Below are positions 1 to 64,000 of a stretch of DNA of 64,000 nucleotides, one piece after another. The notes under the pieces are model-generated. The model was not told where the DNA came from. It was given only the letters and a program-made list of their open reading frames with translations, and made no database searches. Every line of letters starts with the position of its first letter. The first letter of the stretch is position 1. The stretch is from Leptothermofonsia sichuanensis E412. Its GTDB lineage: Bacteria > Cyanobacteriota > Cyanobacteriia > Leptolyngbyales > Leptolyngbyaceae. The DNA is taken from contig NZ_CP072600.1 of assembly GCF_019891175.1 (NCBI RefSeq), positions 620,001-684,000 on the forward strand, read 5' to 3'. The translations under genes and the position numbers were made by a program.

Positions 1-57
1 GAGTGTATCCTTAAATCTGCCCGTGTGGTTTGTGAGGTCATCCGGATCCATAGTCCC

Positions 58-63
58 AAGGAG
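58..63 (+). promoter_or_regulatory. Shine-Dalgarno deciding the cmpR-like start
   Basis: AAGGAG lies 7 nt before a TTG codon at 71. It supports the rare TTG start over the upstream GTG at 23, which would add 16 residues not expected in this family. Confidence 0.7.
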
Positions 64-70
64 TCAGGGG

Positions 71-1024
71 TTGAAAAACGCAACACTCCATCAGTTAAAA
101 GTATTTGAAGCCGTTGCCCGCCACAAAAGTTTTACCCGGGCGGCTGAAGAGTTGTTTTTGACTCAACCAACGGTTTCCATGCAGGTCAAGCAACTGTCTA
201 AAGCGGTGGGTCTGCCTTTGTTTGAGCAGGTGGGTAAACGACTTTATCTAACGGAGGCAGGCAAGGAGCTTTATGCCACCTGCCGGGAAGTTTTTGAACG
301 GTTATCACAGTTTGAAATCTCCATTGCTAATCTCAAAGGATTAAAGCAGGGAACGCTGCGGCTGGCAGTGGTGACCACCGCAAAATACGTTATTCCCCGG
401 CTACTGGGTCCATTTTGTCTGCGCTATCCCGGCATTGATGTTTCGTTAACTGTGGATAACCATGAGCGGATTATTGATAGCCTGATCGACAATCGGGATG
501 ATCTCTACATCTTGAGCCAGCCACCAGAAGATTTAGATGTGGCTATCCATCCATTCCTGGAAAATCCTCTGGTTGTCCTGGCATCCTGCAACCATCCGCT
601 GGCCCATGAAAAGAATATCGCCCTCAAACGCATCTCGGAAGAACCCTTTATCATGCGAGAACCGGGGTCAGGTACTCGCAAATCCGTTCAGAAACTGTTT
701 GATGAGCAGGGGTTGACCCTGAATGTAAAGCTTGACCTGGGCAGCAATGAAGCAATCAAGCAGGCGATCGCCGGTGGGCTGGGCATCTCTGTTCTTTCGC
801 TCCATACCCTGGCGCTGGAGGGAACCAACAGCCCCCTCACCATTCTGGATGTGGAAAGCTTTCCCATTCAGCGCTACTGGTATGTCATCTATCCCGCCGG
901 AAAGCAACTGTCTATCATCACCCAGGCTTTCTTTGATTATTTATTGAACGAGGGAAAAACCGTTGCAGAGCAAACCGCGTTTCAGGGAATTTTTGGCCAG
1001 GGAAGAACTGTAGAAAACGGGTAA
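71..1024 (+). CDS. cmpR: LysR-family transcriptional regulator, CmpR-like
   Basis: A LysR-type DNA-binding activator. The N-terminal winged helix-turn-helix contains HQLKVFEAVARHKSFTRAAE and LTQPTVSMQVKQL, and the C-terminal two-lobe effector domain contains EPFIMREPGSGTR and SNEAIKQAIAGGLGISVLS. This wording matches CmpR/RbcR-type cyanobacterial regulators of inorganic-carbon and Calvin-cycle genes. The reading frame is open from a GTG at 23, but I choose the TTG at 71: AAGGAG at 58-63 lies 7 nt upstream and homologues begin with KNxTLHQLKVFE. That gives 317 aa, the usual size. No cmp transporter or rbc gene is nearby, so the target operon is unknown. It converges with bciB. Membership is sure; CmpR rather than RbcR/NdhR is inferred from sequence memory. 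Confidence 0.85.
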   Translation: MKNATLHQLKVFEAVARHKSFTRAAEELFLTQPTVSMQVKQLSKAVGLPLFEQVGKRLYLTEAGKELYATCREVFERLSQFEISIANLKGLKQGTLRLAVVTTAKYVIPRLLGPFCLRYPGIDVSLTVDNHERIIDSLIDNRDDLYILSQPPEDLDVAIHPFLENPLVVLASCNHPLAHEKNIALKRISEEPFIMREPGSGTRKSVQKLFDEQGLTLNVKLDLGSNEAIKQAIAGGLGISVLSLHTLALEGTNSPLTILDVESFPIQRYWYVIYPAGKQLSIITQAFFDYLLNEGKTVAEQTAFQGIFGQGRTVENG

Positions 1025-1049
1025 CCCTTCTGGTACCAGTACATCCTGT

Positions 1050-1132
1050 CGGGCATTGCTAAATCTGAGAATGAAAAAGGAGCTGGATGCTTGAAACTTC
1101 GTTTCAATTCATCCCGCTTTTCAGCAACGCCT
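1050..1132. repeat. Interspersed repeat family D (MITE-like, ~83 bp)
   Basis: It starts GGGCATTGCTAAATCTG and ends TTTTCAGCAACGCCT, so the ends are imperfect inverted repeats around an inner 'TTGAAAC..GTTTCAATTCAT' palindrome. Related copies lie at 11725-11804, 15967-16047 and 57615-57697. Confidence 0.7.
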
Positions 1133-1180
1133 CCTGTCGTAGATAATCCCTCAGCAACGTAGATTGGGTAGAGCGTTAGC

Positions 1181-1200
1181 TTAAATTTGACAGAGCACTA
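1181..1200. repeat. Half copy of MITE family C (one terminal repeat)
   Basis: The bases read TTAAATTTGACAGAGCACTA, which match one end of the ~108-bp family C element (compare 12835-12854 and 19077-19092). Only this end is present. Its terminal TA forms part of the bciB stop codon on the minus strand. Confidence 0.6.
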
Positions 1201-2406
1201 TACTTCCGGCAATTGATACTGCTCCACAATCCGCCTGGCATACTCCGGCACATGCGTCTCCAGCTTTTCGGGATGGTTGCGCCTGACATAGAGGTAATTG
1301 CGGGTGAAGTGAGAGTCAATGGAGAAGCGTGCGTATTCCAGTCCTTTGGGACCAATTTTGTCGATGACCACCCCCATTAACCTGGCGGCCCACATGGGTA
1401 AGGTTACCCCTTTGTCGTAGGCAGGGATGCTCTGCTGCACAGCATTGTGGCGATCGCCCTGAGACATCACTGGCTGCATCTCAAGCTGATCCCTGACCAG
1501 ATCCAGCATTGCTTTGCCAGTCTCGTTCCGCACCACAATCCACTGCCAGCCAAAGGGTGCTCCCATATAACCCACGACCAAGTCAGCCAAAGAGTTGACA
1601 TAGTCAAAGCAACTCATGCAAGAAGGGGCAAACACATCCTTGAGCTGGTTAGTCTTCAGCCCAAAAAAGGGTACCGTTTCCACAGAACCATCTTCGTGCT
1701 TAAAGTGAACCCGGAAGTCCTGCATGAATTCGTAGTAAACAACCGTGTCGGGTGATCGGCTGGTGGTATCCAGGAATTTCTGCAATCCAGCACGGGTCAC
1801 ATTATCCACACAGGGAGTGCCCAGCACATAGAGCTTTTCCAGCCCCAGTTCCTGTTCTACACTTCGCAACGCCTGAATCTGACAACCAACCCCAATCACA
1901 AGCAACCGTTTCATTCCAGACTGTTCAATCTGCTCCAGGACAGACAGGTTAGGAGACAGGGTGGGCTTGTTCACACGCGCTGCCAGAATTTCCTCTGGGG
2001 TACGGGCAATTACAGGTTTGGGCTGAAACCGATCTTCTTCGGTGTTCTGCACACAAACAACCCCTTCCACCAGTCCACGAGTCAGCATAGCGATCGCGAT
2101 CGCACTCACAATCCCCGTCCACTGTGCCCCTGGAATCGGTTCCTGCTTCCGGGCTGCCATCATCTCCTGGTGAACACCAAAGTACCAGTCATCCGGGTTT
2201 TCCAGATTGCGGCTCTGTCCATGCGTCTGTTCTTCCAGTTCAGCAATTTGCTGATTCAGGAAGGCACAGGCTTCCTTGACGTAGTGAATGAAGTAGGTGT
2301 CGCACAGCCCACACTCACTGCACAAGTCCTTGGCAGGACGGCGGCTGGACGGCTTCAGGGCTTTCGCTTTCTTGTGTTTGGGAAATTCTGGCAGAACAGA
2401 AGTCAT
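1198..2406 (-). CDS. bciB: Divinyl (proto)chlorophyllide 8-vinyl reductase, ferredoxin-dependent (BciB/slr1923 type)
   Basis: 402 aa, in the coenzyme-F420 hydrogenase/dehydrogenase beta-subunit superfamily. In cyanobacteria such as Synechocystis (slr1923) this family reduces the 8-vinyl group of divinyl chlorophyll precursors using ferredoxin. An N-terminal cysteine motif CSECGLCDTYF (about residues 29-39) fits an Fe-S site; further cysteines occur at GVGCQIQALR, GTPCVDN and PSCMSCFDYV. Start ATG at 2404-2406 gives the normal family length with no signal peptide, as expected for a soluble or membrane-peripheral enzyme. The stop codon (complement of 1198-1200) coincides with the end of a family C terminal repeat, so the extreme C-terminus may have been set by an insertion. 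It is transcribed convergently with the CmpR-like gene. Confidence 0.85.
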   Translation of the reverse strand: MTSVLPEFPKHKKAKALKPSSRRPAKDLCSECGLCDTYFIHYVKEACAFLNQQIAELEEQTHGQSRNLENPDDWYFGVHQEMMAARKQEPIPGAQWTGIVSAIAIAMLTRGLVEGVVCVQNTEEDRFQPKPVIARTPEEILAARVNKPTLSPNLSVLEQIEQSGMKRLLVIGVGCQIQALRSVEQELGLEKLYVLGTPCVDNVTRAGLQKFLDTTSRSPDTVVYYEFMQDFRVHFKHEDGSVETVPFFGLKTNQLKDVFAPSCMSCFDYVNSLADLVVGYMGAPFGWQWIVVRNETGKAMLDLVRDQLEMQPVMSQGDRHNAVQQSIPAYDKGVTLPMWAARLMGVVIDKIGPKGLEYARFSIDSHFTRNYLYVRRNHPEKLETHVPEYARRIVEQYQLPEV

Positions 2407-2634
2407 GGATACCGGATGCTTGGATAACAGGTTCTTAAAGCGGTAATTCCTCTTCCAACAATACCGTAAATGGGGATGGGGTGCGGGACTTTGCCCTGCG
2501 GCTGCACTCTACCACCATAACCATTGGAGGATGCCAGCGCCCCCTGACAAAATTACTCTCTGTTACAGATGGGGCTTTCCCTGCCATTCCCACCAGAAAC
2601 CCCAGGGACAATAGAAATACTCCTCACAACTTTA

Positions 2635-3771
2635 ATGACTATGCCCTGCCATCAAAAAATCTGGAGTCCGTTGCTTCTCGCCGGACTGGCTTTGGTTGGA
2701 TTGGGTGCCTGCAATCAGCTTGCACAGCCGCATAAGGTTCACCAGATGGCATCCGCCATTCCGCCTGCCCCTCTGGCAGACCTGACGCCTGCCTTACCCG
2801 ACGTCCTCACTCAAGCCTCCACGGAGGACTCACTCCATCCCATTCCACCCCAATTTGACAGTGCTTCAGACTTTTCTGAAGGGCTGGCACTGGTGGGGTT
2901 TGAGAATACCTACGGTTTCATCAATAAAGCTGGAAAAGTAGTGGTGAAACCTGACCTGGAAATCAATGGGATGTCTCCTTTTTCTGAAGGGTTGGCTGTA
3001 GTCCGCTTTGGGGGAGTAGCCGGGTTTATTGATAAAAAGGGGCAACTGCTTGCTAACCAGTACGAGGAAGCCGCCAAATTTTCCAACGGACTGGCCGCCG
3101 TGCGCCAGGGACGCCAGTACGGTTACGTGGACCGATCTGGAAAGCTGGTAATTCCGCCTCAGTTTGCTATGGCGCTGGCTTTCTCAGAAAACTTGGCGGC
3201 AGTGAAGATTGAAAACAAATATGGTTATATTGATCGCCGCGGACAGATTGCGATCGCCCCTCAGTTCGATGACTCCTGGGGATTTTCCGAAGGGATGGCA
3301 GTGATTCGCCAGGGGAAAAAATGGGGCTATCTGGGGAAAAGTAAAACCGTCGAAATCCCACCCCAGTTTGATGGGGCATTCCGATTTTCAAACTCAATGG
3401 CACGGGTCCGGGTTGGCCAGCAGTGGGGCTACATCAACCGCCAGGGGGCGATCGTCATTCCACCCCAATTCAGCTTTGCCTCCGATTTTTCTCAAGGGCT
3501 GGCCGCCGTACAAAGCAACCGCCAGTGGGGTTACATCAACCAGTCTGGCAAACAGGTGATCAATCCCCAATTTGACTTCGCCGCCGACTTTTCTGAGGGA
3601 CTGGCCGCCGTCAAAGTGAATGGCAAATGGGGGTACATCAACAAATCAGGTAAACTAACCATCCCGGCTATCTTTGACAACGTTGGCCCCTTTGCCGAAG
3701 GCATGGCAAGAGTCCAGGTTGGAGAACAGTGGGGCTATATCAGCCATCGGGCTGCTGAGGGCAATTTCTAG
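2635..3771 (+). CDS. WG-repeat lipoprotein
   Basis: Secreted or membrane-anchored repeat protein. From the ATG at 2635 the N-terminus is a lipoprotein signal: a hydrophobic LLLAGLALVGLGACNQ segment with an LGAC lipobox. An upstream in-frame ATG at 2569 would put 22 residues before it, and no Shine-Dalgarno separates the choices; the ATG at 2641 is also possible. The rest is about eight WG (KWG) repeats of ~45 residues with the pattern 'F.EGLA.V....+WGYI...G..VI.PQFD.A..F', for example WGYINRQGAIVIPPQF. WG repeats are predicted beta modules with no proven activity. It stands alone between bciB and a repeat-rich gap. The repeat class is sure; the role is unknown. Confidence 0.8.
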   Translation: MTMPCHQKIWSPLLLAGLALVGLGACNQLAQPHKVHQMASAIPPAPLADLTPALPDVLTQASTEDSLHPIPPQFDSASDFSEGLALVGFENTYGFINKAGKVVVKPDLEINGMSPFSEGLAVVRFGGVAGFIDKKGQLLANQYEEAAKFSNGLAAVRQGRQYGYVDRSGKLVIPPQFAMALAFSENLAAVKIENKYGYIDRRGQIAIAPQFDDSWGFSEGMAVIRQGKKWGYLGKSKTVEIPPQFDGAFRFSNSMARVRVGQQWGYINRQGAIVIPPQFSFASDFSQGLAAVQSNRQWGYINQSGKQVINPQFDFAADFSEGLAAVKVNGKWGYINKSGKLTIPAIFDNVGPFAEGMARVQVGEQWGYISHRAAEGNF

Positions 3772-4066
3772 TGCATTGCGGCAGAAGTTTTTCACCACAA
3801 AGGCACAAAGGGACACAACATTTCCTAAAGCCTATCCGAACAGCTCCAATGGGCAAAGCCCACACTCAGACTGAGGAAGTTTTCGGATAGGCTTTTAGTG
3901 TGCTTTGTGTCTTTGTGGTTCAAACTAAAACTGGCAGGTTATTTTTGGCAACCTGCACTGGTGGTCTTCCAGGGGCGATTGCACTGCACCCGGTCTCAGG
4001 GAAAGCCAGGCTAGATGCTAGACTATGGACTCTGAGCATGTCGCTTAGGACTGGGGAGCTTTGGTC
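3772..4066. repeat. Intergenic stretch with nested repeats of families A and B
   Basis: The palindrome at 3827-3898 (AAAGCCTATCCGAA ... TTTTCGGATAGGCTTT, family A) is framed by arms 'CACCACAAAGGCACAAAGGG' and 'TGTGCTTTGTGTCTTTGTGG' (family B). The same nested layout recurs at about 12956-13110. The inner hairpin ends in a T-run and could terminate transcription of the WG gene. The remainder up to 4052 shows no gene. Confidence 0.65.
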
Positions 4067-4603
4067 ATGGCGCTAGAGGAGCAAATAGCCCTGCTGTACC
4101 AGGGAGTTGACCACTGGAATGAGTGGCGGCTGGCTAATCCCAGAGTTGCCATTAACCTGAGTGACGCAGATTTGAGTCAGGCAAATCTGCATGGGATGAA
4201 TCTCCAGGCAGCCAATCTGGATGGGGCTGATCTGAGTTATGCCAATCTCAGCAGTGCCAACCTCAGTCAGGCCAACCTGCATGTGGCTAATCTGGAACGA
4301 GCTAACCTGAGCCATGCCAACCTGAGCCATGCCATTCTCTATATTGCCAACCTGGATCGAGCAGACCTCCATCTGGCAGACCTGAGCAAAGCCGATCTAA
4401 GATGGGCAGGATTGATTGAGACAAACCTGAAACAGGCAAACCTGAAACAGGCAAACCTCCACGGTGCTAACCTGAAATCTGCTAATCTCGTTGGAGCCAT
4501 CCTCACGCAAACCAATCTGACGGAAGCCAATCTCGATCGCACCAACCTCACCAACGCTGACCTGAAGGGGGCGATTTTACCTGATGGAAGCGTGCATCCG
4601 TAG
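4067..4603 (+). CDS. Pentapeptide-repeat protein
   Basis: 178 aa. From about residue 30 onward it is almost entirely A(D/N)LXX pentapeptides (ADLSQ ANLHG MNLQA ANLDG ...), predicted to form a right-handed quadrilateral beta helix. Members of the family include gyrase-protecting DNA mimics, but most cyanobacterial ones have no assigned role. A short non-repeat N-terminus (MALEEQIALLYQGVDHWNEW) acts as a cap. I choose ATG 4067 because GGGGAG at 4053-4058 lies 8 nt upstream; the frame is also open from a TTG at 4061. It ends 3 nt before the rlmD start, so the two are probably co-transcribed. Confidence 0.85.
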   Translation: MALEEQIALLYQGVDHWNEWRLANPRVAINLSDADLSQANLHGMNLQAANLDGADLSYANLSSANLSQANLHVANLERANLSHANLSHAILYIANLDRADLHLADLSKADLRWAGLIETNLKQANLKQANLHGANLKSANLVGAILTQTNLTEANLDRTNLTNADLKGAILPDGSVHP

Positions 4604-4606
4604 AAA

Positions 4607-6016
4607 ATGACCCACCCCAACCTAAAATCCAAAACTCATAATCCAACATCTGAACCCTCCTGGCAACAGGGGCAGCTCATCGAACTCACCATTACTGACC
4701 TGAGCGACAGTGGCGATGGGGTAGGACGGTTTGGGGAACGGGTTGTATTTGTGCCAGATACCGTGACCGGCGATCGCGTCCGGGTGCGTCTGTTGCGAGT
4801 AAAACCAACCTTTGCCCAGGGTAAGCTACACGAACTTTTAGAACCGTCCTCCCATCGAGTTCGCCCCTGCTGCATCGTGGCAGACAAGTGCGGCGGCTGC
4901 CAGTGGCAGCATGTGGACTATGCCTATCAACTGGAAGCGAAGCAAAACATCGTTAGACAGGCCCTGGAACGCCTTGGCGGCTTCAGCCATCCGCCCATAA
5001 AGCCGATCCTATCGATGGCTGAGCCATTACACTACCGGAATAAGGCAACCTATCCTCTGCGGCGATCGCAAACCGGGCAGGTACAGGCAGGTTACTACCA
5101 GAAAGGAAGCCACCAGATTGTAAACCTGAACCAGTGCCCGATCCAGGACTCCCGTTTGAACCCGCTACTGGCAGAAGTGAAGCGGGACATCCAGCAGCGC
5201 GGGTGGGGCATTTATGACGAGACAAACCACCGCAGCAAATTGCGTCACCTGGGCTTGCGGATTGGTCGCCGGACTGGAGAAATGTTACTCACCCTGGTTT
5301 CTAAGGAAGGCAACCTGGCTGGAATTGAAGAACAGGCTGAGGTGTGGATGAGCCGCTATCCAGGGCTTGTGGGTGTATTACTGAACATTAACCCTGATCG
5401 CACCAACGCCATCTTTGGACCTGAAACCCACAGCATTGCAGGCAAGCCCTACCTGACCGAAACCTTTGCCGGGTTAAGCTTCCAAATTCGTCCCGATACG
5501 TTCTTTCAGGTCAACACAGAGCAGGCAGAAACCCTTTTGCAAAGGATTCTGGATCAACTCAAGCTGGAAGGGCATGAGGTTCTGGTAGATGCCTACTGTG
5601 GCATCGGAACACTCACCTTGCCGTTAGCTAAACAGGTGAAGCAGGCGATCGGCTTAGAAGTGCAGCCGGAGGCAATTGAGCAGGCGTGGAACAATGCGAT
5701 CGCAAATCAGATTCAAAATGTAGACTTTCAGGTTGGAGAAGTCGAAACCATTCTCCCATCCCTGAATCTGAAACCCGATATTGTACTGCTTGACCCACCC
5801 CGTAAGGGTTGCACACCAGCAGTGATTGCTACCCTCCAGCAAATGCAGCCAGCACAAATCGTTTATGTCAGTTGCAACCCCGCCACCCTTGCCCGCGACC
5901 TCAAACGCCTCTGCCAGACTGGCGAATACCGCCTCCAACACGTCCAACCCGCTGATTTTTTCCCGCAAACTGCCCATGTTGAGTGTGCTGTGTTTCTAAT
6001 TCGGCATGAAATTTAA
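4607..6016 (+). CDS. rlmD: 23S rRNA (uracil-C5)-methyltransferase, RlmD/RumA type
   Basis: 469 aa SAM-dependent RNA m5U methyltransferase. In order: an N-terminal TRAM domain (QLIELTITDLSDSGDGVGRF), a [4Fe-4S] cysteine cluster (C..........CGGCQWQH, about residues 89-104), the substrate element FFQVN, SAM motif I VDAYCGIGTLTLPLA, motif IV LLDPPRKGC, and the catalytic-cysteine motif VYVSCNPATLARDL near the C-terminus. All catalytic motifs are intact. RlmD methylates U1939 of 23S rRNA in E. coli; cyanobacterial homologues may act on rRNA or tRNA, so the exact target is inferred. It follows the pentapeptide gene by 3 nt. Confidence 0.85.
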   Translation: MTHPNLKSKTHNPTSEPSWQQGQLIELTITDLSDSGDGVGRFGERVVFVPDTVTGDRVRVRLLRVKPTFAQGKLHELLEPSSHRVRPCCIVADKCGGCQWQHVDYAYQLEAKQNIVRQALERLGGFSHPPIKPILSMAEPLHYRNKATYPLRRSQTGQVQAGYYQKGSHQIVNLNQCPIQDSRLNPLLAEVKRDIQQRGWGIYDETNHRSKLRHLGLRIGRRTGEMLLTLVSKEGNLAGIEEQAEVWMSRYPGLVGVLLNINPDRTNAIFGPETHSIAGKPYLTETFAGLSFQIRPDTFFQVNTEQAETLLQRILDQLKLEGHEVLVDAYCGIGTLTLPLAKQVKQAIGLEVQPEAIEQAWNNAIANQIQNVDFQVGEVETILPSLNLKPDIVLLDPPRKGCTPAVIATLQQMQPAQIVYVSCNPATLARDLKRLCQTGEYRLQHVQPADFFPQTAHVECAVFLIRHEI

Positions 6017-6349
6017 AACCGCCTCTGAAAAACATCTGATGGTAAAGCAATCATAATGACAAATTGTATACTTGCCGAGTCCTGATCGTTAAACCCCGGA
6101 TCAACAGAAAGCGTAGAATAAAGCTTTCATGGACACAGAATAAATACCGGTAAAGCTTCCGTGAATTCTCGCAGGAACCGTTACGTAGTGCCCCTGAAGA
6201 CCTGTTAATAAATAGATCTCCAGGTGTTTCGGGGATGTCAGGTTAAGAAATCCAGTAAAAAAAAATTATAAAATTCTCCGGCATTTTTGTTGGAAGTACC
6301 GTATTAGTAATTGACCAGTTTTATCCCTGGTATCAGAGGAAACTTTTCC
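6017..6349. other. Gene-free stretch upstream of the TPR gene
   Basis: A/T-rich in part, with a run of about nine A at 6256-6265. I see no ORF, no clear terminator and no copy of the interspersed repeats. It probably holds the promoter of the TPR gene. AGAGGAAA at about 6335-6342 is the likely ribosome-binding site for the ATG at 6350. Confidence 0.5.
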
Positions 6350-7906
6350 ATGTTTGCTTGCACGCACTTAGGTAGGGACTTTTCTAAAGCTGTGTTGACC
6401 TTACTGACCCTATCTTTTGTAGTCACTCCTCCGGCTGTTGGGTTTTCTTCCTATCTGGAAAAACCAGTTCTGGCGCAACCCTCGATCGCACCTGGGATTC
6501 CGGCTGACCAGTTATTTCAGGAAGGCCAGAAACGGCTCGTGAATGCCCAAAACCAGATGGCGCTGGCTCATTTTCAGCAAGCTCTGAAACTGTATCGTCA
6601 GGGCGGCGATCGCCAGGGCGAAGCCAACACCCTCAGCGCTGTTGGGGATGCCCAATACAACCTGGAGAAATATGAGCAAGCACTGGAGTCCTATAGCCAG
6701 GCTCTGGTGGTCTATCGCCAGTTGGATGACCGCAAAGGTGAGGCAACCACGCTAAACAATATCGGGGCTGTGTACGAGAGTCAGAAGCAATATCCGCAGG
6801 CTCTCAAGTTTTATGAGCAAGCCCTTAAATTACGTCAGGCGATTGGTGATCTGGCAGGCGAAGGTACTACTCTGAACAATCTGGCAGGGGTCTACCTGAG
6901 CCAGGGAGACTTTGACCGGGCGTTGAGAGAATATAGTGCTGCCCTGAAAAACCGCTGGCTAATGGGCGATCGCTGGGGGGAAGCCACGACTCTGAACAAT
7001 ATTGGTTTTGTATGCCGCCGCACTGCCCAGTTCCACCAAAGCAAGGGAGACGCGGAAAAGAGCAGGGAATGGTATAAAAGCGCCCTGGACCATTACCAGG
7101 CGTCGCTGGCAATTCGTCGAATGCTAAAGGATCGGCTGGGGGAAGCCACCACCCTGAACAATTTGGGCTTTATTTATCGCAGTCTGGCAGACTACCCAGA
7201 TGCTCAGAACCCTAAGGCTCAGGAGACAGCGCTGGACGAGGCGCGGCAAACTTACGTCAGAGCCGCAGAAATTTTCAGTCAGTTGGGCGATCGCAAAGGC
7301 GAAGCCACCGCCCTCAACAACCTTGGCGGGATCTACTTCAATCAGGGAAAATATTCTGATGCCCTTAAGGTTTACGAAAGAGCCTTAATTGCCACCAGAA
7401 TTACCAACAACTTACCAGAGCAGGCCACTACATTAAGCAACATTGCATTTATCTATCGTACTCAGGCAGATGCCACCAGAGCAAAACAATCAGAGCCGGA
7501 AGGCACCCCCAACGCTGGACCCAAAGAGTATGAACAGCAGTATATGAAGGCGCTGGATTTCTATCAGCAGGCGCTTGCCATCATCCGGCGGGTTGGCGAT
7601 CGCGAGTCGGAGGGGGCAACACTGAACAACATTGGTGGAGTCAATATCAGCCTGAAGCGATATGCTGACGCCATGAAGGCTTACCAGGCTGCTTTACAAA
7701 TCTATGAGCAGTTAAATGACTTACCAGGTCAGGGCACAACCCGCTACAACATTGGAGTTACCTACGCCCACCAGGAAAAATATACAGAAGCGCTCAATTT
7801 TTATAAAGGGGCAAAGACCATCTACGAGAAGTTGAGCGACAACACCCGCAGCCTTGAAATTATCAATGCAATCAAAGCCATTGAAAACCGGCAGAAAGCG
7901 ATTTAG
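6350..7906 (+). CDS. Secreted tetratricopeptide-repeat protein
   Basis: 518 aa from the ATG at 6350, chosen for AGAGGAAA 8 nt upstream; the frame is open from 6311. The N-terminus is a signal peptide (AVLTLLTLSFVVTPPAVGF) with likely cleavage near VLAQ, so the protein should be periplasmic or exported. The rest is about ten 40-residue TPR units of the kinesin-light-chain/TPR_12 style, with a recurring 'GD+.GEATTLNNIG..Y' signature and 'A+.+Y..AL' second helix. Longer loops interrupt the array around residues 225-290 and 375-405. TPR arrays mediate protein binding; partners cannot be named. No CHAT or other effector domain is fused. Confidence 0.85.
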   Translation: MFACTHLGRDFSKAVLTLLTLSFVVTPPAVGFSSYLEKPVLAQPSIAPGIPADQLFQEGQKRLVNAQNQMALAHFQQALKLYRQGGDRQGEANTLSAVGDAQYNLEKYEQALESYSQALVVYRQLDDRKGEATTLNNIGAVYESQKQYPQALKFYEQALKLRQAIGDLAGEGTTLNNLAGVYLSQGDFDRALREYSAALKNRWLMGDRWGEATTLNNIGFVCRRTAQFHQSKGDAEKSREWYKSALDHYQASLAIRRMLKDRLGEATTLNNLGFIYRSLADYPDAQNPKAQETALDEARQTYVRAAEIFSQLGDRKGEATALNNLGGIYFNQGKYSDALKVYERALIATRITNNLPEQATTLSNIAFIYRTQADATRAKQSEPEGTPNAGPKEYEQQYMKALDFYQQALAIIRRVGDRESEGATLNNIGGVNISLKRYADAMKAYQAALQIYEQLNDLPGQGTTRYNIGVTYAHQEKYTEALNFYKGAKTIYEKLSDNTRSLEIINAIKAIENRQKAI

Positions 7907-8183
7907 AAGCCCATGCCAATAACCTCCAATGTGGCGATCGCCTCAGGATCGAGGATTTAATAACCTGTGGAAATAACTACGAAGACACAAAGGACACAAA
8001 GCAAGTTCTTTCTGCTCTATGCCGGTTGGGCAGGCTGCGCCAATGTATCTTTGCGGTTCTGTTTAAAGCCTATCCGAAAAGCCCCAATGGACAACGCTCA
8101 AATCCAGACTGAGGAAGTTTTCGGATAGGCTTTTAGTACGGTAGGTTAATTAATCTACATTCTTTAGCACGCTGGAAAAGTAG
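7907..8183. repeat. Intergenic stretch with repeat families B and A
   Basis: At about 7947-8010 there is a 'GAGGATTTAATAACCTG ... ACACAAAGGACACAAAGCAA' unit, also found near 45068-45135 and 62370-62440. It is followed by a full family A palindrome at 8065-8136. No gene is visible. Confidence 0.65.
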
Positions 8184-9008
8184 TCAGCAGGTGATTAACA
8201 ACTCAGTGATTTTTCCACGTTTCTCTGTGTTTGAGTTAATCGATCGCGACGCATAAATTGTATGAATTGTGAAATCTCTGTAGAGATCTCGAATAAAAGG
8301 ACAGTCCGAATTGGAAAGCATAACTTTAACGCCCCGATTTGCCAGCCGGGCAAATGTGTCGCGCAGCCGGATCTGATCTTCCTGGGAAAAAGAATAGCGA
8401 TTATAAGCCGTAAATTTACTGGTTGCACTAATGGGATGGTAGGGTGGATCGAAGTAAACAAAGTCTTCTTCACCTCTGGCATATCTCAACACCACCTCAA
8501 ACGGCTGAACTTCAATTCGGCTGTGTTTCAAACTCCACGAGGCTGCGCGTAATAATTCTGGATCGCAAATTGCAGGATTTTTATACTTGCCTATTGGAAC
8601 ATTAAACTGTCCCTTAGAGTTTTCCCGATAAAGCCCATTAAAACAGGTTTTATTGAGATAAATCAGGCGCGCAGCTCGTTCAAGATTTGAACTGGTGACA
8701 GAGGAGCGAATGGAATAGTAATAGTCTGCACAGTGGCGATCGCGGTGCTCCTTCAGTAAGTCTATTAACGCTTCAACATCATCCCTCACGCAGCGGAATA
8801 CATTGACCAATTCAGAATTGATATCCATCAGAAAAGAACATTGCGGCTGCAAATAGAAAAAAATAGCCCCTCCCCCAAGAAACGGCTCATAGTAAGTTGA
8901 AAACCGTTTGGGGAAATAGGGGATGTATTGTTGAATCAACTGTCCTTTTCCACCTGCCCACTTTAAGAAAGGACGAGGATAAACAGATTTCACAACTGGA
9001 GTTTGCAT
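8184..9008 (-). CDS. dam: DNA adenine methylase, Dam/D12 class
   Basis: 274 aa, typical size for Dam/M.DpnIIA-type N6-adenine methyltransferases. The SAM motif FLKWAGGKGQLIQQYIPYFP is at the N-terminus, followed by YYEPFLGGGAIFFYLQP and the catalytic DPPYHPIS motif. Family members of this class usually modify GATC. No adjacent restriction endonuclease was recognised, so it is probably a solitary methyltransferase. GATC is the core of the HIP1 octamer GCGATCGC, abundant in this genome, so this enzyme would methylate every HIP1 site if it has Dam specificity. Start ATG at 9006-9008. Specificity is inferred from family, not shown. Confidence 0.85.
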   Translation of the reverse strand: MQTPVVKSVYPRPFLKWAGGKGQLIQQYIPYFPKRFSTYYEPFLGGGAIFFYLQPQCSFLMDINSELVNVFRCVRDDVEALIDLLKEHRDRHCADYYYSIRSSVTSSNLERAARLIYLNKTCFNGLYRENSKGQFNVPIGKYKNPAICDPELLRAASWSLKHSRIEVQPFEVVLRYARGEEDFVYFDPPYHPISATSKFTAYNRYSFSQEDQIRLRDTFARLANRGVKVMLSNSDCPFIRDLYRDFTIHTIYASRSINSNTEKRGKITELLITC

Positions 9009-9147
9009 GCACCCATCATAGGGGGAATTTCCAGGGTGGAACGGTTTTTCTGCACAGGTGGGTGCCAGTGCAGGTTGTCAAACATAACGATCAATCCAGA
9101 ATGGTATCAAAACCTATCATCCTTCCTTTCCCCTCTCCCATCCTTTG

Positions 9148-9672
9148 CTATGCGAACTCACGAATGAAATCGAAGGGGTCATCCTCCCAGCACGGCTCTG
9201 GCAGTAAATGCAACAGGCGATCGGCAATATCTGCCTCAATCTGGAATATATCTTCTCGCTGGAACAAATCAGAGAGCGCCTTCATATCCTGCTCTCTGAT
9301 CGGTGACAGGGGGGCTGCATGACCACTAAACGACTCAAAGGTAAGGGCAGCATCCGGGGATGCCTTAACATAAGAATTACTCCGTGCCTTTTGTTGCTCT
9401 CCCTGTCTTGCTACTTGCTGTAACGCCTTCAGTTCTGCTGCCGGGTCAGAAGGCGTTACAGGCACAATATAACCTTGTTGACGGGCGACCAATTTTGCCT
9501 TTTGCAACTTTTGCAGCAGGACCCAGTTCTTGTGCAACACTCCAGCTCTAGAAGTTCTGGAAGAAGCAGATGATGCCCCATTTCTGAGCTGCGATGGGGT
9601 ATCCATGCTCTCCAGAGCCAAAGGTTTAGTCAGTCGGGAATGGCACTCATCCCCCGATGAAGGAGTTAACAT
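9148..9672 (-). CDS. Hypothetical protein upstream of dam
   Basis: 174 aa, not recognised. The N-terminal third is Ser/Thr/Ala-rich and low in structure. The middle has a helical, basic stretch (LQKLQKAKLVARQQG) and a Gln-rich segment; the C-terminus is acidic (WEDDPFDFIREFA). No signal peptide or membrane segment. It reads in the same direction as dam, 139 bp upstream, and could share its transcript. There is no Shine-Dalgarno before ATG 9672, so the start is uncertain. It lacks any nuclease motif I can see, so I do not call it the restriction partner of dam. Confidence 0.45.
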   Translation of the reverse strand: MLTPSSGDECHSRLTKPLALESMDTPSQLRNGASSASSRTSRAGVLHKNWVLLQKLQKAKLVARQQGYIVPVTPSDPAAELKALQQVARQGEQQKARSNSYVKASPDAALTFESFSGHAAPLSPIREQDMKALSDLFQREDIFQIEADIADRLLHLLPEPCWEDDPFDFIREFA

Positions 9673-10512
9673 AAAGTTAAAAATAGGAATTTTGTCAGTT
9701 CACCGACCGAACTGGCAGAAGAACGGTCACATCGTTGAAGATCCAGCTCACATTACCTGGCAGATACACACATGGAGAATGGAATTTCGGTAGAGACACC
9801 GGTCTGCCCTTTGATGATTCTGAAGGAACACAGGTAAAGTGAGGTTAAAAAGTTTACTCTCTATCTCTCCATACTGTTTATAGCCGTCACAGTGATTGCG
9901 ACTATCTATATAGCCCTTTTCAAGGGTGTGAGGGACACTGAGAGTGCGGAGCACCCTGCTGTAACTCAGGCTCCCATACCTCACTCAAGTGAGAAATGCT
10001 ATAGCAGGGTAGAGAGTACAGGGCACGGGGGACAGGGAAGGCAGATGACGGGATCAGGGGTTGGGCGTTCTAATGTAGCCTGACCTGAACAACTACCTCT
10101 ATAGCTACCTCCATATAGATGTGGATGATTGGAGTCTTTCATTTCACGGTTGATGGCAGACTGAAAGCTTAACTTCAGTCTATTGTAGAAAAATAGAGAT
10201 TCAGGTAAAGAAACAAACACATTATTCAAAGATTTGGTTCACTTTTTTGCCTCACATCAATGAGGAGGTAGGGGACGAGATGCCTGAGTAGACTCGTAAA
10301 TCTTCTGTTGACAAATCCAGGAAAAGATGCATGGAGAAATTATCCCGTGATCATGCGGTTATGTCTGAGGAGACAGCGGCTTACTCTGGGAAGAAAGTTG
10401 TTCCAGGCCGCCAGTATTTTCTATTGTATAAATTAAAATGAAACATCCCTGATTCAGTTCCAGGCTCTGGCAGGTTAGATTTTTCCAGTTAAGCTTTTAA
10501 CATGGTTTAGTT
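9673..10512. other. 840-bp stretch without a convincing gene
   Basis: Only short overlapping frames occur, none with a ribosome-binding site or recognisable protein. Around 10001-10050 there is a purine-rich 'ACAGGGCACGGGGGACAGGG' low-complexity run of a type seen in other gaps of this window. It presumably holds the divergent promoters of the minus-strand hypothetical gene and the FHA gene. Confidence 0.5.
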
Positions 10513-11292
10513 ATGATCGATTCACAGTCATTGGCTGAATACTCGTACCAGACGATCAAAGCTTCCAGCGATGAGGAGTTGGAACAGCGTTTGGGGCTTT
10601 ACCGGGTATTTCTGAAACTTTATGAGCATCATCGGGGTTTACTGGACGAAATTCTGGATCTGGAAAACACGGATGGCAGAAGCCGTACTGCATTGCGATA
10701 TGTGCAGGGAGTCGTGCAGAGTCACCAGACCCATCTGATCACCAATTTACCGAAAGGCAAGACGCAAATCCTCTGCCAACCGGACTTGACCTGGGTAATT
10801 GGACGCGATCGCAAAGCACCGATTTCAGTTCAGGATAAACGCCTCTCTCGCCGACACGCGGTTCTTCAATATGTTGAAGGGGAAGGATTTTACCTGGTTG
10901 ATCTGGAAAGTACTAATGGTTCGTTTGTGAATGGGGAACCTGTGCGGTACTGCACCCTGCTGAAAGATGGAGACCAGCTTCGTCTGGGCAGTCTGGCATT
11001 TACTTTTTTCGTTGGCAATCGTTCCACCATATCAGACCCCTTACCGTCCGATGTATTGGATCAGGTCAATACCATACGAAGGGCGATCGCTTCTCCGCCT
11101 AAAGACTCTACCGATTCTGGTTACTCAACCCTGCCGGAAGATTGGGATAGTTCGTTGCCGGTGACCACTGGGGAAACCTCAACCTTCCCGGTTACCCCAA
11201 CGCCTGGAGGCAATTTGTTGCCAGAGCTGGCAATTCCTCAAATCAGCACAAACCAGCAGGCGGAAATTTTAGATCGCTTCCTCAAACGGTAA
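10513..11292 (+). CDS. FHA-domain protein
   Basis: 259 aa. A helical N-terminal region (1-80) is followed by a forkhead-associated domain at about 85-168 with the phosphothreonine-binding residues GRD (98-100), SRRH (112-115) and STNGSFVNG. FHA domains bind phosphothreonine peptides, usually downstream of Ser/Thr kinases. The C-terminal 90 residues are Pro/Ser/Thr-rich and probably unstructured, ending in a short helix (QQAEILDRFLKR). No kinase or secretion gene is adjacent. A small membrane protein is encoded convergently 30 bp away. Domain call is sure; the pathway is unknown. Confidence 0.85.
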   Translation: MIDSQSLAEYSYQTIKASSDEELEQRLGLYRVFLKLYEHHRGLLDEILDLENTDGRSRTALRYVQGVVQSHQTHLITNLPKGKTQILCQPDLTWVIGRDRKAPISVQDKRLSRRHAVLQYVEGEGFYLVDLESTNGSFVNGEPVRYCTLLKDGDQLRLGSLAFTFFVGNRSTISDPLPSDVLDQVNTIRRAIASPPKDSTDSGYSTLPEDWDSSLPVTTGETSTFPVTPTPGGNLLPELAIPQISTNQQAEILDRFLKR

Positions 11293-11322
11293 AAGCTTGA
11301 ATCCGCAAAAGGTTCAGCGCCT

Positions 11323-11625
11323 TCAATGCCCAACGCTGACCACGTAAAAGCTGACACCAGACAGGAGCAATCCCAGAGAAACCAGGGCGGTGAGACGAAC
11401 CTGGTGCGTCCAGGGGGAAGGAGAAACCCACTCCCTCGCCAGAATGGAGGCGATCGCACCTATGATGTAGCTCAGGCACAATACCAGGTATTGCCAGTTC
11501 TGCAAAATCAGCCAGGCGAAACACAGGATCAAACTTAACAGTAGCATCACCCCCTCAACCAACTGAGGGGGATTTTGGTGCCAGACTGCCATCAGATTGT
11601 GCTGCCAGCGTTGCCACAGTCTCAT
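11323..11625 (-). CDS. Small membrane protein, hypothetical
   Basis: 100 aa with three hydrophobic segments: about residues 24-40 (VEGVMLLLSLILCFAWL), 45-64 (YLVLCLSYIIGAIASIL) and 78-97 (LTALVSLGLLLSGVSFYVV). A strong Shine-Dalgarno (AAGGAGGTG on the minus strand, about 11632-11640) precedes ATG 11625, supporting a real gene despite its size. I do not recognise a family. It lies convergent to the FHA gene. Confidence 0.65.
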   Translation of the reverse strand: MRLWQRWQHNLMAVWHQNPPQLVEGVMLLLSLILCFAWLILQNWQYLVLCLSYIIGAIASILAREWVSPSPWTHQVRLTALVSLGLLLSGVSFYVVSVGH

Positions 11626-12073
11626 GATTTCTTCACCTCCTTAGGGAGTAGGAATAGAGATTTTATAACCCGAAACTTCCCTTCCCTTTGAATATAACGA
11701 TCCTATCTGGATTGTGAGAAAGGAGGCGTTGCTGGAAAGCAATATGAATCGAAACGCAGTTTCGAGCGTATAGCACCTTTTTCATATCCGGAATCAGCAA
11801 CCCCAGAAAGGATTCCCCAGGAATCCTTTCTCACAAAGCCTCTCACTCTCACAACTGATTTAGGACTGCCATATCGTTATCGTTCATTGAGTTGAGAATG
11901 GCTGCAACCAGGACTTCACTAAATCTTTACATAAAAAGTAAATTATGAATTTCCTGAAAAGAGTTGAGTCAGTGTTCCCACGGAGACTATTCCTGCCTGG
12001 GCGGTTGGGACTATAGTTATCCAGGGTGAGGTTAAGTGTTTATACGGTTCTAACCTCAGACCTTGGAGAAACC
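11626..12073. other. Gap with a family D repeat and the sugar-transferase promoter region
   Basis: A family D copy lies at 11725-11804 (GGCGTTGCTGGAAAG ... ATCAGCAACCCC). The rest (11805-12073) is A/T-rich with no ORF and probably includes the promoter of the sugar transferase. TTGGAG at 12063-12068 precedes its ATG. Confidence 0.55.
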
Positions 12074-12748
12074 ATGCAGTCTGCTCTACCAATGACAGTC
12101 AGTGATTTTTCTGCTCCTATTTCACCGAATGTAGACGTGCCTCACCCTTCAGCATCCTCCTTTTGCAAGCGGGTCTTGGATATTGTGGGTAGTCTGCTGG
12201 GTCTGACGATACTCGGGATCTTATTTTTACCGATCGCGATCGCCATCAAGCTTGACAGCCCTGGTCCAGTCCTGTACTGCCAGGAGCGCTATGGGCTGAT
12301 GGGGCGACCATTCCGTATTTACAAATTTCGTTCGATGGTGGAAAATGCGGATTTGCTGAAAGCCCAGATTACAAATGAAGCAAAAGGGCTGATCTTCAAA
12401 AATGAATCGGATCCGCGCATCACTCGTGTTGGTAAGTTTCTGCGGCGTACCAGTTTAGATGAGTTTCCCCAGTTCTGGAATGTTCTGTTGGGTGAGATGA
12501 GTCTGGTGGGAACAAGACCCCCGACCGCTGATGAGGTGTCTCGCTATGAAGCGCACCATTGGCAGCGCCTCCGAGTCAAGCCGGGTCTGACGGGGGAGTG
12601 GCAGGTAAATGGGCGATCGCAGATTAAAGATTTTGAAGATGTCGTCAGGCTGGATTTGCAATATCAGGACCAATGGCATCCGCTTTACGATCTGGTGCTC
12701 ATCTTTCGGACTGTGTATGTGATCTTTGCCAAAGTAGGTGCCTACTAG
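12074..12748 (+). CDS. Bacterial sugar transferase (undecaprenyl-phosphate glycosyl-1-phosphate transferase)
   Basis: 224 aa from ATG 12074 (TTGGAG 5 nt upstream; the frame is open from a GTG at 12026). The protein is the short catalytic form of the WbaP/ExoY/PssY family that starts exopolysaccharide repeat units by moving a sugar-1-phosphate to undecaprenyl phosphate. Seen: an N-terminal re-entrant membrane segment (VLDIVGSLLGLTILGILFLP), then KLDSPGPVLYCQERYG, FRIYKFRSM, LRRTSLDEFPQFWNVLLGEM, GTRPP and KPGLTGEWQVNGR. All family hallmarks are intact and it ends in the common GAY terminus. The stop codon is the TAG at the edge of a MITE. It sits 21 kb from the polysaccharide cluster but may prime it. 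Confidence 0.9.
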   Translation: MQSALPMTVSDFSAPISPNVDVPHPSASSFCKRVLDIVGSLLGLTILGILFLPIAIAIKLDSPGPVLYCQERYGLMGRPFRIYKFRSMVENADLLKAQITNEAKGLIFKNESDPRITRVGKFLRRTSLDEFPQFWNVLLGEMSLVGTRPPTADEVSRYEAHHWQRLRVKPGLTGEWQVNGRSQIKDFEDVVRLDLQYQDQWHPLYDLVLIFRTVYVIFAKVGAY

Positions 12749-12854
12749 TGTTCCGTCAGGAAAATTTTGACGGGTCTGCGACCCGTCAAAATTTAACTTC
12801 AATCAGCCTTTCAGTATTCAGTTACCTGTCAAATTTAATTTGACAGACCGCTAG
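12745..12854. repeat. MITE family C, full copy (~108 bp)
   Basis: Bounded by CTAG at both sides. The left end reads CTAGTGTTCCGTCAGGAAAA and the right end, complemented, CTAGCGGTCTGTCAAATTAA; between them are two palindromic blocks. It is nearly identical to 18984-19092. The ends resemble the terminal repeats of the IS630 element at 17768-18987. It is inserted exactly at the stop codon of the sugar transferase. Confidence 0.8.
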
Positions 12855-13566
12855 TAGAGGAAGGGAGAGGGCGGAAGGCAGAAGGCAGAAGGTAGAAGGC
12901 AGTACCGGCATGAGCTGCGCTCAACTCTAATGATGAAAGTGAGACTTTTTACTTAGTGCATTGCAGCAGAAGGTTTTCACCACAAAGGCACGAAGGGACA
13001 CAAAGTTTCTTAAGGCCTATCCGAAAACTTCCTCAGTCTGGAGTTGAGCTTTGTCCATTGGGGCTTTTCGTGCGCTTTGTATCTTTGTGGTTCAACCTGA
13101 AACTGGCGAGTTATTTTCGGCGATCTGCACTGGAAGGCAAAAGATAATCCTGGACGTATCAGGGCTGCCATATAACCTGAAGCTTCCCCACAGACACAGA
13201 GGGCTTCAGGGAATAGCGCGGTGTTCTCTGTGCCTCTGTGGTAGAGTTCGCAACTTTCAATTTATCGAATTCGGTTTATTCAATCCCCGCTCCTTACCTG
13301 AATGGCGGGGTCAAAGTAGCCTGCATATGTTCACAGGGGCAGGATTTACTTCTGTCCAGAGTGCAGGAATTCATCGGAGCCTGATTTCAGACAACGCTCT
13401 TTTGTAAAACCTTCATTTGTAAAGCCTTCATTTGCCCGGCTGGGTTTAATCCACTAAACCCTTTGCTGTACGGCGGTTTGATGTCGAGATCTGCCTTTAT
13501 AAGGCGATCGCGCTTCAGCCAGATTTCGTCTGCCTTAATTTTTTCGATCTTAAGGATGCAAACACC
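12749..13566. other. 818-bp repeat-filled gap
   Basis: After the MITE there is a 7-bp tandem run (GGCAGAA/GGTAGAA, about 12870-12902). A nested family B/A repeat follows at about 12956-13140, with family A inverted at 13014-13072. Next is an inverted pair around 13187-13245 (CACAGACACAGAGGGC ... GTGCCTCTGTGGT). From 13250 to 13550 nothing is recognised. AAGGA just before 13560 serves the next gene. Confidence 0.6.
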
Positions 13567-15816
13567 ATGCCAGCAGAAGTCTATCTTGGCCCCTTAGGGA
13601 CAACCCGAACAATCAATAACTTTGTGGGCGGGAATGATTCCAGCGATACCTTTGCCTTCAGCCTCAGTTCCTCCCAAAACGTCAATTTATCCCTGACCGG
13701 ATTGAGTGCCAACGCAGACTTGCGGCTTTTTCGGGCCAGAAGTAGTGGCGGTTTTCTGGAGCCGATCGAAGAAGTTGCCCGGTCTGAGCGCAGTTCCAAT
13801 CAAAGTGAATCGATTGATCGGGTTCTGGGACCAGGAATTTACATTGCAGAGGTCTATCAGTTCAGTGGCAACACAAACTACACATTGCAAATTTCTCCAA
13901 ACCCTTCAACTACAGACTTACTCAATATTGGTCCCCTCCACGGTGCCCAGGTATTTTCAGGGTTTGTGGGAAACACCAACCAGTCTGATACCTACCGATT
14001 CAATTTAACCACGACCAGCCATCTGGATTTGGCTCTGACTGGAATGTCCGGTGATGCCGATCTTCGGATCGCTTTCGATCGCAATGGCAATGGGGTCATT
14101 GATCCAGGGGAAACCATTGCGTCCTCCATTCGAGCATCCAACGCGGATGAGTCCATTCGGTTGCAATCCTTAGCTGCGGGAACTTACCTGGCTGAGGTTT
14201 ACCGATTTAATAACCACAATACCCATTACCGATTGGGACTATCGACGACAGCCGCCAATGCTCCCCAGTCTGGTGTGGATTTGATTGGGCAATTTGGAAC
14301 CATTCAACTCCCGGATGTCCGCAATGCCGATAGTACAGGACAGGTGCAGTTTTTTGTTTCCAATCAGGGTTCCCGAATTGGCAGCGGACCGATTACTGTC
14401 AGTCTCTATGCCTCAACTAATCCAACCTATGACAGCAATGATGAACTGCTGGCAACTCAGCGCCTGAATTTAAACCTATTGCCGGGGCAATCCCAGCGGT
14501 ATAGTTTTAGTTTCGATGCCCCAACCGTTGTGGCCCCAGGGTCTTACTATCTGATTGCCCGCATTGATTCCTACAATGCGATCGCCGAAACCAACGAACA
14601 AAACAATATTGTCAGTACCCATGTTTCTGCCCCTGGAACGGATGTGGTGCTGGATTGGAATGCCACCCTGCTGAATGCGATTCAGGCTGATGGCACGGCT
14701 CCACCACTGGCAGCCCGCAATCAGGCGATCGTCCAGGCAGCCGTTTTTGATGCGGTGAATGCGATCGTCCGCCAGTACGGCAGCTATTCCGTCACCATTA
14801 ACCCCAGTTTTGCGTTTGGTGCTTCCGCTGAAGCCGCTGCCGCTGCTGCTGCCCATCGAGCACTGTCTGTCCTCTACCCTAACCAGACAGCGGTTTTTGA
14901 TGCTCAACTTCAGCGATCGCTGGCAGACATTCCCGATGGTTTCGCCGAAACCAGAGGAGTTGAGATTGGGCGATTTGTTGCCGATCAAATTCTGGCATTG
15001 CGATCAAATGATGGTTCAAGTTCTGCCCAGGTAATTTACACTCCCGGCACCACCCCTGGCAGCTACCAGCCCACCCATTCTAATAATTTCGTTTTGTTAC
15101 CTAACTGGGGGCGGGTGACACCCTTTGCCATTCCTGGTCCACTTGCTGTTGGGTTGGATGGACCACCCATCTATGGCAGCAATCAATATGCCATCGAACT
15201 GAATCAGGTGCAGGCGTTAGGCGGCATTAACAGTTTCGTGCGCACGGCTGACCAGACTGAAACCGCTATCTTCTGGGCATACGATCGCCCCGATACCTTC
15301 AGACCGCCCGGACAGTGGAACCAGATTGCCCAGAACATTGCCCTCCAGGAAGGCACCTCTTTAATTGACAACGCTCGCTTATTCGCCTTGCTCAATATCG
15401 CCCAGGCAGATGCCAGTATCACCGCCTGGGAAGCCAAATTCCGTTACAACCAACTGCGTCCCGTCACCGCGATTCACCGGGCAAACCAGGATGGCAACTC
15501 ACAAACCGTTGCAAACCCAGACTGGCAACCTCTGTTACCCACCCCACCTTTTCCAGACTATGTTTCTGGGCATTCTGCCTTTGGTGCCGCTGCGGCTGGA
15601 GTCCTCGCCTATTTCTTTGGCGACAACTACCAGTTCAGCATCACTTCCCAGGAAATCCCAGGGGTATACCGTTCCTTTGATAGTTTCTGGCGGGCCGCAG
15701 AAGAGAATGGCATCAGCCGGATTGTGGGTGGAATTCACGTCCAGTCTGCCAATGAAGATGGGCTGTTGACCGGCTATACCGTAGCCAACTACGTCGTTCA
15801 AAATCTCTTAGTTTAA
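13567..15816 (+). CDS. Vanadium-haloperoxidase/PAP2-like protein with pre-peptidase and CARDB domains
   Basis: 749 aa. Two pre-peptidase C-terminal (PPC)-type beta domains occupy about residues 5-115 and 120-230, with SDTF/SDTY and GTYLAEVY signatures. A CARDB-like adhesion domain follows at 235-350. The last ~390 residues resemble vanadium-dependent haloperoxidases/PAP2 phosphatases. Vanadate/phosphate-binding residues are visible in KFRYNQLRPVTAI (about 624-636), YVSGHSAFG (about 665-673) and GGIHVQSANEDG (about 721-732). No classical signal peptide, though PPC domains usually occur in exported proteins. Start ATG 13567 has AAGGA upstream. Whether it oxidises halides or removes phosphate cannot be told from sequence. 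Confidence 0.8.
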   Translation: MPAEVYLGPLGTTRTINNFVGGNDSSDTFAFSLSSSQNVNLSLTGLSANADLRLFRARSSGGFLEPIEEVARSERSSNQSESIDRVLGPGIYIAEVYQFSGNTNYTLQISPNPSTTDLLNIGPLHGAQVFSGFVGNTNQSDTYRFNLTTTSHLDLALTGMSGDADLRIAFDRNGNGVIDPGETIASSIRASNADESIRLQSLAAGTYLAEVYRFNNHNTHYRLGLSTTAANAPQSGVDLIGQFGTIQLPDVRNADSTGQVQFFVSNQGSRIGSGPITVSLYASTNPTYDSNDELLATQRLNLNLLPGQSQRYSFSFDAPTVVAPGSYYLIARIDSYNAIAETNEQNNIVSTHVSAPGTDVVLDWNATLLNAIQADGTAPPLAARNQAIVQAAVFDAVNAIVRQYGSYSVTINPSFAFGASAEAAAAAAAHRALSVLYPNQTAVFDAQLQRSLADIPDGFAETRGVEIGRFVADQILALRSNDGSSSAQVIYTPGTTPGSYQPTHSNNFVLLPNWGRVTPFAIPGPLAVGLDGPPIYGSNQYAIELNQVQALGGINSFVRTADQTETAIFWAYDRPDTFRPPGQWNQIAQNIALQEGTSLIDNARLFALLNIAQADASITAWEAKFRYNQLRPVTAIHRANQDGNSQTVANPDWQPLLPTPPFPDYVSGHSAFGAAAAGVLAYFFGDNYQFSITSQEIPGVYRSFDSFWRAAEENGISRIVGGIHVQSANEDGLLTGYTVANYVVQNLLV

Positions 15817-16111
15817 GTGTTGGGGAGAGAGGGGTGAGGGGTGAGGGGTGAGGAGTGAGGAGTGAGGAGTGAGGGGTGAGAAGTGAGGAGTGAAGAGTGG
15901 TTGGGTTGCCAATTCATAGGGCTATTCAGTACTACCCAATGCTTCACCTCCTTTTCTCTTCTCCCCGGCGTTGCGAATCTGGGTATGAATTAGAGCGTGT
16001 ATGAATTGAAACTTTGTTCCAATCCATACGGCTATTCAGCAGCGCCTTCTCTTCTCCCCCTTCCCTTTTCACTCTGACCTCCCTATCCCAATGCATCAAT
16101 AGCCTAATGCA
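15817..16111. repeat. Heptamer tandem repeat plus family D copy
   Basis: At 15830-15899 about ten imperfect copies of a 7-bp unit (GGGTGAG/GAGTGAG) follow the gene directly, a short tandemly repeated repeat of cyanobacterial type. A family D element lies at 15967-16047 (GGCGTTGCGAATCTGGG ... TTCAGCAGCGCC), with a further fragment near 15905-15935. No gene. Confidence 0.7.
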
Positions 16112-17659
16112 TCAATAGTTGTGCAGAAAATCAAATTTCTGAGTTGGGGGAGGTGGAATAGGCAGGAAGGATTGGGGAGGTGAGATAGCCGCAACTCTGG
16201 CAGGAACTTGGGCGGTTTGCATGGCCTGAACCAGCATGGTCTGAGCCGTTTCCAGTTGAAGACCAGGATCGATCGCCAGCCAACCACTATCCGTCATCTG
16301 ATGCAGTTCAAAGTGGAGGTGAGGTCCGGTGGACAGCCCCGTAGTGCCCACTCGACCAATCAGGCTACCCTGCTCAATGACATCGCCGGGCTTGACGAAA
16401 ATTTCTGAGAGGTGAGCATAGAGAGTCTGGGTAGAGTTGGGGTGGGTGAGGATAATGGTCATCCCGTATCCCCCCATCCAGTCGGCAACTTCGACTCTGC
16501 CAGAGAAGGCCGCAACCACAGGGGTACCGATCGCAGCCGCCAGGTCAATTCCCCGATGGAAGCGGCGATCGCCTGAGATTGGGTGAACTCGCCAGCCAAA
16601 GCCAGAGGTTAGCTGGGCAGGAAATGGTAGCGGAAATGCCAGACGAAGGTTGCCATTCCCCAATGGCCATCCCAGTTGACTTAACCGAAGATTACTGCCC
16701 AGGGTTGGACCAGGCATCCCATAGGTAGGGTAGGTAGGATAGGTAGGGTAGGCAGGGGCTGCTTGCGCAGTGGGCTGACTTTGACGCAATCGGGTGGTTG
16801 GAATCGGCAACTCTGGTCTGGATGGCTGGGCGACAGGCTGCCTTTTTGCCAAACTATCAATCTGGGTTTTCAGCACTGTTTGCTCCTCCAGGGTCAAAAC
16901 CAGGTCTTTTGCGGTTAACCGTGCCTGCTCAATTTGCCCGGCCTCTGCCTGCCTGATTGCGATCGCCTTCAGATTTTGCCGCATCCGTTCCTCTTTCATC
17001 GGCTTTTCTCTGGCAACAATTTCTGCCAGTTTTTGGTCGAGAAGCTTGAGTCGTTCTGCTTTAGCAGCTTCAATCGCCCGCAGCCTGACATCGTCCGTCC
17101 GGAGTGTAGCGGCTGGCACTGACTGGGACTGTTCCTGCTCAGACAATGATTGTTCAGGTGACGATGATTGTTCAGGTTTGCCAGAACTGGCAGTCGTTGG
17201 CGGGACAGAGGTTTTGGGAACTGGCCGGGCAATTGTCTGGGTTGCTTTCTGACTCAGGTTGCTGATCGCCCTGGCGGGTTTCACCTGGGCTGCTTTTGAT
17301 GGGGGCAATTGGCTGGCAACTGCATTTTGGGGTGGACGGGTTGCAGGTGTGCTGGCAGTCTGCCTGAGGGGGGTGACTGGAGACTGCACTGAAGGCTGCA
17401 CTGGTTGAAGTGTGTCCGTCTGCCTGGGCGAAACAGCCGTTGTGGCGGGCTTTGTTCCCATCAGTGAAAGTGCAGCAGGCGATCGCAGCGTTGACGCTTC
17501 CGAAGGAATGGACTCTGGAACGCTGACGGTAGGCTTTGGCAACGGGGGAGAAACGGCCTGCTGGGGTACGGACTGTTCCACAGGGGGAGGTTCGACCCTG
17601 GCAGATTCAGCCAGTTGAGATGCCTGGGGGGGAAGGGCAGAAAGAAGTACGTCTATCAT
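16112..17659 (-). CDS. M23-family metallopeptidase (LytM domain), possibly N-terminally truncated
   Basis: 515 aa. The first ~200 residues are Pro/Ser/Ala/Thr-rich linker, then a basic helical segment with many Lys/Glu/Ala (about 190-270), a YPTYPTYPT tract, and a C-terminal LytM domain. In it the zinc ligands and motif residues are HRGIDLAAAIGTPV, YGMTIILTH, YAHLSE and TGPHLHFEL. Such enzymes cut peptidoglycan cross-links or activate amidases at division. The predicted start lacks the signal peptide or membrane anchor expected of the family. An in-frame TGA lies 12 codons before the ATG and an IS630 copy begins ~110 bp upstream, so loss of the original N-terminus is plausible. Catalytic part sure; function of this form doubtful. 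Confidence 0.8.
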   Translation of the reverse strand: MIDVLLSALPPQASQLAESARVEPPPVEQSVPQQAVSPPLPKPTVSVPESIPSEASTLRSPAALSLMGTKPATTAVSPRQTDTLQPVQPSVQSPVTPLRQTASTPATRPPQNAVASQLPPSKAAQVKPARAISNLSQKATQTIARPVPKTSVPPTTASSGKPEQSSSPEQSLSEQEQSQSVPAATLRTDDVRLRAIEAAKAERLKLLDQKLAEIVAREKPMKEERMRQNLKAIAIRQAEAGQIEQARLTAKDLVLTLEEQTVLKTQIDSLAKRQPVAQPSRPELPIPTTRLRQSQPTAQAAPAYPTYPTYPTYGMPGPTLGSNLRLSQLGWPLGNGNLRLAFPLPFPAQLTSGFGWRVHPISGDRRFHRGIDLAAAIGTPVVAAFSGRVEVADWMGGYGMTIILTHPNSTQTLYAHLSEIFVKPGDVIEQGSLIGRVGTTGLSTGPHLHFELHQMTDSGWLAIDPGLQLETAQTMLVQAMQTAQVPARVAAISPPQSFLPIPPPPTQKFDFLHNY

Positions 17660-17767
17660 GCAAAAAAGCCGTTGCCAAAGGACACAGTGATTTCATTCCA
17701 ATTGTCTGGCAGTGTGTCAGGAAGCTTTGCCATCATTACCAGATTTTTATGAATGTGAAGATAGCAA

Positions 17768-18987
17768 CTAGTAGCTTGTCAAGAAAGAATTGAGGGATAG
17801 AGTCGCTTAAGTTTGATGCGAGCATCTTCAGTCGTAAATTGCCAATCAATGGTGCGAGATTGATCATTTCTGCGTTCTTCCCAAGCAGCAATTTCCCGTT
17901 TCAACGTATCTTGATCTGGGATGCGACGATCCAAGCACTGACGGGCTAAAACACTGAGTTCAATTTCTGCCATGTTAAGCCAACTGCCATGTTTTGGTGT
18001 GTAATGAATCTCTAATTTGTCTAGAATCCGCTTGGCTTCTTGAGGTGCAAACGTCTCATACAAGGCAGATGGGTCATGAATATTGAGTTGGTCATGCACG
18101 ATGGTAATCCATTCGGCATCGGGGTAACGCACATCCACCAGATATTTCATTTGTTTGGCATAGTCTTGTTTGGTGCGCCGTTCAGTGACTTCTACATGCC
18201 GCCATCCAGCTAAGGGTTCAGAAATCATGAAGAGATTACAGACCCCATTGCGTTCATATTCATAGTCATAGCGCTTCGGTTGACCGGGTTGGGGGGAGGG
18301 GAACTTGCGTTTCGAGGACTAATTGTTTGCTGGTTTCATCGAAACAAACGACCGGGTAGCGCGGGTCATAAGGGCGTGTATAAACGCTCAAAACATCTTC
18401 CATGTAGTAAACAAACTCGCCATTGGACTTCGGCGGAATTACCCAGCATTCCTGCAACCAGGGTTTGAGTTCGTTTTTTTCAGCGTTTGCCGCACGGTTT
18501 CATGCGAAATGCTCTCTACATATCCCAACTCAACCAGTTGGTCTGCTAACAGGCGAACGCTCCATTTCCCTTGTCCTTCAGGAGTCTCGGCACACGCCAG
18601 CGCAATCAAATGCGCTTCTTGTTCGCCATCGAGTAAGCGGGGCTTGGTTCGACTTGGAGTTTGACGCCCTAAGGCAGCCTCTAAACTCTGTGCAACAAAG
18701 CGTTGCCGGACTCGTTCAATCGTAGATACGCTAATATCGAGTGCATCACTGATATCTTGATCCCGCCAACCGCCGCCTTCCTGGTTGATGTCAGCTTTCA
18801 GCAAAATTCGAGCATGATTGAGTTTATAAACGGATGTTTTTCCGGTTGTTGTCAGACTTTCTAAAGTCTCCCGCTCTTCACAGCTAAGGGCTACGATGTA
18901 TCTCTTTTGGGGCATGGTTGGTAAGAGGTATCTGCCTCTCCATTCTCCCCTAATCTATCCATCAAAACAAAGTTGACAGACTACTAG
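17768..18987 (-). mobile_element. IS630-family element no. 1, with terminal inverted repeats
   Basis: The left end CTAGTAGCTTGTCAAG (17768 on) and right end, complemented, CTAGTAGTCTGTCAAC (18973-18987) are imperfect inverted repeats flanking a broken IS630-type transposase. The TA inside CTAG fits the TA target of this family. The right end abuts a MITE of family C whose ends are very similar. Confidence 0.75.
17779..18915 (-). pseudogene. IS630-family transposase, two frameshifts
   Basis: Three frames on the minus strand together make one Tc1/mariner-like DDE transposase. The N-terminal helix-turn-helix part is 18915-18439. The middle part is 18457-18266, with the first catalytic Asp in CFDETSKQLVL. 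The C-terminal part is 18228-17779 upstream-extended, with HDQLNIHD and HGSWLNMAEIE. The first shift is at an A7 run (complement of 18474-18480) and the second at a C6 run (complement of 18291-18296). One shift could be programmed as in other IS630 copies here, but two make loss of function likely, unless they are sequencing slips at homopolymers. The stop codon lies inside the left terminal repeat. Confidence 0.8.
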
Positions 18988-19092
18988 TGTTCCGTCAGGA
19001 AAATTTTGACGGGTCGCAGACCCTCAAAATTTAACTTCAATCAGCCTTTCAGTATTCAGTTACCTGTCAAATTTAATTTGACAGACCACTAG
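18984..19092. repeat. MITE family C, full copy
   Basis: CTAG at both ends. The sequence is almost the same as 12745-12854. It touches the IS630 no. 1 right end on one side and enters the reading frame of the HsdS-like fragment on the other. Confidence 0.8.
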
Positions 19093-19599
19093 TGTTCCGT
19101 CTGGAACAATGACATCACTTCCTGCTCCAAATCGAGCGACCCATCTACCTTCAGGTTGCTGCCAAAAAAGCTGCTTCTGGTTGATTAACAGATAGCTATA
19201 ATCTGGGTCTGCTTCAATTCGATTAAAGCGATTCCCGCGTCGCAGCGTTCGGGGGATGCAAATGTCTCCTAGCGTCTTGTATGGAGCCGACTTTATCTTG
19301 ACACAGAGATTTTGAAATCTTGGATTGAAGTTTGCTGCCCGAAATGAGGCAGGGGAGTTGAGTTTTGCGGTGAAAGCCAGGTCAGAGCCTGTGCTATGCC
19401 ATTCGCCGCAGGTGATGTCTGTTAATCCAACGGCAGCAAAGAGTTGTTGGGTAGCTTGTCGAACTTGATGTTGATACTCAGTTCGCAGTTGAGCGGCTTC
19501 GACTACTTTTTGGTGGACTTGTGCTTCAAGAGTGTCGCCCAACCGGGGAATAGGCAGATTGGCGATGTGGTGGGGTTCGATGTGCTGAACGGTAATGTT
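19060..19599 (-). pseudogene. Type I restriction specificity subunit (HsdS)-like fragment
   Basis: The open frame runs from 19599 (in-frame TAG at 19600-19602) to a stop inside the adjacent MITE. Visible are ANLPIPRLGDTLEAQVHQ and a helical stretch, typical of the end of one HsdS half (conserved central helices). A second target-recognition segment follows with YLLINQKQLFWQQPEGRWVA. The last ~11 residues (TLVVCQIKFDR) are translated from MITE sequence, so the native C-terminus is gone. The N-terminal half is also missing, upstream of a stop and close to an IS630 insertion. HsdS gives type I enzymes their DNA sequence choice; here no HsdR or HsdM remains. The family call rests on overall pattern and is moderate. 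Confidence 0.6.
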
Positions 19600-19759
19600 C
19601 TAGGTTTGTTGTTTTCCTTACGAAGAACTGGTTAGATGGAGAAGTCAGTAGTTGCGGGAACTCAAGTTATGGTATTATACTTTGCCGGGGTATAGATTTT
19701 ACCCTCTAGATAAAGTAGAAATGAGGTAGACCGTTGAGTGTTGAGCACGGTGCCTCCCA

Positions 19760-20799
19760 ATGATCCAACTGAGCTTTAGTGCCGAAGAGATTGAGCAACT
19801 ACATTACGAACGCTTTCACCATCCACATCCGCGTGTGCAACAAAAAATGGAAGCGTTGTATCTCAAAAGTCAAGGATACTCGCATCAGGAAATTACCCGG
19901 TTGCTTCGGGTGACAAAACCAACGTTGTTGAGCTATCTGCGAGATTATGAAACTGGGGGGATCGGCAATCTCAAAGAATTGACCTTTTATCGACCCCAGA
20001 GTGAACTGAAACAACATCAACAGACTTTGGAAGCATACTTCCGGGCAAATCCTCCAAAGACCCTAGCGCAGGCTTGCGCCAAGATCGAAGAACTGACTGG
20101 TATTGTCCGTAGTCGGGAGCAAGTGAGGGTGTTTCTCAAATCGATGGGGATGCGTTGTCGGCGAGTGGGGATGTTGCCCGCCAAAGCTGATGTAGAAGCG
20201 CAGGAGGAGTTCGTCAAAAAAAACTAGACCCACGACTGCAAGAGGCAAAAGCAGGTCAGAGAGCCGTCTTCTTTGTCGATGCTGCCCATTTTGTTCTGGG
20301 GGCCTACTTAGGGTTTTTGTGGTGCTTTGAACGCTTGTTTATCAAGTCGGGGGCAGGAAGGCAACGGTTCAATGTCTTAGGGGCCCTCAACGCCGTGACT
20401 CATGCGTTAATCACCGTCACCAATGAGACTTATATCAACGCTCAAAGTGTCTGTGAATTACTGCACAAACTGGCAGCTCTGGGATTAGACATTCCGATTA
20501 CGCTTGTGTTGGATAACGCTCGGTATCAGAAGTGTGCGGTTGTGATGGAGTTGGCTCAATCATTGAACATTGAGTTGTTGTATCTAACGGTCTATTCTCC
20601 CAATCTCAACTTGATTGAGCGCTTGTGGAAGTTTGTCAAGAAGCAATGCTTATATTCGATTTATTATGCTGACTTCTCTGCATTTAAGGAGGCGATTACT
20701 GCTTGTCTCAACCAGTGTCATACGACGTATAAACCTGAGTTAGATTCACTGTTAACCTTGCGTTTTCAGTCCTTTAAACAAGTAAAAACTATACCCTGA
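19760..20799 (+). CDS. IS630-family transposase, two frames joined by -1 frameshift
   Basis: Frame 1 (19760-20227) encodes the N-terminal helix-turn-helix part (QQKMEALYLKSQGYSHQEIT, LLRVTKPTLLSYLRDYE). It ends FVKKN at an A8 run. Reading on in the -1 frame gives KKKLDPRLQEAK then FFVDAAHFVLGAYLG (first catalytic Asp), VLDNARYQKC (second Asp) and YSPNLNLIERLW (final Glu), to 20799. The fused protein would be about 346 aa, normal for IS630. AGGAGGAG at 20202-20209, just upstream of the A8, could stimulate frameshifting. All catalytic positions are kept, so this copy may be active. Confidence 0.8.
20202..20223 (+). promoter_or_regulatory. Candidate programmed -1 frameshift site
   Basis: AGGAGGAG (20202-20209) lies 6 nt before eight A residues (20216-20223), immediately followed by CTAG, the in-frame stop. 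An internal Shine-Dalgarno followed by an A-rich slippery run is the known arrangement at bacterial dnaX and several IS elements. Confidence 0.6.
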
Positions 20800-20813
20800 C
20801 AAGGTATAGCACC

Positions 20814-21560
20814 AATTCACTGCCCTGTGTGTGATGGGATTGAGGTGATCAAACACGGCACAACACCAGACGGCAAACAGCGCTACTTTTGTCAAAACTC
20901 AGGATGCCATCGGCGCACCTTTATTTTGCAATACACCTATCAAGGGTATCTGCCTGAAGTCAAGCAACAAATCAGCGATATGGCAATGAATGGGAGTGGG
21001 ATTCGAGACACTGCCCGTGTCCTTCACATTAGTCCAACGACGGTGATTGAGGAATTAAAAAAAAAGATCGTCAACTCAAAGCCGTGAATGAACTCAAACT
21101 GGCTGAGTTGGAACCCGCTCAAAGCATCATAAAGCTTTGCCAGGGGGAAGATACAGAGGCAGAAGCCGATGAAATGTGGAGTTTTGTCCAGTCTAAAGCC
21201 CAGCAACGTTGGTTATGGCATGCAATTGACCATCACAGTGGAAAAATATTAGCTTATGTGTTGGCGACGCATCAAGATGAAGCATTCCTCCAACTCAAAG
21301 CGTTATTAGAACCGTTTGGAATTATGCAGTTTTACACAGATGGTTGGGGAACCTATGAGCGGCAGCTTGACCCAAGTCTTCATACCGTTGGCAAACAGAA
21401 CACGCAGAAGATTGAGCGTAAGCATTTGACTTTACGCACGCGCTTGAAGCGATTAGCTCGCAAAACTATTTGCTTTTCTAAGTCCATTCTGATGCATGAC
21501 ATTGTGATTGGGCTATTTATTAACCGTTATGAGTTTGGTTTTGCTATCTAACCTAAAACA
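20814..21560 (+). mobile_element. IS1-family element, left end lost
   Basis: Contains insA and insB of an IS1-type element. The left terminus was removed by insertion of IS630 no. 2, so the element starts inside the zinc-finger region of InsA. The right boundary is near 21560, where the frame of a second IS630 transposase resumes on the other strand. Confidence 0.7.
20827..21551 (+). pseudogene. IS1 transposase InsA-InsB, 5'-truncated
   Basis: InsA part (20827-21087): a zinc-finger-like start (CPVCDG ... RYFCQNSGCHRR), then the helix-turn-helix DMAMNGSGIRDTARVLHISP. An A9 run at about 21057-21065 is the expected -1 frameshift site joining it to InsB (21084-21551). InsB shows DEMWSFVQSKAQQRWLWHAI and FYTDGWGTYERQL. 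The first residues of InsA, including its ATG, are missing because IS630 no. 2 abuts at 20813; translation could only begin at the GTG at 20827. Probably inactive. Confidence 0.75.
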
Positions 21561-21587
21561 ACAAGTCTAGAACACGACCACTGGCAT

Positions 21588-22256
21588 TGTCAATCACAAT
21601 CACATCTCCCGGTCGCAGTTGGGGGACTAAGCACTCCTCCAACCACATCTCCACTAAATCCCGGTTGCACGAGCCAGCAAAGGTCATTGGCGCAAAGAGG
21701 TTGTTCTCTCGTAAGGCAGCAATCCAACTGACTCGTTCGGTGCGTTTTCCTGATTTAAGCCCATAGAAGCGTTCTCCAACCTCGCAGTAGCCGTAGGGAT
21801 ACACGTCTCGATTATCAATGCCTGCTTCATCGACATAGACAACCTGATGCGGCAGCTTACTCCTCAAGCGCTCTTGAAACTCCTGTCGCTTCAGGTCGTC
21901 TCGTTCCCGATAGCCATAGGTCTTTTTTTTCGACTAAACCCAATCTTTCGCAAGGCTCGACTGATGTCCTGCTGTGTCACATTATCCCCCCACAGGGTTG
22001 CCAGTCTCGCTTGGGTCTGATCCCCATGCTGCTTGACAAACTCACGAAAGCGCGACCAGTCGGTAATCTTATGCCGATTTCCGCGCTGAAACCCAGTCAT
22101 CGCTCGGCAATCTCCCGTTTCTGCTTCCCGTTTCAACCACAGGTCTAAGGTATGGCGACTGATGTTGAACATTCGACAGACATCAACTTTGCGGTGGCCT
22201 TGTTTCACGGCTTCAATCGCTTTGCAACGCAAGTCGTAGCTGTAGGGGGCGGGCAT
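21588..22256 (-). pseudogene. IS630-family transposase no. 3, 3'-truncated by IS1
   Basis: Reads from ATG 22256. The N-terminal part has MPAPYSYDLRCKAIEAVKQG and a helix-turn-helix (VCRMFNISRHTLDLWLKR). An A8 run (complement of 21923-21930) shifts it -1 into YVDEAGIDNRDVYPYGYCEV and GSCNRDLVEMWLEECL, and it stops abruptly after VIVIDNAS where IS1 begins. The final catalytic Glu region is absent. The outer terminal repeat survives at about 22284-22320 (complement TATAGCACTACGCATTTGGG). Same family as the complete copy at 29109-30064. Confidence 0.75.
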
Positions 22257-22440
22257 AGGTGTTCCTAAACTCTCCTGATGGCTCTATAATAACGTCCTAA
22301 CCCAAATGCGTAGTGCTATACCGATTGCCTCTTTCACTCTGCATGCTCTTAAGCTGCCGGGTTAATAACCTTAAATATGAATGGAATAGACTTAATCGGA
22401 AATAGTTTAGGCTATAAGGCAGATAATTTCGGAGCTAGCC

Positions 22441-23363
22441 ATGCTATCGTATGCCAAAATCCAAGGCAAACCCCCAGTGCTTAGAAGCCTGACTGGACTG
22501 AGTCAGTCAGAATTTGAGAGCTTGCTGAAGAGTTTTGAGCAGGCATGGGAGAGTTACATCGAGCAAGAATACATCCAAAGACCACGTGCAAGAAGCTATG
22601 GAGGAGGGCGACACGCCAAGTTGTACAGCATTGAGGACAAGTTAGTGTTTATCTTAGGGTACTTCTGGGTATATCCGACCCAAGCCGTGCAAGGCTTTCT
22701 GTTTGATTTAGGGCAACCGCAAGCCAATGAGTGGGTGCACAAACTCACGGGAGTGTTGAATCAGGCATTGGGCTATGAAAAGCAGTTGCCCGAGCGGGAA
22801 CCGAGCCGCTCAAACAGGTATTGTAGCAGTGTCCGAGCCTGGAATTTTTGATTGACGGTACCGAACGTCCAATTCAACGACCCAAGGATAGCAATACCCA
22901 GCAAGACACCTACAGTGGTAAGAAAAAGCACAATACGCTCAAAAATAACGTGATTAGTGAACGCAAAGGGAAGGTGGTGTTTTTGAGCGATACCTACGGG
23001 GGGAGAGTGCACGATAAAGCGATCTGCGATGGCGAGGAGTACGAATTTCCAGAAGGCAGTACGTTGTGGCAGGACAGCGGATTTCAGGGGTTTGCGCCAA
23101 AAGGAGTGACCATCAAGCAACCGAGGAAGAAAAAGCCCAATCAACCGCTCAGCCAGGAAGATAAACAGCATAACCAGTGCATTTCGAGCGAACGGGTCGA
23201 GGTTGAACATCAAATTGGCAGTATCAAACGCTGCAATATTGTTAGTCAGCCGTTTCGCAATCGAACTGACTACTATGTGGATGATGTCATGGAAACCGCT
23301 TGCGGATTACATAACTTCCGCCTGACTCATCGTCAACTCAACGCCCAAAAGAAAGCAGCTTAA
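22441..23363 (+). pseudogene. IS5-family transposase, frameshift plus stop codon
   Basis: The first frame (22441-22851) encodes a N-terminal region of the IS5/IS427-like type (LTGLSQSEFESLLKSFEQAW, YSIEDKLVFILGYFWVYPT). The catalytic part (22848-23363) carries IDGTERPIQRP, KKKHNTLKNNVIS, LSDTYGGRVHDKAIC, DSGFQG and the C-terminal VEHQIGSIKRC. Between them the correct frame reads PLKQVL-stop-QCPSLEFLIDGTE: an amber codon at about 22824-22826 as well as a slip upstream. I could not find convincing terminal repeats. The right boundary lies between 23363 and ~23424, where a methyltransferase fragment resumes. Confidence 0.75.
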
Positions 23364-23529
23364 GTAACCAATCGTTGGAGAAGCCTGTTCGTTTTCTAGT
23401 ACATCCTTATTTCCAATAAAGTCTATCGCATCATCCAAGCCTCATCCAATGAAGGCGATCTGGTTGCCGATGTCTTTTGTGTACGACAAGATACGCAGGT
23501 CTGGCGAGTTAGCCGCCCTAGCCCCCCCT

Positions 23530-23612
23530 GTAAGTCCCCCCGCACGCGGGGGGACGAGACTCTGGCTCCAACTCCAACTCCAACTCCCTCCCCGCGTGCG
23601 GGGAGGGCTGGG
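23530..23612. repeat. G/C-rich palindromic insertion within the intein
   Basis: Two hairpin arms, CCCCCCGCACGCGGGGGG and CTCCCCGCGTGCGGGGAG, are separated by CCAACTCCAACTCCAACT. A similar palindrome recurs at about 25056-25093, within the C-extein, and a smaller one at 29057-29080, within the restriction-subunit fragment. Confidence 0.65.
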
Positions 23613-23883
23613 GAGGGGCCAATTCCGCCGCTGCACACAGAGAGTCAACCCTCTCCCTAGCTCCCATCGAAACCATCCAACCCGGCGATTTTGTCCTCGC
23701 CCACGATGGCAAAGCCCATCGCGTTCTTCGCACCATCCGTCGCCCCTATCAGGGTCAAATGATTGGCTTGCAGCACTCCCGTATAGAAGCAACCCTCTGG
23801 CTCACCGCCGATCACAAAGTTCTAGCTAAAACAGCCCCCGTACCCTCGGCGGCAACTGTGACTGGTCAGGCATTCCCAGACAT

Positions 23884-24240
23884 ATGCGAGGGCGCAGCCG
23901 CGAGCTGCGTCAAAACATGACCCCGCCAGAGCGCAAACTGTGGGGGGCATTACGGAACAATCAACTGGGGGTTTCCTTTCGCCGTCAACACCCGATCGGC
24001 CCCTACATTGCCGACTTTTATTCCCGTGATGCACACCTTGTTGTCGAAGTGGATGGTGCAATTGCCCACAGCAGTCCAGAGGCGATCGCCCATGATGCTA
24101 ATCGCGATGCTTACTTGCGATCGCTGGGATTACGGACAATGCGTATTCCCGCCAAAGAAGTCATGACCAACATAGAGGGAGTCGCTGCGTGGATTCAGAC
24201 CACCAGTGCCGAACAATTTAGCCCTCAAGAGGCCGAGTGG
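23884..24240 (+). pseudogene. DUF559 (Vsr/PD-(D/E)XK-like) endonuclease domain inside the intein
   Basis: About 110 residues: RSRELRQNMTPPERKLWGAL, FRRQHPIGPYIADFY (Asp), LVVEVDG (Glu/Asp) and LGLRTMRIPAKEVMTNIEGV. This matches DUF559, a very-short-patch-repair-like nuclease fold. It is continuous with the intein C-terminal half in the same frame (23884-24405), but a frameshift separates it from the Hint N-half, which ends at a TGA near 23920. In this place it is most simply the homing endonuclease of the intein. The domain itself looks intact, with an ATG at 23884, and it contains the only two HIP1 sites I see in the island. Confidence 0.7.
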
Positions 24241-25055
24241 ATTGCCGCCAGTGACCTAAAAGCGGGTGACCTTGTTTTTTGGGGTTCCACCCTAGAAGGT
24301 GTGCGTTTGACCAACGTGGTAACAACCTCCAGCACAGAAGAAGTCTATGACTTAGAAGTAGAAGCCGCCCATTCCTACCTGACAGAGATTTGTGCCATCC
24401 ATAACTGGGGCGGTGGCGGAGCGGTTGGGGCGCAGGTGGATCATGTGCGATTTGGGGCGGTTTGCCATTCACACCTCCCGCAAGCGGATGATTGAGCTAC
24501 AGCGCAAACTGCACAGTGAGGGCAAACCCTATCGCGCCTTTGATGTCTATAACCTGGGGCGCTACGAGCGGCAGTGGTGGCAAAAAGATCGTTTGCAGGG
24601 GGCAGATGAGGAACATCGGCGGGTGATTCTGGAGTTTTTCAAAGCCGAGGTGCTGACCAATCCGCCGTCACCGCTGCTGTATGGGCGCAAAGCTGGGGCC
24701 TTTTGCCATGTGGATGGCATCGACTCGATGTTTACCGGCGAGGAAGTCAAACAGGTGGCGCAGGCCGTGGCCGCAGCGGGTGGGCGGGAGCGCTATTGCC
24801 TTGCTTGGGAATTTGAGATGGACTTGCATCTGCTGGTGAATGCCCTGTTGCAAGAGTTGGGCGTGAAACTGAAGCTGGTGCAGATTCCCCGCGAGATTAT
24901 GGAGAAAAACCGCAAATCGCCCCCGCCGTTTTTGGAAGTCGCCGTGTTGGCGGCGGAACCTGTTTATCGGAAAGACCCTCATCCCCTAACCCATGCTTCG
25001 CACGCCCTTCGGTCTACTCCCAAGCAGGGAGAAGGTGAACAAGACGGTTCGGCTC

Positions 25056-25093
25056 CCCTGTCCCCCCGCGAACGGGGGGGGGACAGGGGGGCT
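25056..25093. repeat. G/C-rich palindrome, in-frame insertion in the C-extein
   Basis: CCCCTGTCCCCCCGCGAACG followed by GGGGGGGACAGGGG forms a long hairpin. The surrounding ~140 bp (24975-25120) encodes a low-complexity Pro/Gly/Arg segment absent from the expected protein and keeps the frame open. Confidence 0.65.
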
Positions 25094-25446
25094 GACAGAG
25101 GGGCTGGGGGTGAGGGCAGATCCGTAGACATCAAACTCACCCAGTTCCTCCCCTCCTTGGCGGAAGTGCCCACCAAAGAACTGGAAGCCATCAAAGAACG
25201 GGCGATCAAAAGTGGCTTTGACTTTATCGACTTCTGGGCTGTGGATTTCAACTGGCATCCCGGCAAACCCTTCACCCACGATTAGCAAGACTACCGGACG
25301 CGGAAAGATCGTTCCCTCAAAACCATCAGTGATGCCGGATACATCTACCCGGCTCCGGGCAAATACACCGCCTGCGTCAAAGTCGTGGATACCTTCGGCT
25401 GCGACACATCGATTACCGTAGAAGTGGAAGTTTAGGAAGTCAGACC

Positions 25447-25731
25447 ATGCACCAAGTTGATATTACTGACGCTCAGACTCAAATCACTCAACTTCTGGAA
25501 TCTGCTCTGCAAGGCAAAGAAGTGATTATCACTCGTAATAACCAGCCGATTCTGAAGTTGATTCAGATTCCACCCGCTACCAAACGACGACAACGCGGTA
25601 GTGCAAAAGGTCAAATTTGGATGGCTCCAGACTTTGATGCACCCCTCGAAGATTTTAAGGAGTACATGGAACGAACATACTTCTGGATACGCATACCTTT
25701 CTTTGGTTCATTAACGATAGTCCCAAACTGA
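25447..25731 (+). CDS. Type II antitoxin, Phd/YefM-like, with 3' extension by stop loss
   Basis: Short antitoxin that would repress its operon and bind the PIN toxin downstream. The N-terminal dimer/DNA-binding part is VDITDAQTQITQLLESALQG, EVIITRNNQPILKLI, and the toxin-binding tail is PDFDAPLEDFKEYME. The natural end is very probably after codon 75: changing C to T at 25672 would restore TGA there. As it stands the frame runs 19 more codons through toxin sequence (RTYFWIRIPFFGSLTIVPN). The family call is firm; whether the longer tail still folds is unknown. It lies 12 bp after the methyltransferase pseudogene. Confidence 0.75.
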   Translation: MHQVDITDAQTQITQLLESALQGKEVIITRNNQPILKLIQIPPATKRRQRGSAKGQIWMAPDFDAPLEDFKEYMERTYFWIRIPFFGSLTIVPN

Positions 25732-26071
25732 GTAACGCTGCTGCCGATCTATTGGAGTCTGATGTTGATTTACTCCTCAGTATGGCTAGTCTTTGGGAAA
25801 TCGCTATCAAAGTCAGCCTGAATAAATTGACATTACCCGATGATTATGAGCGTTTTATGATTATGAGCGGTTTATCCCTCAGCAGATCACCCTTAACAAC
25901 ATTGAGATTCTGACTATTACCTTTGAACACTTGACGGTTGTATCAAGGCTACCTTTCCATCATCGTGATCCCTTCGATCGCTCACTGATTGCTCAATCCA
26001 TATCTGAAAATCTCCAAATTGTTAGTGATGATACAAAGTTTGATAGTTATAAGGTTGATCGGAAATGGTAA
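25671..26071 (+). pseudogene. PIN-domain toxin (VapC-like), start lost and frameshifted
   Basis: Reads NILLDTHTFLWFINDSPKL, then SLWEIAIKVSLNKLTLPDDY, then, in another frame, RLPFHHRDPFDRSLIAQS and VSDDTKFDSY, stop at 26069-26071. The acidic residues of a PIN RNase (Asp in LLDTH, Glu in LWEIA, Asp in HRDPFDR) are all present. Lesion 1: the start codon is ACG at 25671, although AAGGAG at 25657-25662 is at perfect distance. Lesion 2: a 17-bp tandem duplication (25842-25858 and 25859-25875) shifts the frame. The toxin is therefore dead, which fits survival beside a damaged antitoxin. Confidence 0.8.
25842..25875 (+). repeat. 17-bp tandem duplication inside the toxin gene
   Basis: GATTATGAGCGTTTTAT is followed directly by GATTATGAGCGGTTTAT, one mismatch. 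Removing one copy restores a continuous PIN-domain frame (PDDYERFIPQQITL). Confidence 0.85.
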
Positions 26072-26116
26072 TCCTCGAATTGGTTCACGAATAAACTCAA
26101 AAAAAGGAGAAACCCT

Positions 26117-26341
26117 ATGGCAGAGCGAGTAAAGGTTTGGTTTGACCCAGAGGCTGACTTTCTAGAAGTCACCTTTTCTGATGCTCCCGGTTATATGCGG
26201 AAAACCGAAAATGATGCCGTTATGGAGCGGGTGGATTTAGAGGGCAACCTGCTTGGCTTCTCCATTCTGGCGGTTAGTCAGCTTGCCAAATCAAAACCAT
26301 TGATGGCTGAGTTGCTTTCAGGAAGAGGAAATGCGGCTTGA
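26117..26341 (+). CDS. DUF2283 small protein
   Basis: 74 aa with the pattern VKVWFDPEADFLEVTFSDAP and VDLEGNLLGFSILAVSQL, matching DUF2283, small proteins often found beside toxin-antitoxin and accessory genes. AAAAGGAG before ATG 26117 is a good ribosome-binding site. Function is not known. Together with the next small gene it may form a unit, but no toxic domain can be named. Confidence 0.7.
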   Translation: MAERVKVWFDPEADFLEVTFSDAPGYMRKTENDAVMERVDLEGNLLGFSILAVSQLAKSKPLMAELLSGRGNAA

Positions 26342-26406
26342 GGATTACGTTGAGATGCCTTTTGTTGTAATGCTCAGCCTCACCCCCTATGAAGGAGACA
26401 ACACTG

Positions 26407-26604
26407 ATGATGACACCCCTTGAACTGAATCGCCTTGGCTATCGAGCATTGATGGATGCCCTTGGTTTTGACGGCATGATGCGTTTTTTGCAGCAGTTTG
26501 AACCAGGGCAAGGAGACTACACGGCTGAACGTCAGCAATGCCTACAAAACGTTTCTTTAGACGATATTTTTGCTGAGATCGAACATCATCGTGATTCACC
26601 CTAA
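26407..26604 (+). CDS. Small hypothetical protein
   Basis: 65 aa, not recognised by name. Start ATG 26407 is chosen because AAGGAG (26392-26397) lies 9 nt upstream; the frame is open from 26389. Predicted helical and acidic: LELNRLGYRALMDALGFDGM, FLQQFEPGQGDYTAER, DDIFAEIEHH. Similar short proteins precede Uma2 or toxin genes in cyanobacteria, as this one does by 17 bp. An antitoxin-like or regulatory role is possible but not shown. Confidence 0.55.
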   Translation: MMTPLELNRLGYRALMDALGFDGMMRFLQQFEPGQGDYTAERQQCLQNVSLDDIFAEIEHHRDSP

Positions 26605-26621
26605 TTGTAAGGAGGTAATTC

Positions 26622-27203
26622 GTGTCTACTGCAATTGAACTAAAAAACGATAAAAAGGTTTGGACAGACGAAGAATTTATGGCACTGTCCAAAGATGGGC
26701 ATCGCTATGAAATCGTGAACGGAGAATTGGTTGACATGGGAAATTCAGGGGCATTGCATGGCTATGTCTGTAGCCTACTATTAGCAGCCTTAGCCAGCTA
26801 TGTCTTGCCCAACAAGCTGGGGGTTATTCTAGACTCCAGCACTGCCTTCAAGATGAACAATGGGAATCGCCGTTCTCCTGACATTTCCTTCTTTGCTAAA
26901 GAACGCTTGCAAGGATTGACCGAACTGCCTACAGGCTTTTTAGAGGGTGCGCCCGATCTGGCAGTTGAAGTGCTGTCTCCTGGTAATACCGTAGAAGAAA
27001 TTCACGACAAACTGGTGGAGTACTTCGAGAATGGCACTCGCCTAGCTTGGATTATTCACCCTAGCGAACACTATGTGTTGGTCTACCGCTCTGCCCAAGA
27101 ACCCGATCGCCTACTGAAATCCGTTGATTCATTTGACGGGGAAGAGGTAATCCCCGGATTTACGCTACCCGTGGCTGACTTGTTCCAAAAACTTTCATTC
27201 TAG
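26622..27203 (+). CDS. Uma2-family (DUF820) putative endonuclease
   Basis: 193 aa, family length. Start GTG 26622, supported by TAAGGAGG at 26608-26615. Seen: WTDEEFMALSKDGHRYEIVN with the first acidic residue, NNGNRRSPDISFFAKER with the PD of a PD-(D/E)XK core, and DLAVEVLSPGNTVEEIHDKL with the E-x-hydrophobic catalytic segment and supporting Lys. The family is greatly expanded in cyanobacteria and predicted to be restriction-like nucleases of unproven role, perhaps linked to mobile DNA. It looks intact. Confidence 0.8.
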   Translation: MSTAIELKNDKKVWTDEEFMALSKDGHRYEIVNGELVDMGNSGALHGYVCSLLLAALASYVLPNKLGVILDSSTAFKMNNGNRRSPDISFFAKERLQGLTELPTGFLEGAPDLAVEVLSPGNTVEEIHDKLVEYFENGTRLAWIIHPSEHYVLVYRSAQEPDRLLKSVDSFDGEEVIPGFTLPVADLFQKLSF

Positions 27204-27211
27204 GTTGCCCT

Positions 27212-27304
27212 ATGTCTGCCTTTGTCTCCCGCGAGAAAATCCACCTTCCTCCCAGTAGCGTGCTGCAAATGCCCGGAACCTGAAACAACAGTTGATCAGA
27301 TAAC
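27212..27304 (+). pseudogene. N-terminal scrap of a second Uma2-like gene
   Basis: From ATG 27212 the frame reads SAFVSREKIHLPPSSVLQMP then GT, resembling the start of many cyanobacterial Uma2 proteins (VSREKI.LPPGSV...PGTW). It then hits TGA at 27281-27283, where Trp is expected, and a second TGA at 27293-27295. IS66 begins at 27313 and no continuation is found beyond it. The family assignment rests on a short piece and is tentative. Confidence 0.4.
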
Positions 27305-27312
27305 CTTTCAAG

Positions 27313-28724
27313 GTAATTGCTCAACTCAGCGGGAATAGGGATTGGTGAGGGTTTAAGGCCGCAGAAATGGACTCAAAAGCAGAAAGCCCTTGACGCTTAC
27401 CCGTATTCACCACAGAACGAATATCGGCGAACAAATCTTTGCCCCACTCGGAGCGAAACCCATTGGTCACCTTGCGAAAAATCACACTCATCCGCAGCGC
27501 CTGTTCACTGGCATTATTGGTCGGCGCAATCGTTGTGTCTGCCAAAAATAGAAACAGATGCTCCCGCAAGTTTCGGTAGCGCGTTTGCAGCCGAATGCCA
27601 TCGGCTTGAGTCGGACACAGGGCGAGTGCTTGGTCTAATTCTCGGTTGATCCGGCAGCGATATTGATATTGCGTCGAAGCAGACAATTGCTCCCAGCGTC
27701 GATGCCAAGCACAAGCGCGTAAGACTAACCGCTTCATCCGAGGCGAAAAGATCGTATCCCCGGCATCAATGCCATACTGACAATCGCGCAACTGATGGGC
27801 TAAGCAGACTTGCCAATCTGACGCAGGATGTTTCTTTTGAGCGCTGAACAAATCCGACACCCAAATCTCAGGACGATGCCCTGCCATCACGTGCTCAATC
27901 ACCTCTGCCCCACGGGACGGGCGAATCACATGCAAGCAGACTTGAGCATTTTGAAACACCCATTCCCATACCGTCTTGCCTCTCAGCCGCGCACTGGTTT
28001 CATCGCTGCCGACCAGTCGGGAACTGCGTAAGCGCTGCACAATCGCCGCAATCGATGGGTCTAATTGCGTTTTGACTCGTTGAAAAAGACTTGCCAAAGC
28101 ACCTTCGGAAATCGCTAAATTGAACACCTCCGACATCAGTTGACTCAGCCGCGCATAGCTGATTGCATGACCGTAGCGCAACGTCGTGACTAAGGCCGCC
28201 ACCCCATCGCCGAAGGGACTGCCGGGTTCTAGTCCCACCGGAACTGGAGCCAATTGAACTTCTCCACAACCCGGACAGGTGCAACCATACCGTTCCACTT
28301 GAGTCACAACCGGGCGAATCGGTGGAATCTCCACTTTTTCATAGCGTTGCAGCAATTGCTGAAGGGTTCCAGACAGACTCACACCACAAGTTTTGCACCT
28401 GTTCACTTCGGCGCGGATAATTTGGTCGGGATTCGGAGTCAGCTTACGCCCACCACCACAGCGTCCCACACTCGCACTTCGATTTATCTCTTGGGAGCCA
28501 GAAGGCTCGCTAACTGCTGCTTTGAATCCTTGAGCAGGGGGTAAACTGGAATTCTTGGATGTCTTTTTCGGCTTCTTTTGTTGCAACTTTTGCAGCTCAT
28601 CCCACAGTGTCTGGATCAGCCTGTCCTTATCAGAGTCTGTGAGTTGCTTGAGGTCTGGAAGCTCTTTCATGCCTTTAACTCTAGTGTTCTTTCTCGCCTT
28701 GTCAACCCCCAGTTGAGCAATTAC
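27313..28724 (-). mobile_element. IS66-family element with 8-bp target duplication, intact
   Basis: 1412 bp. Ends are the inverted repeats GTAATTGCTCAACT (27313-27326) and its complement (28711-28724). Both sides carry the 8-bp direct repeat CTTTCAAG (27305-27312 and 28725-28732), the duplication size typical of IS66. It has a single transposase gene without tnpA/tnpB accessory frames, as in the ISBst12-like subgroup. The perfect duplication and intact gene suggest a recent insertion. Confidence 0.9.
27321..28670 (-). CDS. IS66-family transposase (TnpC)
   Basis: 449 aa DDE transposase. In order: an N-terminal coiled coil with leucine spacing (LIQTLWDELQKLQQKKPKK), a Ser/Pro linker with KNSSLPPAQGFK, a zinc-binding domain (CKTCG ... 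CTCPGCGEV), then the catalytic core. The core has GSDETSARLRGKTVWEWVF, the CLAHQLRDCQYGIDAGDTIF helix, and TNNASEQALRMSVIFRK containing the final Glu, followed by DIRSVVNTGKRQG. All catalytic positions and the usual length are intact, so this is likely a functional copy. Confidence 0.9.
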   Translation of the reverse strand: MKELPDLKQLTDSDKDRLIQTLWDELQKLQQKKPKKTSKNSSLPPAQGFKAAVSEPSGSQEINRSASVGRCGGGRKLTPNPDQIIRAEVNRCKTCGVSLSGTLQQLLQRYEKVEIPPIRPVVTQVERYGCTCPGCGEVQLAPVPVGLEPGSPFGDGVAALVTTLRYGHAISYARLSQLMSEVFNLAISEGALASLFQRVKTQLDPSIAAIVQRLRSSRLVGSDETSARLRGKTVWEWVFQNAQVCLHVIRPSRGAEVIEHVMAGHRPEIWVSDLFSAQKKHPASDWQVCLAHQLRDCQYGIDAGDTIFSPRMKRLVLRACAWHRRWEQLSASTQYQYRCRINRELDQALALCPTQADGIRLQTRYRNLREHLFLFLADTTIAPTNNASEQALRMSVIFRKVTNGFRSEWGKDLFADIRSVVNTGKRQGLSAFESISAALNPHQSLFPLS

Positions 28725-28796
28725 CTTTCAAGATTCCGCTGCCCTTCGTCAAACCATTCCCTAGCCTCTTTCGCTGTACCCTCACGCGCCCTACCC

Positions 28797-29108
28797 ATGA
28801 CCTCCTCAACGCTCAATCCCACCGTTCTCGAACCTCTGTTTGCCCCCTGGCAAGAACCCAAAGCCCATCGTGTCCGGGCAGAAAAGTCCGGCGACCCCGC
28901 TGTGGTGAAACAGGGACGTAGAGCTTCCCCGATTGAAGTGGTCAATAACCTGCGCTCAGCAGTGCGAGAGTGGCGAGAAGCCTTCTACATCGGTGCCAGC
29001 GACACCACGATTCAACTGCTGAATCACTGGTTCAACCGCGCCCACCGTCATCGTTTCCCCTCCTCGGAGGGGGTAGGGGTGGGTAGTGAAGAATTTGAGT
29101 TTCGCTAC
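28797..29108 (+). pseudogene. N-terminal fragment of a restriction/helicase subunit (BPTD_3080-like)
   Basis: 104 codons from ATG 28797: SSTLNPTVLEPLFAPWQEPK, then IEVVNNLRSAVREWREAFYI and DTTIQLLNHWFNRAHRH, then EEFEFRYY where IS630 no. 4 cuts in. I recognise this as the start of the large type III-like restriction/helicase proteins (BPTD_3080-type) that accompany Mod-like methyltransferases, which fits the methyltransferase pseudogene upstream. A short G/C palindrome insertion (29057-29080, PSSEGVGVG) lies within it. The helicase and nuclease parts are not found in this window. Confidence 0.6.
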
Positions 29109-30064
29109 TATGGCCTTACGGGAGTACGTTAGGACAGTTTTTGAAAGCTGCATCAACACAATCACGGAAATTGTCAAATTCATCCCATCGTTGCCGCATC
29201 CAATTTTTGAGCACAAACCACCCATGCTCAATCGGATTCAAGTCCGGGGAATAGGGGGGCAAATACCAAATCTCACAACCCGCTGCAGCCACAATTTCAT
29301 CGATGGATTGCGAGCGGTGAAAACTGGCATTGTCAATCACAATCACCATCCCCGGTTGCACCTGAGGCAGCAAACACTGCTCTAACCACAGCTCGAATAC
29401 GTCGCGGTTGCATGAGCCTGCAAAGGTCAGGGGGGCCATCAACTGGTGTTGGCACAGCGCGGCAATCCAACTAACTCGTTCCCTGCGTTTGCCCGATTTG
29501 AGGGCAGGGAAGCGTTGTCCAATTTTGCAATAGCCATAGGGATAGTCTTCTCGATTGTCGATGCCGACTTCATCGACAAACATAATTTGGTCTGCCGTTT
29601 TTGTCTTCAAACGCTCCTCGAACGCTTGGCGCTGGAGTTCGTCCCGTTCACGGTAGCCGTAAGTTTTTTTTCCGACTCACCCCAATCTTTTTCAAGGCAT
29701 CACTGATGTTCTGTTGAGTGACGTTGTCCCCCCACAATTGAGCCATCTGCGCTTGCGTCTTGCCACCGTGCTGCCGGACAAAGGCGCGAAAGCGATCCCA
29801 ATCCGTGATTTTCTGCCCACGCCCGGTTTGAAATCCCGTTATGGCTTGGCAATCCCCCGTTTGTTCCAGGCGTTTCAGCCACAAGTCCAAGGTATTGCGA
29901 CTGATATGTAACATCCGGCAGACCTCACTTTTGCGTTCACCACGTCGGACAGCCTCGATCGCTTTGCGGCGAAGGTCGTCACTGTAGGGAGATGGCATGG
30001 TGTGACTCCTGACGCTAGTTCTATCTCTAGAATAGCGTCCTAACCCCTCTTCGTAGGGCTATAC
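29109..30064 (-). mobile_element. IS630-family element no. 4, complete
   Basis: Ends: the left TATGGCCTTACGGGAGTACG and the right, complemented, TATAGCCCTACGAAGAGGGG, both continuing into GTTAGGACG-like sequence. Same family as the truncated copy at 21588-22320. It cuts the restriction-subunit fragment on the left and abuts an IS256 remnant on the right. Confidence 0.8.
29116..29998 (-). CDS. IS630-family transposase, two frames joined at an A8 run
   Basis: N-terminal frame from ATG 29998: SPYSDDLRRKAIEAVRRGER and the helix-turn-helix EVCRMLHISRNTLDLWLKRL, up to SRKK at an A8 run (complement of 29664-29671). The -1 frame continues KTYGYRERDELQRQAFEERL, then MFVDEVGIDNREDYPYGYC (first Asp), VIVIDNASFHRS (second Asp) and YSPDLNPIEHGW (Glu), ending at 29116. 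The fused protein of about 290 aa keeps every catalytic residue. The last codons run into the terminal repeat. Likely functional if the frameshift occurs. Confidence 0.8.
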
Positions 30065-30463
30065 ATGGCAGAGACAAAAGCCGATGCACAGATAGCTTTT
30101 GAGCGATTTATCAAAACCTATGACACAAAGTATCCCAAGGCCGTGGAGTGTTTATCTAAAGACCGTGATGCGCTCTTGGCATTCTATGACTTCCCGGCGG
30201 AGCATTGGGTTCATATTCGCACGACCAATCCCATTGAATCGACCTTTGCAACGGTGCGTTTGAGAACTGATAAAACGGGAGGTTATGTTTCCTAAGACAG
30301 CATTCCGTCGCGGGTGTTCAAGTTGGTGCAGAGTACTCAAAAAAGTTGGCTTAAGATTCGAGGGTTTAAGCGACTAGGGGAGGTGATTGAAAGAGTGAAG
30401 TTTAAAGATGGGATTCGGGCAGATCAAAAAGATGATTCAGCTACTCACCAGGACGCTGCTTAA
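30065..30463 (+). pseudogene. IS256-family (mutator) transposase, C-terminal remnant
   Basis: Reads DAQIAFERFIKTYDTKYPKA, then WVHIRTTNPIESTFATVRLR and KTGGYVS, then a TAA at 30293-30295, continuing in the same frame as DSIPSRVFKLVQSTQKSWLK to 30463. The NPIEST motif is diagnostic of the IS256 C-terminus. The N-terminal two thirds and the other catalytic residues are missing, cut by IS630 no. 4. Not active. Confidence 0.8.
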
Positions 30464-30654
30464 TTCTTCTTCATATACCAGATTTGACAATAACTCTTGT
30501 TTATTCGCTTCCAACGTTAAATGACTGTCAAGTTTCCTGGGCAGTTCAGGGTTCTTGCGGTGAGGAAAGCCGTACTTAGAGAATTATGAAATACTCAGCA
30601 GCATACCTGTAGTTATAGGTCGTACGTTTCCGATACTTAGATGTAACTCAAAAA

Positions 30655-31368
30655 ATGAAGCCTGATCAAGATCCATCCTCGTTTTCATCGCTGCAACAGC
30701 TAATCGAAGAATTGGAAAAACTTATAGCTCGTGAATTCAATAGGAGCGGTAACCCCTGGATTAGCATAACTAAGCTTACAGAGTTGTTTTATAAAACGTA
30801 TGAAGTGTCGCCTGAAGAAGTGGCAAAAGTTCAAGGTTACAGCAGAAATCTGAGAAGTCTTTTCATGAGTAGCGGACGCTTTTCAATCTATGGTACCCAA
30901 GTACGACAAGAGTTTTATGTAGCTCTCTTTCAGACAGTATTTCCTGATTTTCATCAGCCTCAAGGAACCCCCATCAAATATAGAATCAAGCGACCCTGGA
31001 AAGTCGATGGGGGTTTGCTGAGATTATTGAAAGCTGAGGGTGCTGAAGAAATCTCGCCGCCCTCAACCCAAAGTATTTTAAGATATCAACCGGCCCTGGT
31101 TCCTGAGATTAAATCAGTGAATGACTTGAAGATAGCCTTGATAGAAATCATCAAGAGCTTAACGGTAAATCATCCCCCAAAAAAAGTGACAATTGGAGAA
31201 TTGAGTAAAAATTTCTCCAATTATTATAAGCAACCAATACGGACTGTAATACGAAGTGTGTGTCCTGACATGAAATTAATTGAATTACTTCAGACAATTC
31301 CTGGTCTCCATATCCAAAAATTGGAGCATGATGGGCAGATTACTGTAGAGATTCATTCAGTAGAGTGA
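30655..31368 (+). CDS. Hypothetical protein with two possible winged-helix/LOTUS-like domains
   Basis: 237 aa. Two segments look alike in layout: residues ~30-100 (WISITKLTELFYKTYEVSPE ... SRNLRSLFMSSGRFSIYG) and ~160-235 (KVTIGELSKNFSNYYKQPIR ... MKLIELLQTIPGLHIQ). Each has a strand, two helices, a helix ending in 'L..L....' and a beta wing, similar to OST-HTH/LOTUS RNA-binding domains. That assignment is my inference. No signal peptide or membrane segment. It lies just outside the IS-rich island, is A/T-richer than the neighbours, and the upstream 190 bp carries no recognisable element. Start ATG 30655 has no strong Shine-Dalgarno. Confidence 0.55.
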   Translation: MKPDQDPSSFSSLQQLIEELEKLIAREFNRSGNPWISITKLTELFYKTYEVSPEEVAKVQGYSRNLRSLFMSSGRFSIYGTQVRQEFYVALFQTVFPDFHQPQGTPIKYRIKRPWKVDGGLLRLLKAEGAEEISPPSTQSILRYQPALVPEIKSVNDLKIALIEIIKSLTVNHPPKKVTIGELSKNFSNYYKQPIRTVIRSVCPDMKLIELLQTIPGLHIQKLEHDGQITVEIHSVE

Positions 31369-31575
31369 TTTGCTGGCGCGAGGGCTAACAACCGCACTGC
31401 ACCGGAATGTCCTTAACTTGACTTTATCCAATTATGCGACATAACAGAGTAGATCAGACCAGATCTCCAGCAGTTCTGGCGGGACTTTTGCCAACGTGCA
31501 GGTTTCAACCGACAGTTCAAAAAGTCCAGCTGGTTGCTGATCCTGGCATATCTTCACTGTAAAACAGAGGCTGCT

Positions 31576-32367
31576 GTGTTTCTCTTTCTCTCAAAACTTT
31601 TGCCCCTCTTTCTCTACCCGTTGGGATTGACCTGTCTGCTGTTGATGCTGGCATTGGTTCTGCTCTGGCGGCGTCCCCGACTGGCGGCAATTTCCATTTC
31701 GTTGAGTTTAATCCTGCTCCTGGCAGGCAGCAACGGTTGGGTGAGCAATTGGCTGGTGGGTTCCCTTGAATTCCAGAACCTGCCTGCAACTGAAGTTCCC
31801 AGAGCAGAGGCGATCGTGGTTCTGGGAGGTGCCACGAAACCCCAGTCTCCCCCACGTCCCTGGGTGGAAGTGAATGAAGCGGGCGATCGCGTACTCTACG
31901 GTGCAAAGCTTTACCGGGACAATCAAGCTCCCCTGATGATTCTCAGTGGGGGTCGAATTGACTGGCGGGGCGGTGGACCTCCTGAATCTGCGGATATGGC
32001 AGAACTGGTCAGGTCTATGGGGGTGCCCGAATCTGCCATTCTGCAAGAGCCGAACTCACGTAACACCCGCGAGAATGCTGTGAATGTGCAGCAGCTTATG
32101 GAAGCACGGGGAATTCGCCGAATTTTGCTGGTGACTTCTGCCATGCACATGCCGCGATCGCTGATGATCTTTAAGAAATTGGGAATTGACGCGATCGCAG
32201 CCCCAACAGATTTTCTTACCGCTCAACAGGACTTACAGGAACCCGGTAGCAGTCTTGAAGCAGTCATCTTGAATGTACTCCCTGACGCGGATCGGCTACA
32301 TCGCACCACCCTTGCCCTGAAGGAATATCTTGGGATTGGTATCTACTGGCTGCGACGATGGGTGTAA
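31576..32367 (+). CDS. YdcF/ElyC-type membrane protein (DUF218)
   Basis: 263 aa from GTG 31576 (AGAGG 8 nt upstream); the frame is open from 31534, but homologues begin FLFLSKLLPLFLYPLG. Two N-terminal membrane helices (LYPLGLTCLLLMLALVLLW, AAISISLSLILLLAGSNGW) precede a DUF218 domain with AEAIVVLGG, LMILSGG, ILQEPNSRNTRENAVN and ILLVTSAMHMPRSLMIFKKL. The E. coli relatives ElyC and SanA affect envelope and peptidoglycan or polysaccharide integrity. It precedes the surface-polysaccharide cluster but is separate from it. Family sure; biochemical activity not established. Confidence 0.8.
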   Translation: MFLFLSKLLPLFLYPLGLTCLLLMLALVLLWRRPRLAAISISLSLILLLAGSNGWVSNWLVGSLEFQNLPATEVPRAEAIVVLGGATKPQSPPRPWVEVNEAGDRVLYGAKLYRDNQAPLMILSGGRIDWRGGGPPESADMAELVRSMGVPESAILQEPNSRNTRENAVNVQQLMEARGIRRILLVTSAMHMPRSLMIFKKLGIDAIAAPTDFLTAQQDLQEPGSSLEAVILNVLPDADRLHRTTLALKEYLGIGIYWLRRWV

Positions 32368-32424
32368 GTTATCCCTGGGTGCTGCTTTGAAAGAATCAGA
32401 AAATCTACCCCGCTGGTTGGCTCC

Positions 32425-33267
32425 TCAGGCTTCATGTTCAACCATAAACACATTGGCATAGAGATTTGCAGCAATTTGCTGCCCCTGCTGAGTCAGTGAC
32501 AGATAACGCAAGGCATCCTGGATATAGGGATACACACCCTTCCAGTAAAACTGGGGATAGTTGCGGCGCAGATCACCGGGATTGCGGTATCCGAGGGCTT
32601 TGTTAACCCCGGTCTCTTCAAACTCGTAGAACAGTGCCGGGATTTTTCTGAGATAGCGCAGATCACTCAGTTGCCCAATCAAGTCAGAAGCTCTTAGCAG
32701 TCCTGGAAAATTCACGGTGTCCTGGTGGTCTTGCGCATCAGGAACGGGAAAGCGCGTCAGTTCAATATTTTGCTTGATGATTTGTGGATCAATGAGCTTG
32801 TGCCCACCAAAGCGCTCTTCGATGAATAGCTTGCCGCGATCAACATGGTAAGGGGTCAGGCTGGCATCCGTTGAGCCAGGTGCAACCGTAATCATGGCTC
32901 CATCAATTCCCGTGGCACACAGGTTGCCCCGATCTTCTCGACAAACACCCCGCACGTAACCAATGTCATGGCAAACCAGGGAAATAATGAAATGCAGCCA
33001 GTCTTCAGGGCTGACGCCCCCTTCTCGAATATGTTTGCCATGCAAAATTTCCTGCCCGACCAGAGTCACCAGGATTGAATGCTCAACATCGTGATAGAGA
33101 GCATCGCTGTTGGCAATATTTTCCAGCGCCATATTGCCAGCCCAGGCAATAATCTCGGCATAGTTGGCTTTCAGGCTACCGTAGGTGCGACAATAGCCCA
33201 CTTTAAGCTGTTCAACAAAAGCACTAATCAGAATCTCGGTTGCGTTGAACATTTTCAGGTACTCCAT
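32425..33267 (-). CDS. HD-domain metal-dependent phosphohydrolase (Npun_R2479-like)
   Basis: 280 aa. HD-superfamily residues are visible: His/Asp in LYHDVEHSILV and the HD pair in ISLVCHDIGYVRG, with further His and Asp in TPYHVDRGKLF and LRASDLIGQLSDLRYL. The protein length and wording match a cyanobacterial HD metalloprotein family. Substrate unknown; HD proteins cleave phosphoesters of nucleotides or cyclic dinucleotides. An alternative start at the sixth codon (MFNATEIL) is possible. Convergent with the YdcF-type gene. Confidence 0.75.
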   Translation of the reverse strand: MEYLKMFNATEILISAFVEQLKVGYCRTYGSLKANYAEIIAWAGNMALENIANSDALYHDVEHSILVTLVGQEILHGKHIREGGVSPEDWLHFIISLVCHDIGYVRGVCREDRGNLCATGIDGAMITVAPGSTDASLTPYHVDRGKLFIEERFGGHKLIDPQIIKQNIELTRFPVPDAQDHQDTVNFPGLLRASDLIGQLSDLRYLRKIPALFYEFEETGVNKALGYRNPGDLRRNYPQFYWKGVYPYIQDALRYLSLTQQGQQIAANLYANVFMVEHEA

Positions 33268-34183
33268 GAAATCCGTCGGAGTGGATGATTGGTTCAGAGT
33301 TCACAGTCCTACTATGGCGCGTGCCTTAAGAGGCTGAGGTGATATCGCGGCGTAAATGGGATGATTGTTCTCCCCGAAATGGGTGATAGAGGTTTGCCCA
33401 ATCCGTGATTTATACCCCTTCAGGTAGTGATGCTTACTACTCCTTAATATGATAAACATCACAGGAAAAAGCGCGGGGCACAGGAGCAGAAGGAGACAGA
33501 CTAAACCGCCAGATAGATGTATGTGTTTAGCGCCATTTGGAGGATATACTCTCGTTGCCAGGCTTCCACCTGGGATTGCCATTGCCAATCGTTCCGTCCA
33601 CCTGTCCAAGTCCTCTGGAAGCTGGAGCTTCTGTGCGCCTTTACCAGGTTGGAGCCTGGTAACGAGGCTACCAAACCTGGAACTGATGCTCTAGCCTGCA
33701 TTATTCATGACTTTTCTGAAAAATACTTAAATTCTTTACCTGGAAAAGCTTTGAGCGATTGCTCAGGTTCAACAGGGTGTTCCTGGAAGCTGTTCTTGTT
33801 CCCATGCTCTGCGTGGGAATGGGTTCTGGAGGCTCCGCCTCCCGTATCAGCGGCAGAGCCGCATTAAAGCTTATCCGAAAAGCCCCAATGGACAACGCTC
33901 AAATCCAGACTGAGGAAGTTTTCGGACAGGCTTTTAGAGGGGTGTCCAGGCTCTGCCTGGACGCCAGGGCTATCCTTCTGATGATTCTGATGAATTATTC
34001 AGGCCAGGCGCCTGAAGCAAGTGTACTAATAACTAACAACTAATAACTGACAGCTTCTCCTGTCTTCTGCCCCTGTCCCCTGCCAGACCCTTCAAATCAG
34101 CTATGCTGATAGCGAATTTGATTTGTTACGTTTTTTGTTGCCCGTTTAGGGTAGTATGCTGGGTGTGGTTTGTGAGATGAGTC
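33268..34183. other. 916-bp repeat-rich gap before the polysaccharide operon
   Basis: Contains no supported gene. Seen: a 'ACCAGGTTGGAGCCTGGTAACGAGG' type unit near 33640-33670, a 'GCTCTGCGTGGGAATGGGTTCTGGAGGCTCCGCCTCC' style repeat at about 33808-33850 and its relative at 33941-33965, a complete family A palindrome at 33866-33936, and a 'CTGTCCCCTGCC' run near 34072. The promoter of the transketolase operon should lie in the last 100 bp. Confidence 0.55.
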
Positions 34184-34987
34184 ATGGCGACGCAAATTTC
34201 CTGGTCGTTTGAAATCAGGCGGATCATTCTGGAGCAGTCGAAACGGGCGCACGTCGGGCATATTGGGTCTGCTCTTTCCATTGCTGATATTGTGGCTGCT
34301 CTGTATAGTGACCAGACCAGTACATTCGATCCGGGTAATGACGATCGCGATCGGCTGGTCCTTTCCAAGGGTCATGCGGTCCTGGCAATTTACGCGGCTC
34401 TATTTTTAAAGGGCTGGATCACGGAAGATCAGCTCAACACCTACTGTGGGGATGAAAGTCTCTTGGGAGTACATCCAGAGCATCTCCTGCGGGGAATTGA
34501 TTTTTCCACTGGCTCTCTGGGACAGGGATTGTCTCTGGGGGTGGGGGCTGCCCTGGCTGCACGGTTACAGCAGTCATCCCGGCGAGTGTTTGTGGTTGCC
34601 AGTGATGCGGAATGCAACGAAGGGTCGCTGTGGGAAGCCGTCATGTTTGCGGCTCACCATCAATTAGCGAATCTGATCGCCATCATTGACTTAAATGGAC
34701 AGCAGGCATTGGGCTACACCCAGGATGTGTTAAACCTGTCCCCGATGGCAGACCGCTGGCGAGCGTTTGGGTGGGATGTTCATGATGTGGATGGGCATGA
34801 TGTGGCAGCCATGCAAGCCACCATTGCAAACCTGGACACTACCACTGGGGCACCCCATGTGTTGATTGCCCACACCGTATTTGGCAAAGGTGTGTCCTAC
34901 ATGGAAAACCAGATCAAGTGGCACTATTGGCCCATGTCTGACGATGAGTATCAGCAGGCGATCGCAGAAATTGGAGTGAGGTCGTGA
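34184..34987 (+). CDS. Transketolase, N-terminal (thiamine diphosphate-binding) subunit
   Basis: 267 aa, half-size, matching the N-terminal half of transketolase. Seen: EQSKRAHVGHIGSALSIADI (active-site His region), LSKGHAVLAIYAAL, ECNEGSLWEAVMFAAHH followed by IDLNGQQALG (the TPP/metal-binding GDG..N region), and TVFGKGVSYMENQIKWHYWP. The partner domain is the next gene, overlapping by 4 nt, so the two should form a heteromeric enzyme. Transketolases move a two-carbon ketol unit between sugars. A split pair inside a glycosyltransferase cluster suggests sugar-precursor synthesis rather than central metabolism, which is inference. It is the first of five coupled genes. Confidence 0.85.
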   Translation: MATQISWSFEIRRIILEQSKRAHVGHIGSALSIADIVAALYSDQTSTFDPGNDDRDRLVLSKGHAVLAIYAALFLKGWITEDQLNTYCGDESLLGVHPEHLLRGIDFSTGSLGQGLSLGVGAALAARLQQSSRRVFVVASDAECNEGSLWEAVMFAAHHQLANLIAIIDLNGQQALGYTQDVLNLSPMADRWRAFGWDVHDVDGHDVAAMQATIANLDTTTGAPHVLIAHTVFGKGVSYMENQIKWHYWPMSDDEYQQAIAEIGVRS

Positions 34988-35913
34988 GAGTAGCACTGGT
35001 TAAAACGCTGGTGGAGTTAGCCACCACCGATCCTCGCATTATGCTGTTGACCGGGGATCTGGGCTATACAGTCCTGGAACCCTTTGCTGAGAAATTTCCA
35101 GAGCGGTTCTTGAATGTCGGCGTTGCTGAGCAAAATATGGTGGGCATTGCCACCGGGCTGGCAGAAGCAGGGTATATCCCTTTTCTCTATTCCATCGTCA
35201 CCTTTGCTTCCCTGCGCCCCTACGAATTCATTCGCAACGGTCCAATTCTGCATCAGTTGCCCGTCCGAATTGCCGGCATCGGGGGCGGATTTGAGTACGG
35301 TCATGCGGGACCGACCCACCATGGCCTGGAAGATGTGGGGGTGATGCGCGTGCAGCCTGGGATTACTCTGGTTGCCCCTGCCGACCATCAACAGGCACGG
35401 ACTGCCATTCAGGCAACCTGGGATATGCCGGGACCCGTCTATTACCGCCTGGGGAAGGACGATCGCACCACGATCCCTGAACTGGAAGGACGGTTTGAAC
35501 TGGGTCGGGTTCAGACTCTCTGTGAGGGGGAGGATATCGTCATAGTGGCGATGGGTCCTCTGGCGGGGGAAGCACTGACAGCGGCAAAAACCCTGGCTCA
35601 GCAAGGCATTGGCTGCACTGTCGTGGTGGTTGCCTGTCTCAACCCTGCTCCCGTTGCCGATCTGGTGAACATTCTGAGCCGATTCCGGGTAGCTCTGACG
35701 GTCGAAGCTCATTACATTGTGGGGGGGGTTGGTTCCCTTGTTTCCGAAGTCGTGGCTGAATCGGGGATTCGCTGCCGGGTGGTGCGCTGCGGCGTGAGAA
35801 CCACTCCCGATGGAGTGGGCGGTAGCCAGCGCTACCTGCAAGGAATGCACGGGTTGTCGTCAGAGGCACTGGTACGGACTGCAATACAGGCGCTGGAAAA
35901 GGTGGTGTCATGA
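34984..35913 (+). CDS. Transketolase, C-terminal (pyrimidine-binding) subunit
   Basis: 309 aa, carrying the pyrimidine-binding and C-terminal domains: IMLLTGDLGYTVLEPFAEKF, NVGVAEQNMVGIATGLAEAG (catalytic Glu), GPTHHGLEDVGVMRVQPGIT, then a C-terminal domain VAMGPLAGEALTAAKTLAQQ and VEAHYIVGGVGSLVSEVVAE. Start GTG 34984 overlaps the previous stop by 4 nt and its own stop overlaps the next gene likewise, implying translational coupling and equal amounts of both subunits. The same architecture occurs in split transketolases of archaea and of sugar-modification clusters. Confidence 0.85.
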   Translation: MRVALVKTLVELATTDPRIMLLTGDLGYTVLEPFAEKFPERFLNVGVAEQNMVGIATGLAEAGYIPFLYSIVTFASLRPYEFIRNGPILHQLPVRIAGIGGGFEYGHAGPTHHGLEDVGVMRVQPGITLVAPADHQQARTAIQATWDMPGPVYYRLGKDDRTTIPELEGRFELGRVQTLCEGEDIVIVAMGPLAGEALTAAKTLAQQGIGCTVVVVACLNPAPVADLVNILSRFRVALTVEAHYIVGGVGSLVSEVVAESGIRCRVVRCGVRTTPDGVGGSQRYLQGMHGLSSEALVRTAIQALEKVVS

Positions 35914-36608
35914 GTGATCATTTAATTTCAATCATCCTGCCGGTGTACAACCAGGCAGACCATATTGGGATTATTGTGCAGGAGTATGAGGCAGCACTGA
36001 CCAAGGTGCGCCAGCCCTACGAGCTGATTCTGGTGGTGAATAATTGCCGCGATCGCTCCCTGGAGGTGTGTCAGGCTCTGGCGGAGCAATCCAGTACCAT
36101 TCGGGTGGTTCACAGTCAGAAAGGAGGCTGGGGTTTAGCGGTTAAATTGGGGTTGCAGGCGGCTCAGGGAGACATTCTCTGCTACACCAACTCAGCCCGC
36201 ACCAGTCCGGAGGATCTGACCCTGATGCTGTTGTATGCTGTGGTTTATCCGAATGTGGTGATCAAGGCAAACCGCAAAATTCGGGATAGTCTGGAACGAC
36301 GAATTGGCTCGCTCCTCTATAACCTGGAGTGCCGTACCCTGTTTGATCTTTCTTACTGGGACATCAACGGCACCCCCAAAGTATTTCCCAGATATTTTGA
36401 GCGGTTGTTGAAGCTGCAATGCAACGATGATCTGATTGATGCTGAATTTAATGTCATCTGTCGGCAGGAAAATTACCCCATGCTGGAAGTACCCATCTTT
36501 TCGACCAAGCGGCATGGTGGCCGATCAACCACAAACTATGGCTCTGCCTTCAAGATGTACGTGGGAGCGTTTCGACTCTGGCGCAGGATGCGCGGAGCCA
36601 GGCAATGA
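35910..36608 (+). CDS. Family 2 glycosyltransferase
   Basis: 232 aa GT-A fold enzyme: LISIILPVYNQADHIGIIVQ at the N-terminus, ELILVVNNCRDRSLEVCQAL, HSQKGGWGLAVKLGLQAAQG, and a degenerate DXD region (ILCYTNSARTSPEDL, lacking Asp pairs). RYFERLLKLQCNDDLIDAEF and VPIFSTKRHGGRSTTN lie near the end. Similar to DPM1/UDP-glucose:lipid-phosphate type enzymes, but the missing DXD is odd and may point to altered metal use. ATG 35910 overlaps the transketolase stop by 4 nt. No membrane helices. Donor and acceptor unknown. Confidence 0.8.
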   Translation: MSDHLISIILPVYNQADHIGIIVQEYEAALTKVRQPYELILVVNNCRDRSLEVCQALAEQSSTIRVVHSQKGGWGLAVKLGLQAAQGDILCYTNSARTSPEDLTLMLLYAVVYPNVVIKANRKIRDSLERRIGSLLYNLECRTLFDLSYWDINGTPKVFPRYFERLLKLQCNDDLIDAEFNVICRQENYPMLEVPIFSTKRHGGRSTTNYGSAFKMYVGAFRLWRRMRGARQ

Positions 36609-37795
36609 GTACACCTTCGCAGGAAGAGTTGGATCACCTCTGGGCACGCCACCATGCGGAGTGGCGCGATCCGGCTCAGATTACCAGCCAGTGGGAAGAG
36701 GCGGCAGCAACCGAACCCAAATTGTTGCGGCATAAAGCCAGGGGTGACTGGTGGGATGTTCTGGAGGATTGCGGGATTACCCTGCTGGTCACTCGTGAGT
36801 ATGAGCATCTGGTGATTGCCATGCATGCCTGTGGTGGCAAGCCCGTGGTAACTTACCAGCGCCTGCCCCACCCCTCAGGTTTGACCATTGACCGCACCAG
36901 GGGAGTGATTCATGTTGCCAGTACCCGCAACCCGAATCAGATTTATGACTTCATGCCCGTCACCGGGATGATGCAGCGGTTGGATGTCCGAGTGGATGAA
37001 TTGACCGATCGCCCCCTGGTGCCGGTGCGATCGCGGTTCTTTCCTGGGTGCCTTTACATGCACGACCTGGCCATGATTGGGGATACCCTCTATGCCAACT
37101 CAGTGGGGCAGAATGCGATCGTCCGGTTTGATGCCAGTGGCAATTTTGAGCGCGTCTGGTGGCCCCTTTGCATTGAAACGGAAGCTGGCATTGTATTTGG
37201 GCAAAACCACCTGCAACTCAACTCGATCGCCGCGGGCACTGACCTGGAATCCTCCTTCTTTTCTGCATCTCTGGATAAAATATCTGCCCGCCGTCCCGGT
37301 CACAAAAACTTTCCGGTGGATAAGCGGGGTGTGATTTTCTCTGGGAAAACCCGTGACGTTGCCGTGCGGGGCTTAACCCGTCCCCACTCTGCCCGGCTTC
37401 ACAATGGTCAGGTCTGGGTTGATAACAGCGGCTATGGTGAGCTGGGCTTTGGGGCAGATGGCAGATTTCAACCAGTAATCAAACTACCGGGTTGGACCCG
37501 TGGCTTATGTTTTTACAACCAGATTGCCTTTGTCGGCACTTCCCGTGTCATTCCCCGCTTCCGCCAGTATGCGCCAGGTCTGGATGTGGACTCCAGCCTG
37601 TGTGGAGTTCATGCGGTGGACATTCAATCTGGTAAAGTGTTGGGCAGTTTACTGTGGGCATACGGCAATCAAATTTTTGCGGTTGATTGGGTGCCCCATT
37701 CGTTTACCACCGGGTTTCCCTTTACCGCAGGGGCAAAACGCACCCCAGACCGAGACAAGAAGTTTTTCTATGCTTTCAAGAAAGGAGATTCGTGA
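36605..37795 (+). CDS. TIGR03032-like conserved protein, predicted beta-propeller
   Basis: 396 aa. I recognise the pattern of TIGR03032 proteins: LLVTREYEHLVIAMHACGGK, LPHPSGLTIDRTRGVIHVAS, PGCLYMHDLAMIGDTLYANS, NHLQLNSIAAGTDLESSFFS, GLTRPHSARLHNGQVWVDNS, GWTRGLCFYNQIAFVGTSRV and VHAVDIQSGKVLGSLLWAYG. The repeated short beta-strand blocks suggest a propeller fold. Members are often found with glycosyltransferases and TPR genes, but no activity is established. ATG 36605 overlaps the GT2 stop; the stop at 37795 touches the next ATG. Its place inside the coupled run suggests a direct role in making or handling the sugar. Confidence 0.75.
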   Translation: MSTPSQEELDHLWARHHAEWRDPAQITSQWEEAAATEPKLLRHKARGDWWDVLEDCGITLLVTREYEHLVIAMHACGGKPVVTYQRLPHPSGLTIDRTRGVIHVASTRNPNQIYDFMPVTGMMQRLDVRVDELTDRPLVPVRSRFFPGCLYMHDLAMIGDTLYANSVGQNAIVRFDASGNFERVWWPLCIETEAGIVFGQNHLQLNSIAAGTDLESSFFSASLDKISARRPGHKNFPVDKRGVIFSGKTRDVAVRGLTRPHSARLHNGQVWVDNSGYGELGFGADGRFQPVIKLPGWTRGLCFYNQIAFVGTSRVIPRFRQYAPGLDVDSSLCGVHAVDIQSGKVLGSLLWAYGNQIFAVDWVPHSFTTGFPFTAGAKRTPDRDKKFFYAFKKGDS

Positions 37796-38719
37796 ATGAG
37801 CGCTGACTTTCGGCTACTGATGATTGGAGCCATGTACGAAAACGGCGGGAATACAACCCACCGTTTTCTGGATGGACATCCCCAGATGTTTGTCTATCCG
37901 TTTGAGTCGCAGGTCGGTACTCGGTTGGTGATGGATCACCTTTCCTCCCTGTTTCCAGTCAAGTATCGCTGGCCTGTATTTGCCCTGGATGCCACTCCCT
38001 ATCAGGACTACAAAGCCATCATTGATGAAGAAGGCAAAATCCGGGCACGCACACCCCATGTCAGTAAGTTCCGCCACATGCCCTTCGACTTTTCCGATGA
38101 TGAGCGTTGCCGGATCTATGAAAGCTATGTGGAAAAGACCGGGCGATCGCGGGCCAATAATATGGCCGCCTTCTTCCGCGCCACCTTTGACGCCTGGAAA
38201 GATTACAACCGCACAGGTGAAGAAACCGTTTATGTCGGCTACAGCCCGATTATTGGCGTCGATGGCGACAAAATTCTGGCAGATCTGCCCCAGTCCCATG
38301 TCCTCCATGTCGTTCGCAACCCCTGGTCTGCCTACGCCGATACAAAAAAACGCCCGGTACCGATGTCCCTGGCTGACTATATGCTGGGCTGGACGCTGAA
38401 CCAGTACTATGCCTTGCTGTACCAGAAAAAATATCCCGATCGCTTCCATATTGTGCGGGCAGAGGATGTCATGGCAGATTCTTACAAGACCCTGGGAGCT
38501 ATCTGTGAAAAGCTGGGGCTGGAGGCGGCGACTTCCCTTAAAACCCCCAGTTGGAACGGTAATGCCCTGGAAGAAGTCTACCCCTGGGGAACCATTCGGA
38601 AAGCCAACCCGGATGCCAACAAAGCAACCGCTGAGGAGTTGTCGATGGAAGAGCGTGATGAAATTCGTGCCCGCACCTGGCAATATCTGGAAGTGTTTGA
38701 CTATAAGTCCTTTATTTAG
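37796..38719 (+). CDS. Sulfotransferase-family protein
   Basis: 307 aa. The N-terminal nucleotide-binding loop-like segment GAMYENGGNTTHRFLDGHPQ resembles the PAPS 5'-phosphosulfate loop of bacterial sulfotransferases (S-G-R-S-G-T-T...HP). HVLHVVRNPWSAYADTKKRP matches the 3'-phosphate-binding strand and helix. A C-terminal KLGLEAATSLKTPSWNGN and EERDEIRARTWQYLEVFDY complete the fold. The usual Lys/Arg in the first loop is replaced, so activity is likely but not certain. In this cluster it could sulfate a polysaccharide residue. It begins directly at the stop codon of the TIGR03032-like gene. Confidence 0.7.
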   Translation: MSADFRLLMIGAMYENGGNTTHRFLDGHPQMFVYPFESQVGTRLVMDHLSSLFPVKYRWPVFALDATPYQDYKAIIDEEGKIRARTPHVSKFRHMPFDFSDDERCRIYESYVEKTGRSRANNMAAFFRATFDAWKDYNRTGEETVYVGYSPIIGVDGDKILADLPQSHVLHVVRNPWSAYADTKKRPVPMSLADYMLGWTLNQYYALLYQKKYPDRFHIVRAEDVMADSYKTLGAICEKLGLEAATSLKTPSWNGNALEEVYPWGTIRKANPDANKATAEELSMEERDEIRARTWQYLEVFDYKSFI

Positions 38720-38842
38720 TTATTTAGATCGATCACTCAAGATGCAACCATCTCCAGATCCCCGGTGGCTGGAGGAATAACCTGAGCCAGTTTGATCCCA
38801 TTCAAACAAGACACCGGGATCTTGACCTTCAAAGACAGGCAA

Positions 38843-39814
38843 ATGAAGCGGGCAATTGTTACAGGAGCAACCGGGTTTGTCGGCGCAAACCTTGCCCGAC
38901 GCCTTTTACAGGATGGGCATGAGGTGCATCTGCTGGTGCGCCCCAATTTTAGCCCCTGGCGAATTGAGGCGATTCGCAGCCATGTCCAAACTCATGTAGT
39001 GGACATGGCTGATTTCGATGCCCTGCTGCCCCTCGTGGAACACATTCAACCTGACTGGATCTTCCATCTGGCAGCGCATGGAGCCTATTCCTACCAGACG
39101 GACTGGCAGGCGATTACTCGAACGAACGTGAACAGCACCTTTAATCTGGTGCAGGCTTGCGTCAAATCTGGATTTGAGGCATTTGTCAACACAGGCTCAT
39201 CCTCAGAGTACGGCTTTAAGCCCTACGCCCCGGCAGAAACGGAATGGCTGGAACCCAACAGCTACTATGCGGTCACCAAAGCTTCAGCAACGCTGTTTTG
39301 TCGCTATACGGCCCAGAGCCAGCAGGTGCATATCCCCACGCTGCGGCTCTACTCGATCTATGGAGCCTATGAAGAACCAACCCGCTTAATGCCAACGCTG
39401 ATTGTGAAAGGGTTAGGGGGCGAGCTACCGCCCCTGGTCAATCCTGACATTGCCCGCGATTATGTCTATGTCGATGATGTCAGTGATGCCTATTTGCTGG
39501 CAGCAACCCAACCTGGACAGGAGTGGGGAGCCGTTTACAATGTGGGCAGTGGAGTGCAGACATCCCTGCGTCAGGTCGTGGATGTGGCGCGGCGGGTGTT
39601 GGCTATCCCGGTTGAACCTGACTGGGGGTCGATGCCCAACCGCCACTGGGACACCAACGTCTGGGTTTCAGATAATCGCCAGATTCAGGCAGCCCTGGGC
39701 TGGAAACCAAATTACTCCTTTGAACAGGGATTTCAGCAAATGGTTCAATGGTTCCAGGATCATCCAGAGATGCATCGGTTTTATTGCGATCGCCTGCAAT
39801 CTAAAACGTCCTAG
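38843..39814 (+). CDS. NAD-dependent epimerase/dehydratase (extended SDR)
   Basis: 323 aa from ATG 38843 (RAIVTGATGFVGANLARRLL follows); the frame is open from 38792, but the extra residues are not family-like. Rossmann motif TGATGFVGANL, IFHLAAHGAYSYQTDW, NTGSSSEYGFKPYAPAE, catalytic YAVTK (Tyr/Lys) and RDYVYVDDVSDAYLLA are all intact. Likely a nucleotide-sugar epimerase, 4-epimerase or dehydratase; the substrate cannot be read. It starts 123 nt after the sulfotransferase gene. The stop lies next to a degraded family C MITE. Confidence 0.85.
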   Translation: MKRAIVTGATGFVGANLARRLLQDGHEVHLLVRPNFSPWRIEAIRSHVQTHVVDMADFDALLPLVEHIQPDWIFHLAAHGAYSYQTDWQAITRTNVNSTFNLVQACVKSGFEAFVNTGSSSEYGFKPYAPAETEWLEPNSYYAVTKASATLFCRYTAQSQQVHIPTLRLYSIYGAYEEPTRLMPTLIVKGLGGELPPLVNPDIARDYVYVDDVSDAYLLAATQPGQEWGAVYNVGSGVQTSLRQVVDVARRVLAIPVEPDWGSMPNRHWDTNVWVSDNRQIQAALGWKPNYSFEQGFQQMVQWFQDHPEMHRFYCDRLQSKTS

Positions 39815-39816
39815 CC

Positions 39817-39923
39817 TGGTGGCCTGTCAAATTAAATTGGATGGGTAACTGAATGCCGGAAGCTGATCAGGGTTAAATTTTGAAGGTCTGCGACCCATCA
39901 AAATTTTCCTGACAGAACACCAG
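39817..39923. repeat. MITE family C, older inverted copy
   Basis: Begins TGGTGGCCTGTCAAATTAAA and ends TTTTCCTGACAGAACACCAG, in opposite orientation to the copy at 12745. Internal blocks (ACCCATCAAAATTTTCC) match. The CTAG ends have decayed. Confidence 0.7.
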
Positions 39924-39970
39924 GGCAGCTATCAATCTGTCGTTGATTGCATCATCGGAGGAGGAGTGGA

Positions 39971-42790
39971 GTGCTGGCATTGGGTCTTTCAATCTTTTTA
40001 TTGATATTTTGGGGTGCTCTCGGTTACGCCACCCTCAGTCTTCTGCATCGGCAAAACAGTCCCCTGCACAATGCCCTGATTGCTCCGGCAGTCGGTATGG
40101 CAGCGACCCTTCTCCCCGTCTTCTGGTTGAATCGGGCAGGGATTCCTGTGGGCAACTTTGGCATCCCTTTGACCATTGCCCTGGCAGCAACAACAGCCAC
40201 CATTCTCTGGAAACTCCGTCCCAAATTTCCCTGGAAAGACTTTCTACCCTTTGCCGCCATCCTCTTGATTGCCCTTCTGCTGACAGGTCGCCCATTACTT
40301 GAGTTCGGGTTTGATTGGGTCAGTTATGGCAATCAGGATCTGACCTACTATGTGGCTTCCGCAGACCGTTTCCTCCACCACGGCTATCTGGCTGAACCGG
40401 GACCCGCGATGGCTCAGGGGAAAGACTACACCCTTAACGTTTACGGGATGATCTATGATGGGCATCGCACCGGGTCTGATCTTTTGCTGGCCTGGGTATC
40501 AAGCATCACGGGTTTGGCTGTCACCAAAGCTTTGATGCCGCTCATTATGGCATTTCTCGTGGCAATGATCAGTGCAGCAGGCGCACTGGTTTACATTTCC
40601 AGTCATTCATACTGGCAGGCACTTCTGGTTTGTGTACTGGTTGGTGCATCAGCACTCAATAGTCTGGGTGCCATTTATCAACTCCTGGCACAGGTTTCTG
40701 GCATCACCCTGATGGTTTGCCTGGTTGCCATGATGTCTGGCTGTTTCACCCCAGCAAGTACTGCCATTGTTATCAAGCGCAGTGTGCTGGCAGGACTTCT
40801 AACAGCCGCATTGCTAATAGCTTACCCGGAGGCGGCTCCCTTTTTGGGACTCACTTTAGTCCTTTATACCGTCGTGGGAGTATGGCGCCAAAAAATCCCC
40901 ACAAAGCTTCTGACCACGGTATTTGCTGTATCAATTTTGTCTGCTGTACTGGCAACTAACCTTTATTTAGCAGGTGTTTGGAACTACTTTCGATCTGAAA
41001 CCTCTTCCAAGGTTCTGAAGGCAGTGGATCCCAACGAGATCATTTTCCCTCATTACTTAGTCCCTAAAGGACTGGCTGGTTTATGGGGATTGCAGCCAAT
41101 CAATGCTGTATTGCCGGAACCCTGGTCGTCACTGGCGATCGCAGCAGGCGGTGTGCTACTGGTTACAGTTCTGATTGGTGGCTCCTGGTTAGTGTGGCAT
41201 GGTCAGGCAACTGCAACCACAACGATTGCTATGTTGGGTTTTGGTATTTTGTTATTTTTTATTCGAAATGATTTCGGGATATTCAAGTTAGCTATGTTTG
41301 TACAACCATTTATGATTAGCACATTTGTTTTGGTGCTGATTCATGGGTTTGCAAACCAGAAGCGATCGCGGTTCTTAATCATTGTGCTGCTGAGTGTAAT
41401 TGGCTTTATTAATCTGCACACACAAAATTACTACGTAGAAATCAGTCGTGGTTATATTTCGGGAGGCTTTGTCGAAATTCCAAGAGCTTCACCGTTCAGG
41501 CTTTACACGAAATTAGAGAACTTGATGGCTTCAATTCCCTCGGATAATTTGATTGTGGATACACCCAACGTATCCCTAGGAGGCATTCAGTATTTATATA
41601 CCAAGGGCAAACGAACGGTCTTTCCTGGATTTACCACCCTGAGAAATCGAGACAAAATTGTCTTAAAGCCGGGGGATAGCCTTGAGAATTTTGACTTACA
41701 CGATCGCCCCCAGCAATCGACTCAAAATGAATTTATCTGGGCTGATAGCCAGTTGGTGAAAACCATTACCGCTGAGAAAGATGCTTTCCTGATTGCTGCA
41801 CCTCCCCAAATGGAACTGTTCAATCGCTGGTTTCATCAGTCTGGTGATGACTCTGTCGCAACCCACTTTCGCAGTCAATCTCTTCAGAAAATCAGAAACC
41901 ATTTAATTTTTATTCCATCCTCACTGGGTAAACATTACTTTCTCGATCTGGCGGCTGGCAGTTCAGCGGAAGCCTCCTTTTACCAGCTAGAGCCAGACTA
42001 CTTTGTGCCGGATGGGACAATGGCTGGAATTGGCAGGCACTTTCTGTTTCAGGTCCTTAACCCCTCTGAGCAGGTCAGGTTTGTGCTTGAAATGACTGCC
42101 AGTTTGAAAAGTGATGGAGAAAACCAGCTACCTCCTCCTGCTGCCATTGGAGAGAGTCGCCAGCCGTTTCCAATGGTAGGGCGTGGCTCTGCCAGGGTGT
42201 TCTCTCCAACGCTGACCCCTCAAGTTATTCGCGATCGCACCTATGCCTCCATTGACATGGGCGTGAACGGTAAAACCTTTCCAACGGTCAAGACGGGCTT
42301 AATGCGTCTGTATGGCAATGACATTCCTTCAGATAATCGCAAGCTGGTTGGGTTTGCACGGGATATTTCGTTGATTTCTGAGCAGGACTACCTGAACCTG
42401 ACCCCACCAGCCTCTGTCAGCCAGTTTCCCGCTGACTTAATGAATCACCAACTGGAATATTCTGGGGTGTACGAAGATGGCTGGGTTTCTGAAGCAGCAT
42501 TTTTTAGTTTAGCTCAACCAGCCCCATCCACGCCTTTAGTGGTTCGGGGTACCGTCCCAGCCATCGGGGATTCCACCTTTTCCACCGAACTCAAGGTGCT
42601 GGTCGATGGTCAAGAACTTGCGCGACGCACCCTGCAACCCGGTGAATTTAACCTTCGATTACCTGTTTCAGGACAGGGGCGTCACCGGGTAGACTTACGC
42701 TTCTCTCAATGGCAGAATTTGCCTGATCCTGACAAACGACCTGTAGCCGCCAGACTTGCATTTCTTGGCTTTAGCAATGAAACAAATTAG
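39971..42790 (+). CDS. Large multi-spanning membrane protein of the polysaccharide locus
   Basis: 939 aa from GTG 39971, chosen for GGAGGAGGAG at 39957-39966 (the frame is open from 39947). The first ~500 residues have about 11-12 hydrophobic helices, with large loops such as FDWVSYGNQDLTYYVASADR and GYLAEPGPAMAQ after the third helix, as in GT-C lipid-linked-sugar glycosyltransferases. The last ~440 residues are soluble, beta-rich and probably periplasmic (VDTPNVSLGGIQYLYTKGKR, VDGQELARRTLQPGEFNLRL). No named family is recognised. An acidic Asp/Asn-rich first loop is what GT-C enzymes need, so a glycosyltransferase role is inferred. Overlaps the next gene by 14 nt. Confidence 0.65.
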   Translation: MLALGLSIFLLIFWGALGYATLSLLHRQNSPLHNALIAPAVGMAATLLPVFWLNRAGIPVGNFGIPLTIALAATTATILWKLRPKFPWKDFLPFAAILLIALLLTGRPLLEFGFDWVSYGNQDLTYYVASADRFLHHGYLAEPGPAMAQGKDYTLNVYGMIYDGHRTGSDLLLAWVSSITGLAVTKALMPLIMAFLVAMISAAGALVYISSHSYWQALLVCVLVGASALNSLGAIYQLLAQVSGITLMVCLVAMMSGCFTPASTAIVIKRSVLAGLLTAALLIAYPEAAPFLGLTLVLYTVVGVWRQKIPTKLLTTVFAVSILSAVLATNLYLAGVWNYFRSETSSKVLKAVDPNEIIFPHYLVPKGLAGLWGLQPINAVLPEPWSSLAIAAGGVLLVTVLIGGSWLVWHGQATATTTIAMLGFGILLFFIRNDFGIFKLAMFVQPFMISTFVLVLIHGFANQKRSRFLIIVLLSVIGFINLHTQNYYVEISRGYISGGFVEIPRASPFRLYTKLENLMASIPSDNLIVDTPNVSLGGIQYLYTKGKRTVFPGFTTLRNRDKIVLKPGDSLENFDLHDRPQQSTQNEFIWADSQLVKTITAEKDAFLIAAPPQMELFNRWFHQSGDDSVATHFRSQSLQKIRNHLIFIPSSLGKHYFLDLAAGSSAEASFYQLEPDYFVPDGTMAGIGRHFLFQVLNPSEQVRFVLEMTASLKSDGENQLPPPAAIGESRQPFPMVGRGSARVFSPTLTPQVIRDRTYASIDMGVNGKTFPTVKTGLMRLYGNDIPSDNRKLVGFARDISLISEQDYLNLTPPASVSQFPADLMNHQLEYSGVYEDGWVSEAAFFSLAQPAPSTPLVVRGTVPAIGDSTFSTELKVLVDGQELARRTLQPGEFNLRLPVSGQGRHRVDLRFSQWQNLPDPDKRPVAARLAFLGFSNETN

Positions 42791-43073
42791 AGGGATTCTT
42801 AAACGGTTTTATCTGGTGCTGACCTGGCCCCTTTACCGTCAGCTCCAGCATGAGATGTATGTTGAAATTCAACGCATTATCCAGTGTCAGGTAGATACCC
42901 ACGATCGCCTGGTACAGCAGTTCTCGGATCAGTTTATTCAAATGCATCGTTTAATTGAGCAACTGCGAAAAGACCGCACCGATGAAAAGCTGGATTTTGT
43001 GGTGTCTGAACTGACCAAGATGCGTGAAAGTGTCGATCGCCTGAAGCTTGAGAAGAATGGAAAGCAATCCTAA
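42777..43073 (+). CDS. Small coiled-coil protein
   Basis: 98 aa from ATG 42777, which overlaps the end of the large membrane-protein gene by 14 nt; its own end overlaps the next GT2 start by 17 nt. This double overlap supports translation. A hydrophobic/basic start (GILKRFYLVLTWPLYRQLQ) is followed by a long charged heptad region (VQQFSDQFIQMHRLIEQLRK, VVSELTKMRESVDRLKLEK) likely to form a coiled coil. It may tether or dimerise a glycosyltransferase; no family is known to me. Confidence 0.6.
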   Translation: MKQIRGILKRFYLVLTWPLYRQLQHEMYVEIQRIIQCQVDTHDRLVQQFSDQFIQMHRLIEQLRKDRTDEKLDFVVSELTKMRESVDRLKLEKNGKQS

Positions 43074-43980
43074 TCTCCCGAAGGTCAGTATTATCACCCC
43101 GTCATACAACCAGGGGGAGTTTATTGAAAGAACCATCCTTAGCGTTTTGGGTCAGGATTATCCCAATCTGGAATACATGGTGTTTGACGGGGCTTCCAGG
43201 GATGACACTCAACGGGTGCTGAAACGCTATAACGCCTATATCGATAGGATTGTGAGTGAAAAAGATAACGGGCAGGCGGATGCCCTCAACCGGGGGTTTC
43301 AGCATTGTAAGGGTGAAATTCTGGCTTACATTAACTCTGATGATTGCTATGCCAGTAAAACCGTGATTTCAAGGGCTGTTCAGTATTTCCAGGCCCATCC
43401 AGAGGTCGATGTCATCTGTGGGCAGCGCTATTTCATTGATGAGAATGGCTACTTTCATTTTTGCTATCCTACCCGTCCATTCTCAAAAGCAGATCTGTAT
43501 TTAAGTTGCTACATTTTTCAGGAATGTACCTTCTGGCGCAAAAGTATCTATGACAAAGCTGGAGGCTATATCGATGATACTTTTCGGTTTGCAATGGACT
43601 ATGAACTCTGGCTCAGGTTCCTGAAAGTTGGAGCCACTTTTTTAGCGGTTGATGATGTCTTTGGTTTATTTAGAAGTTACGACAATCAGAAGTCCATTGC
43701 CCAATGGCAACAGTCTGGCCTGCCCGAAATTGAACGAGTCTACAAACAGTATTGCGATCGCTGTCTTCCAGAAGAAGAGATGGTCAATGCCTATCTGGAG
43801 CACTTTTATCGGGTCAATCCGGCTAAGAACTTTGAGCATTATCGCCTCGCCTTTGATCTCTGGAATACCCTCGTTCTCAGCAAGAAAAATATTCTGACCT
43901 TACCCATTGACACCTGGGGGCTGGATGCAGACATCCGCCACCGCAGAAAAGCGGGAATATTGCAGCAATTATCGCGATAG
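43057..43980 (+). CDS. Family 2 glycosyltransferase
   Basis: 307 aa from ATG 43057. GT-A motifs: VSIITPSYNQGEFIERTILS, GQDYPNLEYMVFDGASRDDT, SEKDNGQADALNRGFQHCKG, the metal-binding INSDD (DXD-like), and FQECTFWRKSIYDKAGGYID, which usually precedes the ED/acceptor region (FAMDYELWLRF). Typical of enzymes that add sugars to a growing surface polysaccharide. Cytosolic, no membrane segment. The start lies 17 nt inside the coiled-coil gene. Confidence 0.85.
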   Translation: MESNPNLPKVSIITPSYNQGEFIERTILSVLGQDYPNLEYMVFDGASRDDTQRVLKRYNAYIDRIVSEKDNGQADALNRGFQHCKGEILAYINSDDCYASKTVISRAVQYFQAHPEVDVICGQRYFIDENGYFHFCYPTRPFSKADLYLSCYIFQECTFWRKSIYDKAGGYIDDTFRFAMDYELWLRFLKVGATFLAVDDVFGLFRSYDNQKSIAQWQQSGLPEIERVYKQYCDRCLPEEEMVNAYLEHFYRVNPAKNFEHYRLAFDLWNTLVLSKKNILTLPIDTWGLDADIRHRRKAGILQQLSR

Positions 43981-44125
43981 CCATGCGGGTTAGGCCAAAT
44001 TAGCCCATACCAACTCTGGTCATCCAGTTTTCTTCACCCTGCTCCCTGTCCCCTATCTTCTGTCCCCTGCTGTACCTGCCTGAACCCCGGCTGACATAGC
44101 CCCCTTTAATAGAGAAGCCTCGCAA

Positions 44126-45064
44126 ATGCTGACTATTTTTGCCACTCCTAAACGCTTTCAGGGACTGATCGGCACGCTTCAGCGCAATGCCATTCAAAGC
44201 TGGCTGATGCTGCGTCCCCAACCGGAAGTGATTTTGCTGGGAGATGACGCCGGGACGGCTGACGTTGCCAGGGAGTTTAACCTGAAACACATTCCCCAGG
44301 TGCAACGGAATGAATTTGGGACTCCGCTGGTCAGGTCTTTATTTGAAATTGCCCAGCGGGTTGGCAAAGGTCCCCTGTTTACCTATGTCAACTCAGACAT
44401 TATCTTGATGAGTGACTTTATCCAGGCAGTGCAGCAGATCCGGTTCAGGCGGTTTATGCTGACCGGGCAACGGTTGAACCTGGATGTGACTGAGCAGATT
44501 TCGTTTACTGAAGAATGGGAGCATTCGTTGCGCGATCGCGCCGCCCAGTCGGGGGAGCTTGCCGGTCCCCATGCTATGGACTATTTCGTGTTTACCCGTG
44601 ACACCTATACCGATATTCCCCCGTTTGGGATTGGTCGCCCCTGCTGGGACAACTGGATGGTTTATAAAGCACTGAATCTGGGCATTCCACTGATTGATGC
44701 CACCGGAGCCATCATGGCGATTCATCAGAACCATGACTATAACCACCATCCCCAGGGAAAGGAAGGTGTTTACGAAGGACCTGAGGCACAGTACAGCCTG
44801 CAATTGATCGGTGGCAGGCACTATGCTTACTTCATGCTGGATCTGGCAACCTGGCAGTTGACCTCCGAGGGACTCAGGCGACCGAAGTGGACCCGTGAGC
44901 GGTGCGATCGCTACCTGGATATGATGCCTCTGGCACGCCCCCAGATGAAAATCTGGGCAACCCCTCTGCTCAACCTGCTGCGAATGGATAACCCGCTTCC
45001 TCAAGTTGCCTCGAGACTTCAGAAAATTCCAACCAGACTTGTCCGCATCCTCCCCAGAAAATAA
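44126..45064 (+). CDS. Glycosyltransferase-like protein
   Basis: 312 aa. Seen: MLTIFATPKRFQGLIGTLQR then RNAIQSW, VILLGDDAGTADVAREF, FGTPLVRSLFEIAQRVGKGP, FTYVNSDIILMSDFIQAV (DXD-like NSDI), MDYFVFTRDTY and a C-terminal WDNWMVYKALNLGIPLIDAT with HQNHDYNHH. The layout resembles GT-A glycosyltransferases of cyanobacterial polysaccharide clusters, but I cannot name the family. ATG 44126 lies 145 bp after the preceding GT2, a gap with 'CCCTGTCCCCTATCTTCTGTCCCC' low-complexity repeats. Confidence 0.65.
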   Translation: MLTIFATPKRFQGLIGTLQRNAIQSWLMLRPQPEVILLGDDAGTADVAREFNLKHIPQVQRNEFGTPLVRSLFEIAQRVGKGPLFTYVNSDIILMSDFIQAVQQIRFRRFMLTGQRLNLDVTEQISFTEEWEHSLRDRAAQSGELAGPHAMDYFVFTRDTYTDIPPFGIGRPCWDNWMVYKALNLGIPLIDATGAIMAIHQNHDYNHHPQGKEGVYEGPEAQYSLQLIGGRHYAYFMLDLATWQLTSEGLRRPKWTRERCDRYLDMMPLARPQMKIWATPLLNLLRMDNPLPQVASRLQKIPTRLVRILPRK

Positions 45065-45067
45065 GGC

Positions 45068-45135
45068 GTGAGGATTTAATAAGCTGTATAAATAACCACA
45101 AAGTCATAAAGGACACAAAGCAAGTTCTTTCTGAT
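45068..45135. repeat. Repeat family B copy
   Basis: GTGAGGATTTAATAAGCTG ... ATAAAGGACACAAAGCAAGT then TCTTTCTGATGACATCC. It matches 7947-8010 closely and 62370-62440 more loosely. Confidence 0.65.
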
Positions 45136-45188
45136 GACATCCGCTATCTCAGGTTGTATGCTTAGCTGAATGGTGAGGTGGAGGAGAA

Positions 45189-45947
45189 ATGAAGCTGTCG
45201 GTTGTGATTCCTGCCCATAATGAGCAGGGTTGCCTGTATGACACAGTCGTTCAGGTGGTCAGCGTTCTGGAGCGTGAGCGGATCCGTCATGAGGTGTTGA
45301 TTGTTGATGACAACAGTACGGATGACACGCTGATCATCTGCCGCCAGTTGTCAGTTGCTTTTCCAACGGTGCGTTACATTCAAAATCCGCCCCCGAATGG
45401 GTTTGGTTTTGCCGTGCGCTGTGGTCTGGAAAACTTTGAAGGCGATGCGGTTGCGATCGTCATGGCAGATGCCTCCGATGACCCTGAAGATCTGGCCAAA
45501 GGGTATTACAAACTGCTGGAAGGGTTTGACTGTGTGTTTGGTTCCCGCTTTATCAAGGGTGGGGCAGTGGTTGATTACCCGGTTCATAAGCTGCTAATTA
45601 ATCGATTGGCAAACTGGTTCGTCAAGACTCTGTTTGGTCTGCGCTACAACGACACTACCAATGCCTTTAAGCTGTATCGGCGAGAGGTGATTGAGGGAAT
45701 TCAGCCCATCTTGAGTCACCACTTCAATTTGACCGTGGAACTGCCATTAAAGGCAATTGTGCGCGGCTTTAGCTATGCTGTGATTCCGATTCGCTGGTAC
45801 AACCGGAAGGCGGGAATCTCCAAGTTAAAGATTAAGGAGATGGGTAGTCGCTACCTGTTCATCGTTCTCTATGTATGGCTGGAAAAGTACCTGTCTCGTG
45901 GAGACTATCATCGCCGCAACCGGATTGCTGAGAAAGTGAATGCCTGA
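45189..45947 (+). CDS. Polyprenyl-phosphate glycosyltransferase (DPM1-like GT2)
   Basis: 252 aa GT2 enzyme close to dolichol-phosphate mannose synthase-type proteins: LSVVIPAHNEQGCLYDTVVQ, VLIVDDNSTDDTLIICRQL, PNGFGFAVRCGLENFEGDAV, the catalytic VMADASDDPEDLAKGYYKL, and FGSRFIKGG. It continues with NDTTNAFKLYRREVIEGIQP and PIRWYNRKAGISKLKIKEMG. Such enzymes charge a polyprenyl-phosphate with a single sugar as donor for membrane GT-C enzymes, which would suit the two large membrane proteins nearby. Its stop overlaps the next gene by 8 nt. Confidence 0.85.
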   Translation: MKLSVVIPAHNEQGCLYDTVVQVVSVLERERIRHEVLIVDDNSTDDTLIICRQLSVAFPTVRYIQNPPPNGFGFAVRCGLENFEGDAVAIVMADASDDPEDLAKGYYKLLEGFDCVFGSRFIKGGAVVDYPVHKLLINRLANWFVKTLFGLRYNDTTNAFKLYRREVIEGIQPILSHHFNLTVELPLKAIVRGFSYAVIPIRWYNRKAGISKLKIKEMGSRYLFIVLYVWLEKYLSRGDYHRRNRIAEKVNA

Positions 45948-47007
45948 GAAAGTATTAATCCCTGGTGGGGCTGGCTTTGTGGGCAGTTCCCTGGCGATCG
46001 CCCTGAAAACCCGCCACCCGGACTGGGAGATTACCTGTTTCGATAACCTCAGGCGGCGTGGGTCTGAGCTGAACCTGCCCCGGTTTAAGTCCCTGGGGAT
46101 TCAGTTTGTGCATGGCGATGTGCGATCGCCCTCGGATCTCGATCCCTCAGCGTTTGAGGTCGATACCATCCTGGATTGCTCCGCAGAACCCTCTGTGCTG
46201 GCAGGCTTTAGTTCACCCCAGTACGTGCTGCAAACCAATCTACTGGGCACCATCAATCTGCTGGAACTGGCAAGGCAGGTCAGGGCGCGGTTGCTGTTTC
46301 TCTCCACCAGCCGGGTGTATCCCATCCAGGCACTCAAGTCCCTGAATTTGAAGGAACTTCCCACCCGGTTTGAGCTTGCCCCCGACCAGTCCCTGCCAGG
46401 GGCGTCGGCTGAGGGAATTTCAGAAGCGTTTGCTTTGCAGGGGGCACGGTCCCTCTACGGCACCACCAAGTTAGCCTCAGAACTGTTAATTGAAGAATAC
46501 CGGGATGCCTATGGGCTACCAGCCATCATCAACCGCTGTGGCGTGCTGACAGGTCCCTGGCAGATGGGCAAGGTAGACCAGGGAGTGTTTGTCCTCTGGG
46601 TGGCTGCCCATTACTTTGGTAAACCACTCAGTTACATCGGGTTCGGCGGTACTGGAAAACAGGTCAGAGATCTGTTGCATGTGGATGATCTACTGCAACT
46701 GGTGGACTACCAGCTAGACCATTTTTCTGAACTGGATGGGTCGGTGTTTAACGTGGGTGGGGGCACCGCGAATAGCCTGTCCCTGCTGGAAACCACCCAC
46801 CTCTGTCAGGAAATTACCGGTAAACGGATTGAAATCCGGTCGGTGTTAGAAGAACGCCCTGGAGATATGCCTGTTTTCATCACTGATTCTGCAAAGGTGA
46901 TTCAACAAACGGGCTGGAAACCGATGAAAGCCCCCCTCACAACCTTGCAGGAAATCTATGACTGGATTGTACAAAACGAGGAAACATTAAGAACCGTTTT
47001 ACTGTAG
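45940..47007 (+). CDS. NAD-dependent epimerase (CDP-paratose/tyvelose epimerase-like)
   Basis: 355 aa extended SDR. Rossmann motif IPGGAGFVGSSLAIAL, CFDNLRRRGSELNLPRFKSL (the 'FDNL.RRGS..NL' signature of CDP-paratose 2-epimerase-type enzymes), DCSAEPSVLAGFSSP, catalytic YGTTKLASE and GKQVRDLLHVDDLLQL. Members use tightly bound NAD to epimerise C2 of a nucleotide sugar. No CDP-glucose pathway genes are visible in the window, so the true substrate is open. Overlaps the DPM1-like gene by 8 nt and is thus coupled to it. Confidence 0.8.
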   Translation: MPEKVLIPGGAGFVGSSLAIALKTRHPDWEITCFDNLRRRGSELNLPRFKSLGIQFVHGDVRSPSDLDPSAFEVDTILDCSAEPSVLAGFSSPQYVLQTNLLGTINLLELARQVRARLLFLSTSRVYPIQALKSLNLKELPTRFELAPDQSLPGASAEGISEAFALQGARSLYGTTKLASELLIEEYRDAYGLPAIINRCGVLTGPWQMGKVDQGVFVLWVAAHYFGKPLSYIGFGGTGKQVRDLLHVDDLLQLVDYQLDHFSELDGSVFNVGGGTANSLSLLETTHLCQEITGKRIEIRSVLEERPGDMPVFITDSAKVIQQTGWKPMKAPLTTLQEIYDWIVQNEETLRTVLL

Positions 47008-47116
47008 AGTAGTTTTTGGGTAAAGAAGTGTATCTGGCAGCCTGTTTTGGCTGATTGGTCCAGGATCAGTCCCACCCCCCTGACAGCCAGATGGCGATTG
47101 CCCCCCTTCCAGTGAA

Positions 47117-49372
47117 ATGCTGAATCAAACATCCTGGCATCGCTCCCCTCTGGTTGTATTTCTGGTTGCTATTCTGGCAGCCCTGCTGACAACTTTATGG
47201 CTGCTTGGCAGTAGTGTGGGAGCAGACCGGGTGCTGGCTCCCAGGGCTTCTGATTATCCAGTGACAGAAAATTTCCAGTTAGATGCTCAGATTCCAGTTA
47301 GACGCAGTTCACTGAGAAAGCTGAAATCTCGCAGTCAGGATATTTTGCGCTGGGATTCCTGGGGCAGTGAGTCTGCCAATCAAGGAAAACTGGTTTCGCC
47401 TTCCTTCAAAGCACCGCCTATCTTGAGCCTGTATGTGGCTGGCTGGCCCAATGTCCCTGGCAACAGGCTATATCTGGAGCAGGTCGATACGGGTGAACAG
47501 CAAGACCTGAAGATTGGCAACATCGGCGGACGGTGGGAAGAAATTCAATGGTGGCTGCCCCGTTCCTGGCAGGGGCAGCCTGTTCGCCTGGTGGCAATTG
47601 ATGGGAATGCAGATGCTGCCGGATGGATGGGGGTCAGTTCGCCAATCCAGACCAGTCTCTCTCACTTTCTGGGCAGTCAGGTGAAACGGTTGGATATGGT
47701 CCCGCTTTACACCCTCCAATTTGCCCTGTTTCTTGTTGTGGGGTTGGTGCCAGCGATCGTTTTAGTCCAGCACTGGTGTCTCCACCCGGCGTTAATCCTG
47801 ATGCTGACAATCACGGTCAGTGCGCTGGTTGGCTATCTGAATTTCTGGGTTTATTTTTTCAACCATATCGCTGGCGCTGTTTTTAGTGTGATGGTTCTGT
47901 TGCTCAGCATTGGGCAAACGGTGCGCCTGAGTCGTCGGGAAGGGTTCAAACGGATAGCCCTCTCCGTGGATCTGGGATTTCCAGTCGCCCTGATGTTTCT
48001 GGTCGGCTTGCTCTACACCACTGTTCTGTACAGTATCCATCCTGGAGAAGCCCCCGATACATTACCGCAACTGCGATTTTTTCCAATTTTTCCACCGGAC
48101 AATCTTCTACCCAAGATCTTTGCAGACCGATTGTATGAAGGGGTAGACCCCAGACCCCTGTTGGGGGAATGGCTGAGTAGCGATCGCCCCCCTCTGCAAA
48201 CCGGGATGGTGTTGTTGCAGTATCCGCTCATCAAGTTACTGGGTGTCCAGGGAGGACTGGGTTATCAGTTACTCAGCACGATTGCCCAGTGTTCCTGGGT
48301 GGCTGCCCTCTGGTGCCTGTGCCGCATTTTAGGATGTACCGGCTGGCAGATTGCGATCGTAAACACCTTTGCCATCGTTTCCAGCCTGTTCTTCTTTCAC
48401 AGTATCTATGTCTGGCCCAAGCTGATTGCAGGCTCCCTGGTGGTTTTCGGATTTGTTCTGCTGGTGCAATCTGTGTTTGAAACTCGCCGACCGACAACCG
48501 TTGAAATCATACTGGCAACGACTGCCACTGGTTTAGGAATGCTTGCCCACGGTGGAGTGGTGTTTGCCATACCAGCGATCGCCCTGATGGTGTTACTCCG
48601 TCCTCGCTGTTTTCCCCATATCCAGCAGATTGTGCTTTCCTGCCTGATTTTTGCCATCTTGCTGGCTCCCTGGGGGGCTTATCAAAAGTTGTATGAGCCA
48701 CCGGGGAACCGCCTGGTGAAATGGCATATTGCCGGTGTGGTCGAGATTGACCCGCGCCCGACGGGACAGGCAATTATGGAGTCCTACCAGAGCCTCAGTC
48801 TGACCCAGATTGCGGCCAACAAATGGGAGAATGTGAAGACCATTCTGGGTTCTTTACCGCGTCCCGGTGAACCTCCGGCGGTTGTGCGTGAGCATGAATT
48901 TTTTAGCTTCATTCGCAGCCTGGGTGTCCTGAACCTGGGTTGGGTGCTGTTGCCAATCTTTTTCCGTTCAAAGCGGTTTCATTGTGGGGTTGAGCGCAAA
49001 CATATCGGGACGCTTTTTGCCGTTGGTGTGGGTGGTTTAGTGTTTTGGATATTCGCCATGTTTGGTCCTGCGACAACCGGAGTTCAGTCTGCATCCTTTG
49101 CCACCATTATGATCCTGTTTACAGGGCTGGCAGTCCTGTTAACGGGTCTACCCCGCCGGGTTGTCTATGGATTGCTTGCCTTCCAGGGGGCAGTGTTTAA
49201 ATTTAACTGGATCATTGCAACCACCTTTATTGCCCCCAATCAGTTTATGGTTGCACCTGATCTGCTGATGCTGGTCACTTCAGCGATCGCCACGGGTCTC
49301 CTGAGTTCTCTACTTTATAAACTTTCCCGTTCTCCTACCTTCCCTGTCCATCTCGCTCTTGCTCAGGAATGA
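47117..49372 (+). CDS. Large membrane protein of the polysaccharide locus, GT-C-like
   Basis: 751 aa. An N-terminal anchor (LVVFLVAILAALLTTLWLLG) is followed by a ~170-residue soluble beta region (LRWDSWGSESANQGKLVSPS) and then about 12 membrane helices. A conspicuous loop GVDPRPLLGEWLSSDRPPLQ in the middle resembles the first-loop acidic and 'RPP' region of GT-C/ArnT-like enzymes. The soluble and membrane parts are in the reverse order to the 939-aa protein upstream. No family is recognised; a lipid-linked sugar transferase role is inferred from topology and neighbours. Confidence 0.65.
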   Translation: MLNQTSWHRSPLVVFLVAILAALLTTLWLLGSSVGADRVLAPRASDYPVTENFQLDAQIPVRRSSLRKLKSRSQDILRWDSWGSESANQGKLVSPSFKAPPILSLYVAGWPNVPGNRLYLEQVDTGEQQDLKIGNIGGRWEEIQWWLPRSWQGQPVRLVAIDGNADAAGWMGVSSPIQTSLSHFLGSQVKRLDMVPLYTLQFALFLVVGLVPAIVLVQHWCLHPALILMLTITVSALVGYLNFWVYFFNHIAGAVFSVMVLLLSIGQTVRLSRREGFKRIALSVDLGFPVALMFLVGLLYTTVLYSIHPGEAPDTLPQLRFFPIFPPDNLLPKIFADRLYEGVDPRPLLGEWLSSDRPPLQTGMVLLQYPLIKLLGVQGGLGYQLLSTIAQCSWVAALWCLCRILGCTGWQIAIVNTFAIVSSLFFFHSIYVWPKLIAGSLVVFGFVLLVQSVFETRRPTTVEIILATTATGLGMLAHGGVVFAIPAIALMVLLRPRCFPHIQQIVLSCLIFAILLAPWGAYQKLYEPPGNRLVKWHIAGVVEIDPRPTGQAIMESYQSLSLTQIAANKWENVKTILGSLPRPGEPPAVVREHEFFSFIRSLGVLNLGWVLLPIFFRSKRFHCGVERKHIGTLFAVGVGGLVFWIFAMFGPATTGVQSASFATIMILFTGLAVLLTGLPRRVVYGLLAFQGAVFKFNWIIATTFIAPNQFMVAPDLLMLVTSAIATGLLSSLLYKLSRSPTFPVHLALAQE

Positions 49373-49615
49373 GGATTTTATAATCTGAAATTTCACCCCA
49401 GAGGCACGGAGAACACAGAGCTATTCCTCGGTGCCCTCTGTGTCTCTGTGGTAAAACCCTAAGTTTTTCGGTTGATTGAATTACAATTCTCTATCCCCTT
49501 GTCCCCCGTCTCCTGTCCCTTGCTGCTTGCTTAAATCCATACCCCTCAGAAAACTCACACCAGACTCCCATCATCAGGGTCTTTACTTACTACTCAATGG
49601 AGGATTGCTCAACAA
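49373..49615. repeat. Gap with inverted 'CAGAGGCACGGAGAACACAG' repeat
   Basis: At 49396-49452 the arms CAGAGGCACGGAGAACACAG and CTCTGTGTCTCTGTGG form a hairpin of the family B style. The region 49490-49530 is a 'CCCCTTGTCCCCCGTCTCCTG' run. ATGGAGGA at about 49598-49605 is the probable ribosome-binding site of the next gene. Confidence 0.55.
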
Positions 49616-50680
49616 ATGCCCACTGTACTGGTCACAGGTTCTGCCGGATTGATTGGCTCAGAAGCGGTTCATTTCTTCGCCCGCCAGGGGTTTAACGTTG
49701 TGGGGATTGATAACGATCTGCGATCGCACTTTTTTGGTGCATCGGCTTCAACTCAATGGAATCGGGATTTGCTGAAGGACAAATACGGCGACCAGTACTG
49801 CCACTATGACCTGGATATTCGCGATCGGGAAGCGATTGAAACCCTGTTCAGGGACTATTCCAGCGATATTGACCTGATCATTCATACGGCAGCTCAACCG
49901 TCCCATGACTGGGCAGCCAGTGATCCCTATATGGACTTCACAGTGAATGCCAACGGCACGCTGGTCCTCCTAGAAGCCACCCGCCAATACTGCCCTGATG
50001 CCGTCTTTATCTTCACCTCAACCAACAAAGTTTACGGCGACACCCCCAACTTCCTGCCCCTGCAAGAACTGGAAACTCGCTGGGAAATTGACCCCCAGCA
50101 CCCATTCTGGGTAGGCATCGATGAGTCAATGTCCATTGACCATTCCAAGCACTCCCTGTTTGGTGCCTCAAAGGTGGCAGCAGATGTCCTCGTTCAGGAG
50201 TATGGGCGCTACTTTGGCATGAAAACCGCCAGCTTTCGGGGTGGGTGTCTCACTGGACCGGCTCACTCCGGGGCACAGTTGCACGGGTTTCTGGCCTATC
50301 TGATGCGCTGCACAATTTGCTCTGAACCTTACACCATCTTTGGTTACAAGGGAAAGCAGGTACGGGATAACATTCACAGTTTTGATCTGGTGAATGCTTT
50401 CTATCACTTTTACCAGAACCCCCGTAGCGGAGAAGTCTATAACATGGGCGGTTCCCGCCATAGCAACTGCTCCATGCTGGAGGCGATCGCCATCTGTGAA
50501 ACCCTTGCCGGCAAAAAGTTGCAGTATTCCTACGCGGAAAATAACCGTTCAGGCGATCACATCTGGTACATTTCCGATGTTCGCAAGTTTCAGTCCCACT
50601 ATCCTGAGTGGAAGTATGAATATAATCTGGACATGATTCTGCAAGATATCTATCACGCTCAGGTGGCTAGGCTGGCTTAG
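49616..50680 (+). CDS. NAD-dependent epimerase (second CDP-paratose epimerase-like), Phe at the catalytic Tyr position
   Basis: 354 aa extended [23 protein letters not shown] (NAD-binding), [60 protein letters not shown], then [20 protein letters not shown] where the family Tyr-x-x-x-Lys is Phe182-x-x-x-Lys186. [20 protein letters not shown] and [20 protein letters not shown] follow. Sequence otherwise fits CDP-tyvelose/paratose 2-epimerase-like proteins. Without the Tyr hydroxyl the usual hydride-transfer chemistry may differ. Its 3' end overlaps the convergent methyltransferase gene by 14 nt. Confidence 0.8.
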
Positions 50681-51338
50681 ATGCGATCGTAAATAACTGC
50701 GCTCCTAAAAGCTTCCACACAATCGGCAACTTGAGATAGATTTCCAGTAGAAGCGGAGATGAAGGGCGCCCCTTTGTGGAAAACGGCAGAAACCTGGGAA
50801 TCATCACGTCAATTCTGAAGCCAATGGTTTTCAGGACTTCTTCCAGCGAGATATGGGTAATTGGCAAATGGTGATCAATAAAGTCATAGTATTCCCTGAA
50901 TGAATACTTGAAGTTTGGTTGGATCACCAGTAGTTTTCCTCCAGGATTGAGGTGTTCATAGCAAAATGCCAGCACTTCAATCAATTCTTCTTTGCTGCGT
51001 AAATGCTCAAAAAAGTTGGAAACAAAGATGCGATCGAACTTCTTAGATAACGTTTTTCGTTGCTCAAAATCCAGCACATCTATATTCATGACCTGCACAT
51101 CCGGATCGGCAAAGTGCTTCGCATCCGGGTTCAGATCAATCAAGTACTTTTCCCGTGCCTGCACCTGATTGATAAATTCACAGTACCCCCCACCAATATC
51201 TAAAACAACAGCATCTCTACCAACGTATTGTTGCAGAAACTGTTGAATTAATACCTTCCAAAGCTTTGCTTTAGCCTGTTGTTCCTGAAGGTTAAAGCGA
51301 TTGGAGTACAGCTTTGCAAGGTATTCCTGCTGTTGCAT
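50667..51338 (-). CDS. Class I SAM-dependent methyltransferase
   Basis: 223 aa. Motif [21 protein letters not shown], motif [42 protein letters not shown] (motif IV region), [20 protein letters not shown] (motif V/VI). Resembles small-molecule or sugar methyltransferases found in lipopolysaccharide clusters. It is the only gene of the cluster on the minus strand and converges with the epimerase (14-nt overlap). It could methylate a sugar of the polymer. Substrate unknown. Confidence 0.8.
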
Positions 51339-51417
51339 AATACAAGATCTGGGTAAACATCTGCCCTAGACTAGCATTGACCACCTTTTAGAGAAAAGAT
51401 GCTTCAGAAATCATCCT

Positions 51418-52332
51418 ATGAACCAGTCTGATCCCGTAGTGTCTGTGATTATGCCCTGTTATAACCAGGGCAGGTATCTGGATGAAGCGGTAGAAAGCGT
51501 CCTTGCCCAGACCTACCACAACTTTGAAATTATTGTGATCAACGACGGTTCCACGGATGCTGAAACCATCGAGATTCTACGGGATTATCAAAAACCAGGG
51601 GTTTCCATCCTCCACACTGACAATCGGGGCCCTGCCTCTGCCCGCAATACGGGGATTCAGCAGGCACGCGGACAGTACATTTTGCCTCTGGATGCCGACG
51701 ATCGCATCGCTCCGACCTATTTAGAACAGGCCGTGAACATTCTGGATGGGAACTCCAATGTGGGCATCGTTTACTGCGAAGCCGAATTTTTTGGCGAGAA
51801 AACAGGCAAATTTGACCTGCCTGGATTCAACTTTCCGGGCATTCTACTGGGCAACATGATCTTCAACTCCAGCTTCTACAGAAAAACTGATTGGGAGAAA
51901 GTGGGAGGCTACAGAGACAACTATCGTGGCTGGGAAGACTATGACTTCTGGCTTTCTCTGCTTGAACTGGGTCGGGAGGTTATCCGTATTCCTGAGACCC
52001 TTTACTTCTACCGGCAAATTAATACTTCCAGAAGTAATTCCATGAACCGCCAAAACTGGGTAGAAGACTACACCCGCCTGTTCCAGAACCACCCCAATCT
52101 CTATATCCCCAACATCAATATCCTGTTTGAGCACATTGTTGATTTGCGGGAAGATATCCATCAAACCCATTCCCGTCTGGCTCAGGCTTTGCAGCAACTC
52201 CAGGAATCAGAACACCAACGGTTACAGGCAGAAGCCCAACTTTCTGCCGTACTCAGCAGTAAGTTTGGACGGTTGTATACTTGGTGGGGCAGGTTTAAGG
52301 CAAAGCTAGCAGAGAGCAGCAGACAACCATGA
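51418..52332 (+). CDS. Family 2 glycosyltransferase
   Basis: 304 aa. GT-A motifs: VSVIMPCYNQGRYLDEAVES, NFEIIVINDGSTDAETIEIL, TDNRGPASARNTGIQQARGQ, PLDADDRIAPTYLEQAVNIL (DXD), NFPGILLGNMIFNSSFYRKT and GWEDYDFWLSLLELG (the acceptor/catalytic ED). The C-terminal 50 residues form a helical, coiled-coil-like tail (RLAQALQQLQESEHQRLQ). Overlaps the next GT2 by 4 nt, so the two are coupled. Separated from the divergent methyltransferase by 79 bp that must hold both promoters. Confidence 0.85.
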   Translation: MNQSDPVVSVIMPCYNQGRYLDEAVESVLAQTYHNFEIIVINDGSTDAETIEILRDYQKPGVSILHTDNRGPASARNTGIQQARGQYILPLDADDRIAPTYLEQAVNILDGNSNVGIVYCEAEFFGEKTGKFDLPGFNFPGILLGNMIFNSSFYRKTDWEKVGGYRDNYRGWEDYDFWLSLLELGREVIRIPETLYFYRQINTSRSNSMNRQNWVEDYTRLFQNHPNLYIPNINILFEHIVDLREDIHQTHSRLAQALQQLQESEHQRLQAEAQLSAVLSSKFGRLYTWWGRFKAKLAESSRQP

Positions 52333-54140
52333 AGGCTTCCAGCATCACTGCAAAGGTAGGAAAGCTGTTTAAGGTCTGGCAAGAACGGGGGACATACGGG
52401 CTTCTGAAATTTCTTTATCGGCGTTCCAGAGAGGCGCTGAAGGGCAAGTTTACTTATGACCAGTGGGTTGCCAGAACCCGTCTCACCTGGCTGGATCTTC
52501 AGAAGGCACAGCGTCAAATGGAGCAGTGGCAGCATCGCCCTCAATTTTCAGTGATTCTGCCCGTCTACAACGTCGAAGCGAAATGGTTGGAGAAAGCGAT
52601 TCAGTCTGTGCGGAACCAAATCTATCCCGATTGGGAACTGTGCATTGCCGATGATGCGTCCTCCCAACCCCACATCAAACCCCTGCTGACGCGCTACAGC
52701 AAGCTGGATTCCCGCATTAAAGTGGTCTTTCGGTCGGAAAACGGTAATATCGTTGCCACCAGCAACGATGCCCTGGCAATGGCGACGGGGGATTACATTG
52801 CTCTGTTAGACCACGATGATGAGTTAGCGATCGATGCCCTGTTTGAAGTCGCCAGACTGATTAATCAACACCCGGACGCTGATTTTATCTATACGGATGA
52901 GGACAAGATCGACACCCAGGGCAACCGCAAAGACCCCTTCTTTAAGCCCGACTGGTCCCCTGACTACTTCCATGCCTGTATGTATACCTGCCACCTGGGC
53001 GTTTATCGTACCCGTCTGATTCGGGAAATTGGCGGTTTTCGCCCCGGTTATGATGGCTCCCAGGACTACGATCTGGTTCTGCGGGTAGTTGAGAAAACCC
53101 AAAACATTTATCACATTCCCAAAGTCCTCTACCACTGGCGGATTATCCCGGCTTCTGTCACCGCTGGCGGCGAACAGGCAAAACCCTGGGCATATATTGC
53201 TGCCCGCAAAGCCTTAGAGGACATGCTGGCACGCAGTCCCTATCCTGGTTGGGTCGAACCCACAGACAGGGCTGGCTTCTGGCGGGTGAGGCGGCATATC
53301 GTGGGTACACCGTTAATCAGCATCATCATTCCCAGCGCGGGGAGAGTGGTGGATACACCAAAGGGGGTGCTGAACGTCCTGGAAAATTGCATTCAAAGCA
53401 TTCAACGCAGCACCTACCAGAATTTTGAAATTGTGGTGGTGGATGGCTACGACATCCCGGAGCCGACCTTGCAGACCCTGACGCAGCCGGCTGAAACTGG
53501 CGATTCGCGGATTCGGCTGGTTCGTTGCGCCGAGCCGTTTAACTTTGCCCAGCGGATTAACCTGGGGGTCGCCAGTGCCCGTGGGGAGTTCTTACTATTG
53601 TTGAACGATGATACCGAAGTAATCACAACCGACTGGCTGGAATCGATGCTGGAATTTGCCCAACAAACGGAGATTGGTGCCGTTGGGGCAAAACTGCTGT
53701 TTCCTGATGGCAGAATTCAACATGCCGGAGTGATGGTATTGGAAGGAAACGCAGGTCATGCCTATCACGGATTTGATGGCGATCACCCTGGTTACTTTTG
53801 TTCCAATGTGGTTAACCGTAATTACCTGGGAGTCACCGCTGCCTGCCTGATGATGCGGCGAGATTTATTTTTGGAGTTGGGTGGCATGGACGAACAGTTT
53901 CCCCTCAACTATAACGATGTCGATCTTTGTCTGAAGCTTCATCAGGCGGGTTACCGGAATGTTGTTACACCCTACGTGCAATTGATCCATTATGAGTCAG
54001 CCAGTCGTCCTCAAGGGCTGAATCCAAAGGAATGGGAAAATCTGAACAAGAAGTGGGGAGACTACTTTAACAAGCTCAAGTATGACCCCTATTACAACCC
54101 CAACCTTTCCTATCGGGCGGTGACCTTTGAGCTGATGTAG
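52329..54140 (+). CDS. Bifunctional family 2 glycosyltransferase (two GT-A domains)
   Basis: 603 aa with two complete GT-A domains. Domain 1 (about 70-310): FSVILPVYNVEAKWLEKAIQ, WELCIADDASSQPHIKPLLT, IALLDHDDELAIDALFEVAR (DHDD), FIYTDEDKIDTQGNRKDPFF, GSQDYDLVLRVVE. Domain 2 (about 335-580): ISIIIPSAGRVVDTPKGVLN, FEIVVVDGYDIPEPTLQTL, FLLLLNDDTEVITTDWLESM (NDDT), AACLMMRRDLFLELGGMDEQ, NYNDVDLCLKLHQAGYRNVV. Such tandem enzymes often make alternating linkages, e.g. in O-antigen and rhamnan/glucan synthesis. Overlaps the preceding gene by 4 nt. Confidence 0.85.
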   Translation: MKASSITAKVGKLFKVWQERGTYGLLKFLYRRSREALKGKFTYDQWVARTRLTWLDLQKAQRQMEQWQHRPQFSVILPVYNVEAKWLEKAIQSVRNQIYPDWELCIADDASSQPHIKPLLTRYSKLDSRIKVVFRSENGNIVATSNDALAMATGDYIALLDHDDELAIDALFEVARLINQHPDADFIYTDEDKIDTQGNRKDPFFKPDWSPDYFHACMYTCHLGVYRTRLIREIGGFRPGYDGSQDYDLVLRVVEKTQNIYHIPKVLYHWRIIPASVTAGGEQAKPWAYIAARKALEDMLARSPYPGWVEPTDRAGFWRVRRHIVGTPLISIIIPSAGRVVDTPKGVLNVLENCIQSIQRSTYQNFEIVVVDGYDIPEPTLQTLTQPAETGDSRIRLVRCAEPFNFAQRINLGVASARGEFLLLLNDDTEVITTDWLESMLEFAQQTEIGAVGAKLLFPDGRIQHAGVMVLEGNAGHAYHGFDGDHPGYFCSNVVNRNYLGVTAACLMMRRDLFLELGGMDEQFPLNYNDVDLCLKLHQAGYRNVVTPYVQLIHYESASRPQGLNPKEWENLNKKWGDYFNKLKYDPYYNPNLSYRAVTFELM

Positions 54141-54256
54141 TATCCAGTCCAGCATCATAGACGTTCCCGGTCAACCCTCACAAGTCCCTCAACTTTTCCT
54201 AGGATAGTTTAAGGAGAGTGCGCCGATACTCCAACTGTTGCAGTGCGAGTGGAGTC

Positions 54257-55696
54257 ATGAAACAATCACCTCAACCCCTGTCCAACTACCTGGACAAGCC
54301 ACGCAAACCGGATGGAAAAGGGGAACAGTCGATCCCCCCTCGACGCCGATTGCCGCTGAAGAAAATTGGGTATATTTCCGCCGGTGTTGCCACGGTGCTT
54401 CTGCTGATTTGGGCGTTTCGCCCCGCACCTGTTTTCGTTGATGTGGGACAGGTGCAGCGAGGTGAATTGCAGGTTACGGTGAATGCGGAAGGGAAAACCC
54501 GTGTCCGCGATCGCTTTGTGATTGCTTCAGAAACAGATGGACACCTGGCACGCATTACTCTGAATGAAGGCGATCCGGTGACCCCCGGTATGGTGGTAGC
54601 GCGAATTGACCCGTTACCCTCGGATGCAGCAGTTCAGGCAGCCCTTGGACGGTTAGCAGAGTGGAAGGCCCAGCGGGCAGGGGTGGAAACTCAACGCCCA
54701 AAGGCGGAAAGCGTTGAGCAGGCCCGCACCCGCATCCGTTCGGCTGAAGCCAGACAACGGCAGTCAGAAGCCAGGGTGATTCAGACACGGGCAGCACTGG
54801 AGCAGGCACAGCGCGATCGCGATCGGGCTATGCAACTGGAGGCGACGGGAGCCATTTCCCGGCAGAGTCGGGAAGCGGCTGAACTGAATGCAACCACCCG
54901 GGCAAAAGAACTGGAAACGGCACTTCTGGCAGCTAAAGCGGATGCTTCAGAGGTGGAGGTGGCTAAAGCGGCGCTTGCCGTCGTGCAACAGGAGCGGAAA
55001 GATCCAGATTACCTGCTCAAAGTTTACGATGCTCGCATTGCCAGCACAGAGGCAGAACTGTCCAAATTACGGGATGAAGCAGCGCGGACCGATATTCGCT
55101 CTCCCGCGGCTGGCAGGGTATTGCGAATTCATCAAAAAAGTGCCCAGTTTGTAAACAGTGGGACGCCCCTCCTGGACATTGGCAATCCCGCCAGACTGGA
55201 ACTGGTGATTGATGTGCTTTCCTCGGATGCGGAGAAGATTCAACCCGGTCATCCCATTCTGCTGGGTCAGGGACGCCATTCAGGTTCAACTGAGCAGCCA
55301 ATTCAAGCCAGAGTGCGCCTGGTAGAGCCATCTGCTTTTACTAAGGTGTCTGCCCTGGGTGTGGAAGAACAGCGTGTTAATGTAATTGGTGATTTTGTCA
55401 ACGCTGCTCAGTCCCTGGGGGATGGCTTTCGAGTGGACACCCGAATAGTCATCTGGGAGGGGAAAAATAGTCTGAAAACGCCCATCAGTTCACTGTTTCG
55501 CTGCCAGCAATCTGCCTGGTGCGTGTTTGTGGTGGAGAATGGTAGAGCCAGCCAGCGACAGATTGTGATTGGGCAACGCAGCGATCGCGAAGCCGAGGTG
55601 CGCCAGGGTTTAAACCCGGGAGAACTGGTGATTCTCCACCCCACTGAACAGGTCAGGGACGGCGTTCGAGTCAGGGCGCGATCGCAAGAGCGGTAG
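54257..55696 (+). CDS. HlyD-family periplasmic adaptor (RND/ABC efflux)
   Basis: 479 aa from ATG 54257; the frame is open from 54218 but homologues begin close to this Met. A cytosolic basic stretch precedes one membrane helix (KKIGYISAGVATVLLLIWAF). Then come the lipoyl-like half-motif VNAEGKTRVRDRFVIASETD, a long alpha-helical hairpin (about 150-290, rich in Ala, Arg, Glu, Gln), the second half RSPAAGRVLRIHQKSAQFVN, and beta-barrel domains with GTPLLDIGNPARLELVIDVL. Adaptors link inner-membrane pumps to outer-membrane channels. No transporter gene is adjacent downstream, so the partner is unknown. Confidence 0.85.
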   Translation: MKQSPQPLSNYLDKPRKPDGKGEQSIPPRRRLPLKKIGYISAGVATVLLLIWAFRPAPVFVDVGQVQRGELQVTVNAEGKTRVRDRFVIASETDGHLARITLNEGDPVTPGMVVARIDPLPSDAAVQAALGRLAEWKAQRAGVETQRPKAESVEQARTRIRSAEARQRQSEARVIQTRAALEQAQRDRDRAMQLEATGAISRQSREAAELNATTRAKELETALLAAKADASEVEVAKAALAVVQQERKDPDYLLKVYDARIASTEAELSKLRDEAARTDIRSPAAGRVLRIHQKSAQFVNSGTPLLDIGNPARLELVIDVLSSDAEKIQPGHPILLGQGRHSGSTEQPIQARVRLVEPSAFTKVSALGVEEQRVNVIGDFVNAAQSLGDGFRVDTRIVIWEGKNSLKTPISSLFRCQQSAWCVFVVENGRASQRQIVIGQRSDREAEVRQGLNPGELVILHPTEQVRDGVRVRARSQER

Positions 55697-56304
55697 TTTA
55701 GATGATTAGCTGGACTTTATAGCCTGGAAACAAGGTGGTCTCAAAGTTCATGCATTCAGTTTATGCATTTCGAGCGTGATTAAAGAGAATTAAGAAGAAA
55801 GACTCTCAACAAACCTGTTCAGGAGTTGAAATGCCATCCTGAATGTTGGATTTGCAATTTTAGACTGTAGAAGCTCTATGGCGCAAAGCGTTCAATCGGG
55901 TATCGGCCTCATCCTCTGTTGAAGTCAATATATCTTTCAGCCTTACTCAGCACAGCCGTTCTGTTATCAACAGCAACCTGATCAGACTATCCAAACAACC
56001 TGGCTGGATAGAGTCTAACCGCTCTCACAAAGGTTCCAGAGGCTTTAACAGAACCCCGCAAGAAATCGGTTCATGATTTAATCCCCTGAAATCTGAGTCA
56101 TGGCTCCGCCTTGTTAACAAAAGTTAACTTGATCTTATTGCGAAAGATTCTAATCTAAGGAAGGGTGTTTTTTATTGAAAGTAAATCTCAATAAGTCACC
56201 CGGATTCCAATTCCTTTATCTATTCCTGAATCGGAAAGCAGATTGCTCTGATCAATGCATGAACAGGGCTGAGGATGATTTGCAATTAAAAAGGAGCAAA
56301 CTCA
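55697..56304. other. 608-bp regulatory gap upstream of the IsiA-type gene
   Basis: No ORF. A/T-rich in the second half (TTGTTAACAAAAGTTAACTT at about 56113-56132). A perfect 7-bp inverted repeat TTATTGA/TCAATAA spans 56172-56194. AAGGAG at 56291-56296 is the ribosome-binding site. The length suits the long leader typical of isiA-type genes. No interspersed repeat is found in it. Confidence 0.55.
56172..56194. promoter_or_regulatory. Inverted repeat, candidate iron-regulator (Fur-like) site
   Basis: TTATTGA-9 nt-TCAATAA, 110 bp before the start codon of the IsiA-type gene. A/T-rich dyads of about this size are bound by Fur proteins in cyanobacteria; assignment here is inference from context only. 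Confidence 0.35.
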
Positions 56305-57405
56305 ATGCAAGAACATGCCATGCAAACTTATGGCAATCCCAATGTCAAATATGACTGGTGGGCTGGCAATGCCCGCTTTGCGGATTTATCGGGACTGTTT
56401 ATTGTTGCCCATGTGGCTCAGGCAGCATTAATTACCTTCTGGGCAGGTTCCTTTACCCTGTTTGAACTCTCACGCTACACTCCCGATATTCCAATGGGAG
56501 AGCAGGGCTTAATTTTATTGCCCCACCTGGCAACGCTGGGTTTTGGCGTTGGCGAAGGAGGACGAGTGGTTAGCACCTATCCCTATTTTGTGATTGGAGT
56601 TATCCACATGATCTCATCCGCAGTTTTTGGGGCGGGTGCTCTTTTCCATAGTTTCAAAGCTCCCAATAACTTAAAGGATGTTCCGGGGCGTGGTCGTCTG
56701 TATCACTTTGAGTGGGACGATCCAGCAAAGCTGGGCATGATTCTGGGGCATCATCTGCTGGTTCTGGGCATCGGTGCTTTCTTGCTGGTCGGGAAAGCGA
56801 TGTACTGGGGCGGGCTTTACGATTCCACAATTCAAAACGTCCGTCTGGTCACAAACCCAACCCTGGATCCGCTGGTGATCTATGGCTATCAGACCCACTT
56901 TGCCAGTATCAGCAGTCTGGAAGATCTGGTCGGTGGTCATATTTATGTAGGCTTGTTGCTGATTGCGGGCGGCATCTGGCACATTCTGGTACCACCCCTG
57001 TCCTGGGCAAGAAAGGTTCTGATCTTCTCTGGAGAAGCGATTCTGGCTTATTCCCTGGGTGGTATTGCCCTCTGTGGGTTTGTGGCGGCTTATTTCTGTG
57101 CTGTGAACACCCTGGCCTATCCGGTTGAGTTTTATGGTCCTGTGTTGAATGTCAAATTGGGCATCACGCCCTATTTTGCCGATACCGCACAGTTGCCAAT
57201 GGGTGCTCACACCTCCCGTGCCTGGTTAGCGAACACCCATTTCTTCCTGGCGTTCTTCTTTCTGCAAGGGCATCTCTGGCACGCCCTGCGGGCAATGGGG
57301 TTTGATTTTCGACGGGTTGAACAGGCTCTGAATGAAGTTGGCAGTGAGCCATCCACTGCGTCATCGATCAAAACCCAGGAGGCAGCGGCTGTTGCCAGTA
57401 AGTAG
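56305..57405 (+). CDS. isiA: IsiA/Pcb-type chlorophyll-a-binding antenna protein (CP43')
   Basis: 366 aa, CP43-like antenna without the large lumenal loop. Six membrane helices can be traced; chlorophyll-ligand His pairs lie in [95 protein letters not shown] and the C-terminal [16 protein letters not shown]. It begins like IsiA (MQTYGNPNV) after five extra residues; ATG 56305 has AAGGAG at 8 nt, while the Met at 56320 is the alternative. Loops are shorter and the sequence more divergent than textbook IsiA, so it may be another CBP class. Under iron shortage IsiA rings surround photosystem I. Followed by a flavodoxin gene. Confidence 0.8.
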
Positions 57406-57409
57406 TTCC

Positions 57410-57518
57410 CGGTAGTCTGTCAAATGAACTTTGATGGGTAGCTGAATGACAGAAAGCTGGCCAGGGTTAAATTTTGTGGGTCTGCGACCCGTCAAAATTT
57501 TCCTGGCAGAACACCAGG
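57410..57518. repeat. MITE family C, inverted copy
   Basis: Begins GGTAGTCTGTCAAATGAAC and ends ATTTTCCTGGCAGAACACCA, 4 bp after the IsiA-type stop codon. Internal palindrome GGGTCTGCGACCC is preserved. It lies between the antenna gene and the flavodoxin gene. Confidence 0.75.
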
Positions 57519-57614
57519 ATGGGTCAGGCATTAGCCTGAGGCATCAATTTCCCTGACAACAGTGAGGTTGACAATGGTGCAGTGTGTTTTGCTAACCCAT
57601 CCTTCAAAACTACA

Positions 57615-57697
57615 GGGCGCTGCTGAAAGCTGTATGAATTGGAACGAAGCTTCAATTCATACACCCTCTAATTCATACCCAGATTCAGCAACGCCCC
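57615..57697. repeat. Interspersed repeat family D, full copy
   Basis: GGGCGCTGCTGAAAGCTG ... CAGATTCAGCAACGCCC, with inner palindrome GAACGAAGCTTCAATTC. Best-preserved ends of the family in this window: GGGCG(C/T)TGCTGAA at both sides. Confidence 0.75.
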
Positions 57698-57753
57698 AAA
57701 ACTACAGAGTCTGGATGTTGTTTAACCAATATCCCTGAGTATTGCTGTGATGT

Positions 57754-57784
57754 CTACGGTTGTAGACAATTCCTGCAACCGTAG
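57754..57784 (+). promoter_or_regulatory. Alternative hairpins in the flavodoxin leader
   Basis: CTACGGTTG (57754-57762) pairs perfectly with CAACCGTAG (57776-57784). The left arm also lies in a smaller stem, GTCTAC-GGTT-GTAGAC (57753-57768), so the two structures exclude each other. The site is 46 nt before the flavodoxin ATG, downstream of repeats C and D. It could be an operator or an RNA switch. Confidence 0.45.
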
Positions 57785-57830
57785 ATCTTTCTGACTTGTA
57801 AAGAGTTGTCGTAATCAGGAAGGAGTCAAT

Positions 57831-58346
57831 ATGTCTAAAGTGGGTTTGTTTTTTGGAACTCAAACAGGCACTACTGAGGAAATTGCTGAAAAAATTCAAC
57901 AGGAACTGGGGGGAGACAGTGTGGTCACTCTGCATGACATTTCGAGTGCAGATCCTGGTGATTTCGCAGAGTATGACTGCATCATTATTGGTTGCCCTAC
58001 CTGGGATATCGGGCAATTGCAGAGCGATTGGGAAAACTTTTATGAAAATGATCTGGGCAAGATTGACTTCAACGGCAAGAAGGTTGCCTATTTTGGAGCG
58101 GGTGATCAGTATGGCTACGCCGATAATTTCCAGGATGCGATCGGCATTTTAGAAGACAAAATTTCATCTCTGGGTGGTAAGACGGTTGGCTACTGGCCAA
58201 CTGATGGCTATGAATTTGATGGGTCGAGAGCAGTCAGGAATGGCAAATTTGTTGGACTGGCGATCGACGAAACCAATCAATCCGAATTGACTGACGATCG
58301 CATCAAAGCCTGGACAAGCCAGTTGAAGCAGGAATTTGGACTATAG
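57831..58346 (+). CDS. isiB: Flavodoxin
   Basis: 171 aa, long-chain flavodoxin. FMN phosphate loop FFGTQTGTTEEIAEKIQ at residues 6-22, isoalloxazine-binding GCPTWDIGQLQSDWENFYEN with the Trp near 57, and the second loop FGAGDQYGYADNFQDAIGIL with the Tyr near 94; the long-chain insert follows (GYWPTDGYEFDGSRAV). AAGGAG (57821-57826) precedes the ATG. It replaces ferredoxin as electron carrier when iron is short. The order antenna-flavodoxin is that of isiAB operons, though 425 bp with two mobile repeats separate them here, so it may have its own promoter. Confidence 0.9.
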   Translation: MSKVGLFFGTQTGTTEEIAEKIQQELGGDSVVTLHDISSADPGDFAEYDCIIIGCPTWDIGQLQSDWENFYENDLGKIDFNGKKVAYFGAGDQYGYADNFQDAIGILEDKISSLGGKTVGYWPTDGYEFDGSRAVRNGKFVGLAIDETNQSELTDDRIKAWTSQLKQEFGL

Positions 58347-58409
58347 GAAACCTCAAGGCTGCATTCATCCACTACGTTCTGCTATTGCAACCGAAAATCA
58401 ATTGACCCC

Positions 58410-59174
58410 ATGATTAATACATTGGATGCCCTCTGGATCTGTACCAGTCCCAGTTTGAACTATCTGGATCAACCACTGCTTAAGGAACTGGCACAATCCA
58501 TCACGATCGCCAACTGGGAATACCAGCAATCTCCAGATGAACCCTGTTCACTCCAGGTGGCCGTGACCTTCTTACATGATTATTTAAAGACCCGTAATCG
58601 CCCAATTCATTTACTGGGGCATGGAATGGGTGGGGTGGTGGGGTTGACCTATGCCAGCCAATTTCCAGAACGGGTGCAATCGCTGACGCTACTGTCAGTC
58701 GCCCATCAACCCGCGATTACCTGGCACGCCCATTACTATGTGCAACGACAGCTATTTCCCTGTAGCCGCAAACGGCTTCTGGTGCATACTGCCTGTAATT
58801 TATTTGGCAATCAGTTGCCGCGTCCAGAGGATCGGTTGCTGACAGCCCTGAATCGCGATCTGGAAACCGCTCTGTGTTTGCATTCGTTACTGGGAATCAC
58901 CCAACTACCCCAGGGCGGGGTTTCCATGCCCCTCCTGGTCTGTGGCAGTACAACGGATTCTATTGTTGCCCCCCCTGCAATCCAGGGCTGGAGGCAGTGG
59001 CTGAAACCAGAGGATGCTCTGTGGCAATGTCCCGATGGGCGACATTTCTTTCACTACTTCTATCCCCAGGTGGTGGCAGAGCGAATTCTGGAGTTTTGGC
59101 GATCGCTCCTGTTGAAGCAAAAGACGCTGGCTTCAATGGATACCCCCATCAGTTGCTCTGGTAAAGCCGTCTAG
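58410..59174 (+). CDS. Alpha/beta-hydrolase-fold protein of the isi cluster, nucleophile Ser replaced by Gly
   Basis: 254 aa. Fold features: LHDYLKTRNRPIHLLGHGMG followed by GVVGLTYASQFPERVQSLTL. The nucleophile elbow G-x-S-x-G reads G70-H-G72-M-G74, so the serine is absent. MPLLVCGSTTDSIVAPPAIQ supplies the acid strand and DGRHFFHYFYPQVVAERIL the His loop. Proteins of this type follow isiB in several cyanobacteria (sometimes called IsiC). With no Ser it is unlikely to be an ordinary esterase. Starts 63 bp after isiB. Confidence 0.75.
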   Translation: MINTLDALWICTSPSLNYLDQPLLKELAQSITIANWEYQQSPDEPCSLQVAVTFLHDYLKTRNRPIHLLGHGMGGVVGLTYASQFPERVQSLTLLSVAHQPAITWHAHYYVQRQLFPCSRKRLLVHTACNLFGNQLPRPEDRLLTALNRDLETALCLHSLLGITQLPQGGVSMPLLVCGSTTDSIVAPPAIQGWRQWLKPEDALWQCPDGRHFFHYFYPQVVAERILEFWRSLLLKQKTLASMDTPISCSGKAV

Positions 59175-59325
59175 AACGCCGGTACAGAATCGGATTTCTT
59201 CTACGGATACCCAGGTTTCTTGAATGTCTCACAAGAAATCCGATTTCCTGGAGTTCTGAACCGATGCTCCAGAACTGCCCCACTAAATCTTTACCGAACC
59301 CACCGCACCTGTGGAGCAAAATTTT

Positions 59326-59898
59326 ATGACCCGATCACAGCCGATGCTGCCTCAACACCACATCCCTCTCATGCGTAGATTTAAGCGCCGGGAGGCTATT
59401 CCACTGAACCAGGGAAGCCTCTGGAAAATTGAGAAAGGATCGGTCCATGCCTTTACGCTGTCTGATACAGGCACTATCATTTCGCTCGGTTTTTGGAGTG
59501 CCGGAGATGTTATCGGGCAATATCTTACCTGCATTCAGCCCTATCAGGTGGAATGTTTGACGGATGTGGAAATCTATTCCCTACTCCCCAGTGAATGCTG
59601 GAACCTGAACCAGGTGATGCTGTCACACATTCAGCAAATGCAAGAATTACTGCGAATTCGAAGTGGACAAATTCAGCAACGGTTACGACAATTCCTGGAA
59701 TGGATGGCTTATAAATTTGGCCGGGAAACCGATCAGGGAAAATTAATCGAATTACGCCTCACCCATCAGGATATGGCAGATGTCATCGGTACAACCCGCG
59801 TCACGATTACCCGGCTTCTGCATCAGTTGGAAGAATCAGGAGAAATCCATCTAACCAGAAAAAACTACATCCTGCTCCATCGTCATTCGCCATTGTGA
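59326..59898 (+). CDS. Crp/Fnr-family transcriptional regulator
   Basis: 190 aa from ATG 59326 (GTGGAG about 9 nt upstream; the frame is open from a GTG at 59311). An N-terminal cyclic-nucleotide-binding-type beta barrel (IPLNQGSLWKIEKGSVHAFT, LGFWSAGDVIGQYL) is followed by a long dimer helix. The C-terminal winged helix is LTHQDMADVIGTTRVTITRL then LHQLEESGEI. No Cys cluster for an Fe-S centre is visible. The residues for cAMP contact are not evident, so the ligand is unknown. Next to the isi genes it could act on them, but that is inference. Confidence 0.85.
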   Translation: MTRSQPMLPQHHIPLMRRFKRREAIPLNQGSLWKIEKGSVHAFTLSDTGTIISLGFWSAGDVIGQYLTCIQPYQVECLTDVEIYSLLPSECWNLNQVMLSHIQQMQELLRIRSGQIQQRLRQFLEWMAYKFGRETDQGKLIELRLTHQDMADVIGTTRVTITRLLHQLEESGEIHLTRKNYILLHRHSPL

Positions 59899-59950
59899 AA
59901 AAGCCAGAACGATTCTGGCCGCATTGAGCCAGGGGACCCCGTACTGGCAA

Positions 59951-60022
59951 CTAATGTTCCGTCAGGAGAATTTTGAAAGTCGCAGACCCTCAAAATTTAA
60001 CCCTATCCCTGGTATGTCAACA
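59951..60022. repeat. MITE family C, partial copy
   Basis: CTAATGTTCCGTCAGGAGAA then GTCGCAGACCCTCAAAATTT, ending near CCCTGGTATGTCAA. The middle third and the far end are missing. Confidence 0.6.
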
Positions 60023-60113
60023 TTAAATGACCGTGCCATGATGGGAAAGAGGTAGATGGTTTCCCTGGATTCTATGCAGCTTCAAATGGAATTGGTATAA
60101 GTCCGCGATCGCC

Positions 60114-61328
60114 ATGACGACTCTGGTCAATCTGACTTCCGTTCTACCCAGACCCACCGGACTGGCAACCTACAGTCTCAACATAGTCAAGGAACTCACG
60201 ACTCTGGATCTGGCTGTCGTGGCTCCCTTTGAAGTCACCGGGCAGCAATTCCACCCCTCTCCCCCAGATTTGACGGCTGACTATGGGCTGAAAGGTCACT
60301 TCAAGCGCTTACTCTGGACTCAGCGGCAACTGCCGAAACTCTATCACCAGTTAGCGGCCCAACTGCTGTTTTCGCCAATCCCAGAAGCTCCCCTCTGGTC
60401 AGATTGTCGGTTCGTCGTCACCGTGCATGACCTGATACCGCTGCGCTTTTTCCAGCGCCTGTCCCCCGCCGCCCTGTATAACCGATATTACATTCCCCAG
60501 GTGCTCCAACAGGCACAGCACATTATCTGTAACTCGGAAGCAACCGCTAACGACATCATTGATTTCTGCCAGATTCCAGCCACTAAAATTACCCCGATTC
60601 CCTTAGCCTACGATGCCGAAACCTTTCGGTTTCTTGACCTGCCTGCTCGAAATTATTTTTTGTACCTGGGACGCATTACTCCCTATAAGAATGTCCAGCG
60701 GTTGATTTCTGCCTTTGCCACCCTGCCCGATCGCCCAGCCTATGAGTTGTGGCTGGCAGGTCCTTTAGACCGGCGCTATCGACCATTGCTCCAATCCCAG
60801 ATTAACGAACTGGGACTTCAGACCCAGGTTAAATTTCTGGATTATGTTCCTTACCCAGAGTTGCCGGTCATTGTGAATCAGGCGATCGCCCTGGTTTTTC
60901 CCAGTCTCTGGGAGGGATTTGGACTGCCGGTCCTGGAAGCAATGGCCTGTGGAACGCCGGTCATTACCTCTAACCTGGCATCACTGCCAGAAGTTGCCGG
61001 AGATGCGGCAATCCTGGTGGACCCCTATCAGATCGAGGCGATCGCCGATGCCATGAACGGCCTAGCAACCAGGCCTGACTTACGCTCCAAACTTCGTCAG
61101 GCAGGACTTGCCAGAGCCTGCCAATTCAGTTGGCAAAGGACCGGGCAGGCAACCGCTGAAATCCTGAAGTTTTACAGCAGAAGTTCAGGGTCAGCCAGAA
61201 ACCTACTTCCGCCAGACAACCAGAACAACCCCACAAACAATAAAACCCAACCCGATTGCACGACTGATCGGAATCGACTCCTTAAAGAAGAAGTAACCCA
61301 GCAGGACAGAAATAACATAACCGATTGA
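60114..61328 (+). CDS. Family 4 glycosyltransferase
   Basis: 404 aa GT-B fold. N-terminal [20 protein letters not shown], acceptor-side [32 protein letters not shown]. Donor domain: [80 protein letters not shown] (E-x7-E motif) and [20 protein letters not shown], all as in mannosyl/rhamnosyl GT4 enzymes. The family-like part ends near residue 362; the last ~42 residues ([19 protein letters not shown]...) are read through the convergent EmrE-like gene on the other strand and look accidental. Confidence 0.85.
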
Positions 61329-61571
61329 AACAGCCGGACCCGCCACACTGAGGTTAACGCGAGTCAGGAGGAGGATATAGAGAACCGCACTAAAGCCATA
61401 GAGGGAAAGCCCCAACAAGAGTTCTGGAGTGGTCAACATTCCCAGCAGGTGGCTGAGGGCATTGCTGCCCGTCACCCTGCCAAGCTTGACAGCCCCTAAT
61501 TTCAGGAGAAACTGCCCCATTGCAGCGGTAAACACCGATATTAATAGCAGTCCAAACTCGCGTAGGGTCAC
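61203..61571 (-). CDS. EmrE/DMT-type small membrane transporter
   Basis: 122 aa with four membrane helices: [60 protein letters not shown] and [16 protein letters not shown]. The layout and length fit EamA/EmrE-like proteins; similar ones (ArnE/F-like) flip lipid-linked sugars, which would suit the adjacent glycosyltransferase. ATG 61569-61571. Its last 126 bp overlap the 3' end of the convergent GT4 gene. Confidence 0.75.
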   Translation of the reverse strand: MTLREFGLLLISVFTAAMGQFLLKLGAVKLGRVTGSNALSHLLGMLTTPELLLGLSLYGFSAVLYILLLTRVNLSVAGPAVSIGYVISVLLGYFFFKESIPISRAIGLGFIVCGVVLVVWRK

Positions 61572-61673
61572 CGGATCTCCTCATAATGATTTTAGTTCTC
61601 TAGTTTACAGCGTCGGCAGCTAAATAAAAGGCTAGAATCAACTCGGAATGTGGTGTCGATTGAAGTTACTCCA

Positions 61674-62369
61674 ATGACTAGCACAACTCAATCTCCCTAC
61701 ACCGATGAACAAATCTCGATCTGGCTTCGAGGTCTGCTGACCCTTGCCTGGTCGGATGGGCACTTTGATGTAGAAGAGCAAACACTGATTACCGCACTGA
61801 CTCATCAAGAATTAACCTCCGCCGATAAGTCAGAAGCTTTAGAACCCGTTTCTCCAGAAGAAATTGCCGCTGCCTTTAAAGATGACCCGAAGACCGCAGA
61901 AAATTTCCTGAGAACCGCCGTGATGGTGGCGGTGGCCGATGGTGCTTACTCATTCTGTGAAGATGAACTGCTCCGAAAGTACTGCCAGGCATTAGGGTTA
62001 AAACTGGAAATCCTGGAAGTGCTGCGCTCAACCTTATGCGATCCAGCGGCTGAAGCAAAGGCGGCTGAAGCGGGAACCGCCGCCGCCCAACCGCTTCAGC
62101 CAGAACCGTCTCCCGATGTGCTTCATCCGGTGCGGGAATGGTTGGATCAGATGGATATTCACGATCCTAAAGTTGCCCGCTTTCTTTGCAAGTTGATCCC
62201 TGCCCAATGCCCATTTGAACGAGACATCAACCTTTTTGGACGCAAGGTGGCTCATATTCCTCCCCTGTGCAAGCTCAATCCCCTGTACGAACAGCTGGTT
62301 AGCTTACGCTTTCGTGCCCTCTCTTACCTGGCAGATGACTGTGGAGAGGACGTTTCACCCTATTGTTAG
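61674..62369 (+). CDS. TerB-like domain fused to Mo-dependent nitrogenase C-terminal domain
   Basis: 231 aa from ATG 61674. Residues ~10-120 look like a TerB/DjlA-type helical domain (RGLLTLAWSDGHFDVEEQTL; MVAVADGAYSFCEDELLRKY), with two Asp-Gly-x-hydrophobic motifs. An Ala/Pro linker follows. The last ~80 residues match the Mo-nitro_C family: HPVREWLDQMDIHDPKVARF, CKLIPAQCPFERDINLFGRK and LCKLNPLYEQLVSLRFRALS. Despite its name that domain also occurs in non-diazotrophic cyanobacteria and does not prove nitrogen fixation. Role unknown. The start of the frame at 61650 is less likely. Confidence 0.75.
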   Translation: MTSTTQSPYTDEQISIWLRGLLTLAWSDGHFDVEEQTLITALTHQELTSADKSEALEPVSPEEIAAAFKDDPKTAENFLRTAVMVAVADGAYSFCEDELLRKYCQALGLKLEILEVLRSTLCDPAAEAKAAEAGTAAAQPLQPEPSPDVLHPVREWLDQMDIHDPKVARFLCKLIPAQCPFERDINLFGRKVAHIPPLCKLNPLYEQLVSLRFRALSYLADDCGEDVSPYC

Positions 62370-62788
62370 AAATGAGGTTTGAATAACCTGTAGAACTAAC
62401 CACGAAGACACAAAGGGCACAAAGCCAGTTCCTGGTGCTTTATGACCTCCAGGCAGGCTTCGCCAATCGGTCTTACAGTGATTTTCAGAGGAATCAGCCA
62501 CATTGTCTGGGCGTTGGGTAACAGGTACCGGGTGTGGCGAAATCAATTAATAACTGCTACAAAAATTAATAACTGCTACAAAGCCTATTCGAAAACTTCC
62601 TCAGTCTGGGTTTGGGCTTTGACAGGTTGGGCTTTCGGATGGGCTTTTGGTTCTGTTTCAGCAAAGTATCTTCATATCAATTTACATTCCTCAGGGCATT
62701 ATTGTCAGGGCGCGCCTTCCTCCGCCACTATAACTTTGTCAGGGAATTGTTTGTAGTGCTTGCTTCAGCAAGCCAACTGAAGTTGGCA
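62370..62788. repeat. 419-bp gap with repeat families B and A
   Basis: A family B unit lies at 62370-62440 (GAGGTTTGAATAACCTG ... ACACAAAGGGCACAAAGCC) and a family A palindrome at 62580-62649, inverted relative to 8065. Near 62755-62800 there is an inverted 'TTGTAGTGCTTGCTTCAGCA' / 'TTGGCACTACAAAC' pair that may terminate both neighbouring transcripts. Confidence 0.6.
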
Positions 62789-63667
62789 CTACAAACTAAA
62801 GATTGTTGGCTGACACGGTATAAATGGAAGCCCTGCCATTCCCCAGATAGCTGCCGCCGTTGCCAGCAACAGGATCAGCCCCATTCCACCTGCCAGGGGT
62901 TTTCCAGATAAGCCGGTCATCCATTCTGGATTGCGTCCGGTATAGGCCAAGATTTGAGCCGTATCCAGGCTTGCTATACCCCATATCCAGCCTGCATGTA
63001 ATCCAATAGCTAAACCCAGGTTGCCGCTGTCAACCCACCGGGCCAGCACCAGCACCATTCCCATTAACCACAACCCTGGTAGCTGGGGAACGGCTTCTTT
63101 CCCTTCCCAGACCAGATGCAGGACTGCAAAGATGAAACTGGAACCTGTGGCTGCCAGCCAGAGAGGAGAAGACGTCTGGAGTTGATTAAGCAGGAATCCA
63201 CGAAACACCAGTTCTTCAATCAGGCTGACCAGTAGCCCCACCAGCAGTGGAATTGGCAGGGCTGTTAGCAACCGCTGCCAGCCCTGTTCCGGCCAGCTCA
63301 CCCAGCCCAGGACCCCCTCCAGCGCGACTAACACCCCAACGCCAAAAGCCCCAAGGAATAGACCAGGGATGACCGAGAGGAGAGTGGACGATTCCCAGCC
63401 CAACCCATAGGTTGAAAAGGTTGTTCCTTGCAATGCTGCGATCGCCCACAAAAGGAAGGGAGCCAGCAGGTAGAGGGACAGAACCAGCGGCAGTTTTTGC
63501 TCAACGGTTAAAGGGCTGGGAGGACGCCATTGGAGCACCATCGCCAGGGGAATGGCAACTGGCAACCAGAACAGGACCCAGGCAGTAAAAAAGATGGCAA
63601 TTGTGGCGATCGCAGATTGATGCGCCAGATACGCGGTTAGCCAGCTCAGAAATTCAGAAGTGTCCAT
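62789..63667 (-). CDS. CPBP-family intramembrane metalloprotease
   Basis: 292 aa from ATG 63667 (a GTG at 63700 is the alternative; neither has a clear ribosome-binding site). Seven or eight membrane helices, with the CPBP/CaaX-protease motifs LIEELVFRGFLLNQLQ (EExxxR), FIFAVLHLVWEG (FxxxH) and GLAIGLHAGWIWGIA (third His). The family includes Rce1-like proteases and bacteriocin-immunity proteins. No bacteriocin gene is nearby. Divergent upstream region of 330 bp is at the window edge. Confidence 0.8.
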   Translation of the reverse strand: MDTSEFLSWLTAYLAHQSAIATIAIFFTAWVLFWLPVAIPLAMVLQWRPPSPLTVEQKLPLVLSLYLLAPFLLWAIAALQGTTFSTYGLGWESSTLLSVIPGLFLGAFGVGVLVALEGVLGWVSWPEQGWQRLLTALPIPLLVGLLVSLIEELVFRGFLLNQLQTSSPLWLAATGSSFIFAVLHLVWEGKEAVPQLPGLWLMGMVLVLARWVDSGNLGLAIGLHAGWIWGIASLDTAQILAYTGRNPEWMTGLSGKPLAGGMGLILLLATAAAIWGMAGLPFIPCQPTIFSL

Positions 63668-64000
63668 AAATTCGGTTGGATACAGTCCAGTAATCTGCAC
63701 TGGCTCAACGCTGGGCAGCGATGAGTTTTAGCGATACGTTGATGATTCAACCGGGCTTTAACCTTAGCCCTGGCATGATTCTCACATATAAGAGAGCTTA
63801 TACCGATTAAACAAAGGATGAGTCTGATACCCGATTGAATGCTTTGCGCTGTAGGGCGTCTACAATCTAGATCGGAAACCCGAAATCGAAAATGGCATTA
63901 CTTTCAGGTTTGAACCCATCCAGAAAAACCACACAACAGGCAATATTACTCACATTACCCCATAAGTTTTAGATTTTCATGGGAAGATTGCTTGCAATCA
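63668..64000. other. Window-end stretch without a gene
   Basis: A/T-rich with no supported ORF; it likely contains promoters for the CPBP gene and for a gene beyond the window. I see no copy of repeat families A-D. Confidence 0.45.

Follow-up and report, generated by a model that had tools for sequence, protein, structure and literature searches.

What does a split transketolase do in a compact operon, next to a glycosyltransferase and a sulfotransferase, in a cyanobacterium? The question is raised by a stretch of 64,000 nucleotides of Leptothermofonsia sichuanensis E412 (NZ_CP072600.1, positions 620,001-684,000, forward strand), referred to here as the window. Five open reading frames run from 34184 to 38719, all on the plus strand. 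They encode the ThDP-binding N-terminal subunit of a transketolase belonging to the cassette clade described below (tktN, 34184..34987; PF00456 Transketolase_N, 142.8 bits), its partner with Transket_pyr and Transketolase_C domains and a GTG start (tktC, 34984..35913; PF02779, 101.5 bits and PF02780, 73.6 bits), a small glycosyltransferase of family 2 with kinship to the polyprenyl-phosphate sugar synthases (GT2a, 35910..36608; PF00535 Glycos_transf_2, 48.2 bits), a DUF4915/TIGR03032-like beta-propeller protein (36605..37795; PF16261, 189.9 bits against a gathering score of 35) and a PAPS-type sulfotransferase (ST, 37796..38719; PF13469 Sulfotransfer_3, 37.6 bits). All Pfam matches of the five genes exceed their cut-offs. 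The computed frames and the gaps between them (-4, -4, -4 and 0 nt) bear out the coupled run, by overlap or stop/start contact, that was proposed in the original prediction. The tight coupling therefore stands, but the membership does not, as six genes rather than five make up the unit. An extended SDR, a predicted NAD-dependent nucleotide-sugar epimerase/dehydratase/reductase (38843..39814, plus strand), begins 123 nt past the sulfotransferase gene, and because it is a member of the conserved set the unit extends to 39814.

The sixth gene is followed on the plus strand by a large polytopic membrane protein (39947..42790; a crude hydropathy count gives 12 segments, no Pfam match), which is a possible but loosely associated partner in glycan transfer. 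A protein of at least 350 aa with at least seven segments was present in 20 of the 22 relative loci, although these proteins are of mixed kinds and the count has no background control. Glycosyltransferase and nucleotide-sugar genes lie around the cassette, with ABC-2 exporter genes in the two Pfam-checked loci.

A neighbourhood search found the gene set in other lineages, so the five-gene order is not peculiar to this genome. With the DUF4915 protein as the only query, homology identified nine relatives in named genomes, whose hosts are Chloroflexota, Melainabacteria and kin, a Nitrospina MAG and a Victivallaceae MAG. All nine carry tktC, GT2, DUF4915 and the sulfotransferase, eight carry tktN and seven the SDR orthologue; the contig of the ninth, which has no tktN, begins within tktC. 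When the sample was 22 loci chosen by DUF4915, GT2a and ST adjoined it in every one, and tktC was found in 16, tktN in 14 and the SDR orthologue in 12. Four pair-bearing loci have no SDR orthologue, and in these another SDR adjoins ST or sits one gene further. Among the six genomes whose triad locus has no transketolase pair, four carry an unlinked tktN-tktC-SDR operon elsewhere and a fifth has part of tktN at the end of a contig. The separate operons therefore show that the cassette consists of two modules: tktN-tktC-SDR (module 1) and GT2-DUF4915-sulfotransferase (module 2).

The association of these genes is beyond chance. Across 240 genomes, tktN and DUF4915 occurred together in 13, each occurred singly in two and neither was found in 223 (Fisher p 1e-17, a value uncorrected for kinship and from a sample in which five genomes had previously been found via DUF4915). 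Departures from the full set were seen in individual genomes. G910 and G939 have a cassette-clade tktN and no sulfotransferase match, with a contig end at tktN or tktC in both, and in G910 the SDR is separated from the pair by 2.7 kb. A second copy in G994 (L126) has no DUF4915, and G949 has the triad and no cassette tktN. The cassette is compact and is set in very different gene neighbourhoods from one locus to another. Trees and distances were based on the 15 loci having all of tktN, tktC, GT2a, DUF4915 and ST (L038, L100 and L103-L108 were excluded). In the best tree the window falls in a starred set of seven rows, with five Chloroflexota rows and one from Victivallaceae, and in the AU test a single clade of the window and Melainabacteria was not rejected (p 0.078). 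Horizontal transfer of the cassette is likely, as its distribution is patchy, although this falls short of proof.

The transketolase pair has both the thiamine-diphosphate and the pyrimidine-binding domains over cut-off (PF00456, PF02779, PF02780), and the catalytic Glu is kept in tktC (GVAEQN), with AEQN in 22 of 24 tktC and the other two cut by contig starts. The conserved His residues of the transketolase N subunit are kept in tktN, where His26, 64, 97 and 247 are invariant. The ThDP motif of tktN is SDAECNEG instead of [G/S]DGE; SDAE was seen in 22/22 cassette-clade tktN, and 28 of the 29 other relatives, among them fused proteins, have [G/S]DGE. SDAE and GGGxEY are invariant features of the clade. 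Identity of tktN to cassette relatives is 57-74% and to others at most 48% among the matches listed, and scores drop from 412 bits in the cassette clade to 284 bits for the next best match. By these sequence criteria the cassette transketolase is a distinct clade.

Its acceptor side is altered as well. When tktC was aligned with the human and Carboxydothermus transketolases, human His416 fell on the invariant Gly100, Ser420 on the invariant Glu104 and Asp424 on position 108, which is Ala, Asn or Gln (Ala in the window). His416 and Asp424 are ligands of the acceptor phosphate and hydroxyl, and because they are absent the cassette enzyme is classed here as a transketolase homologue and not as an ordinary transketolase. 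Their equivalents are also lost in many other split transketolases, so this loss alone is no indication of a ketone acceptor.

The pair had been proposed to be dedicated to this locus, and this is supported: a distinct 673-aa transketolase frame is present elsewhere in the genome, so the pair is not the sole transketolase of the cell. Of 20 genomes checked (without the Chloroflexota genomes of L096-L098), 17 likewise have a transketolase-matching frame of more than 600 aa, and a housekeeping role was rejected on this ground; of the remaining three, G394 has a 449-aa frame and G392 and G388 have none. The separate frame and the recurring gene set therefore remove both objections foreseen in the original prediction, that the pair might be the only transketolase of the cell and that the gene order might be unique to this genome.

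The propeller protein had been described as TIGR03032-type. It shares the Pfam domain DUF4915, so "like" is appropriate, but it falls below the NCBIfam curated cut-off for TIGR03032 itself (110.2 against 251.5 bits). Its sequence gave no match to solved structures. The predicted model is a beta-propeller (mean pLDDT 77.3, pTM 0.82) that aligns with the nidogen YWTD propeller (Z 25.1, rmsd 2.8, 242 residues aligned) and also with paraoxonase and virginiamycin-lyase propellers. As several propeller classes match, the fold is too general to name an activity, and assignment of one from the fold was dropped. In plasmids, both DUF4915 and GT2a had distant matches only (best rows 25-31% identity).

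The glycosyltransferase assignment holds at the level of the domain, as PF00535 was found in 10/10 GT2a members and there are matches to ArnC and dolichyl-phosphate mannose synthase, but the usual metal-binding DXD motif is missing. In its place is TN[S/A/L]ART (24/24), which aligns with the DAD of dolichyl-phosphate mannose synthase. The activity of GT2a is therefore uncertain, since it has lost the residues usually responsible for metal binding.

Of the gene set, ST has the highest identities (59-82%). Its predicted model has the PAPS-sulfotransferase fold, with Z 18.5 (rmsd 4.0, 245 aligned) to the Ols sulfotransferase domain 4gox and Z 17.4-18.2 to tyrosylprotein sulfotransferases. The 3'-phosphate motif VRNPWSA and the sequence MYENGGN are each present in 24/24 ST. 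The 5'-phosphosulfate loop of PAPS sulfotransferases usually carries Lys/Arg, and that of the window (MYENGGNTTHR) is unlike this form. Sulfation, which had been suggested as possible, is thus supported as far as the predicted fold and the 3'-phosphate motif go. No match to ST was found in phages and plasmids. The SDR start was placed at ATG 38843, which fits the MKR start of homologues, while the listed frame opens at TTG 38792; its PF01370 match (155.7 bits) was scored on a frame starting one codon before the ATG, and with numbering from that residue the YxxxK motif is present, with Tyr143 and Lys147 invariant.

In our reading the six genes form a conserved cassette that synthesises an unusual sugar of the cell surface, which is sulfated and made via ketol transfer to a keto nucleotide sugar; we give this a probability of about 40%. 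The acceptor, product, order of steps and role of each module we infer as follows. Module 1 would make the sugar: the split transketolase would take a ketol (hydroxyacetyl) unit of two carbons from a ketose phosphate and transfer it to the keto nucleotide sugar, and the SDR would either create the acceptor keto group or reduce the new one, giving a C2-branched (octose-like) product comparable to those of the yersiniose and octose pathways. In module 2 the GT2 may mount this sugar, probably on polyprenyl phosphate or a growing glycan, the sulfotransferase would sulfate it, and its binding or processing may fall to the DUF4915 propeller. The interpretation given in the original prediction is thus supported in part: there is evidence for the dedicated enzyme and for sulfation, while its branched or higher-carbon sugar stays a candidate product. 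The more specific form, in which a cassette found across phyla joins a ketone-accepting split transketolase acting on a nucleotide sugar to a metal-independent GT2 and a sulfotransferase, is possible but doubtful. If true, the surface sugars of a cyanobacterium, Chloroflexota and Melainabacteria would include a new class that is sulfated and C2-branched, and the enzyme would be, to our knowledge, the first ketone-acceptor transketolase of this kind beyond antibiotic clusters. The partners suggest a sulfated and probably surface-bound product, the two-module split indicates which genes belong together, and a relative of a propeller family gains a defined set of partners.

Transketolases normally use aldehyde acceptors, and the pair could instead make a special ketose or higher-carbon sugar phosphate (heptulose, octulose or a xylulose unit) that is then activated, transferred and sulfated. 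The retained catalytic Glu and N-subunit His residues are consistent with this, but the His416-aligned residue is lost and the genes shared between loci include no kinase, isomerase or nucleotidyltransferase (many flanking frames were named by eye), and we consider it unlikely. The pair might also do no more than increase the availability of pentose, erythrose or sedoheptulose phosphate for adjoining polysaccharide genes. Pfam does place the pair as a genuine member of the transketolase family; the separate frames of more than 600 aa, the clade-specific invariants and the same partners even when unlinked nevertheless make this very unlikely.

Rather than a polysaccharide unit, the end product might be a glycolipid or a small secreted metabolite that carries sulfate, as the set is compact, its neighbourhoods differ greatly and the GT2 resembles polyprenyl-phosphate sugar synthases. 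Against this, several neighbourhoods contain glycosyltransferases, nucleotide-sugar enzymes, ABC-2 exporters or PMT-like membrane proteins, and we judge it distinctly unlikely. The catabolic enzymes for apulose-4-phosphate and sulfofructose are also split transketolases, so the pair could be of that type with unrelated biosynthetic neighbours, but it consistently occurs with a GT2, a sulfotransferase and an SDR, no recurring catabolic partner was seen, and this origin is highly improbable.

The original prediction knew of no described pathway with this set, and none turned up in searches of an open-access library either. The best-scoring solved relative of both transketolase subunits is the two-chain split enzyme of Carboxydothermus hydrogenoformans (PDB 6yaj, 6yak), which differs from the cassette enzyme in retaining the acceptor-pocket His and Asp. 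The TIGR03032 family has the DUF4915 domain in common with the cassette protein, and of the five annotated plasmid regions inspected, the one from Gloeothece verrucosa also has a sulfotransferase, a GT2 and galE within about 5 kb. No transketolase is annotated in these five regions, and the other four have no cassette partners beside the gene except single glycosyltransferase or SDR genes. The wps-2 polysaccharide gene cluster of Actinoplanes missouriensis also combines a split transketolase with a GT2, but has two DegT aminotransferases, and a sulfotransferase, DUF4915 and SDR are not named in section 7 of its description (PMC13390465).

The proposed chemistry has parallels in the YerE (yersiniose), AviB1/B2, Pau11/12 and EvdU5/S3 (octose/eurekanate) systems, where, according to the relevant passages, a ThDP enzyme places two carbons onto a 4-keto sugar, and the new ketone is subsequently reduced in paulomycin and, as proposed, in yersiniose (PMC12247030, PMC4753412, PMC10338323). 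These enzymes are, however, of the decarboxylase or dehydrogenase type (YerE with pyruvate) and not transketolases. Pau7, the sole characterised branch-ketone reducer in the same passages, is an aldo-keto reductase and no SDR, which counts against the SDR as the reducer. Similar by description are the miharamycin and amipurimycin clusters, in which a split transketolase and an oxidoreductase are accompanied by a proposed, unproven hydroxyacetyl transfer to a keto sugar; these are Streptomyces antibiotics, and the passages of the 2025 review mention no GT2, propeller or sulfotransferase (PMC12247030). The putative keto-sugar substrate of miharamycin could not be isolated from knock-outs, which counts against a ketone acceptor (PMC12247030). 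In these passages 13 putative ketone-type split transketolases are described, all from Streptomycetes and none characterised in vitro (PMC12247030), and the building of branched sugars on ketones by transketolases is an open question in the field. The cassette provides compact candidates for this chemistry in other phyla.

The coupled five-gene run at 34184-38719 put forward in the original prediction was borne out; five open frames lie in the same direction with gaps of -4, -4, -4 and 0 nt, and the ATG of a sixth, an SDR gene, is at 38843, 123 nt after the fifth. The six genes of this cassette encode, by Pfam, transketolase N (tktN), transketolase pyrimidine/C (tktC), GT2 (GT2a), DUF4915, sulfotransferase (ST) and epimerase (the SDR) domains. 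The window (G000:C1:620001-684000) belongs to a 6.43 Mb genome made of one contig. As more glycosyltransferases and SDRs, one methyltransferase and polytopic membrane proteins are found 3' of the cassette, it stands at the front of a glycan locus. Elsewhere in the window, the translation of an ORF at 23884-24495 resembles a small nuclease-type domain that leads into a Hint/intein-like stretch. At 56305-59898, a CP43-like chlorophyll-binding gene (a photosystem II CP43-type protein by Pfam, 56305-57405), which identifies the window as cyanobacterial, precedes three ORFs named by reading, one flavodoxin-like, one hydrolase-like and one for a CRP-like regulator, and the set looks like one of isiA-isiB iron-stress type.

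A scan for close relatives of the DUF4915 protein, using one genome per species (84,980 species), returned nine loci; two in Chloroflexota, one in a Nitrospina MAG, one in a Victivallaceae MAG, and five in genomes titled Melainabacteria, Obscuribacterales or Cyanobacteria SZAS-4. All nine carry tktC, GT2a, DUF4915 and ST, eight carry tktN (the contig of the ninth, L038, begins inside tktC) and seven an SDR orthologue, with identities to the window genes from 41% (SDR of L044) to 82% (ST of L036). In whole-genome samples, the DUF4915 clade, defined by E <= 1e-50, was present in 4 of 251 genomes from the phylum of L036 (the L036 genome included), 15 of 240 from the class of L041 (five known beforehand), and 1 of 213 and 1 of 77 from the phyla of L044 and L038, in each case the genome of that locus itself. 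Within the window's own phylum some DUF4915 match occurs in 50 of 385 other genomes, none above 82 bits (the window protein scores 941 against itself), and the best other tktN reaches 245.5 bits, against 597.9 for window tktN itself.

With 13 more loci the set came to 22, all picked by DUF4915, so its presence in 22/22 is by construction. It is accompanied by GT2a and ST in 22/22, tktC in 16/22, tktN in 14/22 and the SDR orthologue in 12/22. The gene order for which a neighbourhood search had been proposed does recur: of the 14 loci that contain tktN, 12 have tktN-tktC-GT2-DUF4915-ST. ST-SDR is placed first in L036 and L037, the SDR is divergent in L097 and L098, and in four loci (L042, L043, L099 and L100) the transketolase pair, a remnant in L100, occurs without the SDR orthologue and a different SDR family lies beyond ST. 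Pairwise distances of the five genes tktN to ST across 15 loci gave correlations of 0.51 to 0.85. We consider the cassette a conserved functional unit, with a probability above 0.95.

Six loci (L103-L108) carry GT2-DUF4915-ST alone, and four of these six genomes have an unlinked tktN-tktC-SDR operon (L121-L124; SDR 47-50% to the window SDR), so the unit splits into these two modules. In the fifth genome (G985) there is a cassette-type tktN fragment, located where a contig ends, and a search of the sixth (G949) found no cassette-type tktN. Among the 240 genomes from the class of L041, cassette-clade tktN (at least 412 bits; next best 284) was present in 15; it occurred with the DUF4915 clade in 13, each was alone in 2, and 223 had neither (Fisher p 1e-17, which ignores relatedness, five DUF4915 genomes having prompted the choice of class). 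The two genomes with tktN alone (G910 and G939) gave no ST match, and because tktN or tktC is at a contig end in both, true absence is indistinguishable from an assembly gap. At L127:4671-10092 in G910, cassette-type tktN-tktC is found with a different GT2 and, 2.7 kb off, the SDR orthologue; this arrangement may represent an alternative form of the sugar pathway. G994 has the set cut at L100 and a second copy, tktN-tktC-GT2-ST without DUF4915 (L126:3358-6821), in which GT2 and ST share 98% identity with those of the first copy, so that recent duplication or a mix-up in assembly may explain it. A weak sulfotransferase-profile match in G949 (C74:5302-6069, 67.5 bits), within a 634-aa frame, is possibly a fused distant relative.

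Relatives of the window's SDR3 (49616-50680; 61-62%) lie less than about 11 kb from tktN in three unlinked loci, accompanied by relatives of SDR2 and GT2c (G885, L124:15489-18001), of the methyltransferase (G985, L125:1-1215), or of SDR2 and the methyltransferase (G939, L128:4-1593 and 4402-5040). Their window counterpart, 44126-51338, may be a second gene set of the same wider pathway. In four of five annotated plasmid regions viewed (L129-L133), a TIGR03032 gene adjoins that of a giant surface or secreted repeat protein (choice-of-anchor Q twice, Ig-like, autotransporter). The product of the TIGR03032 gene is much longer than the domain in two regions, and in Gloeothece (L131) a sulfotransferase, GT2 and galE are within about 5 kb.

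The concatenated tree places the window in a starred set together with the Victivallaceae row and five Chloroflexota rows and separates it from the eight rows of the Melainabacteria class, yet the AU test does not reject grouping the window with that class (p-AU 0.078). Upstream, at 27321-29998, are one long and two short transposase-like ORFs, named by reading translations, the short ones resembling halves of one gene. Given these ORFs and the patchy spread over distant phyla, transfer of the cassette between lineages is favoured. As the nine named loci come from MAGs, binning errors may account for the isolated occurrences in Nitrospina and Victivallaceae.

A separate 673-aa transketolase frame is encoded elsewhere in the window's genome, and 17 of 20 cassette genomes checked, this one counted, have such a frame of more than 600 aa, which upholds the suggestion that the split enzyme is dedicated. 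Its N subunit has SDAE in 22/22, at a site that reads [G/S]DGE in 28 of the 29 other relatives, split or fused. The C subunit retains the catalytic Glu, but in alignment human His416 and Ser420 correspond to invariant Gly100 and Glu104, and Asp424 to position 108, occupied by Ala, Asn or Gln across the set and by Ala in the window; this shows, at the level of sequence, an altered acceptor pocket. The Carboxydothermus split transketolase, unlike the cassette enzyme, retains the His and Asp; both are also missing from many other split transketolases, so their loss does not itself show a ketone acceptor.

GT2 matches ArnC and dolichyl-phosphate mannose synthase, and has TN[S/A/L]ART where DXD is expected (24/24) and WD[I/V]NGTPK further along; its transferase activity may be independent of metal. 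The DUF4915 protein is modelled as a beta-propeller (mean pLDDT 77.3, pTM 0.82; Z 25.1 to nidogen), a predicted fold that implies no particular activity. The ST model (mean pLDDT 79.3, pTM 0.84) matches PAPS sulfotransferases across nearly its full length, the Synechococcus Ols domain giving the highest Z (18.5). All 24 members have the 3'-phosphate motif VRNPWSA and an unusual 5' loop, MYENGGN. The SDR scores highest with UDP-glucose 4-epimerase (4zrm) and MoeE5, GDP-6-deoxy-D-lyxo-4-hexulose reductase being close behind, and is accordingly predicted to be an epimerase, dehydratase or reductase.

The analysis shows the cassette, its division into modules and their co-occurrence, along with the altered motifs and the predicted folds. 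In the pathway that we infer from these, acceptor, product and step order included, the SDR and split transketolase would make a sugar that GT2, the DUF4915 protein and ST would mount and sulfate. This specific ketol transfer route to a sulfated sugar is proposed tentatively, at somewhat below even odds. The open-access literature yielded no paper for TIGR03032, DUF4915 or 'split transketolase', and the accessible text on the Cobetia sulfated capsule has transketolase once, in a figure legend (PMC11766843). The closest chemical precedent, by analogy and from the accessible parts of these papers, is that of ThDP enzymes which add two-carbon branches to keto sugars, the ketone then being reduced, as for YerE, AviB1/B2 and Pau11/12, whose partner Pau7 is an aldo-keto reductase (PMC12247030, PMC4753412, PMC10338323). 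For transketolase itself, the nearest precedent in the sections available is found in the split-gene enzymes proposed for the biosynthesis of miharamycin and amipurimycin. Their function is described as "still pending", and isolation of the putative keto-sugar substrate from knock-outs did not succeed (PMC12247030). The wps-2 exopolysaccharide cluster of Actinoplanes missouriensis, as far as the accessible text describes it, combines a split transketolase with GT2 and two aminotransferases, and so represents a related idea with other partners (PMC13390465).
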